A model generated the notes under the pieces. It ran no database searches, had not been told where the DNA came from, and was given only the letters and a program-made list of their open reading frames with translations. A DNA stretch of 64,000 nt, from positions 1 through 64,000 of the forward strand of contig CAIMSN010000106.1 in NCBI GenBank assembly GCA_903844135.1, in the 5' to 3' direction. Origin of the DNA: an uncultured Rhodospirillales bacterium. Its GTDB lineage: Bacteria > Pseudomonadota > Alphaproteobacteria > Acetobacterales > Acetobacteraceae. Within the stretch, counting starts at the first letter, position 1; every line of letters starts with the position of its first letter. The translations under genes were made by a program, and so were the position numbers. Positions 1-64,000 of the stretch are shown here, in pieces.

Positions 1-1
1 C

Positions 2-772
2 GTCGGGCCGCTGGTGATCCACGAGATCGTCCGCGAGCAGGGCGAGAAGGAACTGGCCCGATCGTTCAACGGTCTCGCCTGGTCCGGGCTGGCGGCGGGA
101 CTGTCGATCGGTTTCTCGCTGGTGGCGCAGGCCTATATCAAATCCGCGTTGCCGGACGCACCCTGGGCCAGGCTGGTGGACGGGTTCGGCTACAGCCTGG
201 GCTTCCTGATCGTCATCCTGGGCCAGCAGCAGCTCTTCACCGAGACCACGCTGACGGCGCTGATCCCGACCCTCACGCGTCGCACCTGGAAGGACGCACG
301 GGGGACGCTGCGGGTCTGGACGATCGTGCTGGGCGCGAACCTGATCGGCACCTTTATCTTCTCGGCGATCCTGGCCCAGCGTGGCGTGGTGTCGCCGGAG
401 GCCTACCAGGCGATGCAGCAGATCGCCGCCAAGCTGATGTCGCATTCGTTCGGCCAGACCGCGATGCTGGCCGGCGCCGCCGGCTGGCTGATCGGCCTGA
501 TGGTCTGGCTGCTGCCCGGCGCCGGCCCGGCGCGGCCGCTGATCGTCATCGTGCTGACCTACGTGGTCGCGTTGTGCGAATTCCCGCATGCGATCGCCGG
601 CTCGGTCGAGGCCGCGTTCGCGGTCTGGTCCGGGCAGGCCGGGGTGGCCGACTATCTCTGGAAGTTCTTCGCGCCGACCCTGCTCGGCAACATCATTTCC
701 GGGACCGCCCTGGTGGCGCTGCTCAACCATGCGACGGTCGCGGAGGAACTCAAGGGCGCGAGCCGGGGCTGA
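2..772 (+). CDS. Formate/nitrite transporter (FNT) family protein, 5' end truncated by window
   Basis: Translation EIVREQGEKELARSFNGLAWSGLAAGLSIGFSLVAQAYI resembles the YfdC-like FNT N-terminus; frame stays open to the window edge; multiple TM segments. Confidence 0.82.
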   Translation, partial: VGPLVIHEIVREQGEKELARSFNGLAWSGLAAGLSIGFSLVAQAYIKSALPDAPWARLVDGFGYSLGFLIVILGQQQLFTETTLTALIPTLTRRTWKDARGTLRVWTIVLGANLIGTFIFSAILAQRGVVSPEAYQAMQQIAAKLMSHSFGQTAMLAGAAGWLIGLMVWLLPGAGPARPLIVIVLTYVVALCEFPHAIAGSVEAAFAVWSGQAGVADYLWKFFAPTLLGNIISGTALVALLNHATVAEELKGASRG

Positions 773-843
773 GCAATTGCGTTTTTTCTGGCGTGCAGTC
801 ATTGCCAGCATTATGCTGTCACTCGAGATGGAGAGATGCGGTG

Positions 844-1107
844 ATGGCGACACTCACGGTCCGCAACCTCGACGACGAGGTGGCGCGTAGGCTGCGCGTA
901 CGGGCGGCCGAGCATGGCCGCTCCACCGAAGCGGAGCATCGCGAGATCCTGCGGATCGCGGTCTCCGAGGCGCCGCCGCTGTCGGCGCAGCATGAGGCGG
1001 CGCGACGCCTCGCGGCGTTTCGCCTCCGGACGGCGGGACGGGGTTCGGCCAGCAGCGCCGCGCTGCTGGCCGATGCCCGGCGTCGGCCATCCGCCACGGA
1101 GCCCTGA
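844..1107 (+). CDS. FitA-like ribbon-helix-helix antitoxin
   Basis: MATLTVRNLDDEVARRLRVRAAEHGRSTEAEHREILR is a typical RHH antitoxin N-terminus; directly upstream of a PIN toxin. Confidence 0.85.
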   Translation: MATLTVRNLDDEVARRLRVRAAEHGRSTEAEHREILRIAVSEAPPLSAQHEAARRLAAFRLRTAGRGSASSAALLADARRRPSATEP

Positions 1108-1124
1108 CCCTGACCCTGTCCCTG

Positions 1125-1544
1125 GTGGTCGATGCCAGCGTCGCGCTGAAATGGGTGCTGGACGAGCCGGACAGCCATCTGGCGCATGCGCTGGCGGCGG
1201 GCTCCGAGCCGTTGCTGATGCCGGATTTCTGGCTCGCCGAAGCCACCAACGTACTGTGGCTGCAGGTCAGGCGGCGGATCTTCACCGCGGACGAAGCGCG
1301 CGAGGGGCTGGCGCTGCTGCGGGCGCTGGTCCCGCCCACGCCGACCGGTCCGATGGCGCTGCACGAGGTCGCCCTGGAGATCGGTCTCGAGACCGATCAC
1401 CCGACCTACGACACGCTCTATCTGGCATTCGCGATCGCCATGGGCGCGCGCGGCCTCGTCGTCGCCGACCGTGCGTTCGTCCGCGACATGCGACGCCATT
1501 CCGATCCGACGCTGCTGGCGATGATGATTCCCCTCGGGGGCTGA
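1125..1544 (+). CDS. PIN-domain toxin, VapC/FitB-like
   Basis: VVDASVALKWVLDE...EATNVL...YDTLYLAFA with conserved acidic PIN residues; the true start may be a few codons upstream. Confidence 0.85.
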   Translation: MVDASVALKWVLDEPDSHLAHALAAGSEPLLMPDFWLAEATNVLWLQVRRRIFTADEAREGLALLRALVPPTPTGPMALHEVALEIGLETDHPTYDTLYLAFAIAMGARGLVVADRAFVRDMRRHSDPTLLAMMIPLGG

Positions 1545-1557
1545 TCGGCGGCCGGGC

Positions 1558-2202
1558 TCAGCGTTCCAGGATCTCGACCGCCACGCCGCGGCGCTCCCAG
1601 CCGGCGCGTTCCAGCTCGGGGGTGTCGTGTTCCCCGTCCGGCCAGCCGAGGCAGACATAGGCGATGAAATGCCAGGCCGGCGGCACGTCGAGCAGGGCGG
1701 TGATTCGTTCCGGATCCAGGATCGAGACCCAGCCGAGGCCGATCCCCTCGGCGCGGGCCGCCAGCCAGAGCGTGTGCAGCGCCAGGACCGCGGAATAGTC
1801 GGTGGTCTCCGGCATGGTCCGTCGTCCCAGTCCGCGCCCCTGGGCAGGGTCGGGCTCGGCGAACACGGCGAGCTGGCAGGGCGCGCGATCCAGCCCGGCC
1901 AGTTTCAGCGCGGCATAGCGGCCGGCGTCGGAGCCGTCGCGCGCCGAAAGGGCGGCTTCGTTGCAGCGCACGAACTCCTGCCTGACCTGCGCGCGGCCTG
2001 TGTCCGACCGCACCCTGACCAGGCGCCACGGCTCGCTCAGACCGACCGACGGCGCCAGCCGGGCGATCGCCAGCAGACGCTCCAAGACCGGTTCGGGGAT
2101 CGGCCTGGTCTGGAAATGCCGGACGTCGCGCCGCCAGCCGAACAAGGTCGCCAGTTGCACGCGGAACGCCGGGTCGAACACCGGGCCGTTCAAGGGCGCC
2201 AC
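1558..2202 (-). CDS. bluB: 5,6-dimethylbenzimidazole synthase
   Basis: FGWRRDVRHFQTRPIP...LAPSVGLSEPWRLVRV...LGWVSILDPERI is a BluB nitroreductase-like pattern; sits in a cobalamin cluster; GTG start inferred. Confidence 0.85.
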   Translation of the reverse strand: MAPLNGPVFDPAFRVQLATLFGWRRDVRHFQTRPIPEPVLERLLAIARLAPSVGLSEPWRLVRVRSDTGRAQVRQEFVRCNEAALSARDGSDAGRYAALKLAGLDRAPCQLAVFAEPDPAQGRGLGRRTMPETTDYSAVLALHTLWLAARAEGIGLGWVSILDPERITALLDVPPAWHFIAYVCLGWPDGEHDTPELERAGWERRGVAVEILER

Positions 2203-3185
2203 CAGCCGGGCGGCAGCGCGAACAGCACGGCAAGACCATAGGCGAGCGCCTGGATCGAACAGGCGGCGCGGTAGAGCGACAATGCCCGGCGCAGGTCGTC
2301 CGGCGTCAGCGCGACCCGGCCATCGCCCATCCAGGCGCCATCGACCGCAATGCCGCGATAGGCGCGCGGGCCGCCGAGACTGATGCCGAGCGCCGCCGCC
2401 ATCGCCGCTTCCGGCCAGCCGGCATTGGGCGACCGGTGCCGTCCTGCGTCGCGTCCAGTCGCGACGACCACGGCGATGGCGCGGTGCGGCGCGGCCAGGC
2501 CGATCCAGAACGCCGACAGCCGAGAGGCTGGCAGATTGATCAGGTCGTCCAGCCGCGCCGCGGCGCGGCCGAACGCGGCGTGGCGTGGGGTGAGATGGCC
2601 GATCATGCTGTCCGCCGTGTTGACCGCCTTGTAGAACACGATCCCGGGCAGTCCGAACAGCGCGCACCAGAGCAGCGGGGCGACCACGCCATCGGAGAAA
2701 TTCTCCGCCAGGCTCTCGATCGCGGCGCGAACGACGCCGCTCAGGTCGAGCGCGTCGGTATCGCGGCCGACGATCATCGCAACGCTGCGTCTGCCGCCGT
2801 CCAGGCCCTCCTGCGCGAGGGCGTCCGCAACCGCGCCGACATGCGTGGCCAGGGAGCGCTGCGCCGGCAGCGTCGCCGACAGCAGACCGAGCACGACCAG
2901 CGCCGCCCAGGGCAGCGTATGAGCGGGCAGCAGCGACAAAGCGGCGCTCTGCAGCAGGATCGCGCATCCGGTCGGCACGCCGGCGATCAGCGCCAGCGAC
3001 AGCAGACCGTTGAGACGTCGCCTCGCCTCGGGCAGGGTGTCGCGGTTCAGGGTGCGGTCGGTCCAGCCGATCAGAGCGCCGATCCAGGTGACCGGATGGC
3101 CGATCCACCGGAACAGCCGGTCAGGATAGCCCAGGGCGGCTTCGGCGCCGAGGGCGATGGCGGTGACGACGAGGGTCTGGACCAA
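2190..3185 (-). CDS. cobD: Adenosylcobinamide-phosphate synthase CobD/CbiB
   Basis: LGYPDRLFRWIGHPVTWIGALI and ESLAENFSDGVVAPLLW motifs; overlaps bluB. Confidence 0.9.
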   Translation of the reverse strand: MVQTLVVTAIALGAEAALGYPDRLFRWIGHPVTWIGALIGWTDRTLNRDTLPEARRRLNGLLSLALIAGVPTGCAILLQSAALSLLPAHTLPWAALVVLGLLSATLPAQRSLATHVGAVADALAQEGLDGGRRSVAMIVGRDTDALDLSGVVRAAIESLAENFSDGVVAPLLWCALFGLPGIVFYKAVNTADSMIGHLTPRHAAFGRAAARLDDLINLPASRLSAFWIGLAAPHRAIAVVVATGRDAGRHRSPNAGWPEAAMAAALGISLGGPRAYRGIAVDGAWMGDGRVALTPDDLRRALSLYRAACSIQALAYGLAVLFALPPGWWRP

Positions 3186-3221
3186 AAGCTGGCAGGCTCC
3201 GGGGCGGTCGGGAGGGTCGAG

Positions 3222-4316
3222 ATGGGCGAGGCGGGGTCTAGCACGATCACCGAGCCGGGCATCGGGCCAGGCATCGGGCCAGGCATCGGGCCGGGCTCAA
3301 TCCCGGAGGTCGCCCATGGCGGCCGTCTGCTGGCGGCGCGGCGCGCCTTCCCCGAGGCGCCGGCGCCGTTCCTCGATCTCTCGACCGGGATCAGCCCGTT
3401 CGCCTATCCGTTCGCGATGCCGCCGGCCGCCTGCTTCGCCCGGCTGCCGGAGCCTGAGCAGGAACTGGCGCTGCGCGACGTCGCGGCCTCGACCTATGAA
3501 GCGCCGGACGCGCAGCACGTGACGATCGCGCCCGGATCGCAGATGCTGATCGCCCTGCTGCCGCGGCTGCTGGACTGTCGCCGGGCCGCGGTGCTCGGGC
3601 CGACCTACGCCGAGCATGCGGCCTCCTGGCGGCGGCATCGCGTGCCGGTGATCGAGCCCGGCTCGGTGGCGGCTCTGTTCGACGCGGTCGCCGCCGATAC
3701 GGCGCTGGTGCTGTGCAACCCGAACAATCCGGACGGAGCCCGGATCGACGCCGCGACGCTGTCGGCGCTCTCGGCGCGGACGGCGTCCGCCGGAGGCTGG
3801 CTGGTGGTCGACGAGGCCTACGCGGACCTCGAACGCGACATGGTCCCGGCGGCGACGCTGCTCGCCGGGAACGGCCGCGTCGTCGTGCTGCGCTCGTTCG
3901 GCAAGAGCTACGGGCTGGCCGGGATCAGGCTGGGCTTCCTGCTGGCATCGCCGCCGGTCGCGGCGGCGGCGGCGGCGCTGCTCGGTCCCTGGCCGGTCGG
4001 CGGACTGGCCCTGGCGGCGGGGCGGCAGGCTCTGTCGGATCTCGCCTGGCGCCGTCGCACCGCGGTTCGGGTTGCGGAGTCCTCGGCGCGGCTGGATGCG
4101 TTGCTGCGCGCCGCCGGCCTGACGATGCTGGGCGGAACAGGTCTGTTCCGTCTGGCCAACACCGAATCGGCCAGGTCGCTGTGGCGACGCCTGGCGCAAC
4201 GCGGGATCCTGGTCCGGCGCTTCGACGATCACCCGACCTGGCTGCGATTCGGACTGCCGGAGGACGAGCCGGCCTGGGACCGGCTCGAAGGATTCTTTTC
4301 GGCCGACCGGGCCTAG
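3222..4316 (+). CDS. cobC: Threonine-phosphate decarboxylase-like PLP aminotransferase (CobC)
   Basis: LDLSTGISPFAYP, CNPNNPDGARI, VVDEAYADLE, LRSFGKSYGLAGIRLGF; N-terminal GIGPGIGPGIGPG repeat. Confidence 0.85.
   Translation: MGEAGSSTITEPGIGPGIGPGIGPGSIPEVAHGGRLLAARRAFPEAPAPFLDLSTGISPFAYPFAMPPAACFARLPEPEQELALRDVAASTYEAPDAQHVTIAPGSQMLIALLPRLLDCRRAAVLGPTYAEHAASWRRHRVPVIEPGSVAALFDAVAADTALVLCNPNNPDGARIDAATLSALSARTASAGGWLVVDEAYADLERDMVPAATLLAGNGRVVVLRSFGKSYGLAGIRLGFLLASPPVAAAAAALLGPWPVGGLALAAGRQALSDLAWRRRTAVRVAESSARLDALLRAAGLTMLGGTGLFRLANTESARSLWRRLAQRGILVRRFDDHPTWLRFGLPEDEPAWDRLEGFFSADRA
3258..3293. repeat. 12-bp tandem repeat x3 (GGCATCGGGCCA) in cobC
   Basis: Read directly; encodes GIGPGIGPGIGP. 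Confidence 0.97.
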
Positions 4317-4616
4317 TTACCGATGCGGTTTCGGCGTGTCCTGGCCCGGTGCGACATTGGTGCCGGGCTTAACCGGCGGGTCGGGGATCGGCGCCACCTG
4401 CTCGTTGATCTGGTTCGGCGCATCGTGCAGACGCTCGGAGGGCGGCACCGCCTGGTGATGCCGCGGCGCCGGGCTCGCCGGGGTCGTGGCGGCATGGTCC
4501 GGCCGGTCGTCACGGGAAGCGGCGTCGGTTCCCTGGGCGAAGGCGGCCGCTCCGAGCGGCAGCGACAGCGCCACGATCAGGCCGGCAAGCGCCGGACTCA
4601 GGGGTGATATGGTCAT
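4317..4616 (-). CDS. Small secreted hypothetical protein
   Basis: Signal peptide-like N-terminus MTISPLSPALAGLIVALSLPLGAAAFA then a Pro-rich polar tail. Confidence 0.5.
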   Translation of the reverse strand: MTISPLSPALAGLIVALSLPLGAAAFAQGTDAASRDDRPDHAATTPASPAPRHHQAVPPSERLHDAPNQINEQVAPIPDPPVKPGTNVAPGQDTPKPHR

Positions 4617-4766
4617 GGTGTCTCTCTCCTCGTCTTCAGTCTGCGCCAGCTGCCCCGGAACAACGCCCCGCTTGGTCTGGCGGCGGCCTAGCCGAACCGG
4701 CGGCGGCCTGGGAGGGTTCCCCGCCGATACGCATCCGCTCGATCGACGTCGCGATACGCGTCAATC

Positions 4767-5213
4767 ATGACCGAAATCGGGTTCTACCATCTGACGCGAT
4801 CGTCGGCGGACGACGCGCTCCCGGCCCTGCTCGGGCGCACCCTGCAGGCCGGGAAGCGGGCGATCGTGCGCTGCCGCGACGTCGAGCGCGCCGATGCGCT
4901 CGATGCCTCGCTGTGGCGCGTTCCGGAACCGGTCTGGCTGCCGCACGGCACCGCGCGGACAGGCGACGCGGCGCTGCAGCCGATCTGGATCACCGACGGG
5001 ACCGAGGTGCCGAACCAAGCCGGATACCTGTTCCTGCTCGACGGTCTCGAAGCGGCCGATCTGGGCGCGTTCGAGCGGGTGTTCGATCTGTTCGACGGCA
5101 ACGACGCGGCGCAGGTGGAGCAGGCCCGCCGGCGCTGGCAGTCCGCGAAGGCGGCCGGACATGCGCTCGCCTACTGGAGACAGGAGCCGAAGGGCTGGGT
5201 CCGCGCCGGCTGA
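4767..5213 (+). CDS. holC: DNA polymerase III subunit chi
   Basis: MTEIGFYHLTRSSADDALPALLGRTLQAGKRAIVRC...DRVEQARRRWQ-type HolC pattern. Confidence 0.88.
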   Translation: MTEIGFYHLTRSSADDALPALLGRTLQAGKRAIVRCRDVERADALDASLWRVPEPVWLPHGTARTGDAALQPIWITDGTEVPNQAGYLFLLDGLEAADLGAFERVFDLFDGNDAAQVEQARRRWQSAKAAGHALAYWRQEPKGWVRAG

Positions 5214-5287
5214 TCGCGGCGAGGAAGGCGGCCGCAACCAACCCGACGCGGCGAAGTTTCAGGTTGGGAAAAAACGGAGAACAGGCG

Positions 5288-5431
5288 ATGGCCGACCCGA
5301 AAGAAAAACAGGGAAACGACGAGACGCCGCTTGATACCGGCATTCCCGACGGCAGCGACGAGGGCGAGGCGAAAGGCACGCCGAATTCCGACCGCGAACG
5401 GACCGAGAAGGCGGGGCTCGGGAATGCGTGA
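5288..5431 (+). CDS. Small hydrophilic hypothetical protein
   Basis: MADPKEKQGNDETPLDTGIPDGSDEGEAKGTPNSDRERTEKAGLGNA; A/G-rich leader upstream; stop overlaps next gene. Confidence 0.5.
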   Translation: MADPKEKQGNDETPLDTGIPDGSDEGEAKGTPNSDRERTEKAGLGNA

Positions 5432-6275
5432 CGCGTCGCTGCGCACCGTGCGGCTGGCCGACGGTGCCCAGGTTCCCTGCCTCGGACAGGGCACCTGGCG
5501 GATGGCCGAGGATCCGTCGCGCCGCGCGGAGGAGATCGCCAGCCTGCGCGCCGGCATCGAGCGCGGCATGACCCTGATCGACACGGCGGAAATGTATGCC
5601 GACGGCGCGTCGGAGATCCTGGTCGGCGAGGCGATCGCCGGGCTGCGCGACAAGGTCACGCTGGTGACCAAGGCGCTGCCGTCGCATGCCGGCCGCAACG
5701 AGCTGGCCTCGGCCTGCCGCGCCAGCCTCAAGCGGCTCAAGGTCGCCAGGATCGATGTGTATCTGCTGCACTGGCGTGGCGGCACGCCGCTGGCCGAGAC
5801 CATCGAGGCGTTCGAACGTCTGCGCGCGGACGGGCTGATCGCGAGCTGGGGCGTGTCCAACTTCGACGTCGACGATCTGGAGGAGATGGCCGGGATCGCG
5901 CGCGCGTCGGGCTGCGTGACCAACCAGATCCTCTACAACCTCGATTATCGGGGCATCGAACTCGATCTGCTGCCCTATGCGGAGGCGCGGGCGATCCCGC
6001 CGATGGCCTACTCGCCGGTCGGCCAGGGCGGCAGCCTGCTGCGATCGGAGACCCTGGCGGCGGTTGCCAGGGAGCATGACGCGACCCCCGCCCAGATCGC
6101 CCTGGCCTGGACCCTCCGGCTGCCCAACGTGATCGCGATCCCGAAGGCCGGCACCGTCGCGCATGTGCACGAGAATGCCGACGCCGGCAGCCTGCGCCTG
6201 AACGACGACGACCTGATGCGACTGGACCGGGCATTTCCGCCACCGACATCGCGCCAGCCTCTGGCCATGCTCTGA
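5424..6275 (+). CDS. Aldo/keto reductase
   Basis: GQGTWRMAED, LIDTAEMYADGASE, VYLLHWRG, WGVSNFDVDDL, AYSPVGQGG. Confidence 0.9.
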   Translation: MRDASLRTVRLADGAQVPCLGQGTWRMAEDPSRRAEEIASLRAGIERGMTLIDTAEMYADGASEILVGEAIAGLRDKVTLVTKALPSHAGRNELASACRASLKRLKVARIDVYLLHWRGGTPLAETIEAFERLRADGLIASWGVSNFDVDDLEEMAGIARASGCVTNQILYNLDYRGIELDLLPYAEARAIPPMAYSPVGQGGSLLRSETLAAVAREHDATPAQIALAWTLRLPNVIAIPKAGTVAHVHENADAGSLRLNDDDLMRLDRAFPPPTSRQPLAML

Positions 6276-6369
6276 ACCGCGTTCCGGGGGCTGGCGCCGC
6301 GCACGCCGCGCGGCCTACCTTCGGCGCTGGTCCGGGGCCGGGTCCAAGGTTGGGTGGAGTCGGCGCCGA

Positions 6370-6393
6370 ACCTCGCTCCAGACCTCGCTCCAG
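6370..6393. repeat. 12-bp tandem repeat x2 (ACCTCGCTCCAG) just upstream of the annotated hyfB-like start
   Basis: Read directly. Confidence 0.95.
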
Positions 6394-6411
6394 ACCGGGA
6401 TCCTGACCGCA

Positions 6412-8361
6412 TTGACCCTGCTGATGCTGATCGGTCTGTTCCTGCTCGCGGGCCTGTTCGCGCTGCGTGGCGGGCTGCGGGTCCTGGTTCCGGGGCCGGT
6501 GGCGCCGGCACGTGCCGGCTGGCCGGTGTTCGCGATCTCCGGGCTCGCCTGTTCGCTTCTGGGTCTGGCAACCGGCCGGTCCGCCGGGCTGCCGATCCCG
6601 ATCGGAACGGCCGGGTTCGCTGGCGGCCTCACACTCGATCCGCTCTCCTGCCTGTTCTGCCTGCTTATCTTCGCTGTGACCTGCTTCGCCGAGACGGCGC
6701 CGCCATCGTCGCGCCTCGCCGATGGCAGGCGGGATCTCGCGATCGCCGCGAGCCTGCTGGTGCTGCTGGCGGGGGATTCGTTCCTGCTCGGCAGCGGCGC
6801 GGTGCTGGCGATCCTGGCGCTCGGCGCCTCCTGCGGCGGCAGGGCGCCCAGGGCGCATGCGTTGGCCTGCATCGGCGCGGTGGGCGCCTGCATCGTGCTC
6901 TGCCAGCGCGCGGCGCCGGGCGGCGCGCTGTTGGCCGATCCCGGCTTCGCGGTGCTGCGGGCGGGCGCCTCCGGCGTCGCGTCGGGGCAGGGGGCGGCGC
7001 TGCTGCCGATCTTCGCCGCGATCGCCGCGATACCGCTGCTGGGCCTGTGGCCGGCGCAGCCCCTGTTCCGCCGGCATTGCGCGTTCGCGCCGGTCTGGGC
7101 GCCGGTCCTGGGCAGCCTGCTCGGCCTGTTCCTGCTGATCCGGCTGCTGCTCGATCTCGCCGGCCCGGTCCCGTCGGTGTGGTGGGGCGCGATGCTGGTG
7201 CTGCTGGGACTTGGCTCGTCGGTACGGGCCGGGATCTCCGGTCTGACGCAGAATCGCCCTGGTGCCGCGATCGGCGGCGCGATCGCGCTGCAGAATGGTC
7301 TGGCGGTCGGCGGCGTCGGGCTGTGCCTGCTGGCCAAGGCCGAGGATCTGCCGTCGCTCGCCGGTGCGGCGTTCGATGCCGTGCTGCTGTTCCTGCCGGT
7401 GCTGTCGCTGGCCGGGCTCGCGGCGCTCGGCCTGGCCAGGATCATGGAACAGGAAGCCGGGTCGGGGCTGGTGAGGCGGCTCGGTGGCCTGGCGACCTCG
7501 ATGCCGGGCGCCTGCCTGGTGATGACCGTTCCGCTGGGGTTGCTCGGCTTCGTGGCGCCGGCGGGCGGGTTCGCCGCCTCCTGGCTGCTCTTGCAATGCG
7601 CGTTCTCCGTCTCCCTGCCATCGATCGCCGGCGTGCCGCTGCTCACCGGTTTTCTGGTGACCGGAATTGCCGCTTCGACGTCGCTCGGCGCGGCCGGGCT
7701 GATCCGCCTGGCCTGGGTGGTGGCGCTCGGACGGCCGCGCACGCCGCGCGGCGCCGCAGCGACCGACATCGGACCGACGTCGGCGCGTCGCCATGGCGCG
7801 CTGCTGGTGCTTCCGCTCCTGACCTCGCTGCTGCCGGGATTGTGGCTCGGTTCCCAGCCCGGTCCGGCGCACCCGCCGTTCCGGCTGACCGCGCCGGGCG
7901 GCACGACGATGCTGGTCCCGCTGCCGATCCTGCTGGCGATCCTGTTGGCGCTACTGCTGTCGGTCCTGCTCGTGCGCCGGTTGGCGGTGCGCGGCGAACG
8001 GCGCGAGCCCGCCTGGGAGGGCGGCGCGGCGCCGCCGCCGCCCTGGCTGCCGTTCGGCGACCCGGCGACGCAGATCGCGCCGTCCAGTCTGGCGATCGCG
8101 CTGCGGCAGGCGCTCCTGGCGCGCGACGGGGCGGATCCGGGCCTGCGGTCTGGTTGGGGTCGTGGCCGGGGCGTTCGGTGGACGATGCGCTGGCGTGCCC
8201 GGAGCCTGCTGCTGGGCCTGCGCGCGTCCAGCGATGTGGCCGGCCGCCTGCTGCTGACGCACGGCAACGCGCTGGCGACCGCCTGGGTGGCGTTGATGCT
8301 GCTGGCGATGGCGTTCGGCGCGCTCGGGCCGCCGGACGCCGTGCGGGTTGACGTGCCTTGA
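6412..8361 (+). CDS. HyfB-like (NuoL/M-like) membrane subunit of an Ehr/hydrogenase-4-type complex
   Basis: First of six 4-bp-overlapping genes; multi-TM; similarity to hydrogenase-4 component B; TTG start uncertain. Confidence 0.7.
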   Translation: MTLLMLIGLFLLAGLFALRGGLRVLVPGPVAPARAGWPVFAISGLACSLLGLATGRSAGLPIPIGTAGFAGGLTLDPLSCLFCLLIFAVTCFAETAPPSSRLADGRRDLAIAASLLVLLAGDSFLLGSGAVLAILALGASCGGRAPRAHALACIGAVGACIVLCQRAAPGGALLADPGFAVLRAGASGVASGQGAALLPIFAAIAAIPLLGLWPAQPLFRRHCAFAPVWAPVLGSLLGLFLLIRLLLDLAGPVPSVWWGAMLVLLGLGSSVRAGISGLTQNRPGAAIGGAIALQNGLAVGGVGLCLLAKAEDLPSLAGAAFDAVLLFLPVLSLAGLAALGLARIMEQEAGSGLVRRLGGLATSMPGACLVMTVPLGLLGFVAPAGGFAASWLLLQCAFSVSLPSIAGVPLLTGFLVTGIAASTSLGAAGLIRLAWVVALGRPRTPRGAAATDIGPTSARRHGALLVLPLLTSLLPGLWLGSQPGPAHPPFRLTAPGGTTMLVPLPILLAILLALLLSVLLVRRLAVRGERREPAWEGGAAPPPPWLPFGDPATQIAPSSLAIALRQALLARDGADPGLRSGWGRGRGVRWTMRWRARSLLLGLRASSDVAGRLLLTHGNALATAWVALMLLAMAFGALGPPDAVRVDVP

Positions 8362-9266
8362 CCGATCTCGCAGGGCTGTTGCTGGGCGGTGCGGCGTTGC
8401 TGCTGCATGCGGCACTGATGGTCGCGGCCGCGCCGCTGGTGGAAGCCTGGATCGCCCCCGAAACCATCCCGGTCACCCATCCGGCGCGCTGGCCGGAGCG
8501 GATCATGCGGCCGTATCGGGCGCTGGGCGCCCTGCTGGCGCGGGAGACGATACGGTCCGGCAACGCCTCGCCGCTGGCGGTCGCAGCACCTCTGCTGGCG
8601 GTGAGCCTGACCCTGGTCGCCGCCTGTCTGGTTCCGTCGTTCGCGGTCGGGCTGCTCGACGCGCCGCTGGCCGACCTGCTGCTGGTGCTCGGGCTGCTGG
8701 CCGGCGCTCAGGCGACGCTGCTGCTGGCGGCGGCGGATGACGGGCTGGCGTCGTCCGGCCTTGAGGCGGTCGGACAGATGGTGAACCTGATACTCGCGGT
8801 TCCGGGCGGCATCGTCGCGGTGCTGACGCTGTCGCTGCTCGCCGGCGGCACCGGGCTCGACCAGATTCTCGCCGTGCCGCATGGGGGTGCCGGGCTGGCG
8901 GCGTGCTGCGCGCTCGGACTGGCGGCGATCGCCGCCACCGGGCGGCGGTCCATCCTGTCGCAGGGCTGGTCGGGGGCGGATCTTGCTCTGCTCAGGGTCC
9001 AGGACGGCTTGCAGATGCTGGTGTGGATCGACCTGATCGGCGGTCTCGCACTGCCCGGGATGCTGGCTGCGGCGCGGTCCGGGCCGCTCGGATGGCTGGA
9101 GGGGCTGCTGTTCTGGGCGCTCAGGCTGGCGCTTGGCACTCTGCTGCTGCGGACGGTCGGCGCCAGCCTGACCAGCCTGTCGTCGCGGCGCCGGCTGGCC
9201 GGCCTGTCGCTGCTGGTGGCGGCTCTGGCGCCGGTCCTGCTGCTGGCGGGACGGGCGCCGGCATGA
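8358..9266 (+). CDS. HyfC/NuoH-like membrane subunit
   Basis: Multi-TM with PLVEAWIAPETIP and SSGLEAVGQMVNLILAVPGG patterns of HyfC/NuoH relatives; 4-bp overlaps on both sides. Confidence 0.7.
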   Translation: MTDLAGLLLGGAALLLHAALMVAAAPLVEAWIAPETIPVTHPARWPERIMRPYRALGALLARETIRSGNASPLAVAAPLLAVSLTLVAACLVPSFAVGLLDAPLADLLLVLGLLAGAQATLLLAAADDGLASSGLEAVGQMVNLILAVPGGIVAVLTLSLLAGGTGLDQILAVPHGGAGLAACCALGLAAIAATGRRSILSQGWSGADLALLRVQDGLQMLVWIDLIGGLALPGMLAAARSGPLGWLEGLLFWALRLALGTLLLRTVGASLTSLSSRRRLAGLSLLVAALAPVLLLAGRAPA

Positions 9267-9862
9267 CCGGCCTGGTCGGCCTGCTGGCGGACGCGCTGCT
9301 GCTGTTGGCGATCTTCTGCGCGCGACCGGCATCGTTGCCGGTCTGGAGCTTCCGTCTGCCGGTCCAGGACGCGCTGGTCGCATGCTGCCTGCTGGCGAGC
9401 CTGGTCGGTCGGACGGTCGCGCCGGAGCCGGGCGGCGCATCGCCCGGCCTCGCGCTCGCCGGGCTGCTGGCGGTGCTGGCCAGGATCGGGCTGGTGTGGG
9501 CCGGCCGGCGCGCCGTCTTGCTGCGCGCCGGCGCCGTGCCGGCGAGGCCGGTCTGGCCGGTGCTCCTGGCGCTCCTCGCCGCGTGGCTGGCAATCCGGCT
9601 GCTGCCGGGAGCGGTGTCCGCATCAGGGTCGCAGGACATACTCGGCCCGTCGATCGGTATCGTCCTCGCCGGCCTGGTCGGCGCCCTGGCGGCGCGCGAG
9701 GAGCGTGCGCGCATCGCCGCTCTGCTGCTGGCCGGGAACGGCGTGCTGCTGGCTGCCTGCCTTGTCGAGGGGCCTGGATGGGGGTCGCTGCTGTCGATCC
9801 TGGCGCTGCAGGCGCTGGGCCTGCTCGGCCTGCGCCTCCGGCCCGCCAGGATCGCGTCATGA
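9263..9862 (+). CDS. HyfE-like membrane subunit
   Basis: 200-codon multi-TM protein in HyfE position and of HyfE size; ATGA overlaps. Confidence 0.65.
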   Translation: MTGLVGLLADALLLLAIFCARPASLPVWSFRLPVQDALVACCLLASLVGRTVAPEPGGASPGLALAGLLAVLARIGLVWAGRRAVLLRAGAVPARPVWPVLLALLAAWLAIRLLPGAVSASGSQDILGPSIGIVLAGLVGALAAREERARIAALLLAGNGVLLAACLVEGPGWGSLLSILALQALGLLGLRLRPARIAS

Positions 9863-11238
9863 GCGGAGCGGTCGGGCTGATCGTGCTCGTTCCACTGCTG
9901 CTGTCCCTGGTCCCGACCGCGCTGCCGCGTGCCGCCGGGCCGCGCGGCGTCGCCATGACCGGGCTCGGCATGGCGGTGGTCACGGCCGGCGTCGCCGTCG
10001 GTGGGGTGTGGACGGCCGGAGATGCGCCTCTCGAAGCATCCGGCGCATTGTTCGGCGACGATGCCCTCGCGCGGGCACTGTCGCTGCCGCCGGCGATCGC
10101 CTGGCTGCTGGTCGCGCTGCGCGAGGCGACGCAGGCCAGGGTGCAACAAGGCGGCACCGCGGGACGCTGGGCCCGCTGGCCGATCGCCGCCCAGCTCGGC
10201 ACCGCGGCATCGATGGCGCTGTCCCGGCTCGAGCTTCTGGCCCTGCTGCCGATCGGCTTCGCGCTGCTGCTGGCGGCGTGGTCGCGCCTGGAGGGACGGG
10301 ACTGGCGCGATGGCGTGTCCGGCCTGGCGCCGCTGCTGGCCATGCTGGCGGGGGTGGTCGTGCTGTCGGCCGGGCTGGGCCGGCCCGCGCGCTGGAGCGC
10401 ACTCTCGGCGCACGACACACTGATTCCGGCCGCGCTGGCGATCACCGGGGCGACCCTGCTGACGATGCCCGCCCTGCTGCTGGCGCTGTGGTCGGCGGTC
10501 CATCCGGTGCGCGCGGTGCGGGACCCGCCGGCGCGTGGCCTGTCGGCGCTGCTGTTCGCAGCGCCCGCCCTGGGGATCGCGCTGCGCGCCGCGACGCTGC
10601 CCTTATCGCCGGCCGGCTCACCGGTCGGGTCCCCGCTTGGGTCCCCGCTTGGGTCCCCGCTTGGGTCGATGTCGGTGCTGACCGGGCTGGCCTGGATCGG
10701 CGTGTCGGTGGCGTTGCTGCCGTCCCGGCGCCTGCTCGCGGAGCGTGTCGCGCTGTGCGTGTCGATCCAGCTCGGCGCCGTCCTGGTCGGGATCGGCGCC
10801 GGCGGCGCCGGCGGGATCGCCGGCGGGCTGCTGCTGCTCGGCATGCTGTCGGCACTCGGTCCGGTGGCGCTCGCATCGGCGCGGGATCGGGCGCAGCGTC
10901 GCCTGCGCCGGACGGCGATCGCCGCCCTGGTCGGGGTGCCGCCGTTCGCATCGTTCGCCGCCCTGCAGATGCTGCTGCCGCGATTGTTCGCGCCCTGGTC
11001 GTGGCCGGGTGCTTCGCTGGCCCCCTGGTCGGGAATGCTGGTCCTGGCGGCGATCGGCGCGGGGGCCGTCTCGGTGCTGGACCCCGCTTGTCGTGACCGG
11101 CCGGTCGGGGACGAGAATGGTTCCGCGATCTGGCTGGTCTGCGGCATCGCCGTCCTGGCGGTCGCTCTCTGGTTCGGGCTGGCGATGCCGGCCGCCTTGT
11201 CCGACTGGCTGCTCGTCCTCGCGGATAACGGCGTATGA
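9859..11238 (+). CDS. HyfF-like (NuoN/L-like) membrane subunit
   Basis: Multi-TM; operon position; contains in-frame 12-bp tandem repeat. Confidence 0.65.
   Translation: MSGAVGLIVLVPLLLSLVPTALPRAAGPRGVAMTGLGMAVVTAGVAVGGVWTAGDAPLEASGALFGDDALARALSLPPAIAWLLVALREATQARVQQGGTAGRWARWPIAAQLGTAASMALSRLELLALLPIGFALLLAAWSRLEGRDWRDGVSGLAPLLAMLAGVVVLSAGLGRPARWSALSAHDTLIPAALAITGATLLTMPALLLALWSAVHPVRAVRDPPARGLSALLFAAPALGIALRAATLPLSPAGSPVGSPLGSPLGSPLGSMSVLTGLAWIGVSVALLPSRRLLAERVALCVSIQLGAVLVGIGAGGAGGIAGGLLLLGMLSALGPVALASARDRAQRRLRRTAIAALVGVPPFASFAALQMLLPRLFAPWSWPGASLAPWSGMLVLAAIGAGAVSVLDPACRDRPVGDENGSAIWLVCGIAVLAVALWFGLAMPAALSDWLLVLADNGV
10627..10662. repeat. 12-bp tandem repeat x3 (GGGTCCCCGCTT) in hyfF-like gene
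   Basis: Read directly; encodes GSPLGSPLGSPL. Confidence 0.97.
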
Positions 11239-12611
11239 GCGCGGCGCCCCGTCCTCGCCCGTCCGCCGCCACCCTGGTTCGGGCCGGACGGCCGGTTCCG
11301 TCGTCGCGGTCCGGCCGCTACCTGCTGTCCCAGGACCAATGGGCGGCGTTCGCCGAGCGGCTCGACTCCGATCCGCTGCACCTGTCTGGACTGTGGAGCG
11401 ACGGTGCCGAGATCCATGCGCTGCTCCTCGAATCCGCCGATGCGCCGCTGATCGCCTCGGTCGCGGTCGAGCGCCAGCGCTTCCTGGCGCTGTCGCCGAT
11501 GCGCGCGTCGGCGATCCTGCCGGAGCGGATCGTGCGCGATCTCTGGGGGATCGAGGCGATGGCGGCGCGGGACCTCCGGCCCTGGCTGGATCACGGCGCC
11601 TGGGGATTGACCGCACCGCTCGCGGCGCGGCCCGGGCCGGCGAGCTGGCCGCCCGAGCCGCCCGATTTTCTCTGGGACGAGGCGGACGATGCGGCGGGCG
11701 CGTTCCAGTTGCCGATCGGGCCGGTGCAGACCCTGACCATCGGTCCCGCGCAGTTCCGCCTGACCCTGGTCGGTGAGCGGATCAGGCGGCTGGAGCCGCT
11801 GCTCGGCGCGGCGCATCGCGGGATCGCGCTGGCGCTGCGCGGGCTGCAGCCGGACCAGGCGATCCGTTTGGTGGCCAGGATCGACGCCACCGCCAGCGTC
11901 GCGCACCAGTTGGCGTTCGCCCGCGCCGTGGAGGCGGCGTCCGGAGTGCAGCCAGGTCGTGCGACCGAGGCGCTGCGTCGGGCGATGGGTGCGCTGGAGC
12001 GGATGGCGATCGACCTGCACCATCTGGCGCGTCTCTGGTCGCTGCGCGGCCATCGCGCAGCGGCCGCGCGGGCGGGGTCATTGCGGGGCATGCTGCTGCC
12101 GGCCGCCGAGGCGGCGTTCGGCGACCGGCTGATGATGCGCAGCCTGGCGCCGGGCGGATGGTCGGTGGCGCCGGACAAGGCGGGGCTGGCGACGATGGCC
12201 GCGACCCTCGACAAGGTCGAGGCGGGTCTCGATCCGCTGCCGGATGATTTGCCGGGCCAGGACAGGCTGCTGTCGATCGAGCGCGATCTCGTTCTCTGTC
12301 GCAGCGGGTGCGATCCGCTGCGGACGGTTCCGGAGTTCGGCCAGGAGGAGGAGCGCCCAGGGGCGCGCGCAGAGGAGCATTCAGGGCAGCCGGTCGCGGA
12401 TCAGGAGGGGTTGGGAATGGCGGAGGCGGCCCAGGGCCAGGTCTGGCATTGGGTCAGGCTGGAGAACGGCGTCGTCTCCGCCTGGCACGCGGTCGATCCG
12501 AACCTGGCGTGCGTCGCCGCGCTGGCGTCGGAGGCGGTGGGGCTCGATCGCGACGGTCTCGCGCTGCTCTGCGCGCGTTTCGGGGTTTCGGTGTCGGGAG
12601 CGGATCAATGA
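11235..12611 (+). CDS. HyfG-like (NuoC-NuoD fused) large subunit lacking NiFe ligands
   Basis: GPVQTLTIGPAQFRLTLVGERIRRLEPLLGAAHRGIALALRGLQPDQAIRLVARIDATASVAHQLAFARAVE aligns to NuoD/HyfG; no CxxC pair at either end. Confidence 0.75.
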   Translation: MSAAPRPRPSAATLVRAGRPVPSSRSGRYLLSQDQWAAFAERLDSDPLHLSGLWSDGAEIHALLLESADAPLIASVAVERQRFLALSPMRASAILPERIVRDLWGIEAMAARDLRPWLDHGAWGLTAPLAARPGPASWPPEPPDFLWDEADDAAGAFQLPIGPVQTLTIGPAQFRLTLVGERIRRLEPLLGAAHRGIALALRGLQPDQAIRLVARIDATASVAHQLAFARAVEAASGVQPGRATEALRRAMGALERMAIDLHHLARLWSLRGHRAAAARAGSLRGMLLPAAEAAFGDRLMMRSLAPGGWSVAPDKAGLATMAATLDKVEAGLDPLPDDLPGQDRLLSIERDLVLCRSGCDPLRTVPEFGQEEERPGARAEEHSGQPVADQEGLGMAEAAQGQVWHWVRLENGVVSAWHAVDPNLACVAALASEAVGLDRDGLALLCARFGVSVSGADQ

Positions 12612-13201
12612 ATGAATCGGACGCTGCGCCGGGCAGGAGGCTTGAGGTTCTGCACCTGCAGGCCGGCGGCTGCGGCGGCTGTGCGCTGGAGTTCGCTCTG
12701 GTGGCGCTGCCCGGTCTCGGTCTGGTCGAGACCGAGCATCCGCGTCATGCCGATCTGCTGGTCGTCAGCGGCGCACCAGGGCGGGAGATGATGCGGGCGG
12801 TCCGCGCCGCCTGGACCGCGATGGCCGAGCCGAAATATCTGGTGGCGCTGGGCGACTGCGCGATCGAGGGTGGCCGCTTCCGCGGCACCTACGCGGTCGA
12901 GGGCGGACTGGAGGGGCGCCTGCCGGTCGCTCTGGCGATCCCTGGAAGCCCGCCGGCGCCGGACGCGATCCGCGATGCGCTCGGCGCGCTCGTACGGGCG
13001 ATCGAGGCTGGCGCCACGCTGTCCGACGAACCGTTCAGGCGGACGGCCGAGGCGGAAGCGGCGCCGACACCGGCCCCGGGAGCTGTTCCGACCTCTGCTC
13101 CGACGCCTGTTCCGACCCCTGTTCCGACGCTTGCTCCTCTGGCACTTCTTCCTGCAGCGCCTCGGCATCGGCTCTCAGGCGATGGAAGCTCCGATAGCTG
13201 A
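12608..13201 (+). CDS. HyfI-like (NuoB-like) small subunit
   Basis: LEVLHLQAGGCGGCALEFALVALPG...LGDCAIEGGRF...IPGSPPAPDAI; follows the large subunit. Confidence 0.75.
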   Translation: MNESDAAPGRRLEVLHLQAGGCGGCALEFALVALPGLGLVETEHPRHADLLVVSGAPGREMMRAVRAAWTAMAEPKYLVALGDCAIEGGRFRGTYAVEGGLEGRLPVALAIPGSPPAPDAIRDALGALVRAIEAGATLSDEPFRRTAEAEAAPTPAPGAVPTSAPTPVPTPVPTLAPLALLPAAPRHRLSGDGSSDS

Positions 13202-14042
13202 GCGGGATCATCGCCATGTAGATCAGCCCGGCCGCCGCCAAAGCGGCCCAGGGATCGGCGACCAGCACTGCCACGAACAGCCCGACGCCGAGCAGCAGCG
13301 GCAGCACCAGGTGGGCCGGGACCTTGAAGTTCTTGAAACTCCACAGCGGCAGGGTCGAGACGCTGAGGAACGCCACGCCGATCAGGACCGGTGCGACCAG
13401 CGCCGGGTGGTGAGACAGCGCCTGCAGCCAGGGAAGATCGAGCTTTTCCGCTTCCAACCCGAGGAACAGCGGGAACAGCGCCAGGCCGGCGCCGGCCGGT
13501 GCCGGGACGCCGGTGAAGAAATTGTTGCGGTAGGACGGCGCGCTCGCCGCTTTCGGCGTGTCGTCACCGAGGCCGGCATTGAAGCGCGCCAGGCGCAGCG
13601 CCATGCAGACCGTGAACATGATCGACGGCACGAAACCGTAGCGGCCGGCTCCGTGCAGCGACCAGAGATACAGGATGAAGCCCGGCGCCACGCCGAAGCA
13701 CAGGAAGTCGGACAGGCTGTCGAATTCGGCGCCGAACCGGCTGGTCGCCCGCAGCAGCCTGGCGATCCTGCCGTCGAGCCCGTCGATGAAGCCGGCGATC
13801 ACCAGCGCCGCGCCGGCCTGTCCGAAATGACCTTCCAGCGCCGCGCGCATCCCGATCAGCCCGGCGCACAGGCCGATCAGCGTGAGGATGTTGGGGATCA
13901 GCCGATTGAACGACTGGCCGCGGAACCTGGGCCGCCTGGGACGGCGGCCGAGGCGGCGCAGGCGGCGCCGGCGCGCCCTGGTCCCGGCCAGCCTGGCGGC
14001 CGCCGGGTCGATCGCGGAGCCGGTGGCGCTAGAGTCGGGCAA
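13035..14042 (-). CDS. pssA: CDP-diacylglycerol--serine O-phosphatidyltransferase
   Basis: CDP-alcohol phosphotransferase motif DGLDGRIARLLRATSRFGAEFDSLSD; adjacent to psd. Confidence 0.92.
   Translation of the reverse strand: MPDSSATGSAIDPAAARLAGTRARRRRLRRLGRRPRRPRFRGQSFNRLIPNILTLIGLCAGLIGMRAALEGHFGQAGAALVIAGFIDGLDGRIARLLRATSRFGAEFDSLSDFLCFGVAPGFILYLWSLHGAGRYGFVPSIMFTVCMALRLARFNAGLGDDTPKAASAPSYRNNFFTGVPAPAGAGLALFPLFLGLEAEKLDLPWLQALSHHPALVAPVLIGVAFLSVSTLPLWSFKNFKVPAHLVLPLLLGVGLFVAVLVADPWAALAAAGLIYMAMIPLSYRSFHRLRADAEALQEEVPEEQASEQGSEQASEQRSEQLPGPVSAPLPPRPSA
13085..13132. repeat. Degenerate 12-bp tandem repeat x4 (GYTCCGACSCYT-like) in overlap of hyfI-like gene and pssA
   Basis: Encodes VPTSAPTPVPTPVPTL on + and SEQGSEQASEQRSEQ on -. 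Confidence 0.95.
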
Positions 14043-14706
14043 TCACGGTCTCGCCGCCGATCATCGTCTGTCCGATCCGCACCATCGGCTCGATGCCGGG
14101 CGGCAGATACAGGTCGGTGCGGCTGCCGAAGCGGATGATGCCGAACCGCTCGCCCACGGTGAAATAGGCGCCCTCGGTGGCGTGGCACAGGATGCGCCGC
14201 GCGATCAGCCCGGCGATCTGCACGACCGCCATGGTGCGGCCATCGGCCAGCCTGAGCGCCAGGGCGTTGCGCTCGTTCTTGTCGCTCGCCTTGTCCAGGC
14301 TCGCATTCAGGAACAGGCCCTTGTGATAGGCGATGCGGGTGACCTCGGCCGCGACCGGCATGCGGTTCACGTGCACGTCCAGCACCGACAGGAAGATGGC
14401 CACCCGCCAGCGCGGCTCCAGGCCCAGGCCGAGCTCCGCCGGCGGGGCTACCTGCATCACCGACACGATCCTGCCGTCCGCCGGCGCCACCACCGCATTG
14501 GCCTGCAACGGCGCCACGCGCTCCGGATCGCGGAAGAAATACAGGCAGAACAGAACGAACAGCACACCCAGCACGCCGATCAGGCGGGCGGCGGGAAATG
14601 GCAGCACCAGCCCGACCAGCGCCACCACGGCGCCGGCGATCAGGAAGGGCTTTCCGGCCGGATGCGGCGGCGAGAGCACGAGCTTGAAGGAGTGGATCAG
14701 GGACAT
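14029..14706 (-). CDS. psd: Phosphatidylserine decarboxylase proenzyme
   Basis: FRDPERVAP...VVAPADGRIVSV, FLSVLDVHVNRMP, FGIIRFGSRTDLYLP processing-site region. Confidence 0.93.
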   Translation of the reverse strand: MSLIHSFKLVLSPPHPAGKPFLIAGAVVALVGLVLPFPAARLIGVLGVLFVLFCLYFFRDPERVAPLQANAVVAPADGRIVSVMQVAPPAELGLGLEPRWRVAIFLSVLDVHVNRMPVAAEVTRIAYHKGLFLNASLDKASDKNERNALALRLADGRTMAVVQIAGLIARRILCHATEGAYFTVGERFGIIRFGSRTDLYLPPGIEPMVRIGQTMIGGETVIARL

Positions 14707-14762
14707 GGGGCCCGGTTCATGGATGGTTCACCTTTTGCGGTCAAGCTGCGCCGGCAAGCGCG

Positions 14763-15263
14763 ATGGAGCCGAGGTTGGAAACGCAGCAGGCCTTGTCTCA
14801 CCGGCATGTCCAGGAACATGACCAGGGCCATTCGTTGGGAGCGTTCGCGGTCGATCGTTTCGGCCGCATCTCGCTTCGGGACGCCAAAGGCGGCGGGCTC
14901 GCCTTCCGCTGGCGTGGCCGGGCGTTCCGCATCGCCGTCGAGGAGGCGACAGCATCGAGATCGGGCAAGCCATCCGAGTGTCGCATGACGCTCTCCGCAT
15001 GCGCCGGCAGGATGCCAAGCTCGGCGCTCGCCGCCGACCGCCGGCCCGAGGCCTTCCGGATGACGCATGGGCTGGCCCCGGTGCTGCCAGCCGGTTGGAG
15101 CCTGACCCTGCAGCCCGATCACGTACTGACCCTGGCGACCGAGATCCGCATGACCCTCCCGGCCGAGATCAGCGCACTGCTGATCCAGGCGACCCGCTTC
15201 GCACTGCAGCTCGCGCCCTATTTCGATCTGCTGGAACAATATGGCATGGGCATCGAGGCCTGA
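14763..15263 (+). CDS. Hypothetical protein
   Basis: Open frame between opposed genes with plausible codon use; no family recognised. Confidence 0.4.
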   Translation: MEPRLETQQALSHRHVQEHDQGHSLGAFAVDRFGRISLRDAKGGGLAFRWRGRAFRIAVEEATASRSGKPSECRMTLSACAGRMPSSALAADRRPEAFRMTHGLAPVLPAGWSLTLQPDHVLTLATEIRMTLPAEISALLIQATRFALQLAPYFDLLEQYGMGIEA

Positions 15264-15994
15264 TCGGCCGGGTTCCTGCCGAGCGGGACCAGCACGCGAC
15301 GCGGCAGGCCCGGGACCAGGGAACGGGCGCTCCTGGCGACCGGCATGGCTGCGTGCACGTCCTTGACCGCCTCGACCAGGAGGATCCCGGCCAGCCGCGG
15401 CGATACGCGCCGGCCGATCGCCTCGAGCGCCGGAGCGGCGCGCAGCAACAGACGCGACGCGATCGGCGGCGTGTAGAGCGCGCCATGTAGCGCCTCGACG
15501 CGGAACAGGCTACGCGCCAGCAGGCGTTCGATACGGCCGACCGAGCATGGCGCGCCGTCGGCGAACGGGGTTCCGTCGCGGAGCGCCCAGAGTCCGGTGC
15601 GGTTCGGCACCACGACCAGCAGCCGTCCGTCGTCGCGCATGGCGCGCCAGACGCCGCGCAGCAGCCTGGTCGCGTCCGCGGTCTCGATCGCGTGCACCAA
15701 CAGGACGCGGTCGAACACCGAATCCGGAAACGGCAGCGAGTCGTCCTGGACCAGACAGCGCCCCGGGGCCGGATCGAGGCCTTCGGCCGGCATTCCGGAC
15801 GCGATCGCATCGACGCAGAGATGCGCATGCTGTTGCCAAAGGGTCAGGAAGGGTGCCGCGTGACCGAGACCGAGCACGCGCTGGCGCGACAGATCCGGCC
15901 AGATCGCCCTGATCTCGGCGCGGAGCCGCAAGGTTGCGTGGCGGCCGAGACGGGTCGCATTGAAGTCGGTGACGGTCTGGACGTCGTCGAGCAT
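15218..15994 (-). CDS. Class I SAM-dependent methyltransferase
   Basis: RVLGLGHAAPFL, DDSLPFPDSVFDRVLLVHAIE, LRGVWRAMRDDGRLLVVVPNR. Confidence 0.8.
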   Translation of the reverse strand: MLDDVQTVTDFNATRLGRHATLRLRAEIRAIWPDLSRQRVLGLGHAAPFLTLWQQHAHLCVDAIASGMPAEGLDPAPGRCLVQDDSLPFPDSVFDRVLLVHAIETADATRLLRGVWRAMRDDGRLLVVVPNRTGLWALRDGTPFADGAPCSVGRIERLLARSLFRVEALHGALYTPPIASRLLLRAAPALEAIGRRVSPRLAGILLVEAVKDVHAAMPVARSARSLVPGLPRRVLVPLGRNPADQASMPMPYCSSRSK

Positions 15995-16066
15995 CGTCTC
16001 AATATAGCACGTCAGGGGCCGTGCTCGGAGCCCGTCTCCCTCCCATCGCGTTGGAAGGTTTCTGTC

Positions 16067-16807
16067 ATGGCGTCAGACCATGCGCTCACGGTCGCACCGA
16101 TTCCGATCCTGGCGGACAACTATGCCTGGATGCTGCGCGAGACCGCGGGCGGCGCGATCGCGGTGGTCGATCCGGCCGATGCAGCCCCGGTGATCGCCGC
16201 GCTCGACCGTGCCGGCGGCCGCCTCGACCTGGTGCTGCTCACCCATCACCATGACGACCATATCGCCGGTGCGCTGGAAGTGGCGCGCCATTTTAGGGCG
16301 CGGATCGCCGGCGCCGCGCGCGACTCGCGCCGTTTGCCGCCGCTCGACGTCGCCTTGTCCGAGGGCGACACGGTGGCGCTCGGCAGCCAACGCGGGGTGG
16401 TGATCGACACTGACGGCCATACCAGGGGCCACATCTCGTATTTCTTCGCCGGCGGACCGATCCTGTTCTGCGGCGACACCCTGTTCAGCCTCGGCTGCGG
16501 GCGGCTGCTCGAGGGCACCGCCGAGGAGATGTTCGACAGCCTGCGGAAGCTCAAGGCCTTGCCGGACGACACGCTGGTCTGCTGCGGACACGAATATACC
16601 CAGGGCAACGCCCGTTTCGCCCTGTCGGTCGACCCGGACAACGCGGCGCTGCGCGCCCGCGCCGACCAGGTCGACGCGCAACGACGGGCCGGAACGCCGA
16701 CCTTGCCCACCCGTCTGGGCCAGGAGCGAACGGCGAACCCGTTCCTGACCGCCGCCGACAGCCAGAGCCTGGCCGTCCTACGATCCAGGAAGGATTCGTT
16801 CCGATGA
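16067..16807 (+). CDS. gloB: Hydroxyacylglutathione hydrolase
   Basis: THHHDDHIAG metallo-beta-lactamase motif, GHTRGHISY, FCGDTLFSLGCGRLLEGT, CGHEYTQGN. Confidence 0.93.
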   Translation: MASDHALTVAPIPILADNYAWMLRETAGGAIAVVDPADAAPVIAALDRAGGRLDLVLLTHHHDDHIAGALEVARHFRARIAGAARDSRRLPPLDVALSEGDTVALGSQRGVVIDTDGHTRGHISYFFAGGPILFCGDTLFSLGCGRLLEGTAEEMFDSLRKLKALPDDTLVCCGHEYTQGNARFALSVDPDNAALRARADQVDAQRRAGTPTLPTRLGQERTANPFLTAADSQSLAVLRSRKDSFR

Positions 16808-17403
16808 AGCTGATCTACTCACAGGCGAGTCCCTATGCGCGGAAGGTGCGCGCCTGCGCGATCGCGCTCGGCATCGACCGGCAGATCGAGCTCGTCGAGG
16901 CCGACGTCGCCGATCCGCCCGACTGGCTGCTGGCCGCCAACCCGCTCGGACGGGTGCCGACGCTCATCGCCGAGGATGGCTTCGCGATCTTCGACAGCGC
17001 GGTGATCTGCGAATATCTCAACGGCTCGGCCGAATTCCTGCCGATCGTTCCGCCGTCGGGCGCGGCGCGCTGGCTGTGTCTGCGACTCGAGGCGCTCGGC
17101 GACGGGTTGATGGATGCGGCGGTCTCGCTGCGTCAGGTGCAGGGGTCCGGGATGCTGCCAGCCGAGCACCCGCTGGCGCGTCGGCATCTCGGCGCGATCG
17201 AGCGGACCCTGGACCATCTGGAGAAGTCCAGGCCGGCGCAGCACGTCGATGTCGGCACCATCTCGATCGCCTGCGCACTCGGCTATCTCGACCTGCGGTT
17301 CCCGGCGATGCAATGGCGCGCCACGCATCCGCAGGTTGCGTCCTGGCATGCGCAAATCTCGCGTCACGCGTGCCTGTCGGAGACGGCGCCGCAATTGGCC
17401 TGA
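16804..17403 (+). CDS. Glutathione S-transferase family protein
   Basis: MKLIYSQASPYARKVRACAIALG...NPLGRVPTLIAEDGFAIFDSAVICEYL. Confidence 0.9.
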   Translation: MKLIYSQASPYARKVRACAIALGIDRQIELVEADVADPPDWLLAANPLGRVPTLIAEDGFAIFDSAVICEYLNGSAEFLPIVPPSGAARWLCLRLEALGDGLMDAAVSLRQVQGSGMLPAEHPLARRHLGAIERTLDHLEKSRPAQHVDVGTISIACALGYLDLRFPAMQWRATHPQVASWHAQISRHACLSETAPQLA

Positions 17404-17449
17404 GGCTGGATGCCCGCCCTGCCCTTGCGGGCGGGACGGGCATTGCCGG

Positions 17450-18505
17450 TCAGGCGGCGGCCAGCGACTTCATGTCGATGACGAAGCGATACTTGACGTC
17501 GCTGTTGATCACGCGCTCGTAAGCCTCGTTGATCTGGTCGATGTCGATCATCTCGATGTCGGAGACGATGTCGTGCTTGGCGCAGAAATCCAGCATCTCC
17601 TGCGTCTCGGCGATGCCGCCGATCAGCGAGCCGGCGAAATGCCGGCGCGGGAAGATCAGCGAGAACACCTGCACCGGCAGCGGCTCGGACGGCGCGCCGA
17701 CCTGGACCAGCGTGCCGTCGCGCTTGAGCAGGGCGAGATAGGCATTGATGTCGTGCTTGGCCGAGACGCAATCGAGGATGAAGTCGAAGCTCCTCGCCTG
17801 CGACTTCATCTGCTCCTCGTCCTTGGAGATCACCACGTGGTTCGCGCCGAGACGGCGCGCATCGTCCGCCTTGCCCGGGCTGGTGGTGAACAGGGTGACG
17901 TCGGCGCCCATCGCGTGCGCGATCTTGAGGCCCATATGGCCGAGACCGCCCAGCCCGACGATGCCGACCTTCTGGCCCGGACCGACCTTCCAATGGTGCA
18001 GCGGCGAATAGGTGGTGATGCCGGCGCACAGCAGCGGCGCCACGGCGGCGAGCTCCAGCTTCTCCGGCACGCGCAGAACGAAGCTCTGGTCGACCACGAT
18101 CAGCTTGGAATAGCCGCCCTGGGTGAACTTGCCGGGCAGCTTCTTGTCCGGGTCGTTGTAGGTGCCGGTGAAGCCGTTCTCGCAATACTGCTCGAGGCCT
18201 TCCTTGCAGCTCGCGCAGGTCCGGCAGGAATCGACCATGCAGCCGACGCCGACCGTGTCGCCGACCTTGAAGCCGCTGACCTCGGCGCCGACCGCGGCCA
18301 CGGTGCCGACGATCTCGTGGCCCGGAACGACGGGGTAGTTCGCGGCACCCCACTCGCTGCGGGCGGTATGGATGTCGGAATGGCACACGCCGCAATAGGC
18401 GATGTCGATCTGGACGTCGTTCGGGCCGGGATCGCGCCGCTCGAACGAGAACGGCGCCAGTTTCGCGTCGGCGCTCTGCGCCGCAAAGCCTGTACAGGCG
18501 AGCAT
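17450..18505 (-). CDS. Zinc-dependent NAD(P)-dependent alcohol dehydrogenase (YahK/CAD family)
   Basis: CGVCHSDIHTARSEWG, GHEIVGTVAAVG, four-Cys structural zinc site, GLGGLGHMGLKIAHAMG. Confidence 0.92.
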   Translation of the reverse strand: MLACTGFAAQSADAKLAPFSFERRDPGPNDVQIDIAYCGVCHSDIHTARSEWGAANYPVVPGHEIVGTVAAVGAEVSGFKVGDTVGVGCMVDSCRTCASCKEGLEQYCENGFTGTYNDPDKKLPGKFTQGGYSKLIVVDQSFVLRVPEKLELAAVAPLLCAGITTYSPLHHWKVGPGQKVGIVGLGGLGHMGLKIAHAMGADVTLFTTSPGKADDARRLGANHVVISKDEEQMKSQARSFDFILDCVSAKHDINAYLALLKRDGTLVQVGAPSEPLPVQVFSLIFPRRHFAGSLIGGIAETQEMLDFCAKHDIVSDIEMIDIDQINEAYERVINSDVKYRFVIDMKSLAAA

Positions 18506-18680
18506 GGTGTCTCCGTGAGCGTTAAACGGGACAGCAAATGGCGTCGCCGGCGGGGCACGACAAGAGCCTCATGTCGGACAAATTACCGGGCGCCGAATCC
18601 GTCGGCCGGGCCAGGCGAGTTGCCTCGGGCGCGGTGCCTCATGCTATCGTCCCGCGTCCAGGACCGGGAGGGAGGACGCG

Positions 18681-19223
18681 TTGCCCGATATCGATCGCCC
18701 GGTCGCTCCGGTTGTCATCAAGAAATACGCCAACCGTCGCCTCTACGACACCGAAGGCTCGATCTACATCACCCTCGACAGCCTGGCGGCGATGGTCCGG
18801 CGGGGGCGGGATTTCGTCGTGTTCGACGCCAAGACCGGCGACGACATCACCCGCAGCGTGCTGACCCAGATCATCGTCGAGGAGGAGACCAAGGGCCGCA
18901 ACATGCTGCCGACCCGGTTCCTCCGGCAGTTGATCGGGCTCTACGGCGACAGCGCCCAGGGGGAAGTCCCGGCGTTCCTGGAGGACATGATGGCGCAGTT
19001 CGCCGCCCGGTCGGCGAAGCCGGCTCAGGAGCCGGCAAAATCCGGGACCCCGATCATCGACCGGGCCAAGACCCTGCTCAACCCGTTCCATCGCTCCGGT
19101 TCGGGACGCGAACCGGCTTCCCAGGACCCGCAGGATGCGGAGATCAGGCGCCTGCAGCAGGAGATCGAGCGGCTGAACCGGCTGCTTTCGACGACGGCGG
19201 AGGCGAGCCAGGGTCGCTCCTGA
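18681..19223 (+). CDS. phaR: Polyhydroxyalkanoate synthesis repressor PhaR
   Basis: VVIKKYANRRLYDTEGSIYITLDSLAAMVRRGRDFVVFDAKTGDDITRSVLTQIIVEEE is canonical PhaR; TTG start. Confidence 0.93.
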   Translation: MPDIDRPVAPVVIKKYANRRLYDTEGSIYITLDSLAAMVRRGRDFVVFDAKTGDDITRSVLTQIIVEEETKGRNMLPTRFLRQLIGLYGDSAQGEVPAFLEDMMAQFAARSAKPAQEPAKSGTPIIDRAKTLLNPFHRSGSGREPASQDPQDAEIRRLQQEIERLNRLLSTTAEASQGRS

Positions 19224-19242
19224 GCCTGGCCCGGAGCGGCGC

Positions 19243-19914
19243 TCAGAGGTCTGCCCAGCGCCGGACCAGATTGTGATAGATCCCGGTCAGCGCGATGACG
19301 GCGGGGGCGCCGGCAGCCTGGGCGGACAGCGACTGGATTGCCTGATCCAGCTCCAGCAGCAGGCTCCGCTGCCCGTCGTCGCGGACCAGGCTCTGCATCC
19401 AGGTGACCGCCGCGATTCGCTCGCCCCTGGTCACCGGCTCGACCGCATGAACGCTCGACGAGGGGTAGAGCACCATCGTCCCCGCTTCCAGCCGCACGCG
19501 GCGCGGTCCGAAGCGATCCTCGATCAGCAGGGCCCCGCCGTCATACTGGTCGAGTGGAGTCAGGAACAGGGTCGCGGACAGGTCGGTGCGGATACTGCCG
19601 CCGTGAAAATGCCGAATCGCGTTGTCGACATGAGACCCGAACCGATCGCCGGGCCGGTAGCGGGAGAAGACCGGCGGGAACACGCGTCGCGGCAGCGCCG
19701 CGGCGACGAAGCTGGGGATACGCCCCCAGGCGGCGACCAGCGCCTCGCCGAGCTCGCCGGCCACCGGATCGTCCGCCGGCAACTGGTGGTTGCGCTTGGC
19801 GTGTACCGACTGGTGGCCGGCGGTGACCGCGCCGGACTCCCAGTCGCGTTCCAGCAGGCGCGCGCGCAGCGCGGCGGCCGCCTGCTGCGTCAGCACCGGG
19901 ATCTCGATCAGCAT
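19243..19914 (-). CDS. piuC: Fe(II)/2-oxoglutarate-dependent PKHD-type hydroxylase
   Basis: VFSRYRPGDRFGSHVDNAIR, RTDLSATLFLTPLDQYDGGALLIED, YPSSSVHAVEPVTRGERIAAVTWMQS; downstream of a TonB receptor. Confidence 0.93.
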   Translation of the reverse strand: MLIEIPVLTQQAAAALRARLLERDWESGAVTAGHQSVHAKRNHQLPADDPVAGELGEALVAAWGRIPSFVAAALPRRVFPPVFSRYRPGDRFGSHVDNAIRHFHGGSIRTDLSATLFLTPLDQYDGGALLIEDRFGPRRVRLEAGTMVLYPSSSVHAVEPVTRGERIAAVTWMQSLVRDDGQRSLLLELDQAIQSLSAQAAGAPAVIALTGIYHNLVRRWADL

Positions 19915-22079
19915 CAGTAGCTGGCGCTGAGCGAGACCAGGGCGGCGCGCGCCGGTCCGATTACGATATGGGTCGGGTGCAGCGCCGCATACGTGGTCAC
20001 GTCGCTGACGTTGGTGACGTTCACCTGAGCCGTCAGGTGACGATCGATCCGGTATTTCGCCATGAGCTGCAGGGTGGTGGCTCCCGGCGCGCGCTCGATG
20101 ATGGTGGTGCCGCTGACCGGGAGCGAACTGGCGGTGCGCGAGGAGGTGTAATTGACGCCGGCGCCGAGCGTCAGGCGCAGCGCCGGGAACAGGTATTCGC
20201 TCCAGAGCGCCAACGTGTGCTTGGGCGCATTGGGCGGCGCGTTGTGCAGCTCCAGGCGGTTCGGCGACGACACCACGATCACGTCGTCGTAGCCGTAGCC
20301 GCCGAACACCTCCCAGTAGCGGGTGAGGTGGCCGGACAAAGAGAGTTCGACGCCGCGCGAGCGGTAGTTGCCGGCGAGAATGGTGCGGGTAGCGTCGGTG
20401 GGGTCGGTCTCGCGGACGTTGGCCATCTGGATCTGGTACAACGCGCCGGCCAGGCTCAGCCGTCCAAGGTCCCATTTGGTGCCGACCTCGTAGGTGGTCG
20501 AGGTCTGCGGCGCGACCCTCGCCGTCGCCGCGGTCAGCGCGATCGCCTCGCCGGACGGATCGAACGAGGAGCCGTAGTTGAAATAGACGCTGCCGCTCTC
20601 GGCCGGCTTCAGCACCACGGCGCCACGGTACGACGGGTGGTCGTCGACCCGCGTCACAGAGATGGCCGGTGCGACGATCTGCTTGTACTCGGTCGCGTAG
20701 TGGTCCCAGCGCCAGCCGCCGAGCAGCTGCAGGAAGCGTCCGATCGAGACGGTATCGTTGACGTACGGCGCGGTGTCGTTGCTGACGCTGCCGGAGATCG
20801 ACCGGATCGTCGACCGGTAGACGAACGGCGTGGACAGGTCCGGCGCCAGCAGGCTGGTCTTGCCCTGCGGATAGAGATAGCGGGTGATGTCCGAGGTCTG
20901 ACGCTGCACTTCGAAGCCTGCCAGGACCGCGTGGCGGACCGTCCCGGTGGCGAATCTGGCCTCTGCCTCAAGCTGGTTGTCCAGCAGCGTCGACGGGCCG
21001 CTCAGCGCCAGCACGTTGCGCGAGACCTGCAGCGAGGAGAGCGGCAGGCTGGCTGGCACGATGTCGGTCGAGCCGGTATAGCCGAGGAACTCCGGCTCCA
21101 CCGCGCGCTGGCCGATATTGAACGCGGAATAGCGGATCTGGTCGTGCACGGTGACGGCGTGGCCCAGATCGCGTTCGACGCGAACGGTACCGATATTGAC
21201 GATCGAGCGCAGGTAATCGTCGTCCGGATAGCCGTAGAAGTTCGACCGCTGCACCGGCGCCGGACGACCGTTCAGCCACGGCAGCCCATAGGACTGGGTG
21301 TCGTAGGATTGCTGCCGGAAATAATCGATCCGCAACCTGGTGGCGGTGTCGAGGCCGAACGCCAGCGAGGGCGCCACGCCGTAGCGCCTGGTGCGGGCGA
21401 CGTCGATGCCGGAGATGCCGGCATCGTGCACCATCGCGTTGACCCGGATCGCGCTGCCGCCGAGCGCCTTGCTGCTGCGGTCGACGTCGAGTGTCAGCCG
21501 CTCGGTGCCGTCGGTGCCGAACGACAGCGTGCCGGCGGCAACCGGGCTCGCCTGGGCGCGCCTGGTGACCTCGTTGATCACGCCGCCGGTCGAGCCGCGG
21601 CCGAACAGGGTGGCCGACGGGCCCTTCAGCACCTCGATCGTGTCCAGATCGAACGGATCACGGTAGTAGCTGCCGAAATCCAGCATGCCGTCGCGGTAGA
21701 AATCGTTCTGGGCGTTGAAGCCGCGGATCGACAGATTGTCGCCCTGCTGGCCGCCTTCGCCGGCGGCGATGCTGATCCCCGGGACGCTTCTCAGCGCATC
21801 CAGCACCGAGACGCTGTTCTGGTCGGCGAGCAACTGCTTCGGGATCTCGGTGACGGTCTGCGGCGTGTCGACCAGCCTGGTCATGATTCGGTCGAGATGC
21901 GGATGCTTTTGCTGGAAGCCGGTGTGATGCCCCAGGACGGTCAGGGATTCCGCGCCCTGGTCGGCCGCGTCGTCGGCATCGTCCGGCTGGGCGCGGGCGG
22001 GCTGCGGCATCAGCCAGGCGCCGGCCAAGGCCATGCCCAGCGTCGAGGTCCGCAGGCTTCTGGTCGCGTCGATTGTCAC
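19914..22079 (-). CDS. TonB-dependent siderophore receptor (PiuA/Fiu-like)
   Basis: Plug PQTVTEIPKQLLADQ...LRSVPGISIAAGEGG..SIRGFNAQNDFYRDG, IEVLKGPSATLFGRGSTGGVINEVTR; C-terminal SLSASY. Confidence 0.93.
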   Translation of the reverse strand: MTIDATRSLRTSTLGMALAGAWLMPQPARAQPDDADDAADQGAESLTVLGHHTGFQQKHPHLDRIMTRLVDTPQTVTEIPKQLLADQNSVSVLDALRSVPGISIAAGEGGQQGDNLSIRGFNAQNDFYRDGMLDFGSYYRDPFDLDTIEVLKGPSATLFGRGSTGGVINEVTRRAQASPVAAGTLSFGTDGTERLTLDVDRSSKALGGSAIRVNAMVHDAGISGIDVARTRRYGVAPSLAFGLDTATRLRIDYFRQQSYDTQSYGLPWLNGRPAPVQRSNFYGYPDDDYLRSIVNIGTVRVERDLGHAVTVHDQIRYSAFNIGQRAVEPEFLGYTGSTDIVPASLPLSSLQVSRNVLALSGPSTLLDNQLEAEARFATGTVRHAVLAGFEVQRQTSDITRYLYPQGKTSLLAPDLSTPFVYRSTIRSISGSVSNDTAPYVNDTVSIGRFLQLLGGWRWDHYATEYKQIVAPAISVTRVDDHPSYRGAVVLKPAESGSVYFNYGSSFDPSGEAIALTAATARVAPQTSTTYEVGTKWDLGRLSLAGALYQIQMANVRETDPTDATRTILAGNYRSRGVELSLSGHLTRYWEVFGGYGYDDVIVVSSPNRLELHNAPPNAPKHTLALWSEYLFPALRLTLGAGVNYTSSRTASSLPVSGTTIIERAPGATTLQLMAKYRIDRHLTAQVNVTNVSDVTTYAALHPTHIVIGPARAALVSLSASY

Positions 22080-22099
22080 GGGAGATGCCTTTCTGTAAA

Positions 22100-22114
22100 T
22101 GCAACTCAGTCGCA
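22100..22114. promoter_or_regulatory. Candidate Fur-family operator: inverted repeat TGCAAC-TCA-GTCGCA
   Basis: Imperfect palindrome (5 of 6 positions per arm) in the 61-bp gap between divergent TonB receptor and Sel1 genes. Confidence 0.4.
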
Positions 22115-22140
22115 ACAACTGGTAGAGGAGTTTCCGGCCG

Positions 22141-23058
22141 GTGACAAACCCTCTCGTACTGTCCCGGACGGCCTCGCTCAGGCGCCAGGCGGAACGCGGA
22201 CACGTCGCCGCACAATTGGTGTTCGGCCAGGCGCTGCTCGATTCAGCAGACCCCGTGCAGGCGGCACGCTGGTTCGCGATCGCCGATACCGCCGGCTTCG
22301 CGCCGGCGGCCAACATGCTGGGAAGGTGTCACGAGAAAGGCTGGGGCGTGCCGGCCGATCCCCGCCAGGCCGCTTCCTGCTATCGGCGCGCCGCCGCGGC
22401 CGGCGATCCCTGGGGCTGCTACAATCTCGCCAACCTGTATCTGCGCGGCCGCGGGGTCGAGCGCGATCGGCTGGAATCGTGGCGGCTGTTCCTTCAGGCG
22501 GCCGGCCAGGGACATGCGAAGTCGATGAACCTGGTGGCGCGCTTCCTGGACGAGGGGTGGGACCGGGCGCGCGACCGCCGGGCGGCGCTCCTTTGGTATC
22601 GGCGCGCCGCGGAGGCCGGCGACTATCGCGGACAGCACAATCTGGCGACGGCGCTGGCGGAGCAGGGCGCGCTCGACGAGGCGCTGTCCTGGTGGGGACG
22701 GGCGCTGCCAGCGGCGACGCCGGATGTGCGCGAGGCGATGGAGCAGGCGTTGCGTGGCATCGATCACAACGAGGCGCGGCGTCTGCTGGCGGCGTTGTGC
22801 GGAGAGCGCGCCTCGCGAGGCCCGGGCGAGCGGGGCGAAACCGGCGCTCGGCCGCGCGGCGGACCGCTCAGACGGCTGCTCACGCCCATCGTCGACCGCG
22901 CCAAGAGCCTGCTCAACCCGTACTATCGCGGTGCCGGCGGGCGCGAACCCGCGGCTGCGAACGCCAGCGCGCAGGAGATACGCCGGCTGCAGAAGGAGAT
23001 CGAGCGGCTGAACCGCCTGCTCGCCGGCGCCATACCGGACCCACAGAGCAGGGGCTGA
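22141..23058 (+). CDS. Sel1-repeat protein with PhaR-like C-terminal coiled-coil tail
   Basis: Repeats such as AANMLGRCHEKGWGVPADPRQAASCYRRAAAAGDPWGCYNLANLYLRGRGV; C-terminal PIVDRAKSLLNPYYR...EIRRLQKEIERLNRLL. Confidence 0.9.
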   Translation: MTNPLVLSRTASLRRQAERGHVAAQLVFGQALLDSADPVQAARWFAIADTAGFAPAANMLGRCHEKGWGVPADPRQAASCYRRAAAAGDPWGCYNLANLYLRGRGVERDRLESWRLFLQAAGQGHAKSMNLVARFLDEGWDRARDRRAALLWYRRAAEAGDYRGQHNLATALAEQGALDEALSWWGRALPAATPDVREAMEQALRGIDHNEARRLLAALCGERASRGPGERGETGARPRGGPLRRLLTPIVDRAKSLLNPYYRGAGGREPAAANASAQEIRRLQKEIERLNRLLAGAIPDPQSRG

Positions 23059-23289
23059 CCGGGTACCGGAATCTCAATAACGCGACGCGCAACGTTGCAG
23101 AAGGCGTTCGTCTCAAAACATAGAGCAATTCGCTTGCAGACCTGCTGTCGAGCATACAAAAACATTGCCTCGCGAAGTCTTCAGAGTTGCCATATTGATA
23201 CTGCATTGATACTCCGGTGTATCGCTCGAGCGACGGCAGGCGGAAGCCAGTTTGAGCGAGACTCCGGCGCAGGTGGGTTGGCAGCAGGC

Positions 23290-24033
23290 ATGTTTATTCC
23301 GTTCACCCAGGCACTGAAGACCGGACTGCAGGAGCGTGGTGTCGAATCCCTGCATGGCGTCGGGGTCAACATCTCCGCCCAGGCGGTCTTCGAGCCGCCC
23401 TGCTCGATCAAATGGATGAACATCGAAAGCCAATTTGAGCTCGGCGCATTCAGCTACGCCGTCAGCGGCTATTTCTCCTGCGTCAGGATCGGCCGCTACA
23501 GTTCGATCGGCGAATCGGTGCAGATTGGCCGCGCCAGCCACCCGACCGACTGGATCAGCAGCAGCCCGTTCTTCTATCTGCCGGGCAACATCTTCTCCGT
23601 CGGCGAGGAGTTCGCGCAGGCCGAGCAGTATCGCACCTACAGCGCGCCGATGCGGCCGCACGCGCAGGCGACCGCCTTCAAGCCGATCAAGATCGGCAAC
23701 GACGTCTATATCGGCCACGGCGCCTGCATCATGCCGGGCGTCACCATCGGCGACGGCGCGGTGGTGGGGGCCATGGCGGTGGTGACCAAGAACGTGCCGC
23801 CCTATGGCATCGTCGCCGGCAATCCGGCCCGGCTGATCAGGTTTCGGCTCGACCCTTACATCTTCGCCCAGCTGCTGCATTTGCAATGGTGGCGCTATGC
23901 GCCCTGGCAGCTGACCGAGGTCGATTTCTCCCGGCCGGCCGATGCGGTCGAGGCTATCAAGCGCGTGGTCGCCGAGCAGAGCCCGTACGAGCCGGACAAG
24001 GTCCTGTTGTCGGACCTGGCGGCGGAGCTCTAG
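23290..24033 (+). CDS. CatB-related O-acetyltransferase (hexapeptide repeat)
   Basis: RIGRYSSIGESVQIGRASHPTDWISSSPFFY, IGNDVYIGHGACIMPGVTIGDGAVVGAMAVVTKNVPPYGIVAGNPARLIRFR. Confidence 0.9.
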   Translation: MFIPFTQALKTGLQERGVESLHGVGVNISAQAVFEPPCSIKWMNIESQFELGAFSYAVSGYFSCVRIGRYSSIGESVQIGRASHPTDWISSSPFFYLPGNIFSVGEEFAQAEQYRTYSAPMRPHAQATAFKPIKIGNDVYIGHGACIMPGVTIGDGAVVGAMAVVTKNVPPYGIVAGNPARLIRFRLDPYIFAQLLHLQWWRYAPWQLTEVDFSRPADAVEAIKRVVAEQSPYEPDKVLLSDLAAEL

Positions 24034-24034
24034 C

Positions 24035-24634
24035 GTGCCGCTGGCGATCAGCGACCAGGGAAGCGGCAATCGCATCGAGATCGATGCCGAGACCATGGAG
24101 ACGTCCGACGGCAGTATCGTGCTGTCTGGCAGCGGCAACTTGGTCAGCATCGCTCACGGCGTCTCGCTGCAGAATGCCAGCATCAGCCTGGGCTCCGGCT
24201 GCGCCCTGGTGATCGGGCAGGATTGCAGGGTGGCGGCCCTCGAGCTGGTCGCGAAGCGCTCCGCACATGTGCGGATCGGGGCGGATTCCAATTTCACCTG
24301 GCACACACGGCTCTATCTGCACGAGCCCGGCAGGATCGAGATCGGCGAGCACTGCCTGATCGCCAGCGACGTGCTGATGACCATCAGCGACATGCATTCG
24401 ATCATCGACCGCGACACCGGGCAGAGGATCAATCCGGCCAGGGACATCGTGATCGGCGACCAGGTATGGCTCGCGCACTCCGTCACAGTGATGGGCGGGT
24501 CGCATGTAGGCCAGGGCGCGATCGTAGGGCTCGGCTCGGTGGTGACCGGAACGCTCGAAAATTATACCCTATCGGTCGGGCGCCCCGCGCGGACGATACG
24601 ATCTAACGTCACGTGGGACGCCGCACTGCGGTAA
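24035..24634 (+). CDS. Hexapeptide-repeat acyltransferase
   Basis: IEIGEHCLIASDVLMTISDMHSIIDRDTGQRINPARDIVIGDQVWLAHSVTVMGGSHVGQGAIVGLGSVVTG. Confidence 0.88.
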   Translation: MPLAISDQGSGNRIEIDAETMETSDGSIVLSGSGNLVSIAHGVSLQNASISLGSGCALVIGQDCRVAALELVAKRSAHVRIGADSNFTWHTRLYLHEPGRIEIGEHCLIASDVLMTISDMHSIIDRDTGQRINPARDIVIGDQVWLAHSVTVMGGSHVGQGAIVGLGSVVTGTLENYTLSVGRPARTIRSNVTWDAALR

Positions 24635-24685
24635 GCCACCCCGACGACACTGACAGCACGAACTGATCGCTTGCCGGAGATACCC

Positions 24686-25828
24686 ATGTCGAAGGGTCGC
24701 ATTTTTGTCGTCGGGGCCGGCTTTGCCGGCGCGGTCTATGCCAGGACCTTGGCTGACAGCGGCTATGCCGTCCAGGTGATAGACCGCAGGCCTCATATCG
24801 CCGGCAACGCCTATGACGAGGTGACGGAGCAGGGCGTGCGGCTGCACCGCTATGGCCCGCATCTTTTTCATACCAGCAACAAGAAAGTTGTCGACTGGCT
24901 GTCGCGCTTCACGCTGCTCGACGAATATCACCACAAAGTGGAAGCTCTGCTCGAGGACGGTCAGTGCGTACCACTGCCAATCAACCGTCGCACCCTCAAC
25001 ACCGTGTTCGGCGTATCGCTCCAGGACGAGGCGGAGGTGCGGGCCTTCCTGGCAGCGCAGGCCGAGCCGATTGCTGACATAAGCAACGCCGCGGACCATT
25101 TGAGGGCCAACATCGGGTCCAGGCTCACCGATCTCTTCTTCCGCCCCTACACGAGGAAGATGTGGCAGATGGATCTGGAGGAACTCGACGCCAACGTGGT
25201 CAAGCGCATTCCGCTCCGGTATGACGACGAGGACCGATACTTTCCCAATGACGATTATCAGCTGATGCCGCGCGGCGGCTACACTGCCACGTTCGTCAGC
25301 ATTCTCGATCATCCGGACATATCAGTGTCTTTGTCGACGGAATTCGATAAAGCTATGGTTTCGGCCTACGACTACTGCTTCAACAGCATGCCCATCGACG
25401 AGTTTTTTGATTTCGACGAAGGGCCGTTGCCATACAGGTCGATCCGGTTTCATCACGAAGTCAAGCCGGCTTCCTATCAAAGGGGGGCGACTTCCGTCGT
25501 CAACTTCACTGATACCGGCAGATTCACTAGGGAAACCGACTGGAGCATGCTGCCCGGACACCGTGTGGTGGAGACTGGGAGCAAGCTGATCACCCTTGAG
25601 GAGCCTTGCGATTACCGTGACAATCAGATGGAGCGCTACTATCCAGTCAAGACGAGCGATGGCCGATACGATGCGATCTATCAGCGCTACCGTCAGCGCG
25701 CGGACACCCTCAATACAATGGATTTCATTGGCCGCTGCGGTACCTACCAGTATCTCGACATGCACCAGGTCATCAATCAGTCGCTTGCAGGTGCGAATGC
25801 CTGGCTTGAAAAGCGGGCCAGGACGTAG
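24686..25828 (+). CDS. glf: UDP-galactopyranose mutase
   Basis: FVVGAGFAGAVYARTLADSGYAVQVIDRRPHIAGNAYDE, HRYGPHLFHTSNKKVVDWLS, PYTRKMWQMDLEELDANVVKRIP. Confidence 0.95.
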   Translation: MSKGRIFVVGAGFAGAVYARTLADSGYAVQVIDRRPHIAGNAYDEVTEQGVRLHRYGPHLFHTSNKKVVDWLSRFTLLDEYHHKVEALLEDGQCVPLPINRRTLNTVFGVSLQDEAEVRAFLAAQAEPIADISNAADHLRANIGSRLTDLFFRPYTRKMWQMDLEELDANVVKRIPLRYDDEDRYFPNDDYQLMPRGGYTATFVSILDHPDISVSLSTEFDKAMVSAYDYCFNSMPIDEFFDFDEGPLPYRSIRFHHEVKPASYQRGATSVVNFTDTGRFTRETDWSMLPGHRVVETGSKLITLEEPCDYRDNQMERYYPVKTSDGRYDAIYQRYRQRADTLNTMDFIGRCGTYQYLDMHQVINQSLAGANAWLEKRART

Positions 25829-26820
25829 TCGCTGACGGCGTCTTGAACCAGGTTCCTATTGAAAATCTCGATTGTGCCTTCGACGTGGCTCAATCCGAGC
25901 GGCACCGGGCGTGTTTCAAAGCCCGGAAGACCGGCGACAAGGCTTACGTAGTAGGCCTCGGCCATGTTCTCGCTGTCGTAAAACATCGTGTGTCTGACGT
26001 TATGGCGATGGCATGAGTCCCCCAGCACCGCTATTTCGAGGTCGATCTCGGCTCTGCCGGCCATGCCGACGGCCTGATCAGTGAGCAATTCCGCCGCAAG
26101 ACCATAAGGAACATGCTGGGTGATGAAATCCCTGTGGCGCTGGCTGTGCGCGGTCTGCGGATTGATCACGAACGTCCGGAAAGACGTGTCGGGCAGGATT
26201 CTGCAAAGACGCTCCGCAAGCAGCAAACTCGCATAAGCGCCCGAGCTCATACCGATCAGGACGACCCTTCGGTAGGTGCCTGCTATGATGGCATGTAGCA
26301 TGCTCTGCAGCCGCAGGAGCTTGTCGGTGTAATATACGGTAGGCGACCGCACCTCGGCAATCCTAACGTGATCGAGTCCCAGAGCGATCGGGAGATCGAA
26401 GAATTCCCAACGCGTGTAGGGACCCTCGCTCGGCCGGCCGGCAGAATTGAAAATGACCAGAACTGTGTCGCTCTCGCCGCTGAGCGACATCGATACGTTG
26501 AATCGACTTTCCCGCATCGGTGCCTGAGCAGCGGAGGGGTCCAGGAAATGATAGATCGACTGACCAGGAGCCATTACGAATTTCCCGCACAGGCGGGTCA
26601 AATTGCCGGAGACCAGATGCCGGCGGTCGAAGCGGTTGGTAACCGTACCATCTCCAAGCGACAGCACGAGCGCTCCGTTCTCGATCGCCCAGCCTGTTTC
26701 GCCGATCATATCGCCACTGAACGAACCGTCCTGCTCAAATCGCAGGTCCGCCGCAATTACTTCGCCGGTGGAGCGCGAAAACCGCCAGCTCCGTTCTATC
26801 AGCTCCTCGGCGGTGATCAT
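25777..26820 (-). CDS. Alpha/beta-hydrolase-fold protein with N-terminal accessory domain
   Basis: VVLIGMSSGAYASLLLAERL nucleophile-elbow-like motif; separate N-terminal SWRFSRSTGEVIAADLRFEQDGSFSGD domain. Confidence 0.65.
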   Translation of the reverse strand: MITAEELIERSWRFSRSTGEVIAADLRFEQDGSFSGDMIGETGWAIENGALVLSLGDGTVTNRFDRRHLVSGNLTRLCGKFVMAPGQSIYHFLDPSAAQAPMRESRFNVSMSLSGESDTVLVIFNSAGRPSEGPYTRWEFFDLPIALGLDHVRIAEVRSPTVYYTDKLLRLQSMLHAIIAGTYRRVVLIGMSSGAYASLLLAERLCRILPDTSFRTFVINPQTAHSQRHRDFITQHVPYGLAAELLTDQAVGMAGRAEIDLEIAVLGDSCHRHNVRHTMFYDSENMAEAYYVSLVAGLPGFETRPVPLGLSHVEGTIEIFNRNLVQDAVSDYVLARFSSQAFAPASD

Positions 26821-26869
26821 CCTATACCGCTAACGGAATCGGTTACCACAGCGACTGATGCTCTGCCGA

Positions 26870-28018
26870 TCAAGCGCCGACCATTTCCTGCTGCTGAACA
26901 ACGTCGTCCTGCTTGCAGAAATCTTTTAATGCGCGCTTCAGCGCCAGAGCGGGCATTGTCCACCCGCGCGTATCCAACGGTTCCTCGGCGTGGTCGGTGG
27001 TGCCGAAGACACACCCGTATCGCATCTGCGCCAATCCAGCCATGCGCCGGATGCTCCAGATGAGATTGTCGACCATGTGAAATTCGAGCAGCCGAGCGCC
27101 GGGCTGGCAGAAGATGACGTTGCCCAGGCCCGCGCCATGTGCGCCGACAACGTGCGTCGCGCTGGCGAAGAGCTGCACCTGCTGGGCGACCGACATGCCG
27201 CTCATGATGATCGGTTCGAACCCCTCGCGCTCCAAGATCTCGATCACCTCATCCTCGTTTGCGAGGCGCCGTTTGGTCGCGTCCTTTCGGCTGACGTAGA
27301 TTTTCCTGGTCGCAACCAACGGCGCGCCGGCGCGCCGCCTGACCTCCTCGAGCAGCAGCCGCCGCGCAGGATGCGGGTTTGGATCGGAGGAGACGATTTG
27401 CGGCATGTAGGTCAGACGCTGGCACGAAACCCGGGTCTGCTCGCCAATGAACACGGCGCGGCGTTTTGCCTCTACAAGTAGATCAAGACTGCCAAGCTGG
27501 AACGGCGCGCGCAGCTTGGGCATCACCACGACGGATCCTCGCACATCGTCGCCAAATGGCGGTATCTGCAGCGTCGAGGCGACGTCGATCCACCAGTGCG
27601 CGTAATTGCGATTGGCGACGAAACCGCACATCGAATAAGTCGCGTCAGCGACCTCAAGGGCGATTTCCGGCTCTTCGAGCTCGAGCGTATTGTCATCTAT
27701 GCGGGTGAAACCAGTCGCCGCCAGATGGACGTGATAGAGCGATTCGCGAATGACGATATCGCCTATCGAAATGACGCCTTGTTCACCATGGATCACGGCT
27801 CCGAACAGGGTGAAACGATCGACATGCGGGCAACTGTAGGATGGTGCCGACCAGGTACCTTCCGGCCACTCCTGGATCACTTCCGCGGGCCTGCTTACCT
27901 GGCCGAATTCAATCGCCGGTATCGCGACCTCGGCGTAGGGGAGACCCTCGGATTGCACGGGCACGGGGAATCCGTGCAGTTCGCCGGGTGCGGTAGCGAT
28001 GATGTAGCGCAGATCCAT
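26870..28018 (-). CDS. Glycosyltransferase family 61 protein
   Basis: NRNYAHWWIDVASTL, RKIYVSRKDATKRRLANEDEVIEILEREGFEPI, ASATHVVGAHGAGLGNVIFCQPGARLLEF; start could be 28066. Confidence 0.88.
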   Translation of the reverse strand: MDLRYIIATAPGELHGFPVPVQSEGLPYAEVAIPAIEFGQVSRPAEVIQEWPEGTWSAPSYSCPHVDRFTLFGAVIHGEQGVISIGDIVIRESLYHVHLAATGFTRIDDNTLELEEPEIALEVADATYSMCGFVANRNYAHWWIDVASTLQIPPFGDDVRGSVVVMPKLRAPFQLGSLDLLVEAKRRAVFIGEQTRVSCQRLTYMPQIVSSDPNPHPARRLLLEEVRRRAGAPLVATRKIYVSRKDATKRRLANEDEVIEILEREGFEPIIMSGMSVAQQVQLFASATHVVGAHGAGLGNVIFCQPGARLLEFHMVDNLIWSIRRMAGLAQMRYGCVFGTTDHAEEPLDTRGWTMPALALKRALKDFCKQDDVVQQQEMVGA

Positions 28019-28262
28019 CAGACGGTAACGTCGCAGCACGTGAATACGAGCTCCATAGCAAACCACGGTCGAGACGTAGCATGGCTGTGGTTACTTGCAA
28101 TCATAATCCAAAGCCCCAGGACAATCGGTCAGAACTGAGCGCCTCAAGCTGGACTATCTATTTAAAAAGACACCGCTGGCCCGGTTTGCGTGTTGCCATC
28201 GTGCGACGCGGCCGACAGATTCCGGCGTGCGCCGCAATGGCGTCGGCGGGGGAGGCGGACTG

Positions 28263-29675
28263 ATGCGGGTCTTGAGGAGGGCATGCTATCTGGTTGGTCC
28301 CGTGCTGTGCATCGCGGCGAACGGGGGCGCGCCTGCCTCTACCGTCGAACAGCGCGCGACACAGGATGCGGCACCGATGCTGCAGGTCGCAACTGCCTCA
28401 GGCCCAGCGTCACAGGGTCCCGATGATGGTCCGGCGGTCGCCGCTGCGCTGCGAGCCGCGTCCGCCGGACAATTCATCTATGCACGCCCAGGCCGGCTCG
28501 TGGCGCGCGGGCAGGATGGCCTGGACTGCGGCGATCCCGGTAAGGGTCCGATCTGGATCGTTCCCGGCACGACCTACGACGGCGCCTATGTCGTCGACCA
28601 TCTTGGCTGCGACGAGCTGGTCACCTCACGCAATGGTGGTCTGGTGCTGGCAAGGGGGCCCAGAAATACCGCAAGCCAGCCAGCCAATCTGACAGTGACG
28701 GAAAGTTTCGATGCGACGACGTCCAATGGCGTCGCATTTTCCCCGGGCGGGCCGGGAGGTGTTGTCTCCAGCCTGCAGGTCAACAGCTTGGTGCCCACGC
28801 CGGCACCTGGATCAGGGGAATGGACCCGCCCCTTTGTCTGGGGACTTGGCTCGTATGTCTTCGATGGTGGTCGCGCCGCCCCGGACGGTGGTGGGGGTGC
28901 GCAGCATGTCGCGCTCACCGGTCAGCTCGAACGTTCAAGGCGAGACAACGGCGACACGCGGCAAAGCAATATCGGGTTCGGCCTCTATGGCCACGTCGGC
29001 AGTCCGAACGACGTGCCGACTGCGGTCGACGGTTCCCTGGTCGGCGCGGAGATCGACGTCGCTGTCCACAATCTCGATCCGGCCGGCGCCCGGGCCACGC
29101 TCACCCTCAATTGCGCGATCGACGGCCCCGGCAGCGGACCGCAATGCGGTCATGGCATCCTCTTCGGCGACGAGGATCACGGGGCAGGCGGCGCAAGGGC
29201 GTTCAATACGACGTTGATCGATGCAGTAGGCGCGAAATATCTGCGCGCGGCGCTTGATCTTTCCGGCGCGCAGCCGGTGGACAGCTTCGCCGAGACGGTC
29301 GCACCGCAGCCTGACGCCGCGACGCTTCAGCTGCAGCCACCGCTGTCGTTGATCGCGCCGGGTGAGACTGTTTCGGGGCCAGGCATCGCCGCTGGAAGTG
29401 TCGTTCTTGCCGCCGATCCGGTCAGCGGCCTGATAAGGCTGGATCATCCAGCCACCACGTTGCTCCGTGCGCGCCTTCGGTTCAGTAGCACCGGGCCGCT
29501 GATCGCGCTCGGGGACGGCCGAGGTATCCAAATGGATAATGGCGGCGTGTTCAGGGTGGTTTACGATCCCAATCACGGGCGAACCGAGATCACCGTCAAT
29601 GGCCTCGCCGCATTCGCGGTCGACATGAAAGGGCACGTGCACGTGCGCGCCCCGGTGATTGCCGATCTTCCCTGA
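28263..29675 (+). CDS. Secreted protein of unknown function in the polysaccharide locus
   Basis: Signal peptide-like start; SQGPDDGPAVAAALRAASAGQFIYARPG resembles the opening of pectate-lyase-like beta-helix or tailspike proteins. Confidence 0.6.
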   Translation: MRVLRRACYLVGPVLCIAANGGAPASTVEQRATQDAAPMLQVATASGPASQGPDDGPAVAAALRAASAGQFIYARPGRLVARGQDGLDCGDPGKGPIWIVPGTTYDGAYVVDHLGCDELVTSRNGGLVLARGPRNTASQPANLTVTESFDATTSNGVAFSPGGPGGVVSSLQVNSLVPTPAPGSGEWTRPFVWGLGSYVFDGGRAAPDGGGGAQHVALTGQLERSRRDNGDTRQSNIGFGLYGHVGSPNDVPTAVDGSLVGAEIDVAVHNLDPAGARATLTLNCAIDGPGSGPQCGHGILFGDEDHGAGGARAFNTTLIDAVGAKYLRAALDLSGAQPVDSFAETVAPQPDAATLQLQPPLSLIAPGETVSGPGIAAGSVVLAADPVSGLIRLDHPATTLLRARLRFSSTGPLIALGDGRGIQMDNGGVFRVVYDPNHGRTEITVNGLAAFAVDMKGHVHVRAPVIADLP

Positions 29676-29720
29676 CAAGATGCCTGCCGGGCTTGGCCGG
29701 TCTATCGAGGACAGCGCTCA

Positions 29721-30827
29721 ATGATGATCCCCGCCACGACGCTGGTGCGACAGAAATGGGACTTCGTCCGCCGCGGCGGCGAGAGGATCGGCACGCTCCA
29801 GTTCGCCGCAGACGGACGGGTCATCGGTCAGACTAGCCCCTTCGAACAGCATTGGTCTCTGACCCAGGATCAGCTCGTGCTGAGCGGGGATGGCGGACTA
29901 GCGACCACATGTTTTCATACCGCGATGCTTGCGCATGGGCGCTGGATGCTGCTCGGTGATTTCCTTCCGCTGGGGTGGCCAGACCATCACGAACTGCACG
30001 AGGGCGAGAGGGTCGAGGACTGGGAAAGCGTTCGTGACACGGTTCCCGAAATACTCTCGGTGTTCCACGAAGCTGTCCTGTTTCGCACCAGCAGCCGCGT
30101 CATCGCGGCACTGACCGGGCTTGGCATCTATTTTGGACGCAGCGTGAACCGATTTGCCGAGGGAGATGTGGTGTTTGTTCCCCGCGCCGGGCGGACTGAA
30201 CCCTATTGCAGCTATTCCATTGGCAACAGGATCGTCGAGATGGGCGCGTTTTCCTATACCGAGAGCCCGCTCCCAGACATGCGGATCGGCCGCTATTGCT
30301 CGATCGCCTCAGGTCTCGACGTCTTCAAGGATCGCCATCCGGTGGAATGGGCCACCTCATCATCGATCAGCTATGATTTCATTGCGCCAATCGGCTACCA
30401 GGCCTTCATCGCGGCACAGGAGCATTTCAACCAGGGACGGATGCCGCCGAGGCGGCCAGATACGCTCATGGCCCCGCCGCCGACCCTGGAGCACGACATC
30501 TGGATCGGGCAGAACGTCCAGCTCGCGCGTGGTATTACGATCGGCACCGGCTCCGTGATCGCCGCGGGAGCCGTGGTGACGCGGGACGTGCCGCCCTATT
30601 CGATCATGGGTGGGGTGCCAGCCCGCAAGATCAAACAGCGCTTCTCCGATCGCGTCGTCGAGCGGATGCTTGGGACGCGATGGTGGCGACACGGTCCCGA
30701 TCTGCTGCAGGCGGCCGACATCACCGATCCGGAGCGGTTCGTCGACACGGCGGACGCGTGGTCGGAGCGCGCTCCCTTCGAGCCACGCTTCATATGGGCC
30801 GAAGATCTGATCGCGAAGCTAGCTTAG
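29721..30827 (+). CDS. CatB-related O-acetyltransferase with N-terminal accessory domain
   Basis: RIGRYCSIASGLDVFKDRHPVEWATSSSISYDF, IWIGQNVQLARGITIGTGSVIAAGAVVTRDVPPYSIMGGVPARKIKQRF; extra ~95-aa N-terminal region. Confidence 0.88.
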   Translation: MMIPATTLVRQKWDFVRRGGERIGTLQFAADGRVIGQTSPFEQHWSLTQDQLVLSGDGGLATTCFHTAMLAHGRWMLLGDFLPLGWPDHHELHEGERVEDWESVRDTVPEILSVFHEAVLFRTSSRVIAALTGLGIYFGRSVNRFAEGDVVFVPRAGRTEPYCSYSIGNRIVEMGAFSYTESPLPDMRIGRYCSIASGLDVFKDRHPVEWATSSSISYDFIAPIGYQAFIAAQEHFNQGRMPPRRPDTLMAPPPTLEHDIWIGQNVQLARGITIGTGSVIAAGAVVTRDVPPYSIMGGVPARKIKQRFSDRVVERMLGTRWWRHGPDLLQAADITDPERFVDTADAWSERAPFEPRFIWAEDLIAKLA

Positions 30828-33800
30828 CGGCCAAACGACTGATCGGCCAAGTCTTTGCAAGACAATGCGTCAGTCGGTGCGTCAGACAAAGAGCCGAATT
30901 CACGCCTTAAACGCTCTATGGAAGAACTGTTACCATAGCTCAACTGTGCATCTTGAGGAATAATGGCGTCGTAATTGAAATTGACTATTGCATCGAGAAC
31001 GGCCAATGGATCAATTGGGAAGTCAATTACCACACCGTAAGACGCGGCCCGGACCCGTTCCGCTGGTGCCCCAATATCCGGTACCATTGGAACCAAGCCT
31101 GCATGTACGGCTTCGGATAGTGTATAGGAGAAGGTTTCTGGCCAGCAACTCGTGAAAAGGGCAATACGGCCGCCTACCTCGTCCAGTAGCCTAGAAAGTT
31201 TCGTCGGGTCATATCGACCGAGGATTTCAACGTTACCTAATTTGGTGAAACTTTCATCCATATCCGTATGGCCGACTATTGTGAACGTAAGCTGCTGATG
31301 GGTCAAACGTGCCTGAGAGGCGATTTCAAATAATTGCTTGGACCCTTTATGAGGCCCTATACCGCCGAGCACGATTACGTTGTCACTGTGCCCTGAACGC
31401 ACTTTCAGGCACCGCGAGATAACTGGCTCAGGGTGCGGGATAGTTGTGATCAAAGCTTCGGGAAACATGTCGGAAAAATAGCCTTCCGCACTTTTAGATG
31501 GCACGATTATTTTAGTAATTGCTCGGAAGAGGCGCGAGAATAACTCGCGATGGTCGGTTGTATTAAGCTCAGTGAGCATAGACGCTTCATGATCCTTACC
31601 GTATTCACGGCAGCGCTGACAGACGTCTGGCTGAGCCGCGCCACAAAAGCGTTGCGCCGCATCTATGAATGTGACCCGCGGGCAAGCGGCGTAAAAGTCA
31701 TGCCCGTAAAAGAAACTCTTTCGATGACCCATCCAGCGGGTCAGAGCCGATATAAAGAGTTCGGAATAACCTAAAAGCTGGTGTATTACAACAAGATCTA
31801 TCACAGCAGCATTCAGTAACAGTATCATAGATTCAGTGTCATCGGAGCTAAACACCGCGCGCAACAATGGATTTTCGGCTGTTAATGTAACCATGCCATT
31901 CTGGTCACACTTCATAGTTATGATATCGCGGTCTCCATAGCCGACAAGACTGGCTATATCTTTGCTGGCCTTGACAGTCCCGCCACCTAGCCAATTTTCT
32001 ACGATCAGCGCAAATTTCTGGTCGCGGTGGCGGCTGCGACGAAGTCTCGCTATATCAAGTGGCCAACGCCCAATACGCAAAGGGTCAGTCACTTCAAAAT
32101 CCATAATCGTCGGTGTATATTCCGGATACATCCCATTCAATGTCGCGAGATTCCGGCTAATGAGAACTTCCTTCTCAGAACCAAACGACACACTTTCTCT
32201 GTGCTCGACGAGTACACCTATCGCGGCAACATGGCGAAAGCCGAGATCTGAGGCTCGTAAACAAAGCTCGTTCTCCTCTCCATACCCACGGCCAAACATT
32301 TCATTAAGCGTCTTGAGTCGGTCGAGGACCTCACGCCGAACAAGCATACAAAACCCGTGGCCGGTGGGGACATCCACTGTTTGTTCAGCGTTAGACGATA
32401 GGGCTATTTCGGCAAGCTCGCGCCAACTGATATCCTCTAGGCATAGACGGCTTAAACTCGGATGCGGATACGAGAATATAGTGGCGTTATTCGATAACGC
32501 TGTGACCGTAGCTATGTCGTCTGCCATGTGCAGAATCTGACGCATCTGTTCGATCCCGCCAGAATGTATGAATGTATCTGAATTCAAAAGCAGAATGTCG
32601 TTGGCTTTGGCGTACTCCAGGCCTCGGTTGACCGATCCAACGAAGCCTAAATTAGATTCATTATTGAGCACAACGACGCGATCGCTTTCCCTGAAGCGGG
32701 TCAGCATGGTTTGCATGCCTGCCTCCGGCGGGCAGTCTCCAATCAGTATGACCGTGTCCAGCGGTCCATAATTAGCTAATACGCTTCGAATACAAGCATC
32801 GGTGATTTCTATACCTTTATATATCGGAATCAGAATAGTTATAGGTCGGCCTGGCTTGAGGCTGGCTGACGCCGCAAGTCCGGACGTCCAAGAAAAATCG
32901 GCTCCGTGCCTGCATTTAGCAAGGTAGTCGTGAATTACATTCTGCAGTAACCCAAGTTCAGCCTTTCCAAGTCGGCCTGTGTCGCTGTGCGTAAGCGCGG
33001 CTAGCCGCTTTCCTGCCAAGACGAACGCAGAACGAGGCCCAGCTATGAAGGGTCCATTCAATAGATCGGCATTAGTTGCGGCAAGTCTTATGGAGAACTC
33101 AGCTAACCTACCGACCGGACTGTGGCTTGGCTGGTATGTAAGGTGGAAGCCGCGGCGCCAATTGTCTGGATAGGTATCCTTGAGATCACCTCGATCGCGA
33201 TTACATGGAGCTAAACCAAGCTTTATATTGTCGCGCCAAATTTCAAGCTTAAGAGCTCTTGAAGGTGCCTCGGGAGAGAGGAACCATCCAGCACAGTGAT
33301 CAGGCGCAATAACATCAATGAATCCAACGACAGTTAGCCTACCGCGAGCTTGTGCGAAAACATGGTCGCCAACCATCGCCTCTAAGATCAGATCCTTGCG
33401 ATTGAAAAAACATTCAGGAAGAAGGACATCAAAACGATGGGGCTGAAAGCGAGGGTCTGAGTCAAACTCGCTCTTAAACGTCTTACCAATAACACTAGCG
33501 AGACCGTCTAAAGTCCTGATTGTAACTTCAATTGGTAAATCATTACCTCTGCGGCGGCACGCCCAGCCGATGACGCGATCCTCCAAAATCTCAATGTATC
33601 CATCAACAATATCAGTCCGCAAAAGAAGTGGGGAATTGGGTAATTCTATGCCGTCCGCGAGGATACGGAGGGACGAAATATCATCGCAATTATCAAGGGA
33701 AACTTTGAAGCCGAAATCTGTCCGTCCTAATCCGAGCGCCGCAAGGTCCTCACGTGCATGTTGAGCGCGGCCTCGGCCCACAACAACGCCCGCATCGCTT

Positions 33801-33901
33801 ACGATCTCAATGACGCATTCCGAACCGTCCTGGCCAGGCAACGCCCAACCATGCACGTAAAGGCCCACCAATCCGTCGACATGGCCAATCAAACCGTTCA
33901 C
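30824..33901 (-). CDS. Large glycosyltransferase: N-terminal beta-type repeats, GT2 and GT4-like domains
   Basis: GT2 PITILIPIYKGIEITDACIRSVL...LLNSDTFIHSGGIEQM; GT4-like VIVLGGIGPHKGSKQLFEIASQ...LFTSCWPETFSYTLSEAVHAGLVPMVPDIGAPAERV. Confidence 0.88.
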   Translation of the reverse strand: MNGLIGHVDGLVGLYVHGWALPGQDGSECVIEIVSDAGVVVGRGRAQHAREDLAALGLGRTDFGFKVSLDNCDDISSLRILADGIELPNSPLLLRTDIVDGYIEILEDRVIGWACRRRGNDLPIEVTIRTLDGLASVIGKTFKSEFDSDPRFQPHRFDVLLPECFFNRKDLILEAMVGDHVFAQARGRLTVVGFIDVIAPDHCAGWFLSPEAPSRALKLEIWRDNIKLGLAPCNRDRGDLKDTYPDNWRRGFHLTYQPSHSPVGRLAEFSIRLAATNADLLNGPFIAGPRSAFVLAGKRLAALTHSDTGRLGKAELGLLQNVIHDYLAKCRHGADFSWTSGLAASASLKPGRPITILIPIYKGIEITDACIRSVLANYGPLDTVILIGDCPPEAGMQTMLTRFRESDRVVVLNNESNLGFVGSVNRGLEYAKANDILLLNSDTFIHSGGIEQMRQILHMADDIATVTALSNNATIFSYPHPSLSRLCLEDISWRELAEIALSSNAEQTVDVPTGHGFCMLVRREVLDRLKTLNEMFGRGYGEENELCLRASDLGFRHVAAIGVLVEHRESVSFGSEKEVLISRNLATLNGMYPEYTPTIMDFEVTDPLRIGRWPLDIARLRRSRHRDQKFALIVENWLGGGTVKASKDIASLVGYGDRDIITMKCDQNGMVTLTAENPLLRAVFSSDDTESMILLLNAAVIDLVVIHQLLGYSELFISALTRWMGHRKSFFYGHDFYAACPRVTFIDAAQRFCGAAQPDVCQRCREYGKDHEASMLTELNTTDHRELFSRLFRAITKIIVPSKSAEGYFSDMFPEALITTIPHPEPVISRCLKVRSGHSDNVIVLGGIGPHKGSKQLFEIASQARLTHQQLTFTIVGHTDMDESFTKLGNVEILGRYDPTKLSRLLDEVGGRIALFTSCWPETFSYTLSEAVHAGLVPMVPDIGAPAERVRAASYGVVIDFPIDPLAVLDAIVNFNYDAIIPQDAQLSYGNSSSIERLRREFGSLSDAPTDALSCKDLADQSFGR

Positions 33902-34299
33902 AGCGTGGCCTCAGTTAGGCTCTGTTGGCGTGTTTTCGAAGCGCTTTGAGATCCCCCCATCAACGACCAACCGGCATGAGCGAGGCGACCTTCACGAAAA
34001 CCGTCGGCGCCAAAGTGGTGCGAGGCAGATGTAAAATATCTTCGAGCAACTGCCTCAGCCACATCGGGATATTCGGCCAAATACCATGCCTCATCGACTA
34101 TGATTTTTCTCGGAAACCGATCCTCGTAGTAGCCGCTGAGAACATAGTGCATTTTCGCAGACCCAATTTCCCCGGAACGTATTTTTGCGTCTACGTCAGG
34201 GTTGGCCGCGCGATAATATTTTTCGTCAAACTCCACGTTCCATAGAACGCTCTGGAGCACCTCCCTGAGTCGACTTTCTACCACCTCTATAACCCGCAT
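33898..34299 (-). CDS. Small protein with two YxxxNPDV / HYxxxGxxExR motifs
   Basis: FDEKYYRAANPDVDAKIRSGEIGSAKMHYVLSGYYEDRFP and DEAWYLAEYPDVAEAVARRYFTSASHHFGADGFREGR; stop overlaps the glycosyltransferase start; start codon uncertain. Confidence 0.65.
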   Translation of the reverse strand: MRVIEVVESRLREVLQSVLWNVEFDEKYYRAANPDVDAKIRSGEIGSAKMHYVLSGYYEDRFPRKIIVDEAWYLAEYPDVAEAVARRYFTSASHHFGADGFREGRLAHAGWSLMGGSQSASKTRQQSLTEATL

Positions 34300-34469
34300 A
34301 GAACCTGCCTGCTGGATGCCCCGCAGACAACCGAATGGCGCAATCATACGTGCCTCCAAACCTGGAGCCTGTTCCCAAGGGGGCCTGCCAGGCTGCTGCC
34401 TTCCATGCTCAAATTGATAGGACGAGCAGCAGAGGTGTTCCAGTCTCAAGATTTGTATATCGAGCACAT

Positions 34470-35580
34470 CTTAAGATTATCTGGGTGTCGGTTGAATCAT
34501 ATCAATCGTATAGTAGGTATCTGGCATCGGTCTGTAGCGTGTCGCAGCGTCCCGACGCCGGTCTGAGACTTACATGCTCCCATCGTCGATTTGCGGGGTC
34601 GTTTCATGGTACGGTATTGCCGGAATAGGGACAGCTTATGAAGCGCTATTCCCCAGATCACATCTCCCTGTTGGAATTCTATTTTGGAAGGTTCGCGAAG
34701 ACCACGGTTTTAGAGTTCTGGGCCTACATACAATCCATTGAAATGCCAGTTTTCGGCGACCATTTCGGCAATGGATCGTGCAAGCTCTCATCTACCTCAT
34801 CGGTGGGAAGGCGGACCATCCCCATCACCCAGCGAGTTGAATTATGGATCCTTTGTTGCGATGTTAGCTCCACGCAACAGGAAACACTACTGATTAGCAC
34901 GGAGTAAAGAAGCAGCGGTCTATTATGACTAGTTGATGCATCGTCTTCGACCCAGGTTTCGCGTCACGCGAAGTTGTGATCGGCAACTACTTAAACAAAA
35001 GCCTACGGCAATCAATATTCTGGTCAACGAGAATCAGACCATTCCCAACGAACGCCATTGCCTGAGCGGTTCAGGACCTTTTGGCCTTTAGCGTATGATA
35101 TTGGATGTTTGTCTTCTCTATTGTATTTTTAGATCTAAAATAACGGGATCACTGATATCGTCGGTTCCGGACGCGGTGCCGACGAAAGAAACAGATTGCT
35201 CCCCACTTTCGTTGAGTTTTCCATCGTTATCGATTAGTTTATAGACGTGACCGAGGCCGTCGGGCTATCCTATTTATGTAAAGGGACTCGGTGCTGTTAG
35301 CATAGGCAAGTAGCTAGGCTCTGAGGGTCGTTTCGTGAATGACGGACGCGTCACCGGCACTGAGGTGGGGGTCCTGTTGCCATTGCGCTACATAGCAATC
35401 TGATGACGCTCCAGGGATCGACGGCCAGGCCGGTTCGATTAGCGGCTGGTTTTGCTTCTGTGAAAGTGCATACGCGGTAACGCGTGGTCAAGCAGCGTCA
35501 CGAGATTGGTCGGGCTCGTGATAAGCCTTTCACATAAGGCGAAACAAGCAATCAAGAGCAGGGAAGAGAAAACGCGTGGT
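34470..35580. other. Lower-GC, poorly coding stretch after the polysaccharide locus
   Basis: Visible rise in A/T runs compared with flanks; only short weak ORFs, such as 34638..34907. Confidence 0.55.
35118..35264 (-). pseudogene. Possible C-terminal remnant of a surface/exported protein
   Basis: Minus strand reads PDGLGHVYKLIDNDGKLNESGEQSVSFVGTASGTDDISDPVILDLKIQ-stop with in-frame stops immediately upstream and no start. Confidence 0.35.
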
Positions 35581-35582
35581 TG

Positions 35583-36935
35583 TTACGATGTCGTATTCCG
35601 ACGTAAAAGCGTTAAATATGTAAAGCTCAGCACGGCGATGAACGGCAGCCCGTACACCAGCGTCAGCCGGAATGCGACGGTGAAGATCGTCGTCGCCAGG
35701 ATCGCCGCCATCAGCAGCAGCCCCAGGATGCTGGTCCAGGGATAGCCCCACATCGCGAACCGTCCGCGCACACCATGCCGTGCGGCACGGAAGCAGAGAT
35801 GGGTGACGAAGATCATGCCCCAGGTGAACATCGCGCCGAACATCGAGACGGCGATCATCACCGTGAAGGCGCGGTCCGGCGCCATGACGTAGACCATCGC
35901 CGCGAGACCGATCCCGAGGCTCGACAGCAGCAGCGCCGGCAGCGGCACGCCGTTGCGGTTGACGGCACCCAGCGCCGCCGGGGCATGGCCGGCCTGGGCG
36001 ATGCTGAACAGCATCCTGGTCGCGGCATAGATCTGGCTGTTCATCGCCGACAGGGCGGCGATCAGGATCACCAGGTTCATCACCGAGGCGGCGCCGGGCA
36101 CCAGGCTGGCCACCATCACCGTCACGAACGGGCTGGTCCCGGAGGCGGCCTCGGACCACGGCATCACCGCGAGCATGACCGCCAGCGTGGCCAGGTAGAA
36201 GAAGCCGAGCCGGCCGATGGTCGCCCGCAGCGCCCGGGCGATGGCGCGCTCCGGATCCTTCGCCTCGCCGGCGGCCACCGCGATGGTCTCGATGCCGAGA
36301 TAGCTGAAGATCGAGACCACGACCGCGACCCATACTCCGCCGGCGCCATGCGGGAAGAAGCCGCCGAACCGCGCGTAGTTGGCGATGCCGACCGCCGGGC
36401 CGGGCGGTGCGCGCAGCAGCGTCCAGATCCCCAGCACCAGGAAGGCGAGGATCGCCGCGATCTTGATCGACGAGAACGCGTATTCGACCCAGCCGAACAT
36501 CCTGACGCTGGCGGCGTTGATCGCCACCAGGGCGGACGAGAACCCCAGGATCCACCACCAGCCGGGCAGCGACGGCACCCAGTAGCGCATGTAGATCGTC
36601 ACCGCCGTCACCTCGGTGCCGACCGCCAGCACGTTGGCCGACCAGTAGGCGTATCGCACCAGGTAGCCGGCCAGACCGCCGACATAGTGCCCGGCCAGCC
36701 AGCCGAACGACCCGGTGCTGGGATGGACCACGGTCATTTCCGCCAGGCACCCCATCAGCAGGAGCGCGATCAGCCCGCCGATCGCGTAGCTGACGAGAAC
36801 CGCCGGCCCGGCCAGGCTGATGGCGAAGCCGCTGCCGAGGAACAGGCCGGTGCCGATCGCGCCGCCGATCGCGATCATCGAGAGCTGGCCGCTGCCGAGC
36901 CGGCGCTGTAGCGTCGGCCTCTCCACGCCGTTCAC
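35583..36935 (-). CDS. APC-superfamily amino acid permease
   Basis: LGSGQLSMIAIGGAIGTGLFLGSGFAISLAGPAVLVSYAIGG, ATRMLFSIAQAGHAPAALGAVNRNGVPLPALL; GTG start overlapping kynU. Confidence 0.92.
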   Translation of the reverse strand: MNGVERPTLQRRLGSGQLSMIAIGGAIGTGLFLGSGFAISLAGPAVLVSYAIGGLIALLLMGCLAEMTVVHPSTGSFGWLAGHYVGGLAGYLVRYAYWSANVLAVGTEVTAVTIYMRYWVPSLPGWWWILGFSSALVAINAASVRMFGWVEYAFSSIKIAAILAFLVLGIWTLLRAPPGPAVGIANYARFGGFFPHGAGGVWVAVVVSIFSYLGIETIAVAAGEAKDPERAIARALRATIGRLGFFYLATLAVMLAVMPWSEAASGTSPFVTVMVASLVPGAASVMNLVILIAALSAMNSQIYAATRMLFSIAQAGHAPAALGAVNRNGVPLPALLLSSLGIGLAAMVYVMAPDRAFTVMIAVSMFGAMFTWGMIFVTHLCFRAARHGVRGRFAMWGYPWTSILGLLLMAAILATTIFTVAFRLTLVYGLPFIAVLSFTYLTLLRRNTTS

Positions 36936-38170
36936 GTGACGCGCGCCCTGGCGTGGTAGGAAGGCCGATCCCATTCACCCTCGGTCATGATGCGGCGCAG
37001 CGTCTCGACCGCATCGAACACGTCCACGAAGCGGAGATAGAGCGGCGCCAGGCCGAGCCGCAGCACGTCCGGGGCGCGGAAATCGCCCACTACGCCGTTG
37101 GCGATCAGCGCCTGGCAGATCGGATAGGCCTGCGGGTGCGCGTAGGAGACGTGGCTGCCGCGCCGAAGCGGGTCCCGAGGAGAAACCAGGGTGAAGCCGA
37201 GATCGCCGCATCGCTCGCGCATCAGTAGGATCAGCAGGTCGCACAGCGCGCGGGATTTCGCGAACAGCGCGTCGAGATCGACGCCGGCGAACTGCGCCAG
37301 TCCGCTCTCGAGCGCCGCCATGGCGAGCATCGGCGGCGTGCCGCACAGGAAGCGCGAGAGACCGTCGGCGGGGGAATAAGCGTCGTCGAAGGCGAACGGC
37401 GATGCGTGGCCCATCCAGCCCGACAGCGGCGAGCGCAGCTCAGGCTGCAGACGGTCGGCGACGAACAGGAAGGCCGGCGCGCCCGGGCCGCCATTGAGGT
37501 ATTTGTAGCCGCACCCGACCGCCAGATCGACCGCGCACGCATCGAGCGCGACCGGCACCGCACCGGCGGAGTGGCTGAGGTCCCAGAGCGCCAGGGCGCC
37601 GCGCGCATGCGCGGCCCTGGTGATGGCGCGCATGTCCAGCATGCGGCTGGTCCGGTAATGCACATGGGTCAGCAGGACCAGGGCGGTCCGGTCGTCGATG
37701 GCATCGACGATGTCGTCGGCGGCGACGGTGCGCAGCGCGACGTCGCCGCGCATGCCGGCGACGCCCTGCGCCATGTACAGGTCGGTAGGGAAGTTTCCCG
37801 TCTCCGACAGGATCGTCGTCCGTCCCGGCCGCGCCGCCAGCGCGGCGGCGATCAGCTTGAACAGATTGACCGAGGTGGTGTCGCAGACGATCACCTCGGT
37901 GTCCCGCGCGCCGACCAGCGGCGCGATCAGACCGCCCAGCCGCTGCGGCGCGCCGATCCAGTCGTGCCGGTTCCAGCTTGCGATCAGGTCCTGACCCCAT
38001 TGCGACCGGACCAGACCGCCGACCGCCTCCTCGGTGTCGCGCGGCAATGCGCCGAGCGAGTTGCCGTCGAGATAGACGCCGCCGGACGGCAGGTGGAAGC
38101 GGTCGCGCAGCCCGGCGAGACCGTCCTCCGCGTCGCACCGCATCGCATCCTGCCGGGTGAAGCCTGTCAT
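36932..38170 (-). CDS. kynU: Kynureninase
   Basis: YLDGNSLGALPR, WDLSHSAGAVPVALDACAVDLAVGCGYKYLNGGPGAPAFLFV, GWMGHASPFAFDDAYSPADG. Confidence 0.95.
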   Translation of the reverse strand: MTGFTRQDAMRCDAEDGLAGLRDRFHLPSGGVYLDGNSLGALPRDTEEAVGGLVRSQWGQDLIASWNRHDWIGAPQRLGGLIAPLVGARDTEVIVCDTTSVNLFKLIAAALAARPGRTTILSETGNFPTDLYMAQGVAGMRGDVALRTVAADDIVDAIDDRTALVLLTHVHYRTSRMLDMRAITRAAHARGALALWDLSHSAGAVPVALDACAVDLAVGCGYKYLNGGPGAPAFLFVADRLQPELRSPLSGWMGHASPFAFDDAYSPADGLSRFLCGTPPMLAMAALESGLAQFAGVDLDALFAKSRALCDLLILLMRERCGDLGFTLVSPRDPLRRGSHVSYAHPQAYPICQALIANGVVGDFRAPDVLRLGLAPLYLRFVDVFDAVETLRRIMTEGEWDRPSYHARARVT

Positions 38171-38832
38171 CGCGGCAGTGGCCGGAGGATCGCGCGCACC
38201 GGCGCGGCATCGAGCCCGCGGAGGCGCAGCGGCAGGGCGATGAGCTCGTAATCGCCCGCCTCGACGTCGTCGAGCACCAGCCCTTCCAGGATCCGCATGC
38301 CGGCTGCGCGCGCGGCCTGGTGCGCGTGAAGCGCCTTGGCGTGCTGCGGGTCGATCGACGGCGAATCGATGCCGATCAGGCGTACGCCGCGCTCCGCCAG
38401 GATCGCGATCGCATCCGGCGAGACCGTGGTGAAGCGTTCGTTCCAGGCCGCGTGCGGAAACCGGTCGTAGGTGCGGAACAGCACGCGCGCCACCGGCGTC
38501 GCGAGCGCCGGTCCGAGCAGGGCGGGCGTGACCACCGCACCGGCGCCGCGCAGATCGAGCACGCGGGCCGGCCCGAGATAGGGTTCGAGATCGACCGCAT
38601 CGATCGCGGCGCCATCGGGATCGTAATGCAGCGGCGCGTCGGCATGGGTCCCGGCATGGGTCGAGCAGGTGATGCGCGACACCGTCACCGGGCAATCCGG
38701 GCCGATCGACCACAGCGTCTCCGCGGCGAACCGCGTATCGCCGGGCCAGCTCGGCAGACCGGCAGACAGTGGCTGCGAGATGTCCTTGAGGCCGCGTTCC
38801 GCCACCACCGTCTCCACCAGCGCCGCACCCAT
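38167..38832 (-). CDS. kynB: Arylformamidase (kynurenine formamidase)
   Basis: LKDISQPLSAGLPSWPGDTRFAAE, THAGTHADAPLHYDPDGAAIDAVDLEPYLGPARVLD, DSPSIDPQ. Confidence 0.93.
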   Translation of the reverse strand: MGAALVETVVAERGLKDISQPLSAGLPSWPGDTRFAAETLWSIGPDCPVTVSRITCSTHAGTHADAPLHYDPDGAAIDAVDLEPYLGPARVLDLRGAGAVVTPALLGPALATPVARVLFRTYDRFPHAAWNERFTTVSPDAIAILAERGVRLIGIDSPSIDPQHAKALHAHQAARAAGMRILEGLVLDDVEAGDYELIALPLRLRGLDAAPVRAILRPLPR

Positions 38833-38869
38833 CTTACCGGAGCGTCGCGATCGTGGAAGCGCTGCCGCT

Positions 38870-38998
38870 TCAGCCGAGGATCAGATGCTTCAGCCCCTCG
38901 GCGACGACCGCGACCACGACGATGCTGGCGGCCCAGATCGCCACGAACCAGCCGATCCGGGAAAACAGCCGTCCCGGCGGCGCCGGCACGGGCTGCAT
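38870..38998 (-). CDS. DUF2474-like small oxidase-associated membrane protein, absent from supplied ORF track
   Basis: MQPVPAPPGRLFSRIGWFVAIWAASIVVVAVVAEGLKHLILG-stop; single TM, immediately downstream of the oxidase subunit II gene. Confidence 0.75.
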   Translation of the reverse strand: MQPVPAPPGRLFSRIGWFVAIWAASIVVVAVVAEGLKHLILG

Positions 38999-39011
38999 CG
39001 GGGTGCGATCC

Positions 39012-40043
39012 TCAGTGATAATGCGTCTCCGAATCGATCTTGCCGCGGAACACGTAGTAGGCGTACCCGGTGTAGGCCAGGATCGTCGGGATCAGCACCG
39101 CCGCGCCGACCAGCAGGAATTTCTGGCTGCTCGGTGGCGACGAGGCCTGCCAGATATCGATGCCGGGCGGCACGATCCAGGGCCAGGCGCTGATGCCGAG
39201 GCCGGTGAAGCAGAGAAAGAACCAGCCGAGCGCGCAGAGCAGCGGCGTGACGTGACGGCTCTCGTCGTCGATGCTGCGCCAGAACAGCAGCGCCAGCAGC
39301 GCCACCAGGATCGGCACCGGCGTGACGTAGAGGATGCGCGGCCAGACGTTCCAGTGCCGCAGATAGGCGAGGTTGAGGGTCGGCGTCCACAGGCTGACGA
39401 TGACGATCAGGCCGAGCGTGATCAGCGCCAGCACCTTGGCATGGCCGCGGACCCGCTTCTGCAGCGGACCGGCGGTGCGCCAGACGATCCAGCAGGCGCC
39501 GAGCAGCGCGTAGCCGACCACGGTCGACAGGCCGCAGAACACCGAGAAGCCGGTCAGCCAGTCCCACCAGCCGCCGGCATATTGTCCGTCCACGACCTTG
39601 ATGCCCTGGATCAGCCCGCCAAGGATGAGTCCCTGGGTGAATCCGGCCATCACCGAGCCGCCGAAGAAGGCGAAATCCCAGATCGCCTGGCTGCGGCGGG
39701 TCTCGGCGCGGAAGCGGAATTCGAACGCGACGCCGCGGAAGATCAACGCCAGCAGCATGGCGATGATCGGCGGATACAACGCCGGCAGGATGGTGGCGTA
39801 GGCGAGGGGAAACACGCCATACAGCGCGGCGCCGCCCAGGATCAGCCAGGTCTCGTTGCCGTCCCAGACCGGAGCGACGGTATTGACCATCACGTCGCGG
39901 TCGGCCTTGTCGCTTTCGACCGCGAACAGGATGCCCAGACCCAGGTCGAACCCGTCGAGGGTGATGTAGGCCAACACCGTGAAACTCGCGATACAGGCCC
40001 AGACGATCGGCAGCCAGTGCGCCTGGCCGGTGAGGGCGGTCAT
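39012..40043 (-). CDS. cydB: Cytochrome bd-type ubiquinol oxidase subunit II
   Basis: YITLDGFDLGLGILFAVE, VWDGNETWLILGGAALYGVFPLAYATILPALYPPIIAMLLALIFRGVAFEFR. Confidence 0.95.
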   Translation of the reverse strand: MTALTGQAHWLPIVWACIASFTVLAYITLDGFDLGLGILFAVESDKADRDVMVNTVAPVWDGNETWLILGGAALYGVFPLAYATILPALYPPIIAMLLALIFRGVAFEFRFRAETRRSQAIWDFAFFGGSVMAGFTQGLILGGLIQGIKVVDGQYAGGWWDWLTGFSVFCGLSTVVGYALLGACWIVWRTAGPLQKRVRGHAKVLALITLGLIVIVSLWTPTLNLAYLRHWNVWPRILYVTPVPILVALLALLFWRSIDDESRHVTPLLCALGWFFLCFTGLGISAWPWIVPPGIDIWQASSPPSSQKFLLVGAAVLIPTILAYTGYAYYVFRGKIDSETHYH

Positions 40044-41500
40044 TCCGCGGGCTGCGGCTGGCCGGCGGCGCCGGAGCGGCGGTCCGCCCTACTGTCGTGG
40101 CCCTGGGCCGGCCCCGGATGCAGCCCTGCGGTTCTGGTCGGCGCGTGCGGATCGACATCGGTCTCGCCGGGCCCCGGCTCCTTGTTCATCAGCTTGAGGA
40201 TGAAGGCCAGGCCGGCGCCGAACACGACGAAATAGACGATCACGAACGCGGTCATCGAGGTGGCGATGCCCGGCAGGGCGATCGGCGAGACGCTGTCGGT
40301 GGTCCGCAGCATGCCGTAGACCGTGTAGGGCTGGCGTCCGACCTCGGTGGTGATCCAGCCGCACAGCAGCGCCACGAACCCGGACGGGGCCATGACCAGC
40401 GCGAAGCGGTGCAGCCAGACGTTGGAGTAGAAGGTTCCCCTCCAGCGCAGGAACAGGCTCAGCAGGCCGAGCGCGAACATCAGGAAGCCGAGGCCGATCA
40501 TGATGCGGAACGTGAAGAAGATCAGCGGCGAATAGGGCCTGTCCTCCGGCTTGAAGTCCTTCAGGCCGGGAACCTTGCCGTCGATGCTGTGGGTCAGGAT
40601 CAGCGAGCCGGCGAACGGCAGCTCGATCTTGTAGTCGGTCGTCTCGGTCTTCATGTTCGGTATCCCGAACAGGATCTCGGGTGCGCGGGTCTTCGACACC
40701 CAGTCGCCCTCCATCGCCGCGATCTTGGCCGGCTGGTATTCGAGCGTGTTCAGTCCCTGGGTGTCGCCGGCGATGATCTGCAGCGGCGCCACCAGGGCCG
40801 CCATCCACATCGCCATCGAGAACATCACCCTGACCGCCTCCGACGGGCGGCGCTTGTTGCGACGGTCGCGCAGCAGGTGGAACGCCCCCACCGCGCCGAC
40901 CGAGAACGCCACGCACAGGAAGGCGGCGAGCCCCATATGCACCAGGCGGAACGGGAAGGACGGGTTGAAGATGATCTGCCACCAGTCGGCGGGCAGGAAG
41001 CGTCCGGTGCCGGGCTCGATGGTGTAGCCGCGCGGCGTCTGCATCCAGCTATTCGAGGCCAGGATCCAGCTCATCGAGATCAGGGTGCCGATCGCGACCA
41101 GGCAGGTGGCGGTGAAATGCAGCTTCCGGCCCACCTTGCCCATGCCGAACAGCATTACGCCGAGGAAGCCCGCTTCCAGGAAGAAGGCGGTCAGCACCTC
41201 GTAGGCCAGCATCGGTCCGAGCACCGGTCCGGCCTTGGCGGCGAAGCGCGACCAGTTGGTGCCGAATTCGTACGACATCACCACGCCGGATACGACGCCC
41301 ATCGCGAAGCCGATCGAGAAGATCTTCAGCCAGTATTTGAACAGGTCGAGATAGACCTGTTTTCCGGTCTTGAGCCACAGCCCCTCGAGCACCGCCAGGT
41401 AGGACGCCAGGCCGATCGAGAAGGCGGGAAACAGGATATGGAAGGCAACGGTAAAGCCGAACTGCGCGCGTGCGAGCTCGAATGCCGAAATGCCGAACAT
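40040..41500 (-). CDS. cydA: Cytochrome bd-type ubiquinol oxidase subunit I (cyanide-insensitive CioA-like)
   Basis: ELARAQFGFTVAFHILFPAFSIGLASYLAVLEGLWLKT, GVVMSYEFGTNW; Q-loop region looks short. Confidence 0.93.
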   Translation of the reverse strand: MFGISAFELARAQFGFTVAFHILFPAFSIGLASYLAVLEGLWLKTGKQVYLDLFKYWLKIFSIGFAMGVVSGVVMSYEFGTNWSRFAAKAGPVLGPMLAYEVLTAFFLEAGFLGVMLFGMGKVGRKLHFTATCLVAIGTLISMSWILASNSWMQTPRGYTIEPGTGRFLPADWWQIIFNPSFPFRLVHMGLAAFLCVAFSVGAVGAFHLLRDRRNKRRPSEAVRVMFSMAMWMAALVAPLQIIAGDTQGLNTLEYQPAKIAAMEGDWVSKTRAPEILFGIPNMKTETTDYKIELPFAGSLILTHSIDGKVPGLKDFKPEDRPYSPLIFFTFRIMIGLGFLMFALGLLSLFLRWRGTFYSNVWLHRFALVMAPSGFVALLCGWITTEVGRQPYTVYGMLRTTDSVSPIALPGIATSMTAFVIVYFVVFGAGLAFILKLMNKEPGPGETDVDPHAPTRTAGLHPGPAQGHDSRADRRSGAAGQPQPAE

Positions 41501-41650
41501 GCAGCAATGTCCTCAAGACCGGTCCGGCACGATCGCCGGCAAGGCGGCGCCGCCGGCACAAGCCGGAGGACGCGTCACCAGCGCAGGTGGGCTGCCGGAG
41601 GTCCGAACGGAAGGGGTAAAGCGGTCACGACGGCGTCGAAGTGGGTGTTA

Positions 41651-42736
41651 TTACGGCGACGGCAACGTCAGCAGCGGGATCTCTCCGAGTCGCAGCACGC
41701 CGCGACGCAGCGTCAGCGGCAGGTGGATCTGCGGTTCCGGCCCGGATGGATGCTCGCCCGCCGCGACCAGCCCGATGACCGCGCCGAGCGCCGTCTGCTG
41801 GCCGGCACCGATGACACCGTCGTGGCGCAGGGTCGCCAGGACCCGGTCGGCGTGGGTGAGATCGAGGGTGAAGCTCCCATCCAGCGTTCCGTCGTCGTTC
41901 GGCACCGCGCGCCCGGAGAGCGACGCGCCCGGATTGCCCCGGTCCGGATCGCCATCCTGGCCCCAATCGAGGCTCGCCTCGTCGAGACGGATCGCGCCGC
42001 CGCCGGCGCGCCACAGGCCGACCGCGGCGGGCCAGCCGGCGTCGCCGCCGGGAAGCGCGCCTTCCAGCCGCACGATCAGCCGCGCCCGCTGCACCACGCG
42101 ACGATCCGTCTCACCGGACGGCATCGGCGCCGCCAGGGCGCGCGCGGTGACGGACAGGTCGGTTCCGCCGGGCCGGTCCGGCCGCCAATGCAGCTCGCCG
42201 GACAGGCCGGCGGCCTGCAGGATATCGTCCGGCCCGGCGCCGGCGAGGGCGAGATGCAGCGCTTCGGCATCCAGCGTGATCCGGTCGTCCTGGCTGCGCA
42301 GGAGCAGGACGGCGCCCCAGCCCCTGAGCGACAGGGCACCGAGATGCAGGCTCTGCGTGCCGCGCAATTCGGTCTGCAGCACCGCAGGGTGGAGCAGCGA
42401 CAGGCTCATCTCGATCGCCTCGCCGCTCCAGCCGATCCCCTCAGGCAGCAGCCTGGCGGCGCCGTCGAGACGCGGACCGCGCAAGGTCACGGTGGCCGCG
42501 AACGGCCATCCACCGCGTTGCCCGCGCTCGGCCTGCAACGACCAGCCCAGTGCGGCGGCCTTGGCCCGGAAAGCCGCGACACGACGGTCGAGTGCGTGCT
42601 CGAGACGGAACCACTGCGCGGTGTCGGCGATCGCCAGGCCGGCGACCAGCAGCGACAGCAGCGTCGCCAGGCTGCGCAGCCAGCGACGCGGTCCGGTCCG
42701 ATCGGTCGATCGAGCGCCCTGCATGAGGCCGTTCAT
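41651..42736 (-). CDS. DUF2125-like membrane-anchored protein
   Basis: N-terminal TM then beta-rich sequence such as LGWSLQAERGQRGGWPFAATVTLRGPRL; family call tentative. Confidence 0.65.
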   Translation of the reverse strand: MNGLMQGARSTDRTGPRRWLRSLATLLSLLVAGLAIADTAQWFRLEHALDRRVAAFRAKAAALGWSLQAERGQRGGWPFAATVTLRGPRLDGAARLLPEGIGWSGEAIEMSLSLLHPAVLQTELRGTQSLHLGALSLRGWGAVLLLRSQDDRITLDAEALHLALAGAGPDDILQAAGLSGELHWRPDRPGGTDLSVTARALAAPMPSGETDRRVVQRARLIVRLEGALPGGDAGWPAAVGLWRAGGGAIRLDEASLDWGQDGDPDRGNPGASLSGRAVPNDDGTLDGSFTLDLTHADRVLATLRHDGVIGAGQQTALGAVIGLVAAGEHPSGPEPQIHLPLTLRRGVLRLGEIPLLTLPSP

Positions 42737-43033
42737 AGATCACCTCGGCCGGAGGCGCGAAGTGTCTGATGACGCGATCTGTCCCGCCTGGTCCGGTGCC
42801 GTCGGGCGATCCGGTTCGGAGTTGTCCACAAACTCGATCCGCTATCCAAGGACCGCCCGGCTGGGAGCGGCGGTGGCGGATCGGCGGCCCGGGCACTCAC
42901 CGGCGCCTGGTGAGGGGTTCGTAAAGTTGCAGTGCAGCATTGGGCCGTTGCGGCCGGGCTCGCGCCTCCTCGCGAACCCGCCGGCGCGGAGGAGCATCGC
43001 GCCGGGCGGCCCGGCCGGCAGCTTGATGCCGAA

Positions 43034-43822
43034 CTATCCCGGATCGGCCGCCTTTTCGGGAGCGCTTCCCACAGGGTTGTCCACAGGTTTGTCCAAAAAT
43101 GCCGACCGCTGTCGCAGCGCTTCGCAATCGTCCCATCCGGCTCGGATCGCATCGAGAAGCTCCCTGCGCCGGAGGCCGGGCGGGATCGGCGCGGCGATAT
43201 CGATATGCAGGATGCCGGGGCGCTTGACGAAGGCGTTGCGCGACCAGCAACGGCCGGAGTCGGTCGAGACCGGCAGCACCGTCAGGCCGGCGTGGCTGGC
43301 CAGGGCGGCGATGCCAGGCTGCAGCGCCACGCGCTCGCCGGACCGGACGCGGGTGCCTTCGGGAAAGATCACGATCTGCCGGTGGTCGGCCACGGCGCGG
43401 GCGGTATCGCGCAACAGGTCGCGCAGCGCGCTCGCGCCGCCCTCGCGTTCCAGCGGGATCATCCCGGCCAGCAGCAGCATGGGCCCGACCAGGGGGATCC
43501 GCGTCAGCTCGCGCTTCATCACGTAGGCCGGGCGCGGCACCAGGTTCATCCACACCAGGGTGTCGAACGCGGACTGGTGCTGCGAGGCGATCAGGACCGG
43601 CGCACCGGCCTGCAGGTGCCGGCGCCCGCTGACCCGGACCTCGATGCCGCAGATCGCCTTCAGGCCGGCAACCGACAGGCCGGCCCAGAGCTTCGCGTAG
43701 GGTAGCGCCCGGGACGGCGCGAACCAGCGCAGCGGAAGCGCCGCCAGTCCCATCAGCAGGGTCAGCAGGGCGAAATAGAGGTTGAACAGGGTGGCGCGGA
43801 CGAGGATCACGAGGCCGGTCAT
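43034..43822 (-). CDS. plsC: 1-acyl-sn-glycerol-3-phosphate acyltransferase
   Basis: ASQHQSAFDTLVW (HX4D), IVIFPEGTRVRSGERVALQPG. Confidence 0.92.
   Translation of the reverse strand: MTGLVILVRATLFNLYFALLTLLMGLAALPLRWFAPSRALPYAKLWAGLSVAGLKAICGIEVRVSGRRHLQAGAPVLIASQHQSAFDTLVWMNLVPRPAYVMKRELTRIPLVGPMLLLAGMIPLEREGGASALRDLLRDTARAVADHRQIVIFPEGTRVRSGERVALQPGIAALASHAGLTVLPVSTDSGRCWSRNAFVKRPGILHIDIAAPIPPGLRRRELLDAIRAGWDDCEALRQRSAFLDKPVDNPVGSAPEKAADPG
43070..43093. repeat. 12-bp imperfect tandem repeat x2 (CACAGGKTTGTC) in 3' end of plsC
   Basis: Encodes DKPVDNPV on - strand. Confidence 0.9.
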
Positions 43823-43826
43823 GCTG

Positions 43827-44432
43827 TCAGGCGATCTCCCGCAGATGGGCCGAGCCGGTCAGTCCGAACGCGACCAGCAGCCACTTGGTGTATTCCGACG
43901 CCAGCAGCCGCAGCGTCCCTGGACCGAACCTGGTCAGGGCCGGAGGCCGCACCGGATCGGCGCGCAGCGTCACCTCCGGCAGCGCGGTGCCGATCTCGGC
44001 CATCGCCCGCCGCATATGATAGCCGGCGGTGACGACGATCAGCGAATGCAGCCCGTTCGCCCGCGCCCAGGACGCGGTTTCGATCGCGTTGCCGACCGTC
44101 GAGGTGGCGGTGTGGCCGAGCGCGATCCGACCGTCGAGGGACGGATCTTCGGTGCGATCGGCGGCACGCAGCAAGGCGGCCAGATCGAGCCCTTCGGAGA
44201 CGCCGGAGATCAGCATCAGCCGGGCCCGGCCGGCCGACAACAGATCCAGCGCCGCATCGATGCGACCGGTGCCGCCGGTCAGGACGACGATTCCGTCGCT
44301 CTCCGGCACCGGTGCCGCCGGCAGCGTCGCATCGCGGCAGAACCAGGCGAAGCCGGCGAGCCAGCCGACCACCAGCAGGCTCAGGAGGGGAACCAGGACG
44401 CGGACCAGGATGGGTTTCGGTCCGCCGGTCAT
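43827..44432 (-). CDS. YdcF family (DUF218) protein
   Basis: DGIVVLTGGTGRIDAALDLLSAGRARLMLISGV, TVGNAIETASWARANGLHSLIVVTAGYHMRRAM. Confidence 0.9.
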   Translation of the reverse strand: MTGGPKPILVRVLVPLLSLLVVGWLAGFAWFCRDATLPAAPVPESDGIVVLTGGTGRIDAALDLLSAGRARLMLISGVSEGLDLAALLRAADRTEDPSLDGRIALGHTATSTVGNAIETASWARANGLHSLIVVTAGYHMRRAMAEIGTALPEVTLRADPVRPPALTRFGPGTLRLLASEYTKWLLVAFGLTGSAHLREIA

Positions 44433-45400
44433 GGCAGTCGTCGCAGCCAGGTGCGGACGGTGGCCTGCGCGGTCATCCAGCCGATCGTCGCCGCGAGCGG
44501 CGGCAGCAGCGGCAGCGCGATCCAGAGCGGCAAGGGCACGCGCCGCACGCTCTCGAGCAGCCAGGTCGCCGGCCGGGTGTCGGCGAGCCCCGCCAGACCC
44601 GCGGTACCGGCGGCGAGCGGCGCGCCGAGCCGGCAGAGCAGCAGCAGCAGCGGCACCGACAGCACGGTGCCGGCGATGCCGCCAGACAGAGCCAGGACCG
44701 TGGTCCTGCCGGCGAATCGGCCGGCGATGTAGCCATCGTCGGCTCCCAGGCCATGGATGATCTCGATCGCCTGGCGCCGGGCGACCAGCCCGGCACGGGT
44801 CGCCGTGGCCACCACCGCGACCGCCACGCCGGCGACCACCAGCAGCGCCAGCCCGGCGCAGGCCTGCAGGCTGGTGGTCAGCGCGACCAGGCGGTCGCTC
44901 CAGTCCTGGTTGCGTTCTGCCAGCGTGCCGGGGGCAGCCTGGTCGAGCCTGGCGCCGAGATCGCCAGGCGCGCTCAGGCCCGGCCTGAGCCGGACCTGCA
45001 CCACGGACGGCAACGGCAAGGCGAGCGCTCCCGCACCGAAGCCCGGCTGCGCGCCGTCGCCAAGCCAGGGCGCCAGCAGCGCCGCGAGCCTGGCCCGATC
45101 CACCGGCGTCGCCGCCAGCACGGCGGGATCGGCCGACAGGATCGCCATCACCCGCTGCAGCCTGGTGCCGCTCTCCGGCGCGTCGGACCCGCTGTCGCCG
45201 TCTGGAACCTGGACCGTCAGGATCGAGGCGGCGCCGGCGCTCCAGCGTTGCGCCAGCAGGCTGGCGCCGACCGCGCCGGCCAGCGCCAGCGCCGCCAGGA
45301 ACGTCATCGCCGCCACCAGCGCCGGCAGCAGCCGGTCCCCCATGGCGCGTCGCAGCGCCAGGCCGTCGGCGCGTCGTTTGCGCCCGGCCAGCCTAACCAT
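44429..45400 (-). CDS. ftsX: Cell division protein FtsX-like ABC permease
   Basis: Four TM segments; LVVAGVAVAVVATATRAGLVARRQAIEIIHGLGADDGYIAGRFAGRT; next to ftsE. Confidence 0.88.
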   Translation of the reverse strand: MVRLAGRKRRADGLALRRAMGDRLLPALVAAMTFLAALALAGAVGASLLAQRWSAGAASILTVQVPDGDSGSDAPESGTRLQRVMAILSADPAVLAATPVDRARLAALLAPWLGDGAQPGFGAGALALPLPSVVQVRLRPGLSAPGDLGARLDQAAPGTLAERNQDWSDRLVALTTSLQACAGLALLVVAGVAVAVVATATRAGLVARRQAIEIIHGLGADDGYIAGRFAGRTTVLALSGGIAGTVLSVPLLLLLCRLGAPLAAGTAGLAGLADTRPATWLLESVRRVPLPLWIALPLLPPLAATIGWMTAQATVRTWLRRLP

Positions 45401-46073
45401 GCGACACCAGCCGGCCGCGCTCGAGCTGCAGCGCCGGATGCGGAAAGCGCCGCACCAGCGCCTCGTTGTGGGTCGCGACCAGCACGGTCGATCCCATCTG
45501 GTTGAGCTCCTCGAACAGGGCGATCAGCCGCACCGCCTGTGGCTCGTCGAGCGCGCCGGTCGGTTCGTCGGCCAGCAGCAGCGGCGGCCGGTGCACCACC
45601 GCCCTGGCCACGGCGACGCGCTGCTGTTCGCCGCCCGACAGGGCGGAGGGCCGGACGCCGAGCTTGCGGCCAAGGCCGACGAACCGCAGCATTTCCGTCA
45701 CCTCGAGTTCGATCCGATCCTCGGCGATCCCGTCCAGCCGCAGCCTGAGGGCGACGTTGTCGTAGACGCTCAGCTCCGGCAGCAGGCGAAGATCCTGGAA
45801 CACGGTGCCGGTGCGTCGGCGCAGCTTGGCCAGGGCGGCGCGCCTGGCGCGCGCGACCGGTACGCCGAACAGGTCGAGCTGTCCGCTGCTGGGCTTGAGA
45901 CCGAGACCGAGCAGACGCAGCAGGCTGGATTTTCCGGCGCCCGACGGGCCCAGCACCCACCGGAAGCTGCCGGGCGGGATCTCCGCGCTGATCGCCTGCA
46001 GCACGTGACCGCGGTTGCCCTGCCTCCCGGCGCGATCGGGATAGCGGAGGCCGATCTCCTGCAGACGGATCAT
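45393..46073 (-). CDS. ftsE: Cell division ATP-binding protein FtsE
   Basis: Walker A GPSGAGKSSLL, LSGGEQQRVAVARAVVHRPPLLLADEPTGALD. Confidence 0.93.
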   Translation of the reverse strand: MIRLQEIGLRYPDRAGRQGNRGHVLQAISAEIPPGSFRWVLGPSGAGKSSLLRLLGLGLKPSSGQLDLFGVPVARARRAALAKLRRRTGTVFQDLRLLPELSVYDNVALRLRLDGIAEDRIELEVTEMLRFVGLGRKLGVRPSALSGGEQQRVAVARAVVHRPPLLLADEPTGALDEPQAVRLIALFEELNQMGSTVLVATHNEALVRRFPHPALQLERGRLVSHG

Positions 46074-46130
46074 TCAGGAAGTCGCAAGAAATCGGTGCGA
46101 GGATGGGCCGACGACAAGAGGTCGCCGCGT

Positions 46131-46577
46131 ATGCACGTCCATTGCCCGGTCTGTTCGACGCAATACGAGATCCCGCCATTGCTGCGCCCGCGACGCCTGC
46201 GCTGCGCGCAATGCGGCGGCGAGTGGCGCGAGGTTCCCGCCCCGCAGGAGACGGACCAGCCGACACCGGACCAGCCGACACCGGACCAGCCGGGCCTGGG
46301 CGCCCGGCCGGGCGATAGGGTCGCGACCGAGGCGACCCTCGAGCCGGCGCCCCCGTCCGAGCCGGTTCCGTCGGCCGGAGATCGGCAGATCGCCGCGACC
46401 ACCGCCCCGGCGCGCAGGCCAGCCGGGGCGCTGCTCTGGTCGGTGCTGTGGGTCCTCAGCCTGCTGCTCATCGCCGGGTGCCTCGCATCGCTGTGGCACT
46501 GGCGGGGCGTGGTCGGCCATCACTGGCCGCCGAGCCTCTGGCTCTACCGGCTGCTTCCTGGCGGCGTCGCCGGATGA
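46131..46577 (+). CDS. Zinc-ribbon (MJ0042-type) single-TM protein
   Basis: MHVHCPVCSTQYEIPPLLRPRRLRCAQCGGEWRE; C-terminal TM; Pro-rich repeat linker. Confidence 0.88.
   Translation: MHVHCPVCSTQYEIPPLLRPRRLRCAQCGGEWREVPAPQETDQPTPDQPTPDQPGLGARPGDRVATEATLEPAPPSEPVPSAGDRQIAATTAPARRPAGALLWSVLWVLSLLLIAGCLASLWHWRGVVGHHWPPSLWLYRLLPGGVAG
46252..46292. repeat. 15-bp tandem repeat, about 2.7 copies (CGGACCAGCCGACAC) in zinc-ribbon gene
   Basis: Encodes DQPTPDQPTPDQP. Confidence 0.97.
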
Positions 46578-46586
46578 GCAACCGGC

Positions 46587-46976
46587 TCACATGCCGCGAG
46601 CGGCGAGCGCCGACAGCGTGGCGCCGACCGCCGCCAGCGCCATCAGCAGCAGCCCGTCGAAGATCAGCCCGCCCGGCGTGATCCAGTAACCGGCGAGATG
46701 CAGACCGGCGGGGATGGTGCCGGAGATGGTGTTGAGGATGTCGTGGGTCTGGGAGTCCGCGTCGGCGGTCTGGGTGGTGATCGCGCCGACCACGCGCGGC
46801 AACGCCCACCAGCCGACCCCCACCACCAGCAGCAGCGGCGCCAGCAGCTCGGCCACCTGCTGCAGAAAGTAGAACAGTACGTGCATGAGGCTCCACAGAC
46901 CGAGCCGGAGCAGGGTGGTGGCGGACTGGTCGCGCAGGCGTCCGGTCCAGTCCGTGGTCCGGGTCGGGCGGTCCAT
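46587..46976 (-). CDS. Hypothetical membrane protein
   Basis: 129 aa with predicted TM segments; compatible gap and codon use. Confidence 0.6.
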   Translation of the reverse strand: MDRPTRTTDWTGRLRDQSATTLLRLGLWSLMHVLFYFLQQVAELLAPLLLVVGVGWWALPRVVGAITTQTADADSQTHDILNTISGTIPAGLHLAGYWITPGGLIFDGLLLMALAAVGATLSALAARGM

Positions 46977-47014
46977 GCGATGTCTCCCAGCGGCACGATC
47001 CCGGACCGTGCGCG

Positions 47015-47105
47015 TCGTTATGGCCGGACCGGCGCTCCGCCGGTCGTTAGGATCGGACCGGCGCTCCGCCGGTCGTTATGGTCGGGCCGGCGCTGCCGGC
47101 TGGCG
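47015..47105. repeat. 29-bp tandem repeat (about 2.6 copies), each with a GC-rich hairpin
   Basis: Units TCGTTATGGCCGGACCGGCGCTCCGCCGG / TCGTTAGGATCGGACCGGCGCTCCGCCGG / TCGTTATGGTCGGGCCGGCGCTGCCGGC; GACCGGCG-CTC-CGCCGGTC stem. Confidence 0.9.
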
Positions 47106-47141
47106 CACCTAACCCCTTCCTGGGCCAGACAGCAACGACCG

Positions 47142-48398
47142 TCAGGCCGCGGTCCGTGCCGGCGTCACGGTTTTCGGCACCAGCAGGATCGCAGCCAGGC
47201 CGGCCGCGCAGACCAGGGCCGACAGCGCGAACGGCGCGCCGGGGAAATGCAGCGCCCCGCCCGGCCGTGTGGCCGCGGCGAATGTCAGCCCGGTCAGGGT
47301 CGGCCCGACCACCATGCTGAGCCCCTGCAGCGAGCCCAGCCCGCCCTGCACCTCGCCCTGGCGCTGCGGCCCGGCGGCGATCGAGAGCATGGTCTGGATC
47401 GACGGATTCGACAGGGCGCCGAACGCCAGCACCAGCATCCCTGACAGCATTACCAGCGGCGCGCTGGCCAGCGCATAGAGCGCGTAGCCGGCGACCGCGA
47501 ACGAGAAGCCGGCGATGGCGGTGCGTCGCGGCCCGAGCCTGGCGCTGACCCTGCCGATCAGCACGCCTTGCACCAGGGCCTGGGCGATGCCGCCGGCGGC
47601 CAGCGCCAGCCCGTTCTGGTCCAGGGTCCAGCCGAACCGCATCTGGTTGGCGAGGATGAAGCTGCTCTGCTGCGCGCCCAGCGCCAGCCAGCCGCAGCAC
47701 CAGGCGAGACCGAGCCGGATGGTGGTGCGGTCGCCGGAGAACAGCCGCAGCGTTCCGAGCGGATTGACCCTGCGCCAGGAGAACGGCCGCCGCCGCTCGG
47801 GCGGCAGGCTCTCCGGCAGCACGAATAGCCCGTAGAGCACGTTGATGCCGATCAGTCCGGCGGAGACCAGGAACGGCAACCTGATCCAGACGCTGCCCAG
47901 AACCCCGCCGAGCGCCGGGCCGACGACGAAACCGAGCCCGAACATCGCCCCCACCAGACCGAACGCCCGGGCTCGCTTTTCCGGCGGCGTGACATCGGCC
48001 ATGTAGGCGGTGGCGGCGGTGACGTTGCCGGCGAGCCCGCCGGCGACGACGCGCAGCACCAGCAGCCAGAACAGGTTCGGCACCCAGGTCCAGAGCAGCG
48101 CGTTGAGCGCCATCACGCCAAGCGAGACCAGCAGCACCGGCCGGCGGCCGAACCGGTCGCTGAGCCCGCCGGCGATCGGCGCGCAGAGAAACTGCATGAA
48201 GGCGAAGATCGAGAAGATGATGCCGAGCCAGAGCGATGCGCTGGCCGGCGGCAGATGGCCGATCTCCATCAGCAGCGCCGGCACCACCGGGATGACGATG
48301 GCGAAGCTCAGCGCGTCGAGCGCGATCGTTGCCAGGATGAAACCGGCAGAGGCGCGGCTGCCGCCTGGCTGATTCTGAACGGGCTCCGTGTCTGGCAT
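47142..48398 (-). CDS. MFS transporter (TetA-like)
   Basis: PVVPALLMEIGH, FMQFLCAPIAGGLSDRFGRRPVLLVSL, ATAYMADVTPPEKRARAFGLVGAMFGLGFVVGPALGGVLG. Confidence 0.92.
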   Translation of the reverse strand: MPDTEPVQNQPGGSRASAGFILATIALDALSFAIVIPVVPALLMEIGHLPPASASLWLGIIFSIFAFMQFLCAPIAGGLSDRFGRRPVLLVSLGVMALNALLWTWVPNLFWLLVLRVVAGGLAGNVTAATAYMADVTPPEKRARAFGLVGAMFGLGFVVGPALGGVLGSVWIRLPFLVSAGLIGINVLYGLFVLPESLPPERRRPFSWRRVNPLGTLRLFSGDRTTIRLGLAWCCGWLALGAQQSSFILANQMRFGWTLDQNGLALAAGGIAQALVQGVLIGRVSARLGPRRTAIAGFSFAVAGYALYALASAPLVMLSGMLVLAFGALSNPSIQTMLSIAAGPQRQGEVQGGLGSLQGLSMVVGPTLTGLTFAAATRPGGALHFPGAPFALSALVCAAGLAAILLVPKTVTPARTAA

Positions 48399-48428
48399 GC
48401 CGCATCCGGCCTGTCGGCCTGGGTGGCG

Positions 48429-49508
48429 TCAAGAGGCGAGCGGCACCAGCGCATCGAGGAAGGTCTGGGCGCAGGCGCGCCAGCCGAAACGTTCGGCATG
48501 CGCGCGGCAGGAGCTGCGGTCGGCGTCGAGCGCCGACAGGGCGGCGGCGCGCAGATCGTCGCCGACTGCGCCGACGCTGCCGTTGGTGCCGGCGAGCACG
48601 TCGCGCGGACCGGTCACGTCGAACGCGGCCACCGGCACGCCGGACGCCAGCGCCTCGAGCAGCACCAGGCCGAACGTGTCGGTAAGGCTCGGGAAAACGA
48701 ATACGTCGCCGCCGGCATAGGCGGCGGCCAGCTCGGCTTCCGAGAACGGGCCGGCGAACACCACGTTCGGGTAGCGCGCCTTCAGCTCGGCGAGCTGCGG
48801 ACCGCCGCCGACCACGACCTTGGAGCCGGGAAGATCGAGATCCAGGAAGCCGGGGATGTTCTTCTCCACGGCGATCCGGCCGACATAGAGAAAGATCGGC
48901 CGCTGCAATCCATGTTCCGTCACCCAGTCGCGACGCGGCTCCGGCGTGAAGCGCGACAGGTCGACGCCGCGCGACCAGGCGACCAGCCTGGTGAAGCCGC
49001 GCGCGGCCAGCTCGTCGCGCAGGCTGGCGGTGGCGACCAGCGTGCCGGCGGAGGCATTATGGAAGCGCCGCAGGAACGCGTAGGACGGGCCGACCGGCAG
49101 CCTGGTGCGAGCCTGGAGATATTCCGGGAAGCGGGTGTGGAACGAGGTGGTGAAGGCGATCCGCCGCCTGACCGCCCAGCCGCGCGCCGCGAGACCGAGC
49201 GGACCCTCGGTGGCGATGTGCAGGCAGTCCGGGGCGAAGCCGGCGATGATCCCGGCCAGACGGCGGCGCGGGAACAGCGACAGGCGGATGTCGGGATAGG
49301 TCGGGCAGGGGATGGTGCGGAACCGGTCCGGACCCACCACCTCGACGACATGGCCCATCGCGCGCAATTCGCCGGCGATGGTCGACAGGGTGCGGACCAC
49401 GCCGTTCACCTGCGGCAGCCAGGCGTCAGAGACGATCAGGATCCTGCGGCCGGCCGCCGCCGGCGCGCCGGCCTGGATCCGGTCCGGCGCGAAGCCGAGA
49501 TCGTCCAT
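48429..49508 (-). CDS. Glycosyltransferase family 4-type protein
   Basis: ILIVSDAWLPQVNGVVRTLSTIAGEL, FLYVGRIAVEKNIPGFLDLDLPGSKVVVGGGPQLAEL, FPSLTDTFGLVLLEALASGVPVAAFDVTGPRDV. Confidence 0.93.
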   Translation of the reverse strand: MDDLGFAPDRIQAGAPAAAGRRILIVSDAWLPQVNGVVRTLSTIAGELRAMGHVVEVVGPDRFRTIPCPTYPDIRLSLFPRRRLAGIIAGFAPDCLHIATEGPLGLAARGWAVRRRIAFTTSFHTRFPEYLQARTRLPVGPSYAFLRRFHNASAGTLVATASLRDELAARGFTRLVAWSRGVDLSRFTPEPRRDWVTEHGLQRPIFLYVGRIAVEKNIPGFLDLDLPGSKVVVGGGPQLAELKARYPNVVFAGPFSEAELAAAYAGGDVFVFPSLTDTFGLVLLEALASGVPVAAFDVTGPRDVLAGTNGSVGAVGDDLRAAALSALDADRSSCRAHAERFGWRACAQTFLDALVPLAS

Positions 49509-49511
49509 CGC

Positions 49512-50384
49512 TCAGGCCGTGACCGGCAGGGCGGCGTCGTCGGCGTGGCCGCGATCGCGGCCGCCGCGCCGGTCGCGGCTGGCCAGGAACGAAAGCCGGC
49601 GCTGCTCCGCCCAGTCGATCAGCTCCAGCCGGCCCTCTGCATGCTCGACCAGGGCGGTGCAGCTCTCCACCCAGTCTCCGTCATTGACATAGAGCACGCC
49701 GCCGATCTCGCGCATCTCGGCATGGTGGATGTGGCCGCACACCACGCCGTCGACGGCGCGTCGGCGTGCTTCCGCGGCCAGCGCGATCTCGAACCGGTCG
49801 ATCGCCTTGACCGCGCCCTTGACCTGGCGCTTGAGCCACGCGGACAGGGAGCGATAGGGAAGACCGAGACGGCGTCTGGCAAGATTGAACCAGCGATTGA
49901 TGATCAGCGACGCTTCGTAGGCGCGGTCGCCGAGCAGGGCCAGGAAGGGCGCGTAGCGCACGACGCTGTCGAACTCGTCGCCATGCATGACCAGCAGTCG
50001 CCGCCCGTCGGCGGTCTCGTGGATGGCGTTCTCGCACAGTCTGATGCCGGCGATCTCGAGCCGCATCGGCAGCCAGTTGCGGAACATCTCATCGTGATTG
50101 CCGGGGATATAGACGACGTCGGTGCCTTTGCGCGCCATCTTGAGAATCAGCCGCAACACCTCGTCGTGATGGCTGTCCCAATACCAGCTCCGCCTGAGAC
50201 GCCAGCCATCGATGATGTCGCCGACGAGATAGAGCGTGTCGCATGAGATGCGCAGCAGGAAGTCGGCCAGGAAGTCGGCGCGGCTGCCGCGCGTGCCGAG
50301 ATGCACGTCGGAGACGAACACGGTACGGTAATGCGTGACGGTCGGCGACGCGGTCAGGCTCTGGTCGAGCGGGATGGCATCCAT
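49512..50384 (-). CDS. UDP-2,3-diacylglucosamine diphosphatase-like metallophosphoesterase
   Basis: FVSDVHLGTRG, LVGDIIDGWRLRRSWYW, YIPGNHDEMFR, VMHGDEFD, GVVCGHIHHAEM. Confidence 0.92.
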   Translation of the reverse strand: MDAIPLDQSLTASPTVTHYRTVFVSDVHLGTRGSRADFLADFLLRISCDTLYLVGDIIDGWRLRRSWYWDSHHDEVLRLILKMARKGTDVVYIPGNHDEMFRNWLPMRLEIAGIRLCENAIHETADGRRLLVMHGDEFDSVVRYAPFLALLGDRAYEASLIINRWFNLARRRLGLPYRSLSAWLKRQVKGAVKAIDRFEIALAAEARRRAVDGVVCGHIHHAEMREIGGVLYVNDGDWVESCTALVEHAEGRLELIDWAEQRRLSFLASRDRRGGRDRGHADDAALPVTA

Positions 50385-50544
50385 CGGCCTCTCCTCCTCC
50401 GAAACGAATCGACGCCCGGTCGGTCCGGCGGCCTCTCGATCGGCGAGGGTCTCTTACGCGCTCGCCCGCATCAGTTGCGTGACGTTTCCATGATCGTCAC
50501 GAACGGATGGGGTGCTTCGACGCGAAGCCTGTCATGGTGGGCGC

Positions 50545-51414
50545 ATGCTCGTGATCTACAACCCGACCGCAGGCCGCAGGCGAGTCAGCCGGCTCTGGAC
50601 GGTGCTCGACGTCCTGGTGGCGCACGGCGTGCGGCTCGAGGTCGTCGAGACGCAGCATGCCGGTCACGCCGAGGCGCTGGCGCGCGAAGCGGCGTACGGT
50701 TCGGCCCGCCTGGTGGTCGCCGCAGGCGGCGACGGCACCATCGCCGAGGTGGCGTCGGGCTTGCAGGGCGGACTCGCATCGCTCGGAATCATTCCGCTCG
50801 GCACCGCCAACGTTCTTGCGCACGAGCTCCGGCTGCCGACCGGTGCGGTGGGGCTCGCCGCCACGCTGGCCTCGCAGCGCAGCAGGCCGCTCTGGCCGGG
50901 AATCGCCCGTGGCCCGGCCGGCGACCGGCTGTTTGTGCAGATGCTGGGAATCGGCTTCGACGCGCATGTCGTGCATCACGTGTCGCGCATGGCCAAGCGC
51001 GCGCTCGGCAAGGGCGCCTACGTGGCACAGACGCTGCGCGAGCTCCCGCGTTACGGATTCGAACCGATCCGCCTGCTGATCGATGGCGAGGAGGCGGTCG
51101 CCGGCAGCGTGATCGTCGCCAAGGGCAGCCTCTATGGCGGTCCCTACCTGCTGGCTCCGGAAGCCAGGCCGGATGCGCCTGGCTTCTCGGTGATGCTGTT
51201 CGAGCATGCCGGGATCGGCGCAGCCCTGATCGCCGGAGCGGCGCTGCCGCTGAACCGGCTGGGCCGGGTGCCCGGCGTGGTGCATCGCCGCGCCAGCGAC
51301 ATCAGGTTCCTGGACGATGCCGGCCTGCCGGCGCAGGCGGACGGCGATCCGGCCGGAACCACGCCGCTGCATGTGATGGATGCGAGCGGGCCGATCAGCG
51401 TGATGGTCGCCTGA
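50545..51414 (+). CDS. Diacylglycerol kinase family lipid kinase
   Basis: MLVIYNPTAGRRR, VVAAGGDGTIAEVASGL, LGIIPLGTANVLAHEL, GIGFDAHVVHHV. Confidence 0.93.
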   Translation: MLVIYNPTAGRRRVSRLWTVLDVLVAHGVRLEVVETQHAGHAEALAREAAYGSARLVVAAGGDGTIAEVASGLQGGLASLGIIPLGTANVLAHELRLPTGAVGLAATLASQRSRPLWPGIARGPAGDRLFVQMLGIGFDAHVVHHVSRMAKRALGKGAYVAQTLRELPRYGFEPIRLLIDGEEAVAGSVIVAKGSLYGGPYLLAPEARPDAPGFSVMLFEHAGIGAALIAGAALPLNRLGRVPGVVHRRASDIRFLDDAGLPAQADGDPAGTTPLHVMDASGPISVMVA

Positions 51415-51432
51415 TCGCGGCGCGCAGGCGCG

Positions 51433-51813
51433 TCAGGCTTCCTGGTCGGGCTGCATGATGGCGATCTCGTTGCCGTTCGGATCGATCAGATGGAACCGCC
51501 GGCCGCCCGGGAACGCGAACACGGGTCTGGAGACGGTGCCGCCGAGGTCGCCGACACGCGACAGCATCGCGTCGAGGTCGGCGACGGAAATCACCGGAAG
51601 CGGCGCCGCCGTCGCCTCGTCCGGATCGCCCTGCAGACCGAGATCGACGCCGCCGCCCGCCTGCCCGAAGGTGGTGCAGGCGTAGCTCGGGCCGTAGCCG
51701 GCGAGTTTCCAGTCGAACAAGGCGGCATAGAACGATCGCGCCTTGTCGATGTCGCGCGACGGCAGCTCGATATAGCTCGGTCGTGGTACGGCTGGCGACA
51801 CGGCAGAAGACAT
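51433..51813 (-). CDS. VOC family (glyoxalase-like) protein
   Basis: YIELPSRDIDKARSFYAALFDWKL, ISVADLDAMLSRVGDLGGTVSRP, DPNGNEIAIMQPD. Confidence 0.92.
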   Translation of the reverse strand: MSSAVSPAVPRPSYIELPSRDIDKARSFYAALFDWKLAGYGPSYACTTFGQAGGGVDLGLQGDPDEATAAPLPVISVADLDAMLSRVGDLGGTVSRPVFAFPGGRRFHLIDPNGNEIAIMQPDQEA

Positions 51814-51931
51814 GGCGGGCGACCTCCAATGTTTCTGTTATGTTCTCATCGTTCGTTGCGGTGGTCAAGCGCGCCCGGCGTCGAACTGGCCGGCGATTGA
51901 CGGGGTCGGCGCAGTTCTGTCTGCTCGGTTC

Positions 51932-52417
51932 ATGAGCGAGACGGTCCTCATGTTCCTGCTCGCCGGGCAGAGGCTGGCATTGCCGGCCGGCGCGGTGCGC
52001 GAGTGCCTGCCGCTGCCTCTGCTGTGGCATCGGCCGGGGCTGCCAAGATCGGTGTCCGGCTGTTTCTCGCTCGGCGGCCGGATGATGCCGGTGGTCGATC
52101 TGGCGCTCCTGCTGGGCCTGGAGTTCGAGCAGGAGAGGCAAGAGCAGGAGGGTCTCTACCGGCATCTGATCCGGCTCGGCGAGGTCGCCCTCCTGGTCGA
52201 CCGCGTCACCGGCCTCAGCCAGCGCGGCGCCGCTCTGGAGCAGGATGGCGCCGAATCCTGGCAGCACGGCTGCGTGCAGGCGCGGTTCATGGCCGATGGC
52301 GCACCGGTCGCTCTGCTCGATCCCGCGCGTATCCTGCTGGAGGACGAGCGGGTCCGGCTGGCCGCCCTGGCGGAGGCGGCGCAGCGACGCGCCGACGGGT
52401 GGCGCGATGCCGGCTGA
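51932..52417 (+). CDS. CheW-like chemosensory coupling protein
   Basis: VLMFLLAGQRLALPAGAVRECLPLP, GRMMPVVDLALLLGL. Confidence 0.87.
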   Translation: MSETVLMFLLAGQRLALPAGAVRECLPLPLLWHRPGLPRSVSGCFSLGGRMMPVVDLALLLGLEFEQERQEQEGLYRHLIRLGEVALLVDRVTGLSQRGAALEQDGAESWQHGCVQARFMADGAPVALLDPARILLEDERVRLAALAEAAQRRADGWRDAG

Positions 52418-53771
52418 AACGGCGATCTTCGCCAGGATCAAGGCGCTGGTGATCGGCCGCACCCTGCATCACTACTACGAGGACAAGGATGCGCTGCTGC
52501 GGGACCGCGTACAGCGTCGCATGGCGGCGACCGGCCTCGATGCCGCCACCTATCTGGCGGTCCTGGAGCGGGACGACGACGCGGAATGGGTCGCGCTCGA
52601 ATCCGAGATCACCATCGGAGAGACCTTCTTCTTCCGCTTCGCCGAGCAGTTCGACGCCCTGTCCGCGACCATCCTGCCGGCGCTGATCGCGGCGCGCGCC
52701 GGAACGCGGCGCCTGCGGATCTGGAGCGCCGGCTGCTCGACCGGCGCGGAACCCTATTCGGTGGCGATCCTGCTGCATCGCCTGCTGGGCCCGGCCCTGC
52801 GAGACTGGTCGATCTCGATCGTCGGCTCGGATATCAGCGAGGCCGCCCTGCAGGCGGCGCGGGTCGGCGAATTCGGCGACTGGGCGCTGCGGTCGCTGTC
52901 GCCCGAGGCGGTGAACCGGGATTTCCTGCCGGTGGAGGGGTCGCGCGCACGAAGCTGGCGGCTGCGCCCGGCGTTCCGCGCCATGGTCAGGTTCGAGCGG
53001 CGCAACCTGCTGACGCTGCTGGAGCCGGGCGCCGCCGACGGGCTGGATTACGATCTGGTGCTATGCCGGAACGTACTGATCTATTTCCGGACCGACCGGG
53101 TGCGGGCGCTGGTGCGCCGCTTCGGCGAGAGCCTGGCGGCCGATGGCTGGCTGCTACTCGGTCATGCCGAGGCGGTGGCGGTCGACACCGTCGGTCTCAG
53201 GCCGGTCGCTCTGAACGGCATCGTGGCATGGCGGCGCGACGATGCGGGGCTTCGATCCGCGCAGGCGATCGGCGGCCCTGTGCCCGCCGCCAGCTTGCCG
53301 CTTTCCGCGCCGCGAAAGCGAGCGCCACCGAAACTGCCCGGGCCACCCTTGCCGCCAAGGCCGGACGATTCCGGCGCCATAGACCAGGTGCGGCGGCTCG
53401 CCGACAGCGGCCGGCCGGCAGAGGCGCTGGCCGCCTGCCGGTCCGCCATCGTCGCCCATCCGCTGAGCCCGGAACTGTTCTTCTATGCCGCCCTGCTGCA
53501 GCGCGCGCTCGGCTTGGAGGGCGCGGCCGAGGCCGACTTCCGGCGGGCGATCTACCTCTGTAAGCAGTTCGCCATGGCGCATTATCACCTCGGCCTGCTG
53601 CTGAACGATGCCGGCCGTGCCGGGCAAGGCCGTCGGTCGATCGCCGAGGCGGCCAGGATCGCGGCCGCGCTGCCGGCGGGCGAGATCCTGTCCTGCGGCG
53701 ACGGCATGACAGCGGCGCGGCTGCTCGATCTGAGCCGGCGGGACTGGCACCCGGCCCGGGAACCGGCCTGA
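52407..53771 (+). CDS. CheR-type methyltransferase with C-terminal TPR-like region
   Basis: TIGETFFFRFAEQFDAL, RIWSAGCSTGAEPYSVAILL, ISIVGSDISEAALQAAR, LVLCRNVLIYF. Confidence 0.93.
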   Translation: MPAETAIFARIKALVIGRTLHHYYEDKDALLRDRVQRRMAATGLDAATYLAVLERDDDAEWVALESEITIGETFFFRFAEQFDALSATILPALIAARAGTRRLRIWSAGCSTGAEPYSVAILLHRLLGPALRDWSISIVGSDISEAALQAARVGEFGDWALRSLSPEAVNRDFLPVEGSRARSWRLRPAFRAMVRFERRNLLTLLEPGAADGLDYDLVLCRNVLIYFRTDRVRALVRRFGESLAADGWLLLGHAEAVAVDTVGLRPVALNGIVAWRRDDAGLRSAQAIGGPVPAASLPLSAPRKRAPPKLPGPPLPPRPDDSGAIDQVRRLADSGRPAEALAACRSAIVAHPLSPELFFYAALLQRALGLEGAAEADFRRAIYLCKQFAMAHYHLGLLLNDAGRAGQGRRSIAEAARIAAALPAGEILSCGDGMTAARLLDLSRRDWHPAREPA

Positions 53772-54352
53772 TGGACGCGCGCGATTTCCGCACCCGGGTG
53801 CTCGCCGAGCGCGCCCGCGCCCTGGCGTCGCGGCCCAGCGCCGTGCGGGGCGCCTCGCAGGGCGCCCCGCAGGCCGCGTCGCCGGTCCGGCTGGTGTGCC
53901 TGAGTGGCGCCCGGCATTACGCGCTGCCGATCGAGGCAATAGAAAGCGTGCAGCCGTTCGTCTGTCACGCGACGCCCTTCATCGGCGGCCGCGCCGCCCG
54001 GGCGATGCTCGGGCTCGCGGTGATCGGCGGTCAGGTGGTCTCGGTCCTCGACCTCGCCGGCTTGCTTGGCCCGGCAGCCCGCGCCGACGCGGCATGCGGC
54101 GAGAACAGCGTCCTGCTGGCGATGCGGTCGGGCGCGCTCTCCGCGCTGCCGGCGGTGGCGCTGGGCGTGGAGCGGGTGCTGGGCGCGATGACGCTGCAAC
54201 CCGCCGACGAACCCGGCCATGCCGTGCTGCCCGCCGGCGGGGACGATCCCGTCCCGGTCCTGGTCCGGCTGGTCGACGAAACCACCCTGCAGCGGGCGAT
54301 CGCATCGCTCGAGACCGTTCCCCGTAGCGTCCCTGACCTGGCCGGAGCCTGA
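53771..54352 (+). CDS. CheW-like protein
   Basis: RLVCLSGARHYALPIEAIESVQPF, VIGGQVVSVLDLAGLLG. Confidence 0.85.
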   Translation: MDARDFRTRVLAERARALASRPSAVRGASQGAPQAASPVRLVCLSGARHYALPIEAIESVQPFVCHATPFIGGRAARAMLGLAVIGGQVVSVLDLAGLLGPAARADAACGENSVLLAMRSGALSALPAVALGVERVLGAMTLQPADEPGHAVLPAGGDDPVPVLVRLVDETTLQRAIASLETVPRSVPDLAGA

Positions 54353-54357
54353 CCGAC

Positions 54358-56037
54358 GTGTCCATTTCCCTTCGGATTCTTCTCGGCTTCGGTGTGACCA
54401 CGCTGATGATGATCGGCCTCGGGCTGTTCTCCCTGAACGAGATCGGCACGCTGCGCGACGTCACCACCACCATCGTCGCGCGCGACATCGCCGCCTATCA
54501 CCAGGTCGACGCGGTGCACGATGCGCAGACCGAAATGGCGGCGCTGCGCATGGCCGCCACCAACCGGGCGATCCGGCGACAGATCGGCGGGCTCGCCGCC
54601 GGCAACGGCGACCTCGACGACTCGATCGCCGCCTGGGACCACCAGGCGGCCCTCACCACCGGCCTGCTCGACACCGCACGCCACTCTGTCGCGGAGTACG
54701 CGGCGCTGGCGCGCAACCCGGCGCGCAAGCGGTCCTGGAGCAACGTCTCCGTCATCCTGGGCAACCTCGACGGCGCGCTGCGCCAGATCCGCGCCGATAC
54801 GCAGATCGCGTTCGCGGCGCTGCGCAGCGGCAACGATCCGGCGGTGCTGGCGTCGGACGCGACTCTGCAGAACGACCGGGTCGGCTTCGACCGGCTGATG
54901 AGCCAGGCGATCGATGCGCTGAACGAGGGCGTCCGCGCCGGCCAGGACCGCACCGAGCAGGTCTATGTCGAGAGCTTCTGGTCGATCGTCGCGGCGCTGC
55001 TGCTGGCGGTCGCGGCGGCGCTCGCGGTGACGGCGCTGATCCGGCGTTCGATCGCCGGACCGCTGGCGGTGTTCGTTGACGTGACCGAGCGGGTCGGCGC
55101 GGGCGACCTGTCGGTGCGCGCGCCGGTGCGCGGCGCCGGCGAGATCGGCAGGCTGGGTGCGGTGATCAACCGGATGGTGGACGGGCTGCGGCAGACCGCC
55201 GGCCAGAGCCGCGAGGCGACCGGCAACCTCAACGTCGCCGTGGCGGAGATCCGCGCCTCCACGCAGCAGCAGGCGGCCGGCGTCGAGGAGCAGCTCGCCG
55301 CGGTTCAGGAAACCGCCGCCACGGTCGACGAGATCGCCCATTCCGGCGCGCAGATCAGCCGGCGCGCCCAGGACGTGATCGCCTCGGCGCAGGCCACCAC
55401 GCGCGTCAGCGAAAGCGGTCTGCGGGCGGTGCAGGAGAGCATGCGGGCGATGGAGCAGATCCAGATCCAGGGCGAGGCGGTCGCCGCGAACATCGTGGCG
55501 CTCAGCGAGAAGACCCAGGCGATCGGCGAGATCGTCAACAGCGTGAACGACATCTCCGAACGCTCGCACCTGCTGGCGCTGAATGCGGCGATCGAGGCGG
55601 CGTCGGCGGGCGAGTATGGGCGCTCGTTCTCGGTGGTGGCGACGGAGATGAAGATCCTGGCCGACCAGGCCAAGGATGCGACCACCCAGGTGCGCGCGAT
55701 TCTCGGCGACATCCAGCGCGGCATCAATACCTCGGTGATGCTGACCGAGGAGGCGGTCAAGCGCGGCGCCGCCGGGCGGGAGCGCACCCAGACCGCGGAA
55801 GCGACCATCGAGGAGATGGCCGCCGGGATCCAGGATGCGGTGCAGACCTTCCAGCAGATCGTCGCCTCCACCAACCAGCAGCAGCTCGGCATCGAGCAGG
55901 TGATGGTGGCGCTGCAGAACATCCGCCAGGCCAGCCAGCAGACCGCCGCCGGCACCAGGCAGCTCGACTCCGCGGCGCTCGGCCTCGGCGCGCTGTCGCG
56001 TCAGTTGCTGGCGACCGCGGAGCGGTTCCGGCTCTGA
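54358..56037 (+). CDS. Methyl-accepting chemotaxis protein
   Basis: Two TM segments, HAMP, and signalling hairpin NDISERSHLLALNAAIEAASAGEYGRSFSVVATEMKILADQAKDAT; GTG start. Confidence 0.95.
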   Translation: MSISLRILLGFGVTTLMMIGLGLFSLNEIGTLRDVTTTIVARDIAAYHQVDAVHDAQTEMAALRMAATNRAIRRQIGGLAAGNGDLDDSIAAWDHQAALTTGLLDTARHSVAEYAALARNPARKRSWSNVSVILGNLDGALRQIRADTQIAFAALRSGNDPAVLASDATLQNDRVGFDRLMSQAIDALNEGVRAGQDRTEQVYVESFWSIVAALLLAVAAALAVTALIRRSIAGPLAVFVDVTERVGAGDLSVRAPVRGAGEIGRLGAVINRMVDGLRQTAGQSREATGNLNVAVAEIRASTQQQAAGVEEQLAAVQETAATVDEIAHSGAQISRRAQDVIASAQATTRVSESGLRAVQESMRAMEQIQIQGEAVAANIVALSEKTQAIGEIVNSVNDISERSHLLALNAAIEAASAGEYGRSFSVVATEMKILADQAKDATTQVRAILGDIQRGINTSVMLTEEAVKRGAAGRERTQTAEATIEEMAAGIQDAVQTFQQIVASTNQQQLGIEQVMVALQNIRQASQQTAAGTRQLDSAALGLGALSRQLLATAERFRL

Positions 56038-56056
56038 GGCGCGGACCGTCCGCCGC

Positions 56057-58243
56057 ATGGAATCGGAGCTGCGCCAGGAACTGCTCGCCGCGTTCGAGAG
56101 CGAATATCGCGACCATCTGATCGCGATCCGCGCGGTGCTCGACGGCGATGCGGTCGCCGGCGCCGCGCTGCGCGACGTGTTCCGTCGCGCGCACTCGCTC
56201 AAGGGCGCGTCGCGCGCGGTGGAACTGCCCGTCATCGAGGAGATCGCGCACGGGCTCGAGACGCTGCTGTATCGCTCCGTCGAGCAGGACCGCCCGCTGC
56301 CGGCGGAGGATATCGTCCTCGTCCGGCGCGGCCTCGATTCGATCGAGGCCGGCATGCAGGGAGCTGGTTCGGCGCTGGCGGTGCCGGCGTCCGGACCAGG
56401 GGAAACCGGTCCGGACGAGCCGGGCGGGGACGGCGCGCAGGATCAGCCGGCAAACGAGACCGCGCCCCAGGAGCCGGGCGCCACCGCGCGCGTATCGGCG
56501 CGCGACATCGACCGGCTGGTCGAATCCTTGCAGGCCGCGTCCGATGCGATGGCCGGCCAGGAGCAGGGACGGGAATGGCTGATCGCGCATCGCGACGCGC
56601 TGGAACGGGTGCTGGCGCTGTGCGCGCGGCCGTCGCATGCGATGCAGGCGGGACCGGACGCGTCTGAAGCATCTGGGGCGTCGGACGAGGTCGCGCGCGG
56701 ACTGCGCGCCCTGATCCGGTCGGCGACCACCCGGCTCAGGGACGGGCTGCGCGAGGACTGGCAGCGCGACCAGGCGGTGGCGACGCTGCGGAGCCAGATC
56801 CAGACCGTGGCGCTGATCTCGGCCGAGAGCGTGTTCGGCGCGCTCGGGGCGATGGCGCGGGACCTGGCGCGCGCGCAGGGACAGGAGATCGTCGTCACCC
56901 TGGAGGGGATGGGGCTGCGCGCGGAGCGCTCGGTGCTGCAGGCGCTGCGCGATCCGGTGATCCAGTTGCTGCGCAACGCTGTGGGGCACGGGCTGCGCGA
57001 ACGCGCGCCGATCGAGGCCGGCGCCGGCGCCACGGCAGCGGATCCGCCGGAGATCGTGCTGTCGGTCGTCTCGCGGGGCGGCGCGCTCAGCGTCTCGGTC
57101 GCCGATGATGGCGCCGGGCCGGATCTGCCGGCGATCGAACGCACCGCCAGGGCGCGTGGCCTGCTGCCGCCAGGCGCGGCGACGCCCGACGAGGCGGGCT
57201 TGCTGTCGCTGGTGTTCGAGCCCGGCTTTTCCACCGCGACCGAGGTGGACCGGCTGTCCGGCCGCGGCATGGGCCTGTCGATCGTCGCCGAGGCGGCGGC
57301 CCGGCTAGAGGGCACGGCGCGCATGCAGGTGCGCCGCAAGCCGGACGGGCGGGCGAACGGCACGATCCTGACCGTTTCGGTGCCGGTCGGCGCCCGCAGG
57401 CAGGCGGTGCTGCTGCTGGAAGCGGGCGGTCATCTGCTGGGCTTGCCCTGCGATTCGATCACCCGTCTGCTGTCGGTGCCGCAGGCGCGGATCGAGCGGA
57501 CTGACGCGGGTTGGGCGGCGCGGGTCGAGGGGTCGGCGCGGCTGCCGCTCCGGTCCCTGGCCATGCTGCTCGGCGCACCGGAACCGGACCCGGGCGGTCC
57601 GGTCGCCATCGTCGTGATGCGTGGCATCGGGCTGGTGGTCGAGCGCCTGTGCGGGGTGCGGACCCTGGTGGTGCGCCAGCCGTCGATCGTCGGTGTCGAC
57701 CGGGATCTCGTCAGCGGGGTGGCGCTGACCGGCCATGGCATTCCCGTGCTGGTGCTCGAGCCCGATGGCCTGCTGCGGGCCGGACCGGCGGCGCCGGTCG
57801 CATCCGAAGCGCGCCCCGCCGGTGAACGCATGACCGGGGAACCGGGGCGTGCCGACGCGGTTGCGAGGCGGCAGCCGACGATCCTGGTGGTGGACGATTC
57901 CATCACCACCAGGACGCTGGAAAAGACCATCCTGCAGGCGCAGGGCTATCGCGTGCTGATCGCCGTCGACGGGATCGAGGCGCTGGGTCTGCTGCGGACC
58001 GCGGAACAGGAGATCGATGTCGTGGTGGCCGACGTGGAGATGCCCCGCATGGATGGGTTCGGGCTGCTCGCGGCGATGCGGGCCGACCCGCGCCTGGATT
58101 CGATCCCGGCCATCCTGATGACGTCGCGCGACCGCGACGACGATGTCCGCCGCGGTCTGGAGCTGGGTGCCCGCGCCTATCTCACCAAGCAGGATTTCGA
58201 GCAGGGCGCGCTGCTCGCGGTGATCCGGCAGGTGTTGCCGTGA
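56057..58243 (+). CDS. CheA-type hybrid histidine kinase (Hpt-HATPase-CheW-REC), WspE/CheA3-like
   Basis: Hpt FRRAHSLKGASRAV; HATPase LLRNAVGHGLRER and GRGMGLSIV; terminal REC ILVVDDSITTRTLEKTIL. Confidence 0.95.
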   Translation: MESELRQELLAAFESEYRDHLIAIRAVLDGDAVAGAALRDVFRRAHSLKGASRAVELPVIEEIAHGLETLLYRSVEQDRPLPAEDIVLVRRGLDSIEAGMQGAGSALAVPASGPGETGPDEPGGDGAQDQPANETAPQEPGATARVSARDIDRLVESLQAASDAMAGQEQGREWLIAHRDALERVLALCARPSHAMQAGPDASEASGASDEVARGLRALIRSATTRLRDGLREDWQRDQAVATLRSQIQTVALISAESVFGALGAMARDLARAQGQEIVVTLEGMGLRAERSVLQALRDPVIQLLRNAVGHGLRERAPIEAGAGATAADPPEIVLSVVSRGGALSVSVADDGAGPDLPAIERTARARGLLPPGAATPDEAGLLSLVFEPGFSTATEVDRLSGRGMGLSIVAEAAARLEGTARMQVRRKPDGRANGTILTVSVPVGARRQAVLLLEAGGHLLGLPCDSITRLLSVPQARIERTDAGWAARVEGSARLPLRSLAMLLGAPEPDPGGPVAIVVMRGIGLVVERLCGVRTLVVRQPSIVGVDRDLVSGVALTGHGIPVLVLEPDGLLRAGPAAPVASEARPAGERMTGEPGRADAVARRQPTILVVDDSITTRTLEKTILQAQGYRVLIAVDGIEALGLLRTAEQEIDVVVADVEMPRMDGFGLLAAMRADPRLDSIPAILMTSRDRDDDVRRGLELGARAYLTKQDFEQGALLAVIRQVLP

Positions 58244-59373
58244 GCGGCCGACAGCCAGGGCAGCAGCCGGGGCAACGACCGGCGCGGGTGCTGGTGGTCG
58301 AGGATTCCGCGGTGATCAGGCGGCTGCTGGTGCATATCGTCGAGTCCGATCCGCGTCTGACGCTGGCCGGCGCGGTGGAATCCGCCGAGGAGGCGCTGGC
58401 GGCGATCCCGTCGCTGCGGCCGGACGTGATCTCGATGGATATCCGCCTGCCCGGCATGGACGGGCTGGAAGCGACGCGGCGGATCATGGCGCTGCATCCG
58501 ACACCGATCGTGGTGATCGCCGATGCGATCGAGGATGCCTCGCTGCGCATCTCGATGAACGCGCTGCGCTCCGGTGCGCTTTCGGTGGTGGAGAAGCCGG
58601 GCGGGCTGTTCGCCGGCGGCGGCTACGACCTGGCCGCCCGCGCGATCGCCACGCAGTTGGCGATCATGAGCGAGGTGCCGGTGATCCGCCGGCGCGCCTC
58701 CGCCGGTGATCCGGCCGCGCCGTCGGTCGGGCTGCCGATCGGGCTGCTGGAGCGGGGCGATGGCTCGAGCGCCGCCGGAGCCGCGGGCGTCAGGATCATG
58801 GCGGTCGCGGCCTCCACCGGCGGTCCACAGGCGCTCGCCAGGCTGCTGTCCGCCCTGCCGGAGGATTTTCCGCTGCCGGTGCTGCTGGTGCAGCATATCG
58901 GCGCTCCGTTCGTCGAGGGGTTCGCCAACTGGCTGGACGGGCTGGTGCCGCTCTCGGTGGCGCTCGGACGCGACGGCGAGAGGCTGGTCCCCGGCCGGGT
59001 TTACGTCGCACCGGGCGATCGCCACCTGACCCTGGACGGCAGCGATCCGGACATCAGGATCGGACTCAATGCCGGCGCGCCGGTTTCCGGACAGCGCCCG
59101 TCCGCCTCGGTGCTGTTCGCCTCGATGGCGGCGCTCGGGCCAGCCGGGCTCGGCGTGCTGTTGACCGGCATGGGCGAGGACGGAGCCGCGGGCATGGTCG
59201 CGATGCGGCGCGCCGGCGGCTTCACCATCACCGAACATGAGAGCACGGCTGTGGTCTACGGCATGCCGGCGGCGGCGGTGCAGCGCGGCGGATCGTGCCT
59301 CAGCCTGCCGATCGAGCAGATCGCGCCCCGCATCCTGGCGATGCTGGGACCGCGCGCCGGGACGGCGCCATGA
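58240..59373 (+). CDS. CheB protein-glutamate methylesterase with receiver domain
   Basis: VLVVEDSAVIRRLL; VAASTGGPQALARLLSALPEDFPLPVLLVQHI; LLTGMGEDGAAGMVAMRRAGG. Confidence 0.95.
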   Translation: MSGRQPGQQPGQRPARVLVVEDSAVIRRLLVHIVESDPRLTLAGAVESAEEALAAIPSLRPDVISMDIRLPGMDGLEATRRIMALHPTPIVVIADAIEDASLRISMNALRSGALSVVEKPGGLFAGGGYDLAARAIATQLAIMSEVPVIRRRASAGDPAAPSVGLPIGLLERGDGSSAAGAAGVRIMAVAASTGGPQALARLLSALPEDFPLPVLLVQHIGAPFVEGFANWLDGLVPLSVALGRDGERLVPGRVYVAPGDRHLTLDGSDPDIRIGLNAGAPVSGQRPSASVLFASMAALGPAGLGVLLTGMGEDGAAGMVAMRRAGGFTITEHESTAVVYGMPAAAVQRGGSCLSLPIEQIAPRILAMLGPRAGTAP

Positions 59374-61094
59374 GCGGCCGGATCCTGCTGGTCGAGGATT
59401 CCGACACCCAGGCGCTGATGATCCGCCGCGTGCTGGAGCGCGATGGCTTCGCGGTCGAGCGCGCCGACAGCGCGGAGGCGGCGCTCGACTGCCTGAACCT
59501 GGCGGTGCCGGACCTGGTGGTGTGCGACTACCACCTGCCGGGCATGAATGGCGGCGAGCTGGTCAGGGCGCTGCGGCTGAACGTCCGCACCCGCGCCACG
59601 CCGGTGCTGATGCTGACGGAGGCCGCGGAACCGGGGCTCGAGCGCGAGGGGCTGGAGAGCGGCGCCGACGCCTACGTGCCGAAATCGTCCGACCAGTCGC
59701 TGATCCTGCTCCGGATCCGAGCGCTGCTACGGCAGAACGGCGCGCACGAGCCGGAATCGGGCGGTTTCGGCCGCGAGGTCGGGCTGTTCCGCAAGGCCAG
59801 GGTGCTGCTGGTCCGCGATCCCGGCGAGGCGGCCGAGACCCTGGCCGGTCTGGTGCGGCGCGACGGGCACGATGTCCGGACCGCGTCGGCGCACGATGCG
59901 GCGCTGGAAGCGGCACGGGACGCAACGGATTGCGTCGTGGTCGATCTGCAGGCGTCCGGCTTCGACGGCATCGCGCTGTGCGCCGCGCTGCACGCTGCCC
60001 GGCAGAGCGAGACGTGGATCGGCAGCCTGCGCATCCTCGGGCTCGGCAACGGCGATCGGCCGGCCGGCCGGCTGCTGGTCGCCAGGGCCTATGGCGCCGG
60101 GGTCGACGATCTGGTGTCGGAGGAGGGAGGAGCGGAGGCGATCGGCCTGCGGATCCGCGCCGTGGTGCGGCGCAAGCTGCTGCAGGACGAGACCGCGCGG
60201 ATCGAGACCGAGCTGCGCGGACGGCAGGCGGCCATCGACCGGGCCCGCGAGGAGGCGTCCGCGCACGCCGCCAAGGCCGCCCTGGCGGAGGCGCTGGCGG
60301 AGGCCAACGATCGGCTGCGCGAGGCGCAGGGCAAGCTGGTGCAGTCCGCCAAGATGGCCTCGCTCGGCGAGCTGGTGGCGGGGATCGCCCACGAGATCAA
60401 CAACCCGCTGGCGTTCATCCTGGCGCATCAGGGCACGGTGGCGCGACTGCTGGAGCAGCTCGACGGGGCGGTCTCGCCGGACGGTCCCCCCAAGGATTGG
60501 GCGCCCAAGCTCGGCAAGGCGCGCGAGCGGGTGGCGTCGATGAGCCTGGGCCTGAAGCGGATCCAGAACCTGGTGCTCAATCTGCGCAAATTCTCCCGTC
60601 TCGACGAGAGCGAGCATCAGAGCGTAGATGTGCCCGATGCGATCGACACCGTGCTGACCCTATTGACGCACAAGCTGGGCAGCGGAATCACCATCTCGCG
60701 GGACTACCAGGCGCCGCGCGACCTGCTGTGCCAGCCGGCTCTGCTCAACCAGGTGATCATGAACATCGTCGGCAACGCCGCAGATGCGCTGAACGCGCGA
60801 AACGAGGGCGCGGCGCCGATGCGGCCTGGCCTGATCTCGATCGCGACCCGCCTGCGGGACGGCGCCTACGAGATCGCCATCGCCGATAACGGTCCGGGCG
60901 TTCCGGAGGCGTTGCGCGAGCGCGTGTTCGAGCCGTTCTTCACCACCAAGCCGGTCGGATCGGGCACCGGCCTCGGCTTGGCGATCGCCTACAGCGTGGT
61001 CCAGGCGCATGGCGGCGCGATCACCGTGGAGACCGCTCCTGAGGGCGGCGCGCGGTTCGTGGTATCGGTGCCGATCGAGGAGGACCGGGCGTGA
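59370..61094 (+). CDS. REC-pseudoREC-histidine kinase (CheS3-like)
   Basis: [21 protein letters not shown]; second REC-like [18 protein letters not shown]; His[20 protein letters not shown]; HATPase [13 protein letters not shown]. Confidence 0.92.
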
Positions 61095-62650
61095 CCGCGT
61101 CGCCGCCGCCCGACCTGCTCGCCGAGGCGGCCGACCGGCCGACGGTGCTGCTGGTCGATGACGAACCCGACATCCTGGTCGCCCTGGAGGACCTGCTCGA
61201 AGACGATTATCAGGTGCTGAGCGCGGTTTCTCCCGAGCAGGGGCTGCTGCTGCTCGCGGAGCGGCCCGACATCGCGGTGATCGTGTCGGACCAGAGGATG
61301 CCGGGGATGACCGGCGACGTCTTCCTGGCCCGGGCGCGCTCCCTGACCTGCGCCGAGGCCCTGCTGCTGACGGGTTACGCCGATCTGACCGCGGTGGTCT
61401 CCGCCCTGAACGACGGACGTATTTCCGGCTATGCGCACAAGCCCTGGGAGCCGGTGGCGCTGCGGGCGATGATACGGCAGGCGACGGAGCGCTCCAGGCT
61501 GGCGGGCGCGCTGCGTCTGGAGCGGGCGTTGCTGCGCGGCCTGATGGAGGGCACCGCCGACGGGTTGTCGTTCAAGGATCGCACCGGGCGCTTCATCCGG
61601 CTGAACCGCACCGCGGCGGAGCGTCTGGGCGAGAGCGCCGAGGCCTGCATCGGCCGTACCGAGACCGAGATCGCCGCCGGACGGATCGACCCGGCCGAGC
61701 TGGCGACGATCGAGGCGAAGGACCGTGCCGCGCTGGCGGACGGCGAGTCCAGCACCGAGATCTGGTCGCGCCAGCTCGGCGCCAGGACGGTCTGGCTGGA
61801 GCGCCTGCGCGGACCGCTGCGCGACTCCGATGGCGAGGTCAGGCTGCTCGCGGCGTTCGAGCGTGACGTCACGGCACGCAAGACGATGGAGGACCGGTTG
61901 CGTCAGGCGGACCGGATGCAGGCGCTCGGCACCATGGCCGGCGGCGTGGCGCACGATTTCAACAACCTGCTGACCGCGGTCCTGGGAAGTCTGGAGCTGG
62001 CGCATCGCGCGGCCGCCGGCGATGCCAAGCTGACCCGTCTGATCGAGACCGCGATCGCCGGCGCGGAGCGTGGTGCCGCGCTCACCCAGCGCCTGCTCGG
62101 TTTCAGCCGGCAGCAGGATACCGCCTGCGTGCCGGTGGTGCTGAACGGTCTGGTCGAGGCGATGGGCGACCTGCTGACCCGCAGCATCGATCGCAAGGAC
62201 ATCAGCTTCACGCGCCGGCTGGCGCCGGACCTGCCGAAGGCGCTGGTGGATCCGGCGCAGCTCGAGCTGGCCCTGCTCAATCTGTGCGTGAACGCGCGCG
62301 ATGCGATGCAGGATCGCGGCACCATCACGCTGCGCACCGGCGTGCATCCCGGGCCGGCGGCGCAGGACCCGGACGACGGGGACGGCCATGTGCTGCTCGC
62401 CGGCAGCCTGCCCGCCGGCGGTGCGGTGGTGGTCGCGGTCGAGGATACCGGCAGCGGCATGACGCACGAGGTGGCGCAGCGGATCTTCGAGCCGTTCTTC
62501 ACCACCAAGGAGATCGGTCGTGGTACCGGTCTCGGCCTGTCGATGGTCTATGGCTTCATCCAGCAGACCGGCGGGGCGGTCAGGGTGCGCACCGCGCCTG
62601 GCAAGGGCACCAGCTTTGAACTCTGCCTGCCGACCGCGCCAGAACAGTGA
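61091..62650 (+). CDS. REC-PAS-histidine kinase
   Basis: REC VLLVDDEPDILVALEDLL; PAS LMEGTADGLSFKDRTGRFIRLNR; LGTMAGGVAHDFNNLLTAVLG; GTGLGLSMVYGFI. Confidence 0.92.
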   Translation: MTASPPPDLLAEAADRPTVLLVDDEPDILVALEDLLEDDYQVLSAVSPEQGLLLLAERPDIAVIVSDQRMPGMTGDVFLARARSLTCAEALLLTGYADLTAVVSALNDGRISGYAHKPWEPVALRAMIRQATERSRLAGALRLERALLRGLMEGTADGLSFKDRTGRFIRLNRTAAERLGESAEACIGRTETEIAAGRIDPAELATIEAKDRAALADGESSTEIWSRQLGARTVWLERLRGPLRDSDGEVRLLAAFERDVTARKTMEDRLRQADRMQALGTMAGGVAHDFNNLLTAVLGSLELAHRAAAGDAKLTRLIETAIAGAERGAALTQRLLGFSRQQDTACVPVVLNGLVEAMGDLLTRSIDRKDISFTRRLAPDLPKALVDPAQLELALLNLCVNARDAMQDRGTITLRTGVHPGPAAQDPDDGDGHVLLAGSLPAGGAVVVAVEDTGSGMTHEVAQRIFEPFFTTKEIGRGTGLGLSMVYGFIQQTGGAVRVRTAPGKGTSFELCLPTAPEQ

Positions 62651-62668
62651 GCCGGCAGTCGGGTCGGT

Positions 62669-64000
62669 TCAGCCCTTGCCGAACAGCTTGCGCCAGCGCT
62701 GCGCATGCCGCCCCGGCGCCACCGGCTGGAGCTGGGGCGTCGGCGCCTGCTGTGCGATCGCGATCTGATCGAACCAGTTGAGCGGGGTCGGGCGCGCCAG
62801 CGGCGAGTCCTCGGGCAGCGGCAGCACCACGAGCCGCTGCTGGTGGCTGATTCCGCCCAGGATCTGCAGCCCGCCGGTCGGCACCGTGCCGAGATAGCGG
62901 CCGTCATTGCGGATCGCGATCTGGTTGGCGTCGATCTCGATGATCTCGTCCGGTCCGTCGCCGGCCCCGTCCTCGGCGTTCCTGGTCAGGGAGACGACGA
63001 TCTCGGTGGTGCCGGAGATGGCGACGAAGCGCGCGACGCCGCTTTCGATCCTGGCTGCGATCGGCAGCACCTCCTGCCGCCCGAACGGGTGCGGCTCGAA
63101 CCGGACGCTGTCGCGCGTGGTGTCGTAGACCATGTAGCTGCCGTGGCAGGACAGGACCAGGCAGGGCCAGCGCGCGACGGTTTGCAGCGCGGTCAGACCG
63201 TCGCGCTGCGCGATCGGCGCGATCTCGCGGCCGTGCAGCGCGCGGGTCATGAAGGCGACATGCGCCGCGGCGGCGGCATGGTCGCCGCGGCTGGCGAGCA
63301 GATACACCGCGCGCAGGTTGAGCGGATCGCCGATCAGGGCGCGATACATCGGATGGCGCATGAGACGCGGCGCATGCAGGGCGGCGGTGCACAAGCGGGG
63401 CTTGCGGCTGGCCGCCTTGCTCAGCGAGCGCAGCAGGAACACGATATGCGAGCGCCGCATCCGGTTGACCGCCCGGCGGATGGCGGTCCGGTCGGGATCA
63501 AGGATCGCCTTCATCAGCTCGGCGATCAGCACGCTCTCCCAGCTCGGATCGTAGATCACGTGGCCGGCGTGCGGGACGGTGATGAATTCGGCGTCCGGGA
63601 GATGTTTGCCGATCAGGTCGGCATCGAACTGATCGATCATCTCCGCGGGATCGTACAGCACCACCAGCCGGCCGCTTGTATCGGCCCGGGTGATGCCCAT
63701 GTTTTTAAATTCTGGACGATAGGCCACCCCGTGATGCGCCAGGGAGTGCATCAGGATCTTGCGGTGACGCTCGCTCGGCAGATCGAGGTCGTCCGGATCC
63801 ATGGAATAGAACGGCGACGACGCGATCACGTAGTCGGCACGCAGGGCGGCGGAGTTCTTGAGCGCAGCGTAGCCGCCCATCGATTGGCCGAACACGATGA
63901 CCGGCCTGCCACGGCGCGTCTCGTCGACGATCCTCACCACCTCTTCCATCTCCGGCGACAGGAAGAAGGCCTTCTCGGTCGTCATCACGCCGATGCAGGA
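62669..64000 (-). CDS. Alpha/beta-hydrolase-fold protein with C-terminal beta-rich domain, truncated by window
   Basis: RPVIVFGQSMGGYAALKNSAALRADYVIASSP; VPHAGHVIYDPSW; frame open to the window edge. Confidence 0.7.
   Translation of the reverse strand, partial: SCIGVMTTEKAFFLSPEMEEVVRIVDETRRGRPVIVFGQSMGGYAALKNSAALRADYVIASSPFYSMDPDDLDLPSERHRKILMHSLAHHGVAYRPEFKNMGITRADTSGRLVVLYDPAEMIDQFDADLIGKHLPDAEFITVPHAGHVIYDPSWESVLIAELMKAILDPDRTAIRRAVNRMRRSHIVFLLRSLSKAASRKPRLCTAALHAPRLMRHPMYRALIGDPLNLRAVYLLASRGDHAAAAAHVAFMTRALHGREIAPIAQRDGLTALQTVARWPCLVLSCHGSYMVYDTTRDSVRFEPHPFGRQEVLPIAARIESGVARFVAISGTTEIVVSLTRNAEDGAGDGPDEIIEIDANQIAIRNDGRYLGTVPTGGLQILGGISHQQRLVVLPLPEDSPLARPTPLNWFDQIAIAQQAPTPQLQPVAPGRHAQRWRKLFGKG

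Follow-up and report, generated by a model that had tools for sequence, protein, structure and literature searches.

Apparent copying of the PhaR C-terminal tail onto a neighbouring Sel1-repeat protein in an uncultured Acetobacteraceae bacterium

The last 58 residues of the regulator PhaR and of a Sel1-repeat protein encoded nearby were aligned with 34 of 58 positions identical and zero gaps, and comparison of their sequences with those of relatives indicates that this tail is almost certainly native to PhaR and was copied to the Sel1 protein in a single lineage. Both genes lie in a stretch of 64,000 nucleotides (contig CAIMSN010000106.1 of assembly GCA_903844135.1, an uncultured Rhodospirillales bacterium), referred to here as the window; its genome is denoted G000. 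The tailed Sel1 protein is regarded as a new chimera, produced by gene-end transfer between neighbours and known from one genome. The features concerned are as follows.

18681..19223, + strand: phaR, encoding a PHB_acc_N DNA-binding domain (PF07879, E 2e-30), a PHB_acc domain (PF05233, E 4e-10) and the tail; 180 aa, TTG start as listed
19047..19220, + strand: native PhaR C-terminal tail, the donor copy, consisting of box TPIIDRAKTLLNPFHR, linker and heptad helix; 27.3 bits against a profile of PhaR tails of other genera
19140..19187, + strand: PhaR heptad segment EIRRLQQEIERLNRLL; AlphaFold helix 150-177, pLDDT block means 76 and 84
19243..19920, − strand: piuC, PKHD-type Fe(II)/2OG hydroxylase; the listed ORF 19243..20475 is over-extended, and PF13640 and PF18331 match its C-terminal part
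19914..22316, − strand: TonB-dependent receptor in a piuA-like position (PF00593, PF07715)
22141..23058, + strand: sel1, PiuE/PA4516-type Sel1-repeat protein with PhaR-derived C-terminal tail; 305 aa, PF08238 three times, E 5e-22
22816..22881, + strand: Arg/Gly-rich low-confidence linker from Sel1 solenoid to tail; pLDDT about 47-55, against 95-98 for the solenoid
22882..23055, + strand: copy of the PhaR tail at the C-terminus of the Sel1 protein; scores 29.6 bits with the PhaR-tail profile, other Sel1 proteins 1.7 or less
22975..23022, + strand: heptad segment of the Sel1 protein, EIRRLQKEIERLNRLL; AlphaFold helix 271-296, pLDDT about 55-73

The open reading frames and both tails were located where the original prediction had placed them, and its estimate by eye of about 34 matching positions proved exact. 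At the DNA level the two tails are 64% identical over 174 bases. BLASTP of PhaR against the Sel1 protein returned 32 identities in 48 positions (E 5e-20, composition-adjusted), and when the phaR 3' end was searched against the window with blastn, 22882-23021 (77% over 144 bp, E 2e-22) was the one meaningful second match, the next having an E value of 0.07. The tail alone, which had been proposed as a query for further carriers, was found across the whole genome at these two places only (E 1e-20 to 1e-19; next 0.02). Upstream of the tails the proteins are unrelated, as had been claimed, with PHB_acc_N and PHB_acc domains in one and Sel1 repeats in the other, and domain matches agree with the placement of piuC and a TonB receptor on the opposite strand between the two genes. 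Similarity ends with the coding tail, phaR 3' flanking DNA past the tail having been sought at the sel1 end without a match. The segments TPI.DRAK.LLNP and GREPA, which lie outside the coil, also align gap-free. Heptad helices are common and of low complexity, and two such coils might in principle resemble one another by chance or convergence, but that explanation is refuted by these gapless segments and by the E values of the protein and DNA alignments.

The source of the tail was assessed with a profile built from Acetobacteraceae PhaR tails of other genera, the window's genus being excluded. These PhaRs end in MMERAMSLFxPFYR, a variable linker and EI..LRAEVERL...L. Against the profile the Sel1 protein scored 29.6 bits and the window PhaR 27.3, with other Sel1 proteins reaching at most 1.7. 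Strong tail matches, counted in family genomes that were also scanned for PF07879, numbered 105, and 104 of them adjoin a PF07879 domain; the lone exception is the window's Sel1 gene. The tail was found in none of about 110 Sel1 homologues (30 from the family and 80 from elsewhere), no second tailed Sel1 protein turned up when the Sel1 tail was searched against 398 family genomes, and no other non-PhaR carrier was seen in 200-398 family genomes. In a tree of tails the Sel1 tail joins the window's own PhaR (UFBoot 94, a moderate support from a short alignment). That Sel1/PiuE proteins were formerly tailed in general and lost the tail elsewhere is highly improbable in view of the roughly 110 untailed homologues and of this grouping, even though the synonymous divergence of the tail pair about equals that of the phaR orthologues of G000 and its congener G001. 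The shared tail is accordingly a real C-terminal module, as predicted, but it is not a domain that such proteins share at large; it belongs to PhaR, and one Sel1 protein, in this lineage only, has received a copy. Absence from the orthologues of both proteins had been named as evidence against the original reading, and the tail proved to be absent from those of Sel1 and present in those of PhaR.

The recipient belongs to a recognizable cassette. Among Sel1 homologues found across genera, 77/80 are adjoined by piuC and a TonB receptor, as in the window, so sel1 is taken as a member of an iron-uptake cassette and phaR as a stranger beside it; it is from the locus that an iron- or siderophore-related function of the Sel1 protein is suggested. 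Pseudomonas homologues are 43-56% identical to it, and the PA4516-type gene has been named piuE in the Pseudomonas piuA/piuC/piuB locus (PMC5971595), and in a minority of genomes this oxygenase/receptor pair has been described as having a Sel1-repeat neighbour (PMC12004943). The window protein resembles PiuE of the piuABC-piuE locus (PMC5971595) in its homologous solenoid (about 48% identity to the P. aeruginosa PA7 gene) and in having the same neighbours, but differs from it by the added linker and PhaR tail, which were found in no homologue. The longest ORF of the TonB receptor (−) overlaps the start of sel1 (+) by 176 bp (22141-22316), and the true receptor start probably lies further downstream.

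By comparison of loci the donor, the recipient, untailed orthologues and pre-insertion loci could all be identified. The backbone gene corresponding to window 39012-40043 directly follows phaR in G004. The two are separated by the piuC-TonB-sel1 cassette in G001, and by this cassette and about 16 kb more in the window. The cassette is found at other places in G002, G098 and G005. The syntenic sel1 of G001 is untailed, and no decayed tail was found downstream of it in three frames. Because the cassette sits directly after phaR, with the copy at its far end, and because homologues including the syntenic one are untailed, copying is considered local and lineage-specific. The sequences show that the cassette came to sit directly downstream of phaR, and that sel1 then gained at its 3' end, in the correct frame, a duplicate of the end of phaR, in the window's lineage only. 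Ectopic copying across 3.8 kb, later than the divergence from G001, is the simplest account. Duplication of the phaR 3' end by the cassette insertion itself, as a flanking repeat, is possible and fits the position of the copy at the far end, but is not favoured, since G001 shares the insertion but has no copy, and in the tail tree the copying postdates the G000-G001 split. The case offers a clean example of a gene end transferred to a neighbour unrelated to the donor and retained there.

The age of the copy was estimated from synonymous sites. The tail pair has a dS of 0.86, or 0.72 when only its first 48 codons are counted, a range of about 0.7-0.9 that is akin to the phaR dS of 0.67 between G000 and G001; by this resemblance the copying is an old event within the lineage, and the second tail does not stem from faulty assembly. 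The paralogue dN/dS of about 0.45 is an average over both branches and alone is no proof of selection. Neutral decay was simulated with the PhaR tail as the start and one simple mutation model, in 400 runs scored against the PhaR-tail profile. At d = 0.36-0.43, which is half of dS, the median score fell to 1-3 bits, a stop arose in about half of the runs, and 0/400 held the score of the Sel1 tail; this score was kept in 0/400 at d = 0.2 and in 2/400 at d = 0.1. Neutral runs thus lose their fit to the PhaR profile, yet the Sel1 copy fits as well as PhaR, which argues that the Sel1 tail is likely under purifying selection and useful on its new protein, as far as one mutation model can indicate. 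The Sel1 tail also retains S and Y where the window PhaR has changed (SLLNPYYR versus TLLNPFHR; G001 PhaR has SLLTPFYR).

These data bear on whether the tail is a passenger: a functionless 3' extension, fused by accident and tolerated. Its occurrence in one genome, the untailed syntenic congener, and the fact that sel1 works untailed everywhere else are all in keeping with such an origin. At a dS of 0.7-0.9, however, neutral decay should have erased the signature and often added stops, whereas the Sel1 tail outscores PhaR's own; we consider a passenger unlikely. We favour instead, at about even odds, the reading that the native PhaR tail was copied to the Sel1 protein and selectively kept, bringing that protein to PhaR or to the partner of PhaR's tail. 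Synonymous sites have diverged in both copies while the PhaR-tail signature was retained, which, with the simulations, indicates that the tail is useful to the Sel1 protein.

By sequence the window PhaR is a full member of the PhaR / AniA / PhbF family (TIGR01848; PF07879 and PF05233), scoring 133.9 bits against the TIGR01848 equivalog with its curated cut-off of 109.45, and the C-terminal box and heptad helix of the family are both recognizable in its tail; fewer residues separate PHB_acc from the box than in most PhaRs of the family. Unlike typical members, it lacks detectable PHB/PHA genes to regulate: in the whole genome, rated 100% complete, there was no match to PhaC_N (PF07167) or to Phasin_2 (PF09361). 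PhaC_N was likewise undetected in G002 and G004, the two congeners sampled, as against its presence in 107/150 family genomes. The window PhaR is hence described as an orphan regulator, a family member by sequence for which the usual role is doubtful. PhaR without detected PhaC_N was noted in G000, G002 and G004, and by comparison of two scans roughly a dozen of 119 PhaR-positive family genomes are apparently without PhaC_N.

The original prediction had proposed that the tail might take both proteins to the PHA granule surface or to a phasin, linking iron uptake with PHA control. PhaR is known as a PHB-binding regulator (PMC12542648, PMC3079617) and the PHB_acc domain is present here, which would suit such a role. 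With neither family matched in a genome rated complete, and PhaC_N missing from G002 and G004 although widespread in the family, the organism does not appear by gene content to form PHA granules; since no PHA synthase is detectable, granule targeting is an unlikely purpose of the tail, and the granule link, which did not survive this comparison, is judged very improbable.

The predicted structures are compatible with a tail that acts as a module. In the single-chain AlphaFold model of the Sel1 protein the solenoid has a pLDDT of 95-98, the linker about 47-55, and the tail helices low to fair values, so that the tail may hang by a flexible linker from a solenoid scaffold. The single-sequence model of PhaR is poor overall, its terminal helix 150-177 being the best-scored part. 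A long terminal helix was thus modelled in both proteins, in line with the coiled-coil-like helix proposed earlier, and the tail may be described as an amphipathic box (DRAKxLLNPxxR) followed by a putative short coiled coil. In the heptad EIRRLQxEIERLNRLL the a/d residues (I, L, I, L, L) and the e/g residues are identical in the PhaR and Sel1 tails, and the sole difference, Q in PhaR to K in Sel1, falls at an outward f position; the coil is short, at about 2.5 heptads. As a and d, e and g are all identical, mixed coils would be expected to be as good as pure ones, and the hetero-association of the tails suggested in the original prediction is kept as a possibility on this basis. An analogy in the way of working is offered by the phasins PhaF and PhaI, whose leucine zippers (PMC9049629) are short shared coiled coils predicted to give PHA-related hetero-oligomers, but the PhaR tail belongs to another sequence family and Phasin_2 was not detected in the window genome.

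PhaR is a tetramer in P. denitrificans and H. seropedicae (PMC3206438), and P. denitrificans PhaR lacking residues 164-195 is said, in the account of Yamada 2007 given in PMC3079617, to retain DNA binding. On these grounds the PhaR tail is a candidate oligomerisation or partner-binding part, which would act outside the DNA-binding domain. On the mechanism considered most likely, the Sel1 tail would let its protein co-assemble with PhaR or contact the partner of PhaR's tail, tethering a scaffold from the iron locus to the regulator; hetero-association of the two proteins is a reasoned guess from their sequences. In a narrower version, which we hold only tentatively and think rather unlikely, the transplanted oligomerisation tail would let the Sel1 protein enter PhaR oligomers and tune an orphan PhaR in a cell without PHA, a natural bridge made by local gene-end copying. 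A competing explanation, somewhat unlikely but deserving consideration, is that the tail serves to multimerise the Sel1 protein with itself, or to bind some unrelated partner, as a handy oligomerisation unit and without contact to PhaR. The tail is indeed a generic short heptad helix, and contact with PhaR is proposed from residue identities; these same identities at a, d, e and g, however, leave no sequence barrier to mixing when the proteins are co-expressed, and the box, which is not part of a coil, has been retained too. If the tail does mediate contact, a metal-uptake locus would be coupled to a global carbon regulator in a simple and natural way. The case makes testable both the role of the PhaR C-terminal tail and that of PhaR in bacteria without PHA synthase. 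A PDB sequence search with PhaR returned no relative, and literature searches combining PhaR with coiled coil and with iron/TonB returned nothing concerning the tail.

In the congeners G002 and G003 the box is gone from PhaR: the DRAKxLLNPFxR box is missing from the phaR products at loci L107 (G002) and L108 (G003), which retain the heptad part alone. Since these PhaRs do without it, the box is considered dispensable to PhaR in the genus, and such a loss would be expected if the role of PhaR has shifted. Within the genus, a clear PhaR box was seen only in the two genomes (n = 2) that have the piu cassette beside phaR.

Trees of backbone proteins and of cassette proteins are in conflict, the former pairing G000 with G002 (support 100) and the latter G000 with G001 (support 99), which suggests loss and re-acquisition of the piu cassette, or its transfer. 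Neither G001 nor G004 has, at this position, the extra segment of about 16 kb of the window (23095-39000). The first genes of the segment resemble surface-polysaccharide genes (hexapeptide transferases and UDP-galactopyranose mutase), and the counterpart of window 35583-38832 lies directly after phaR in G002.
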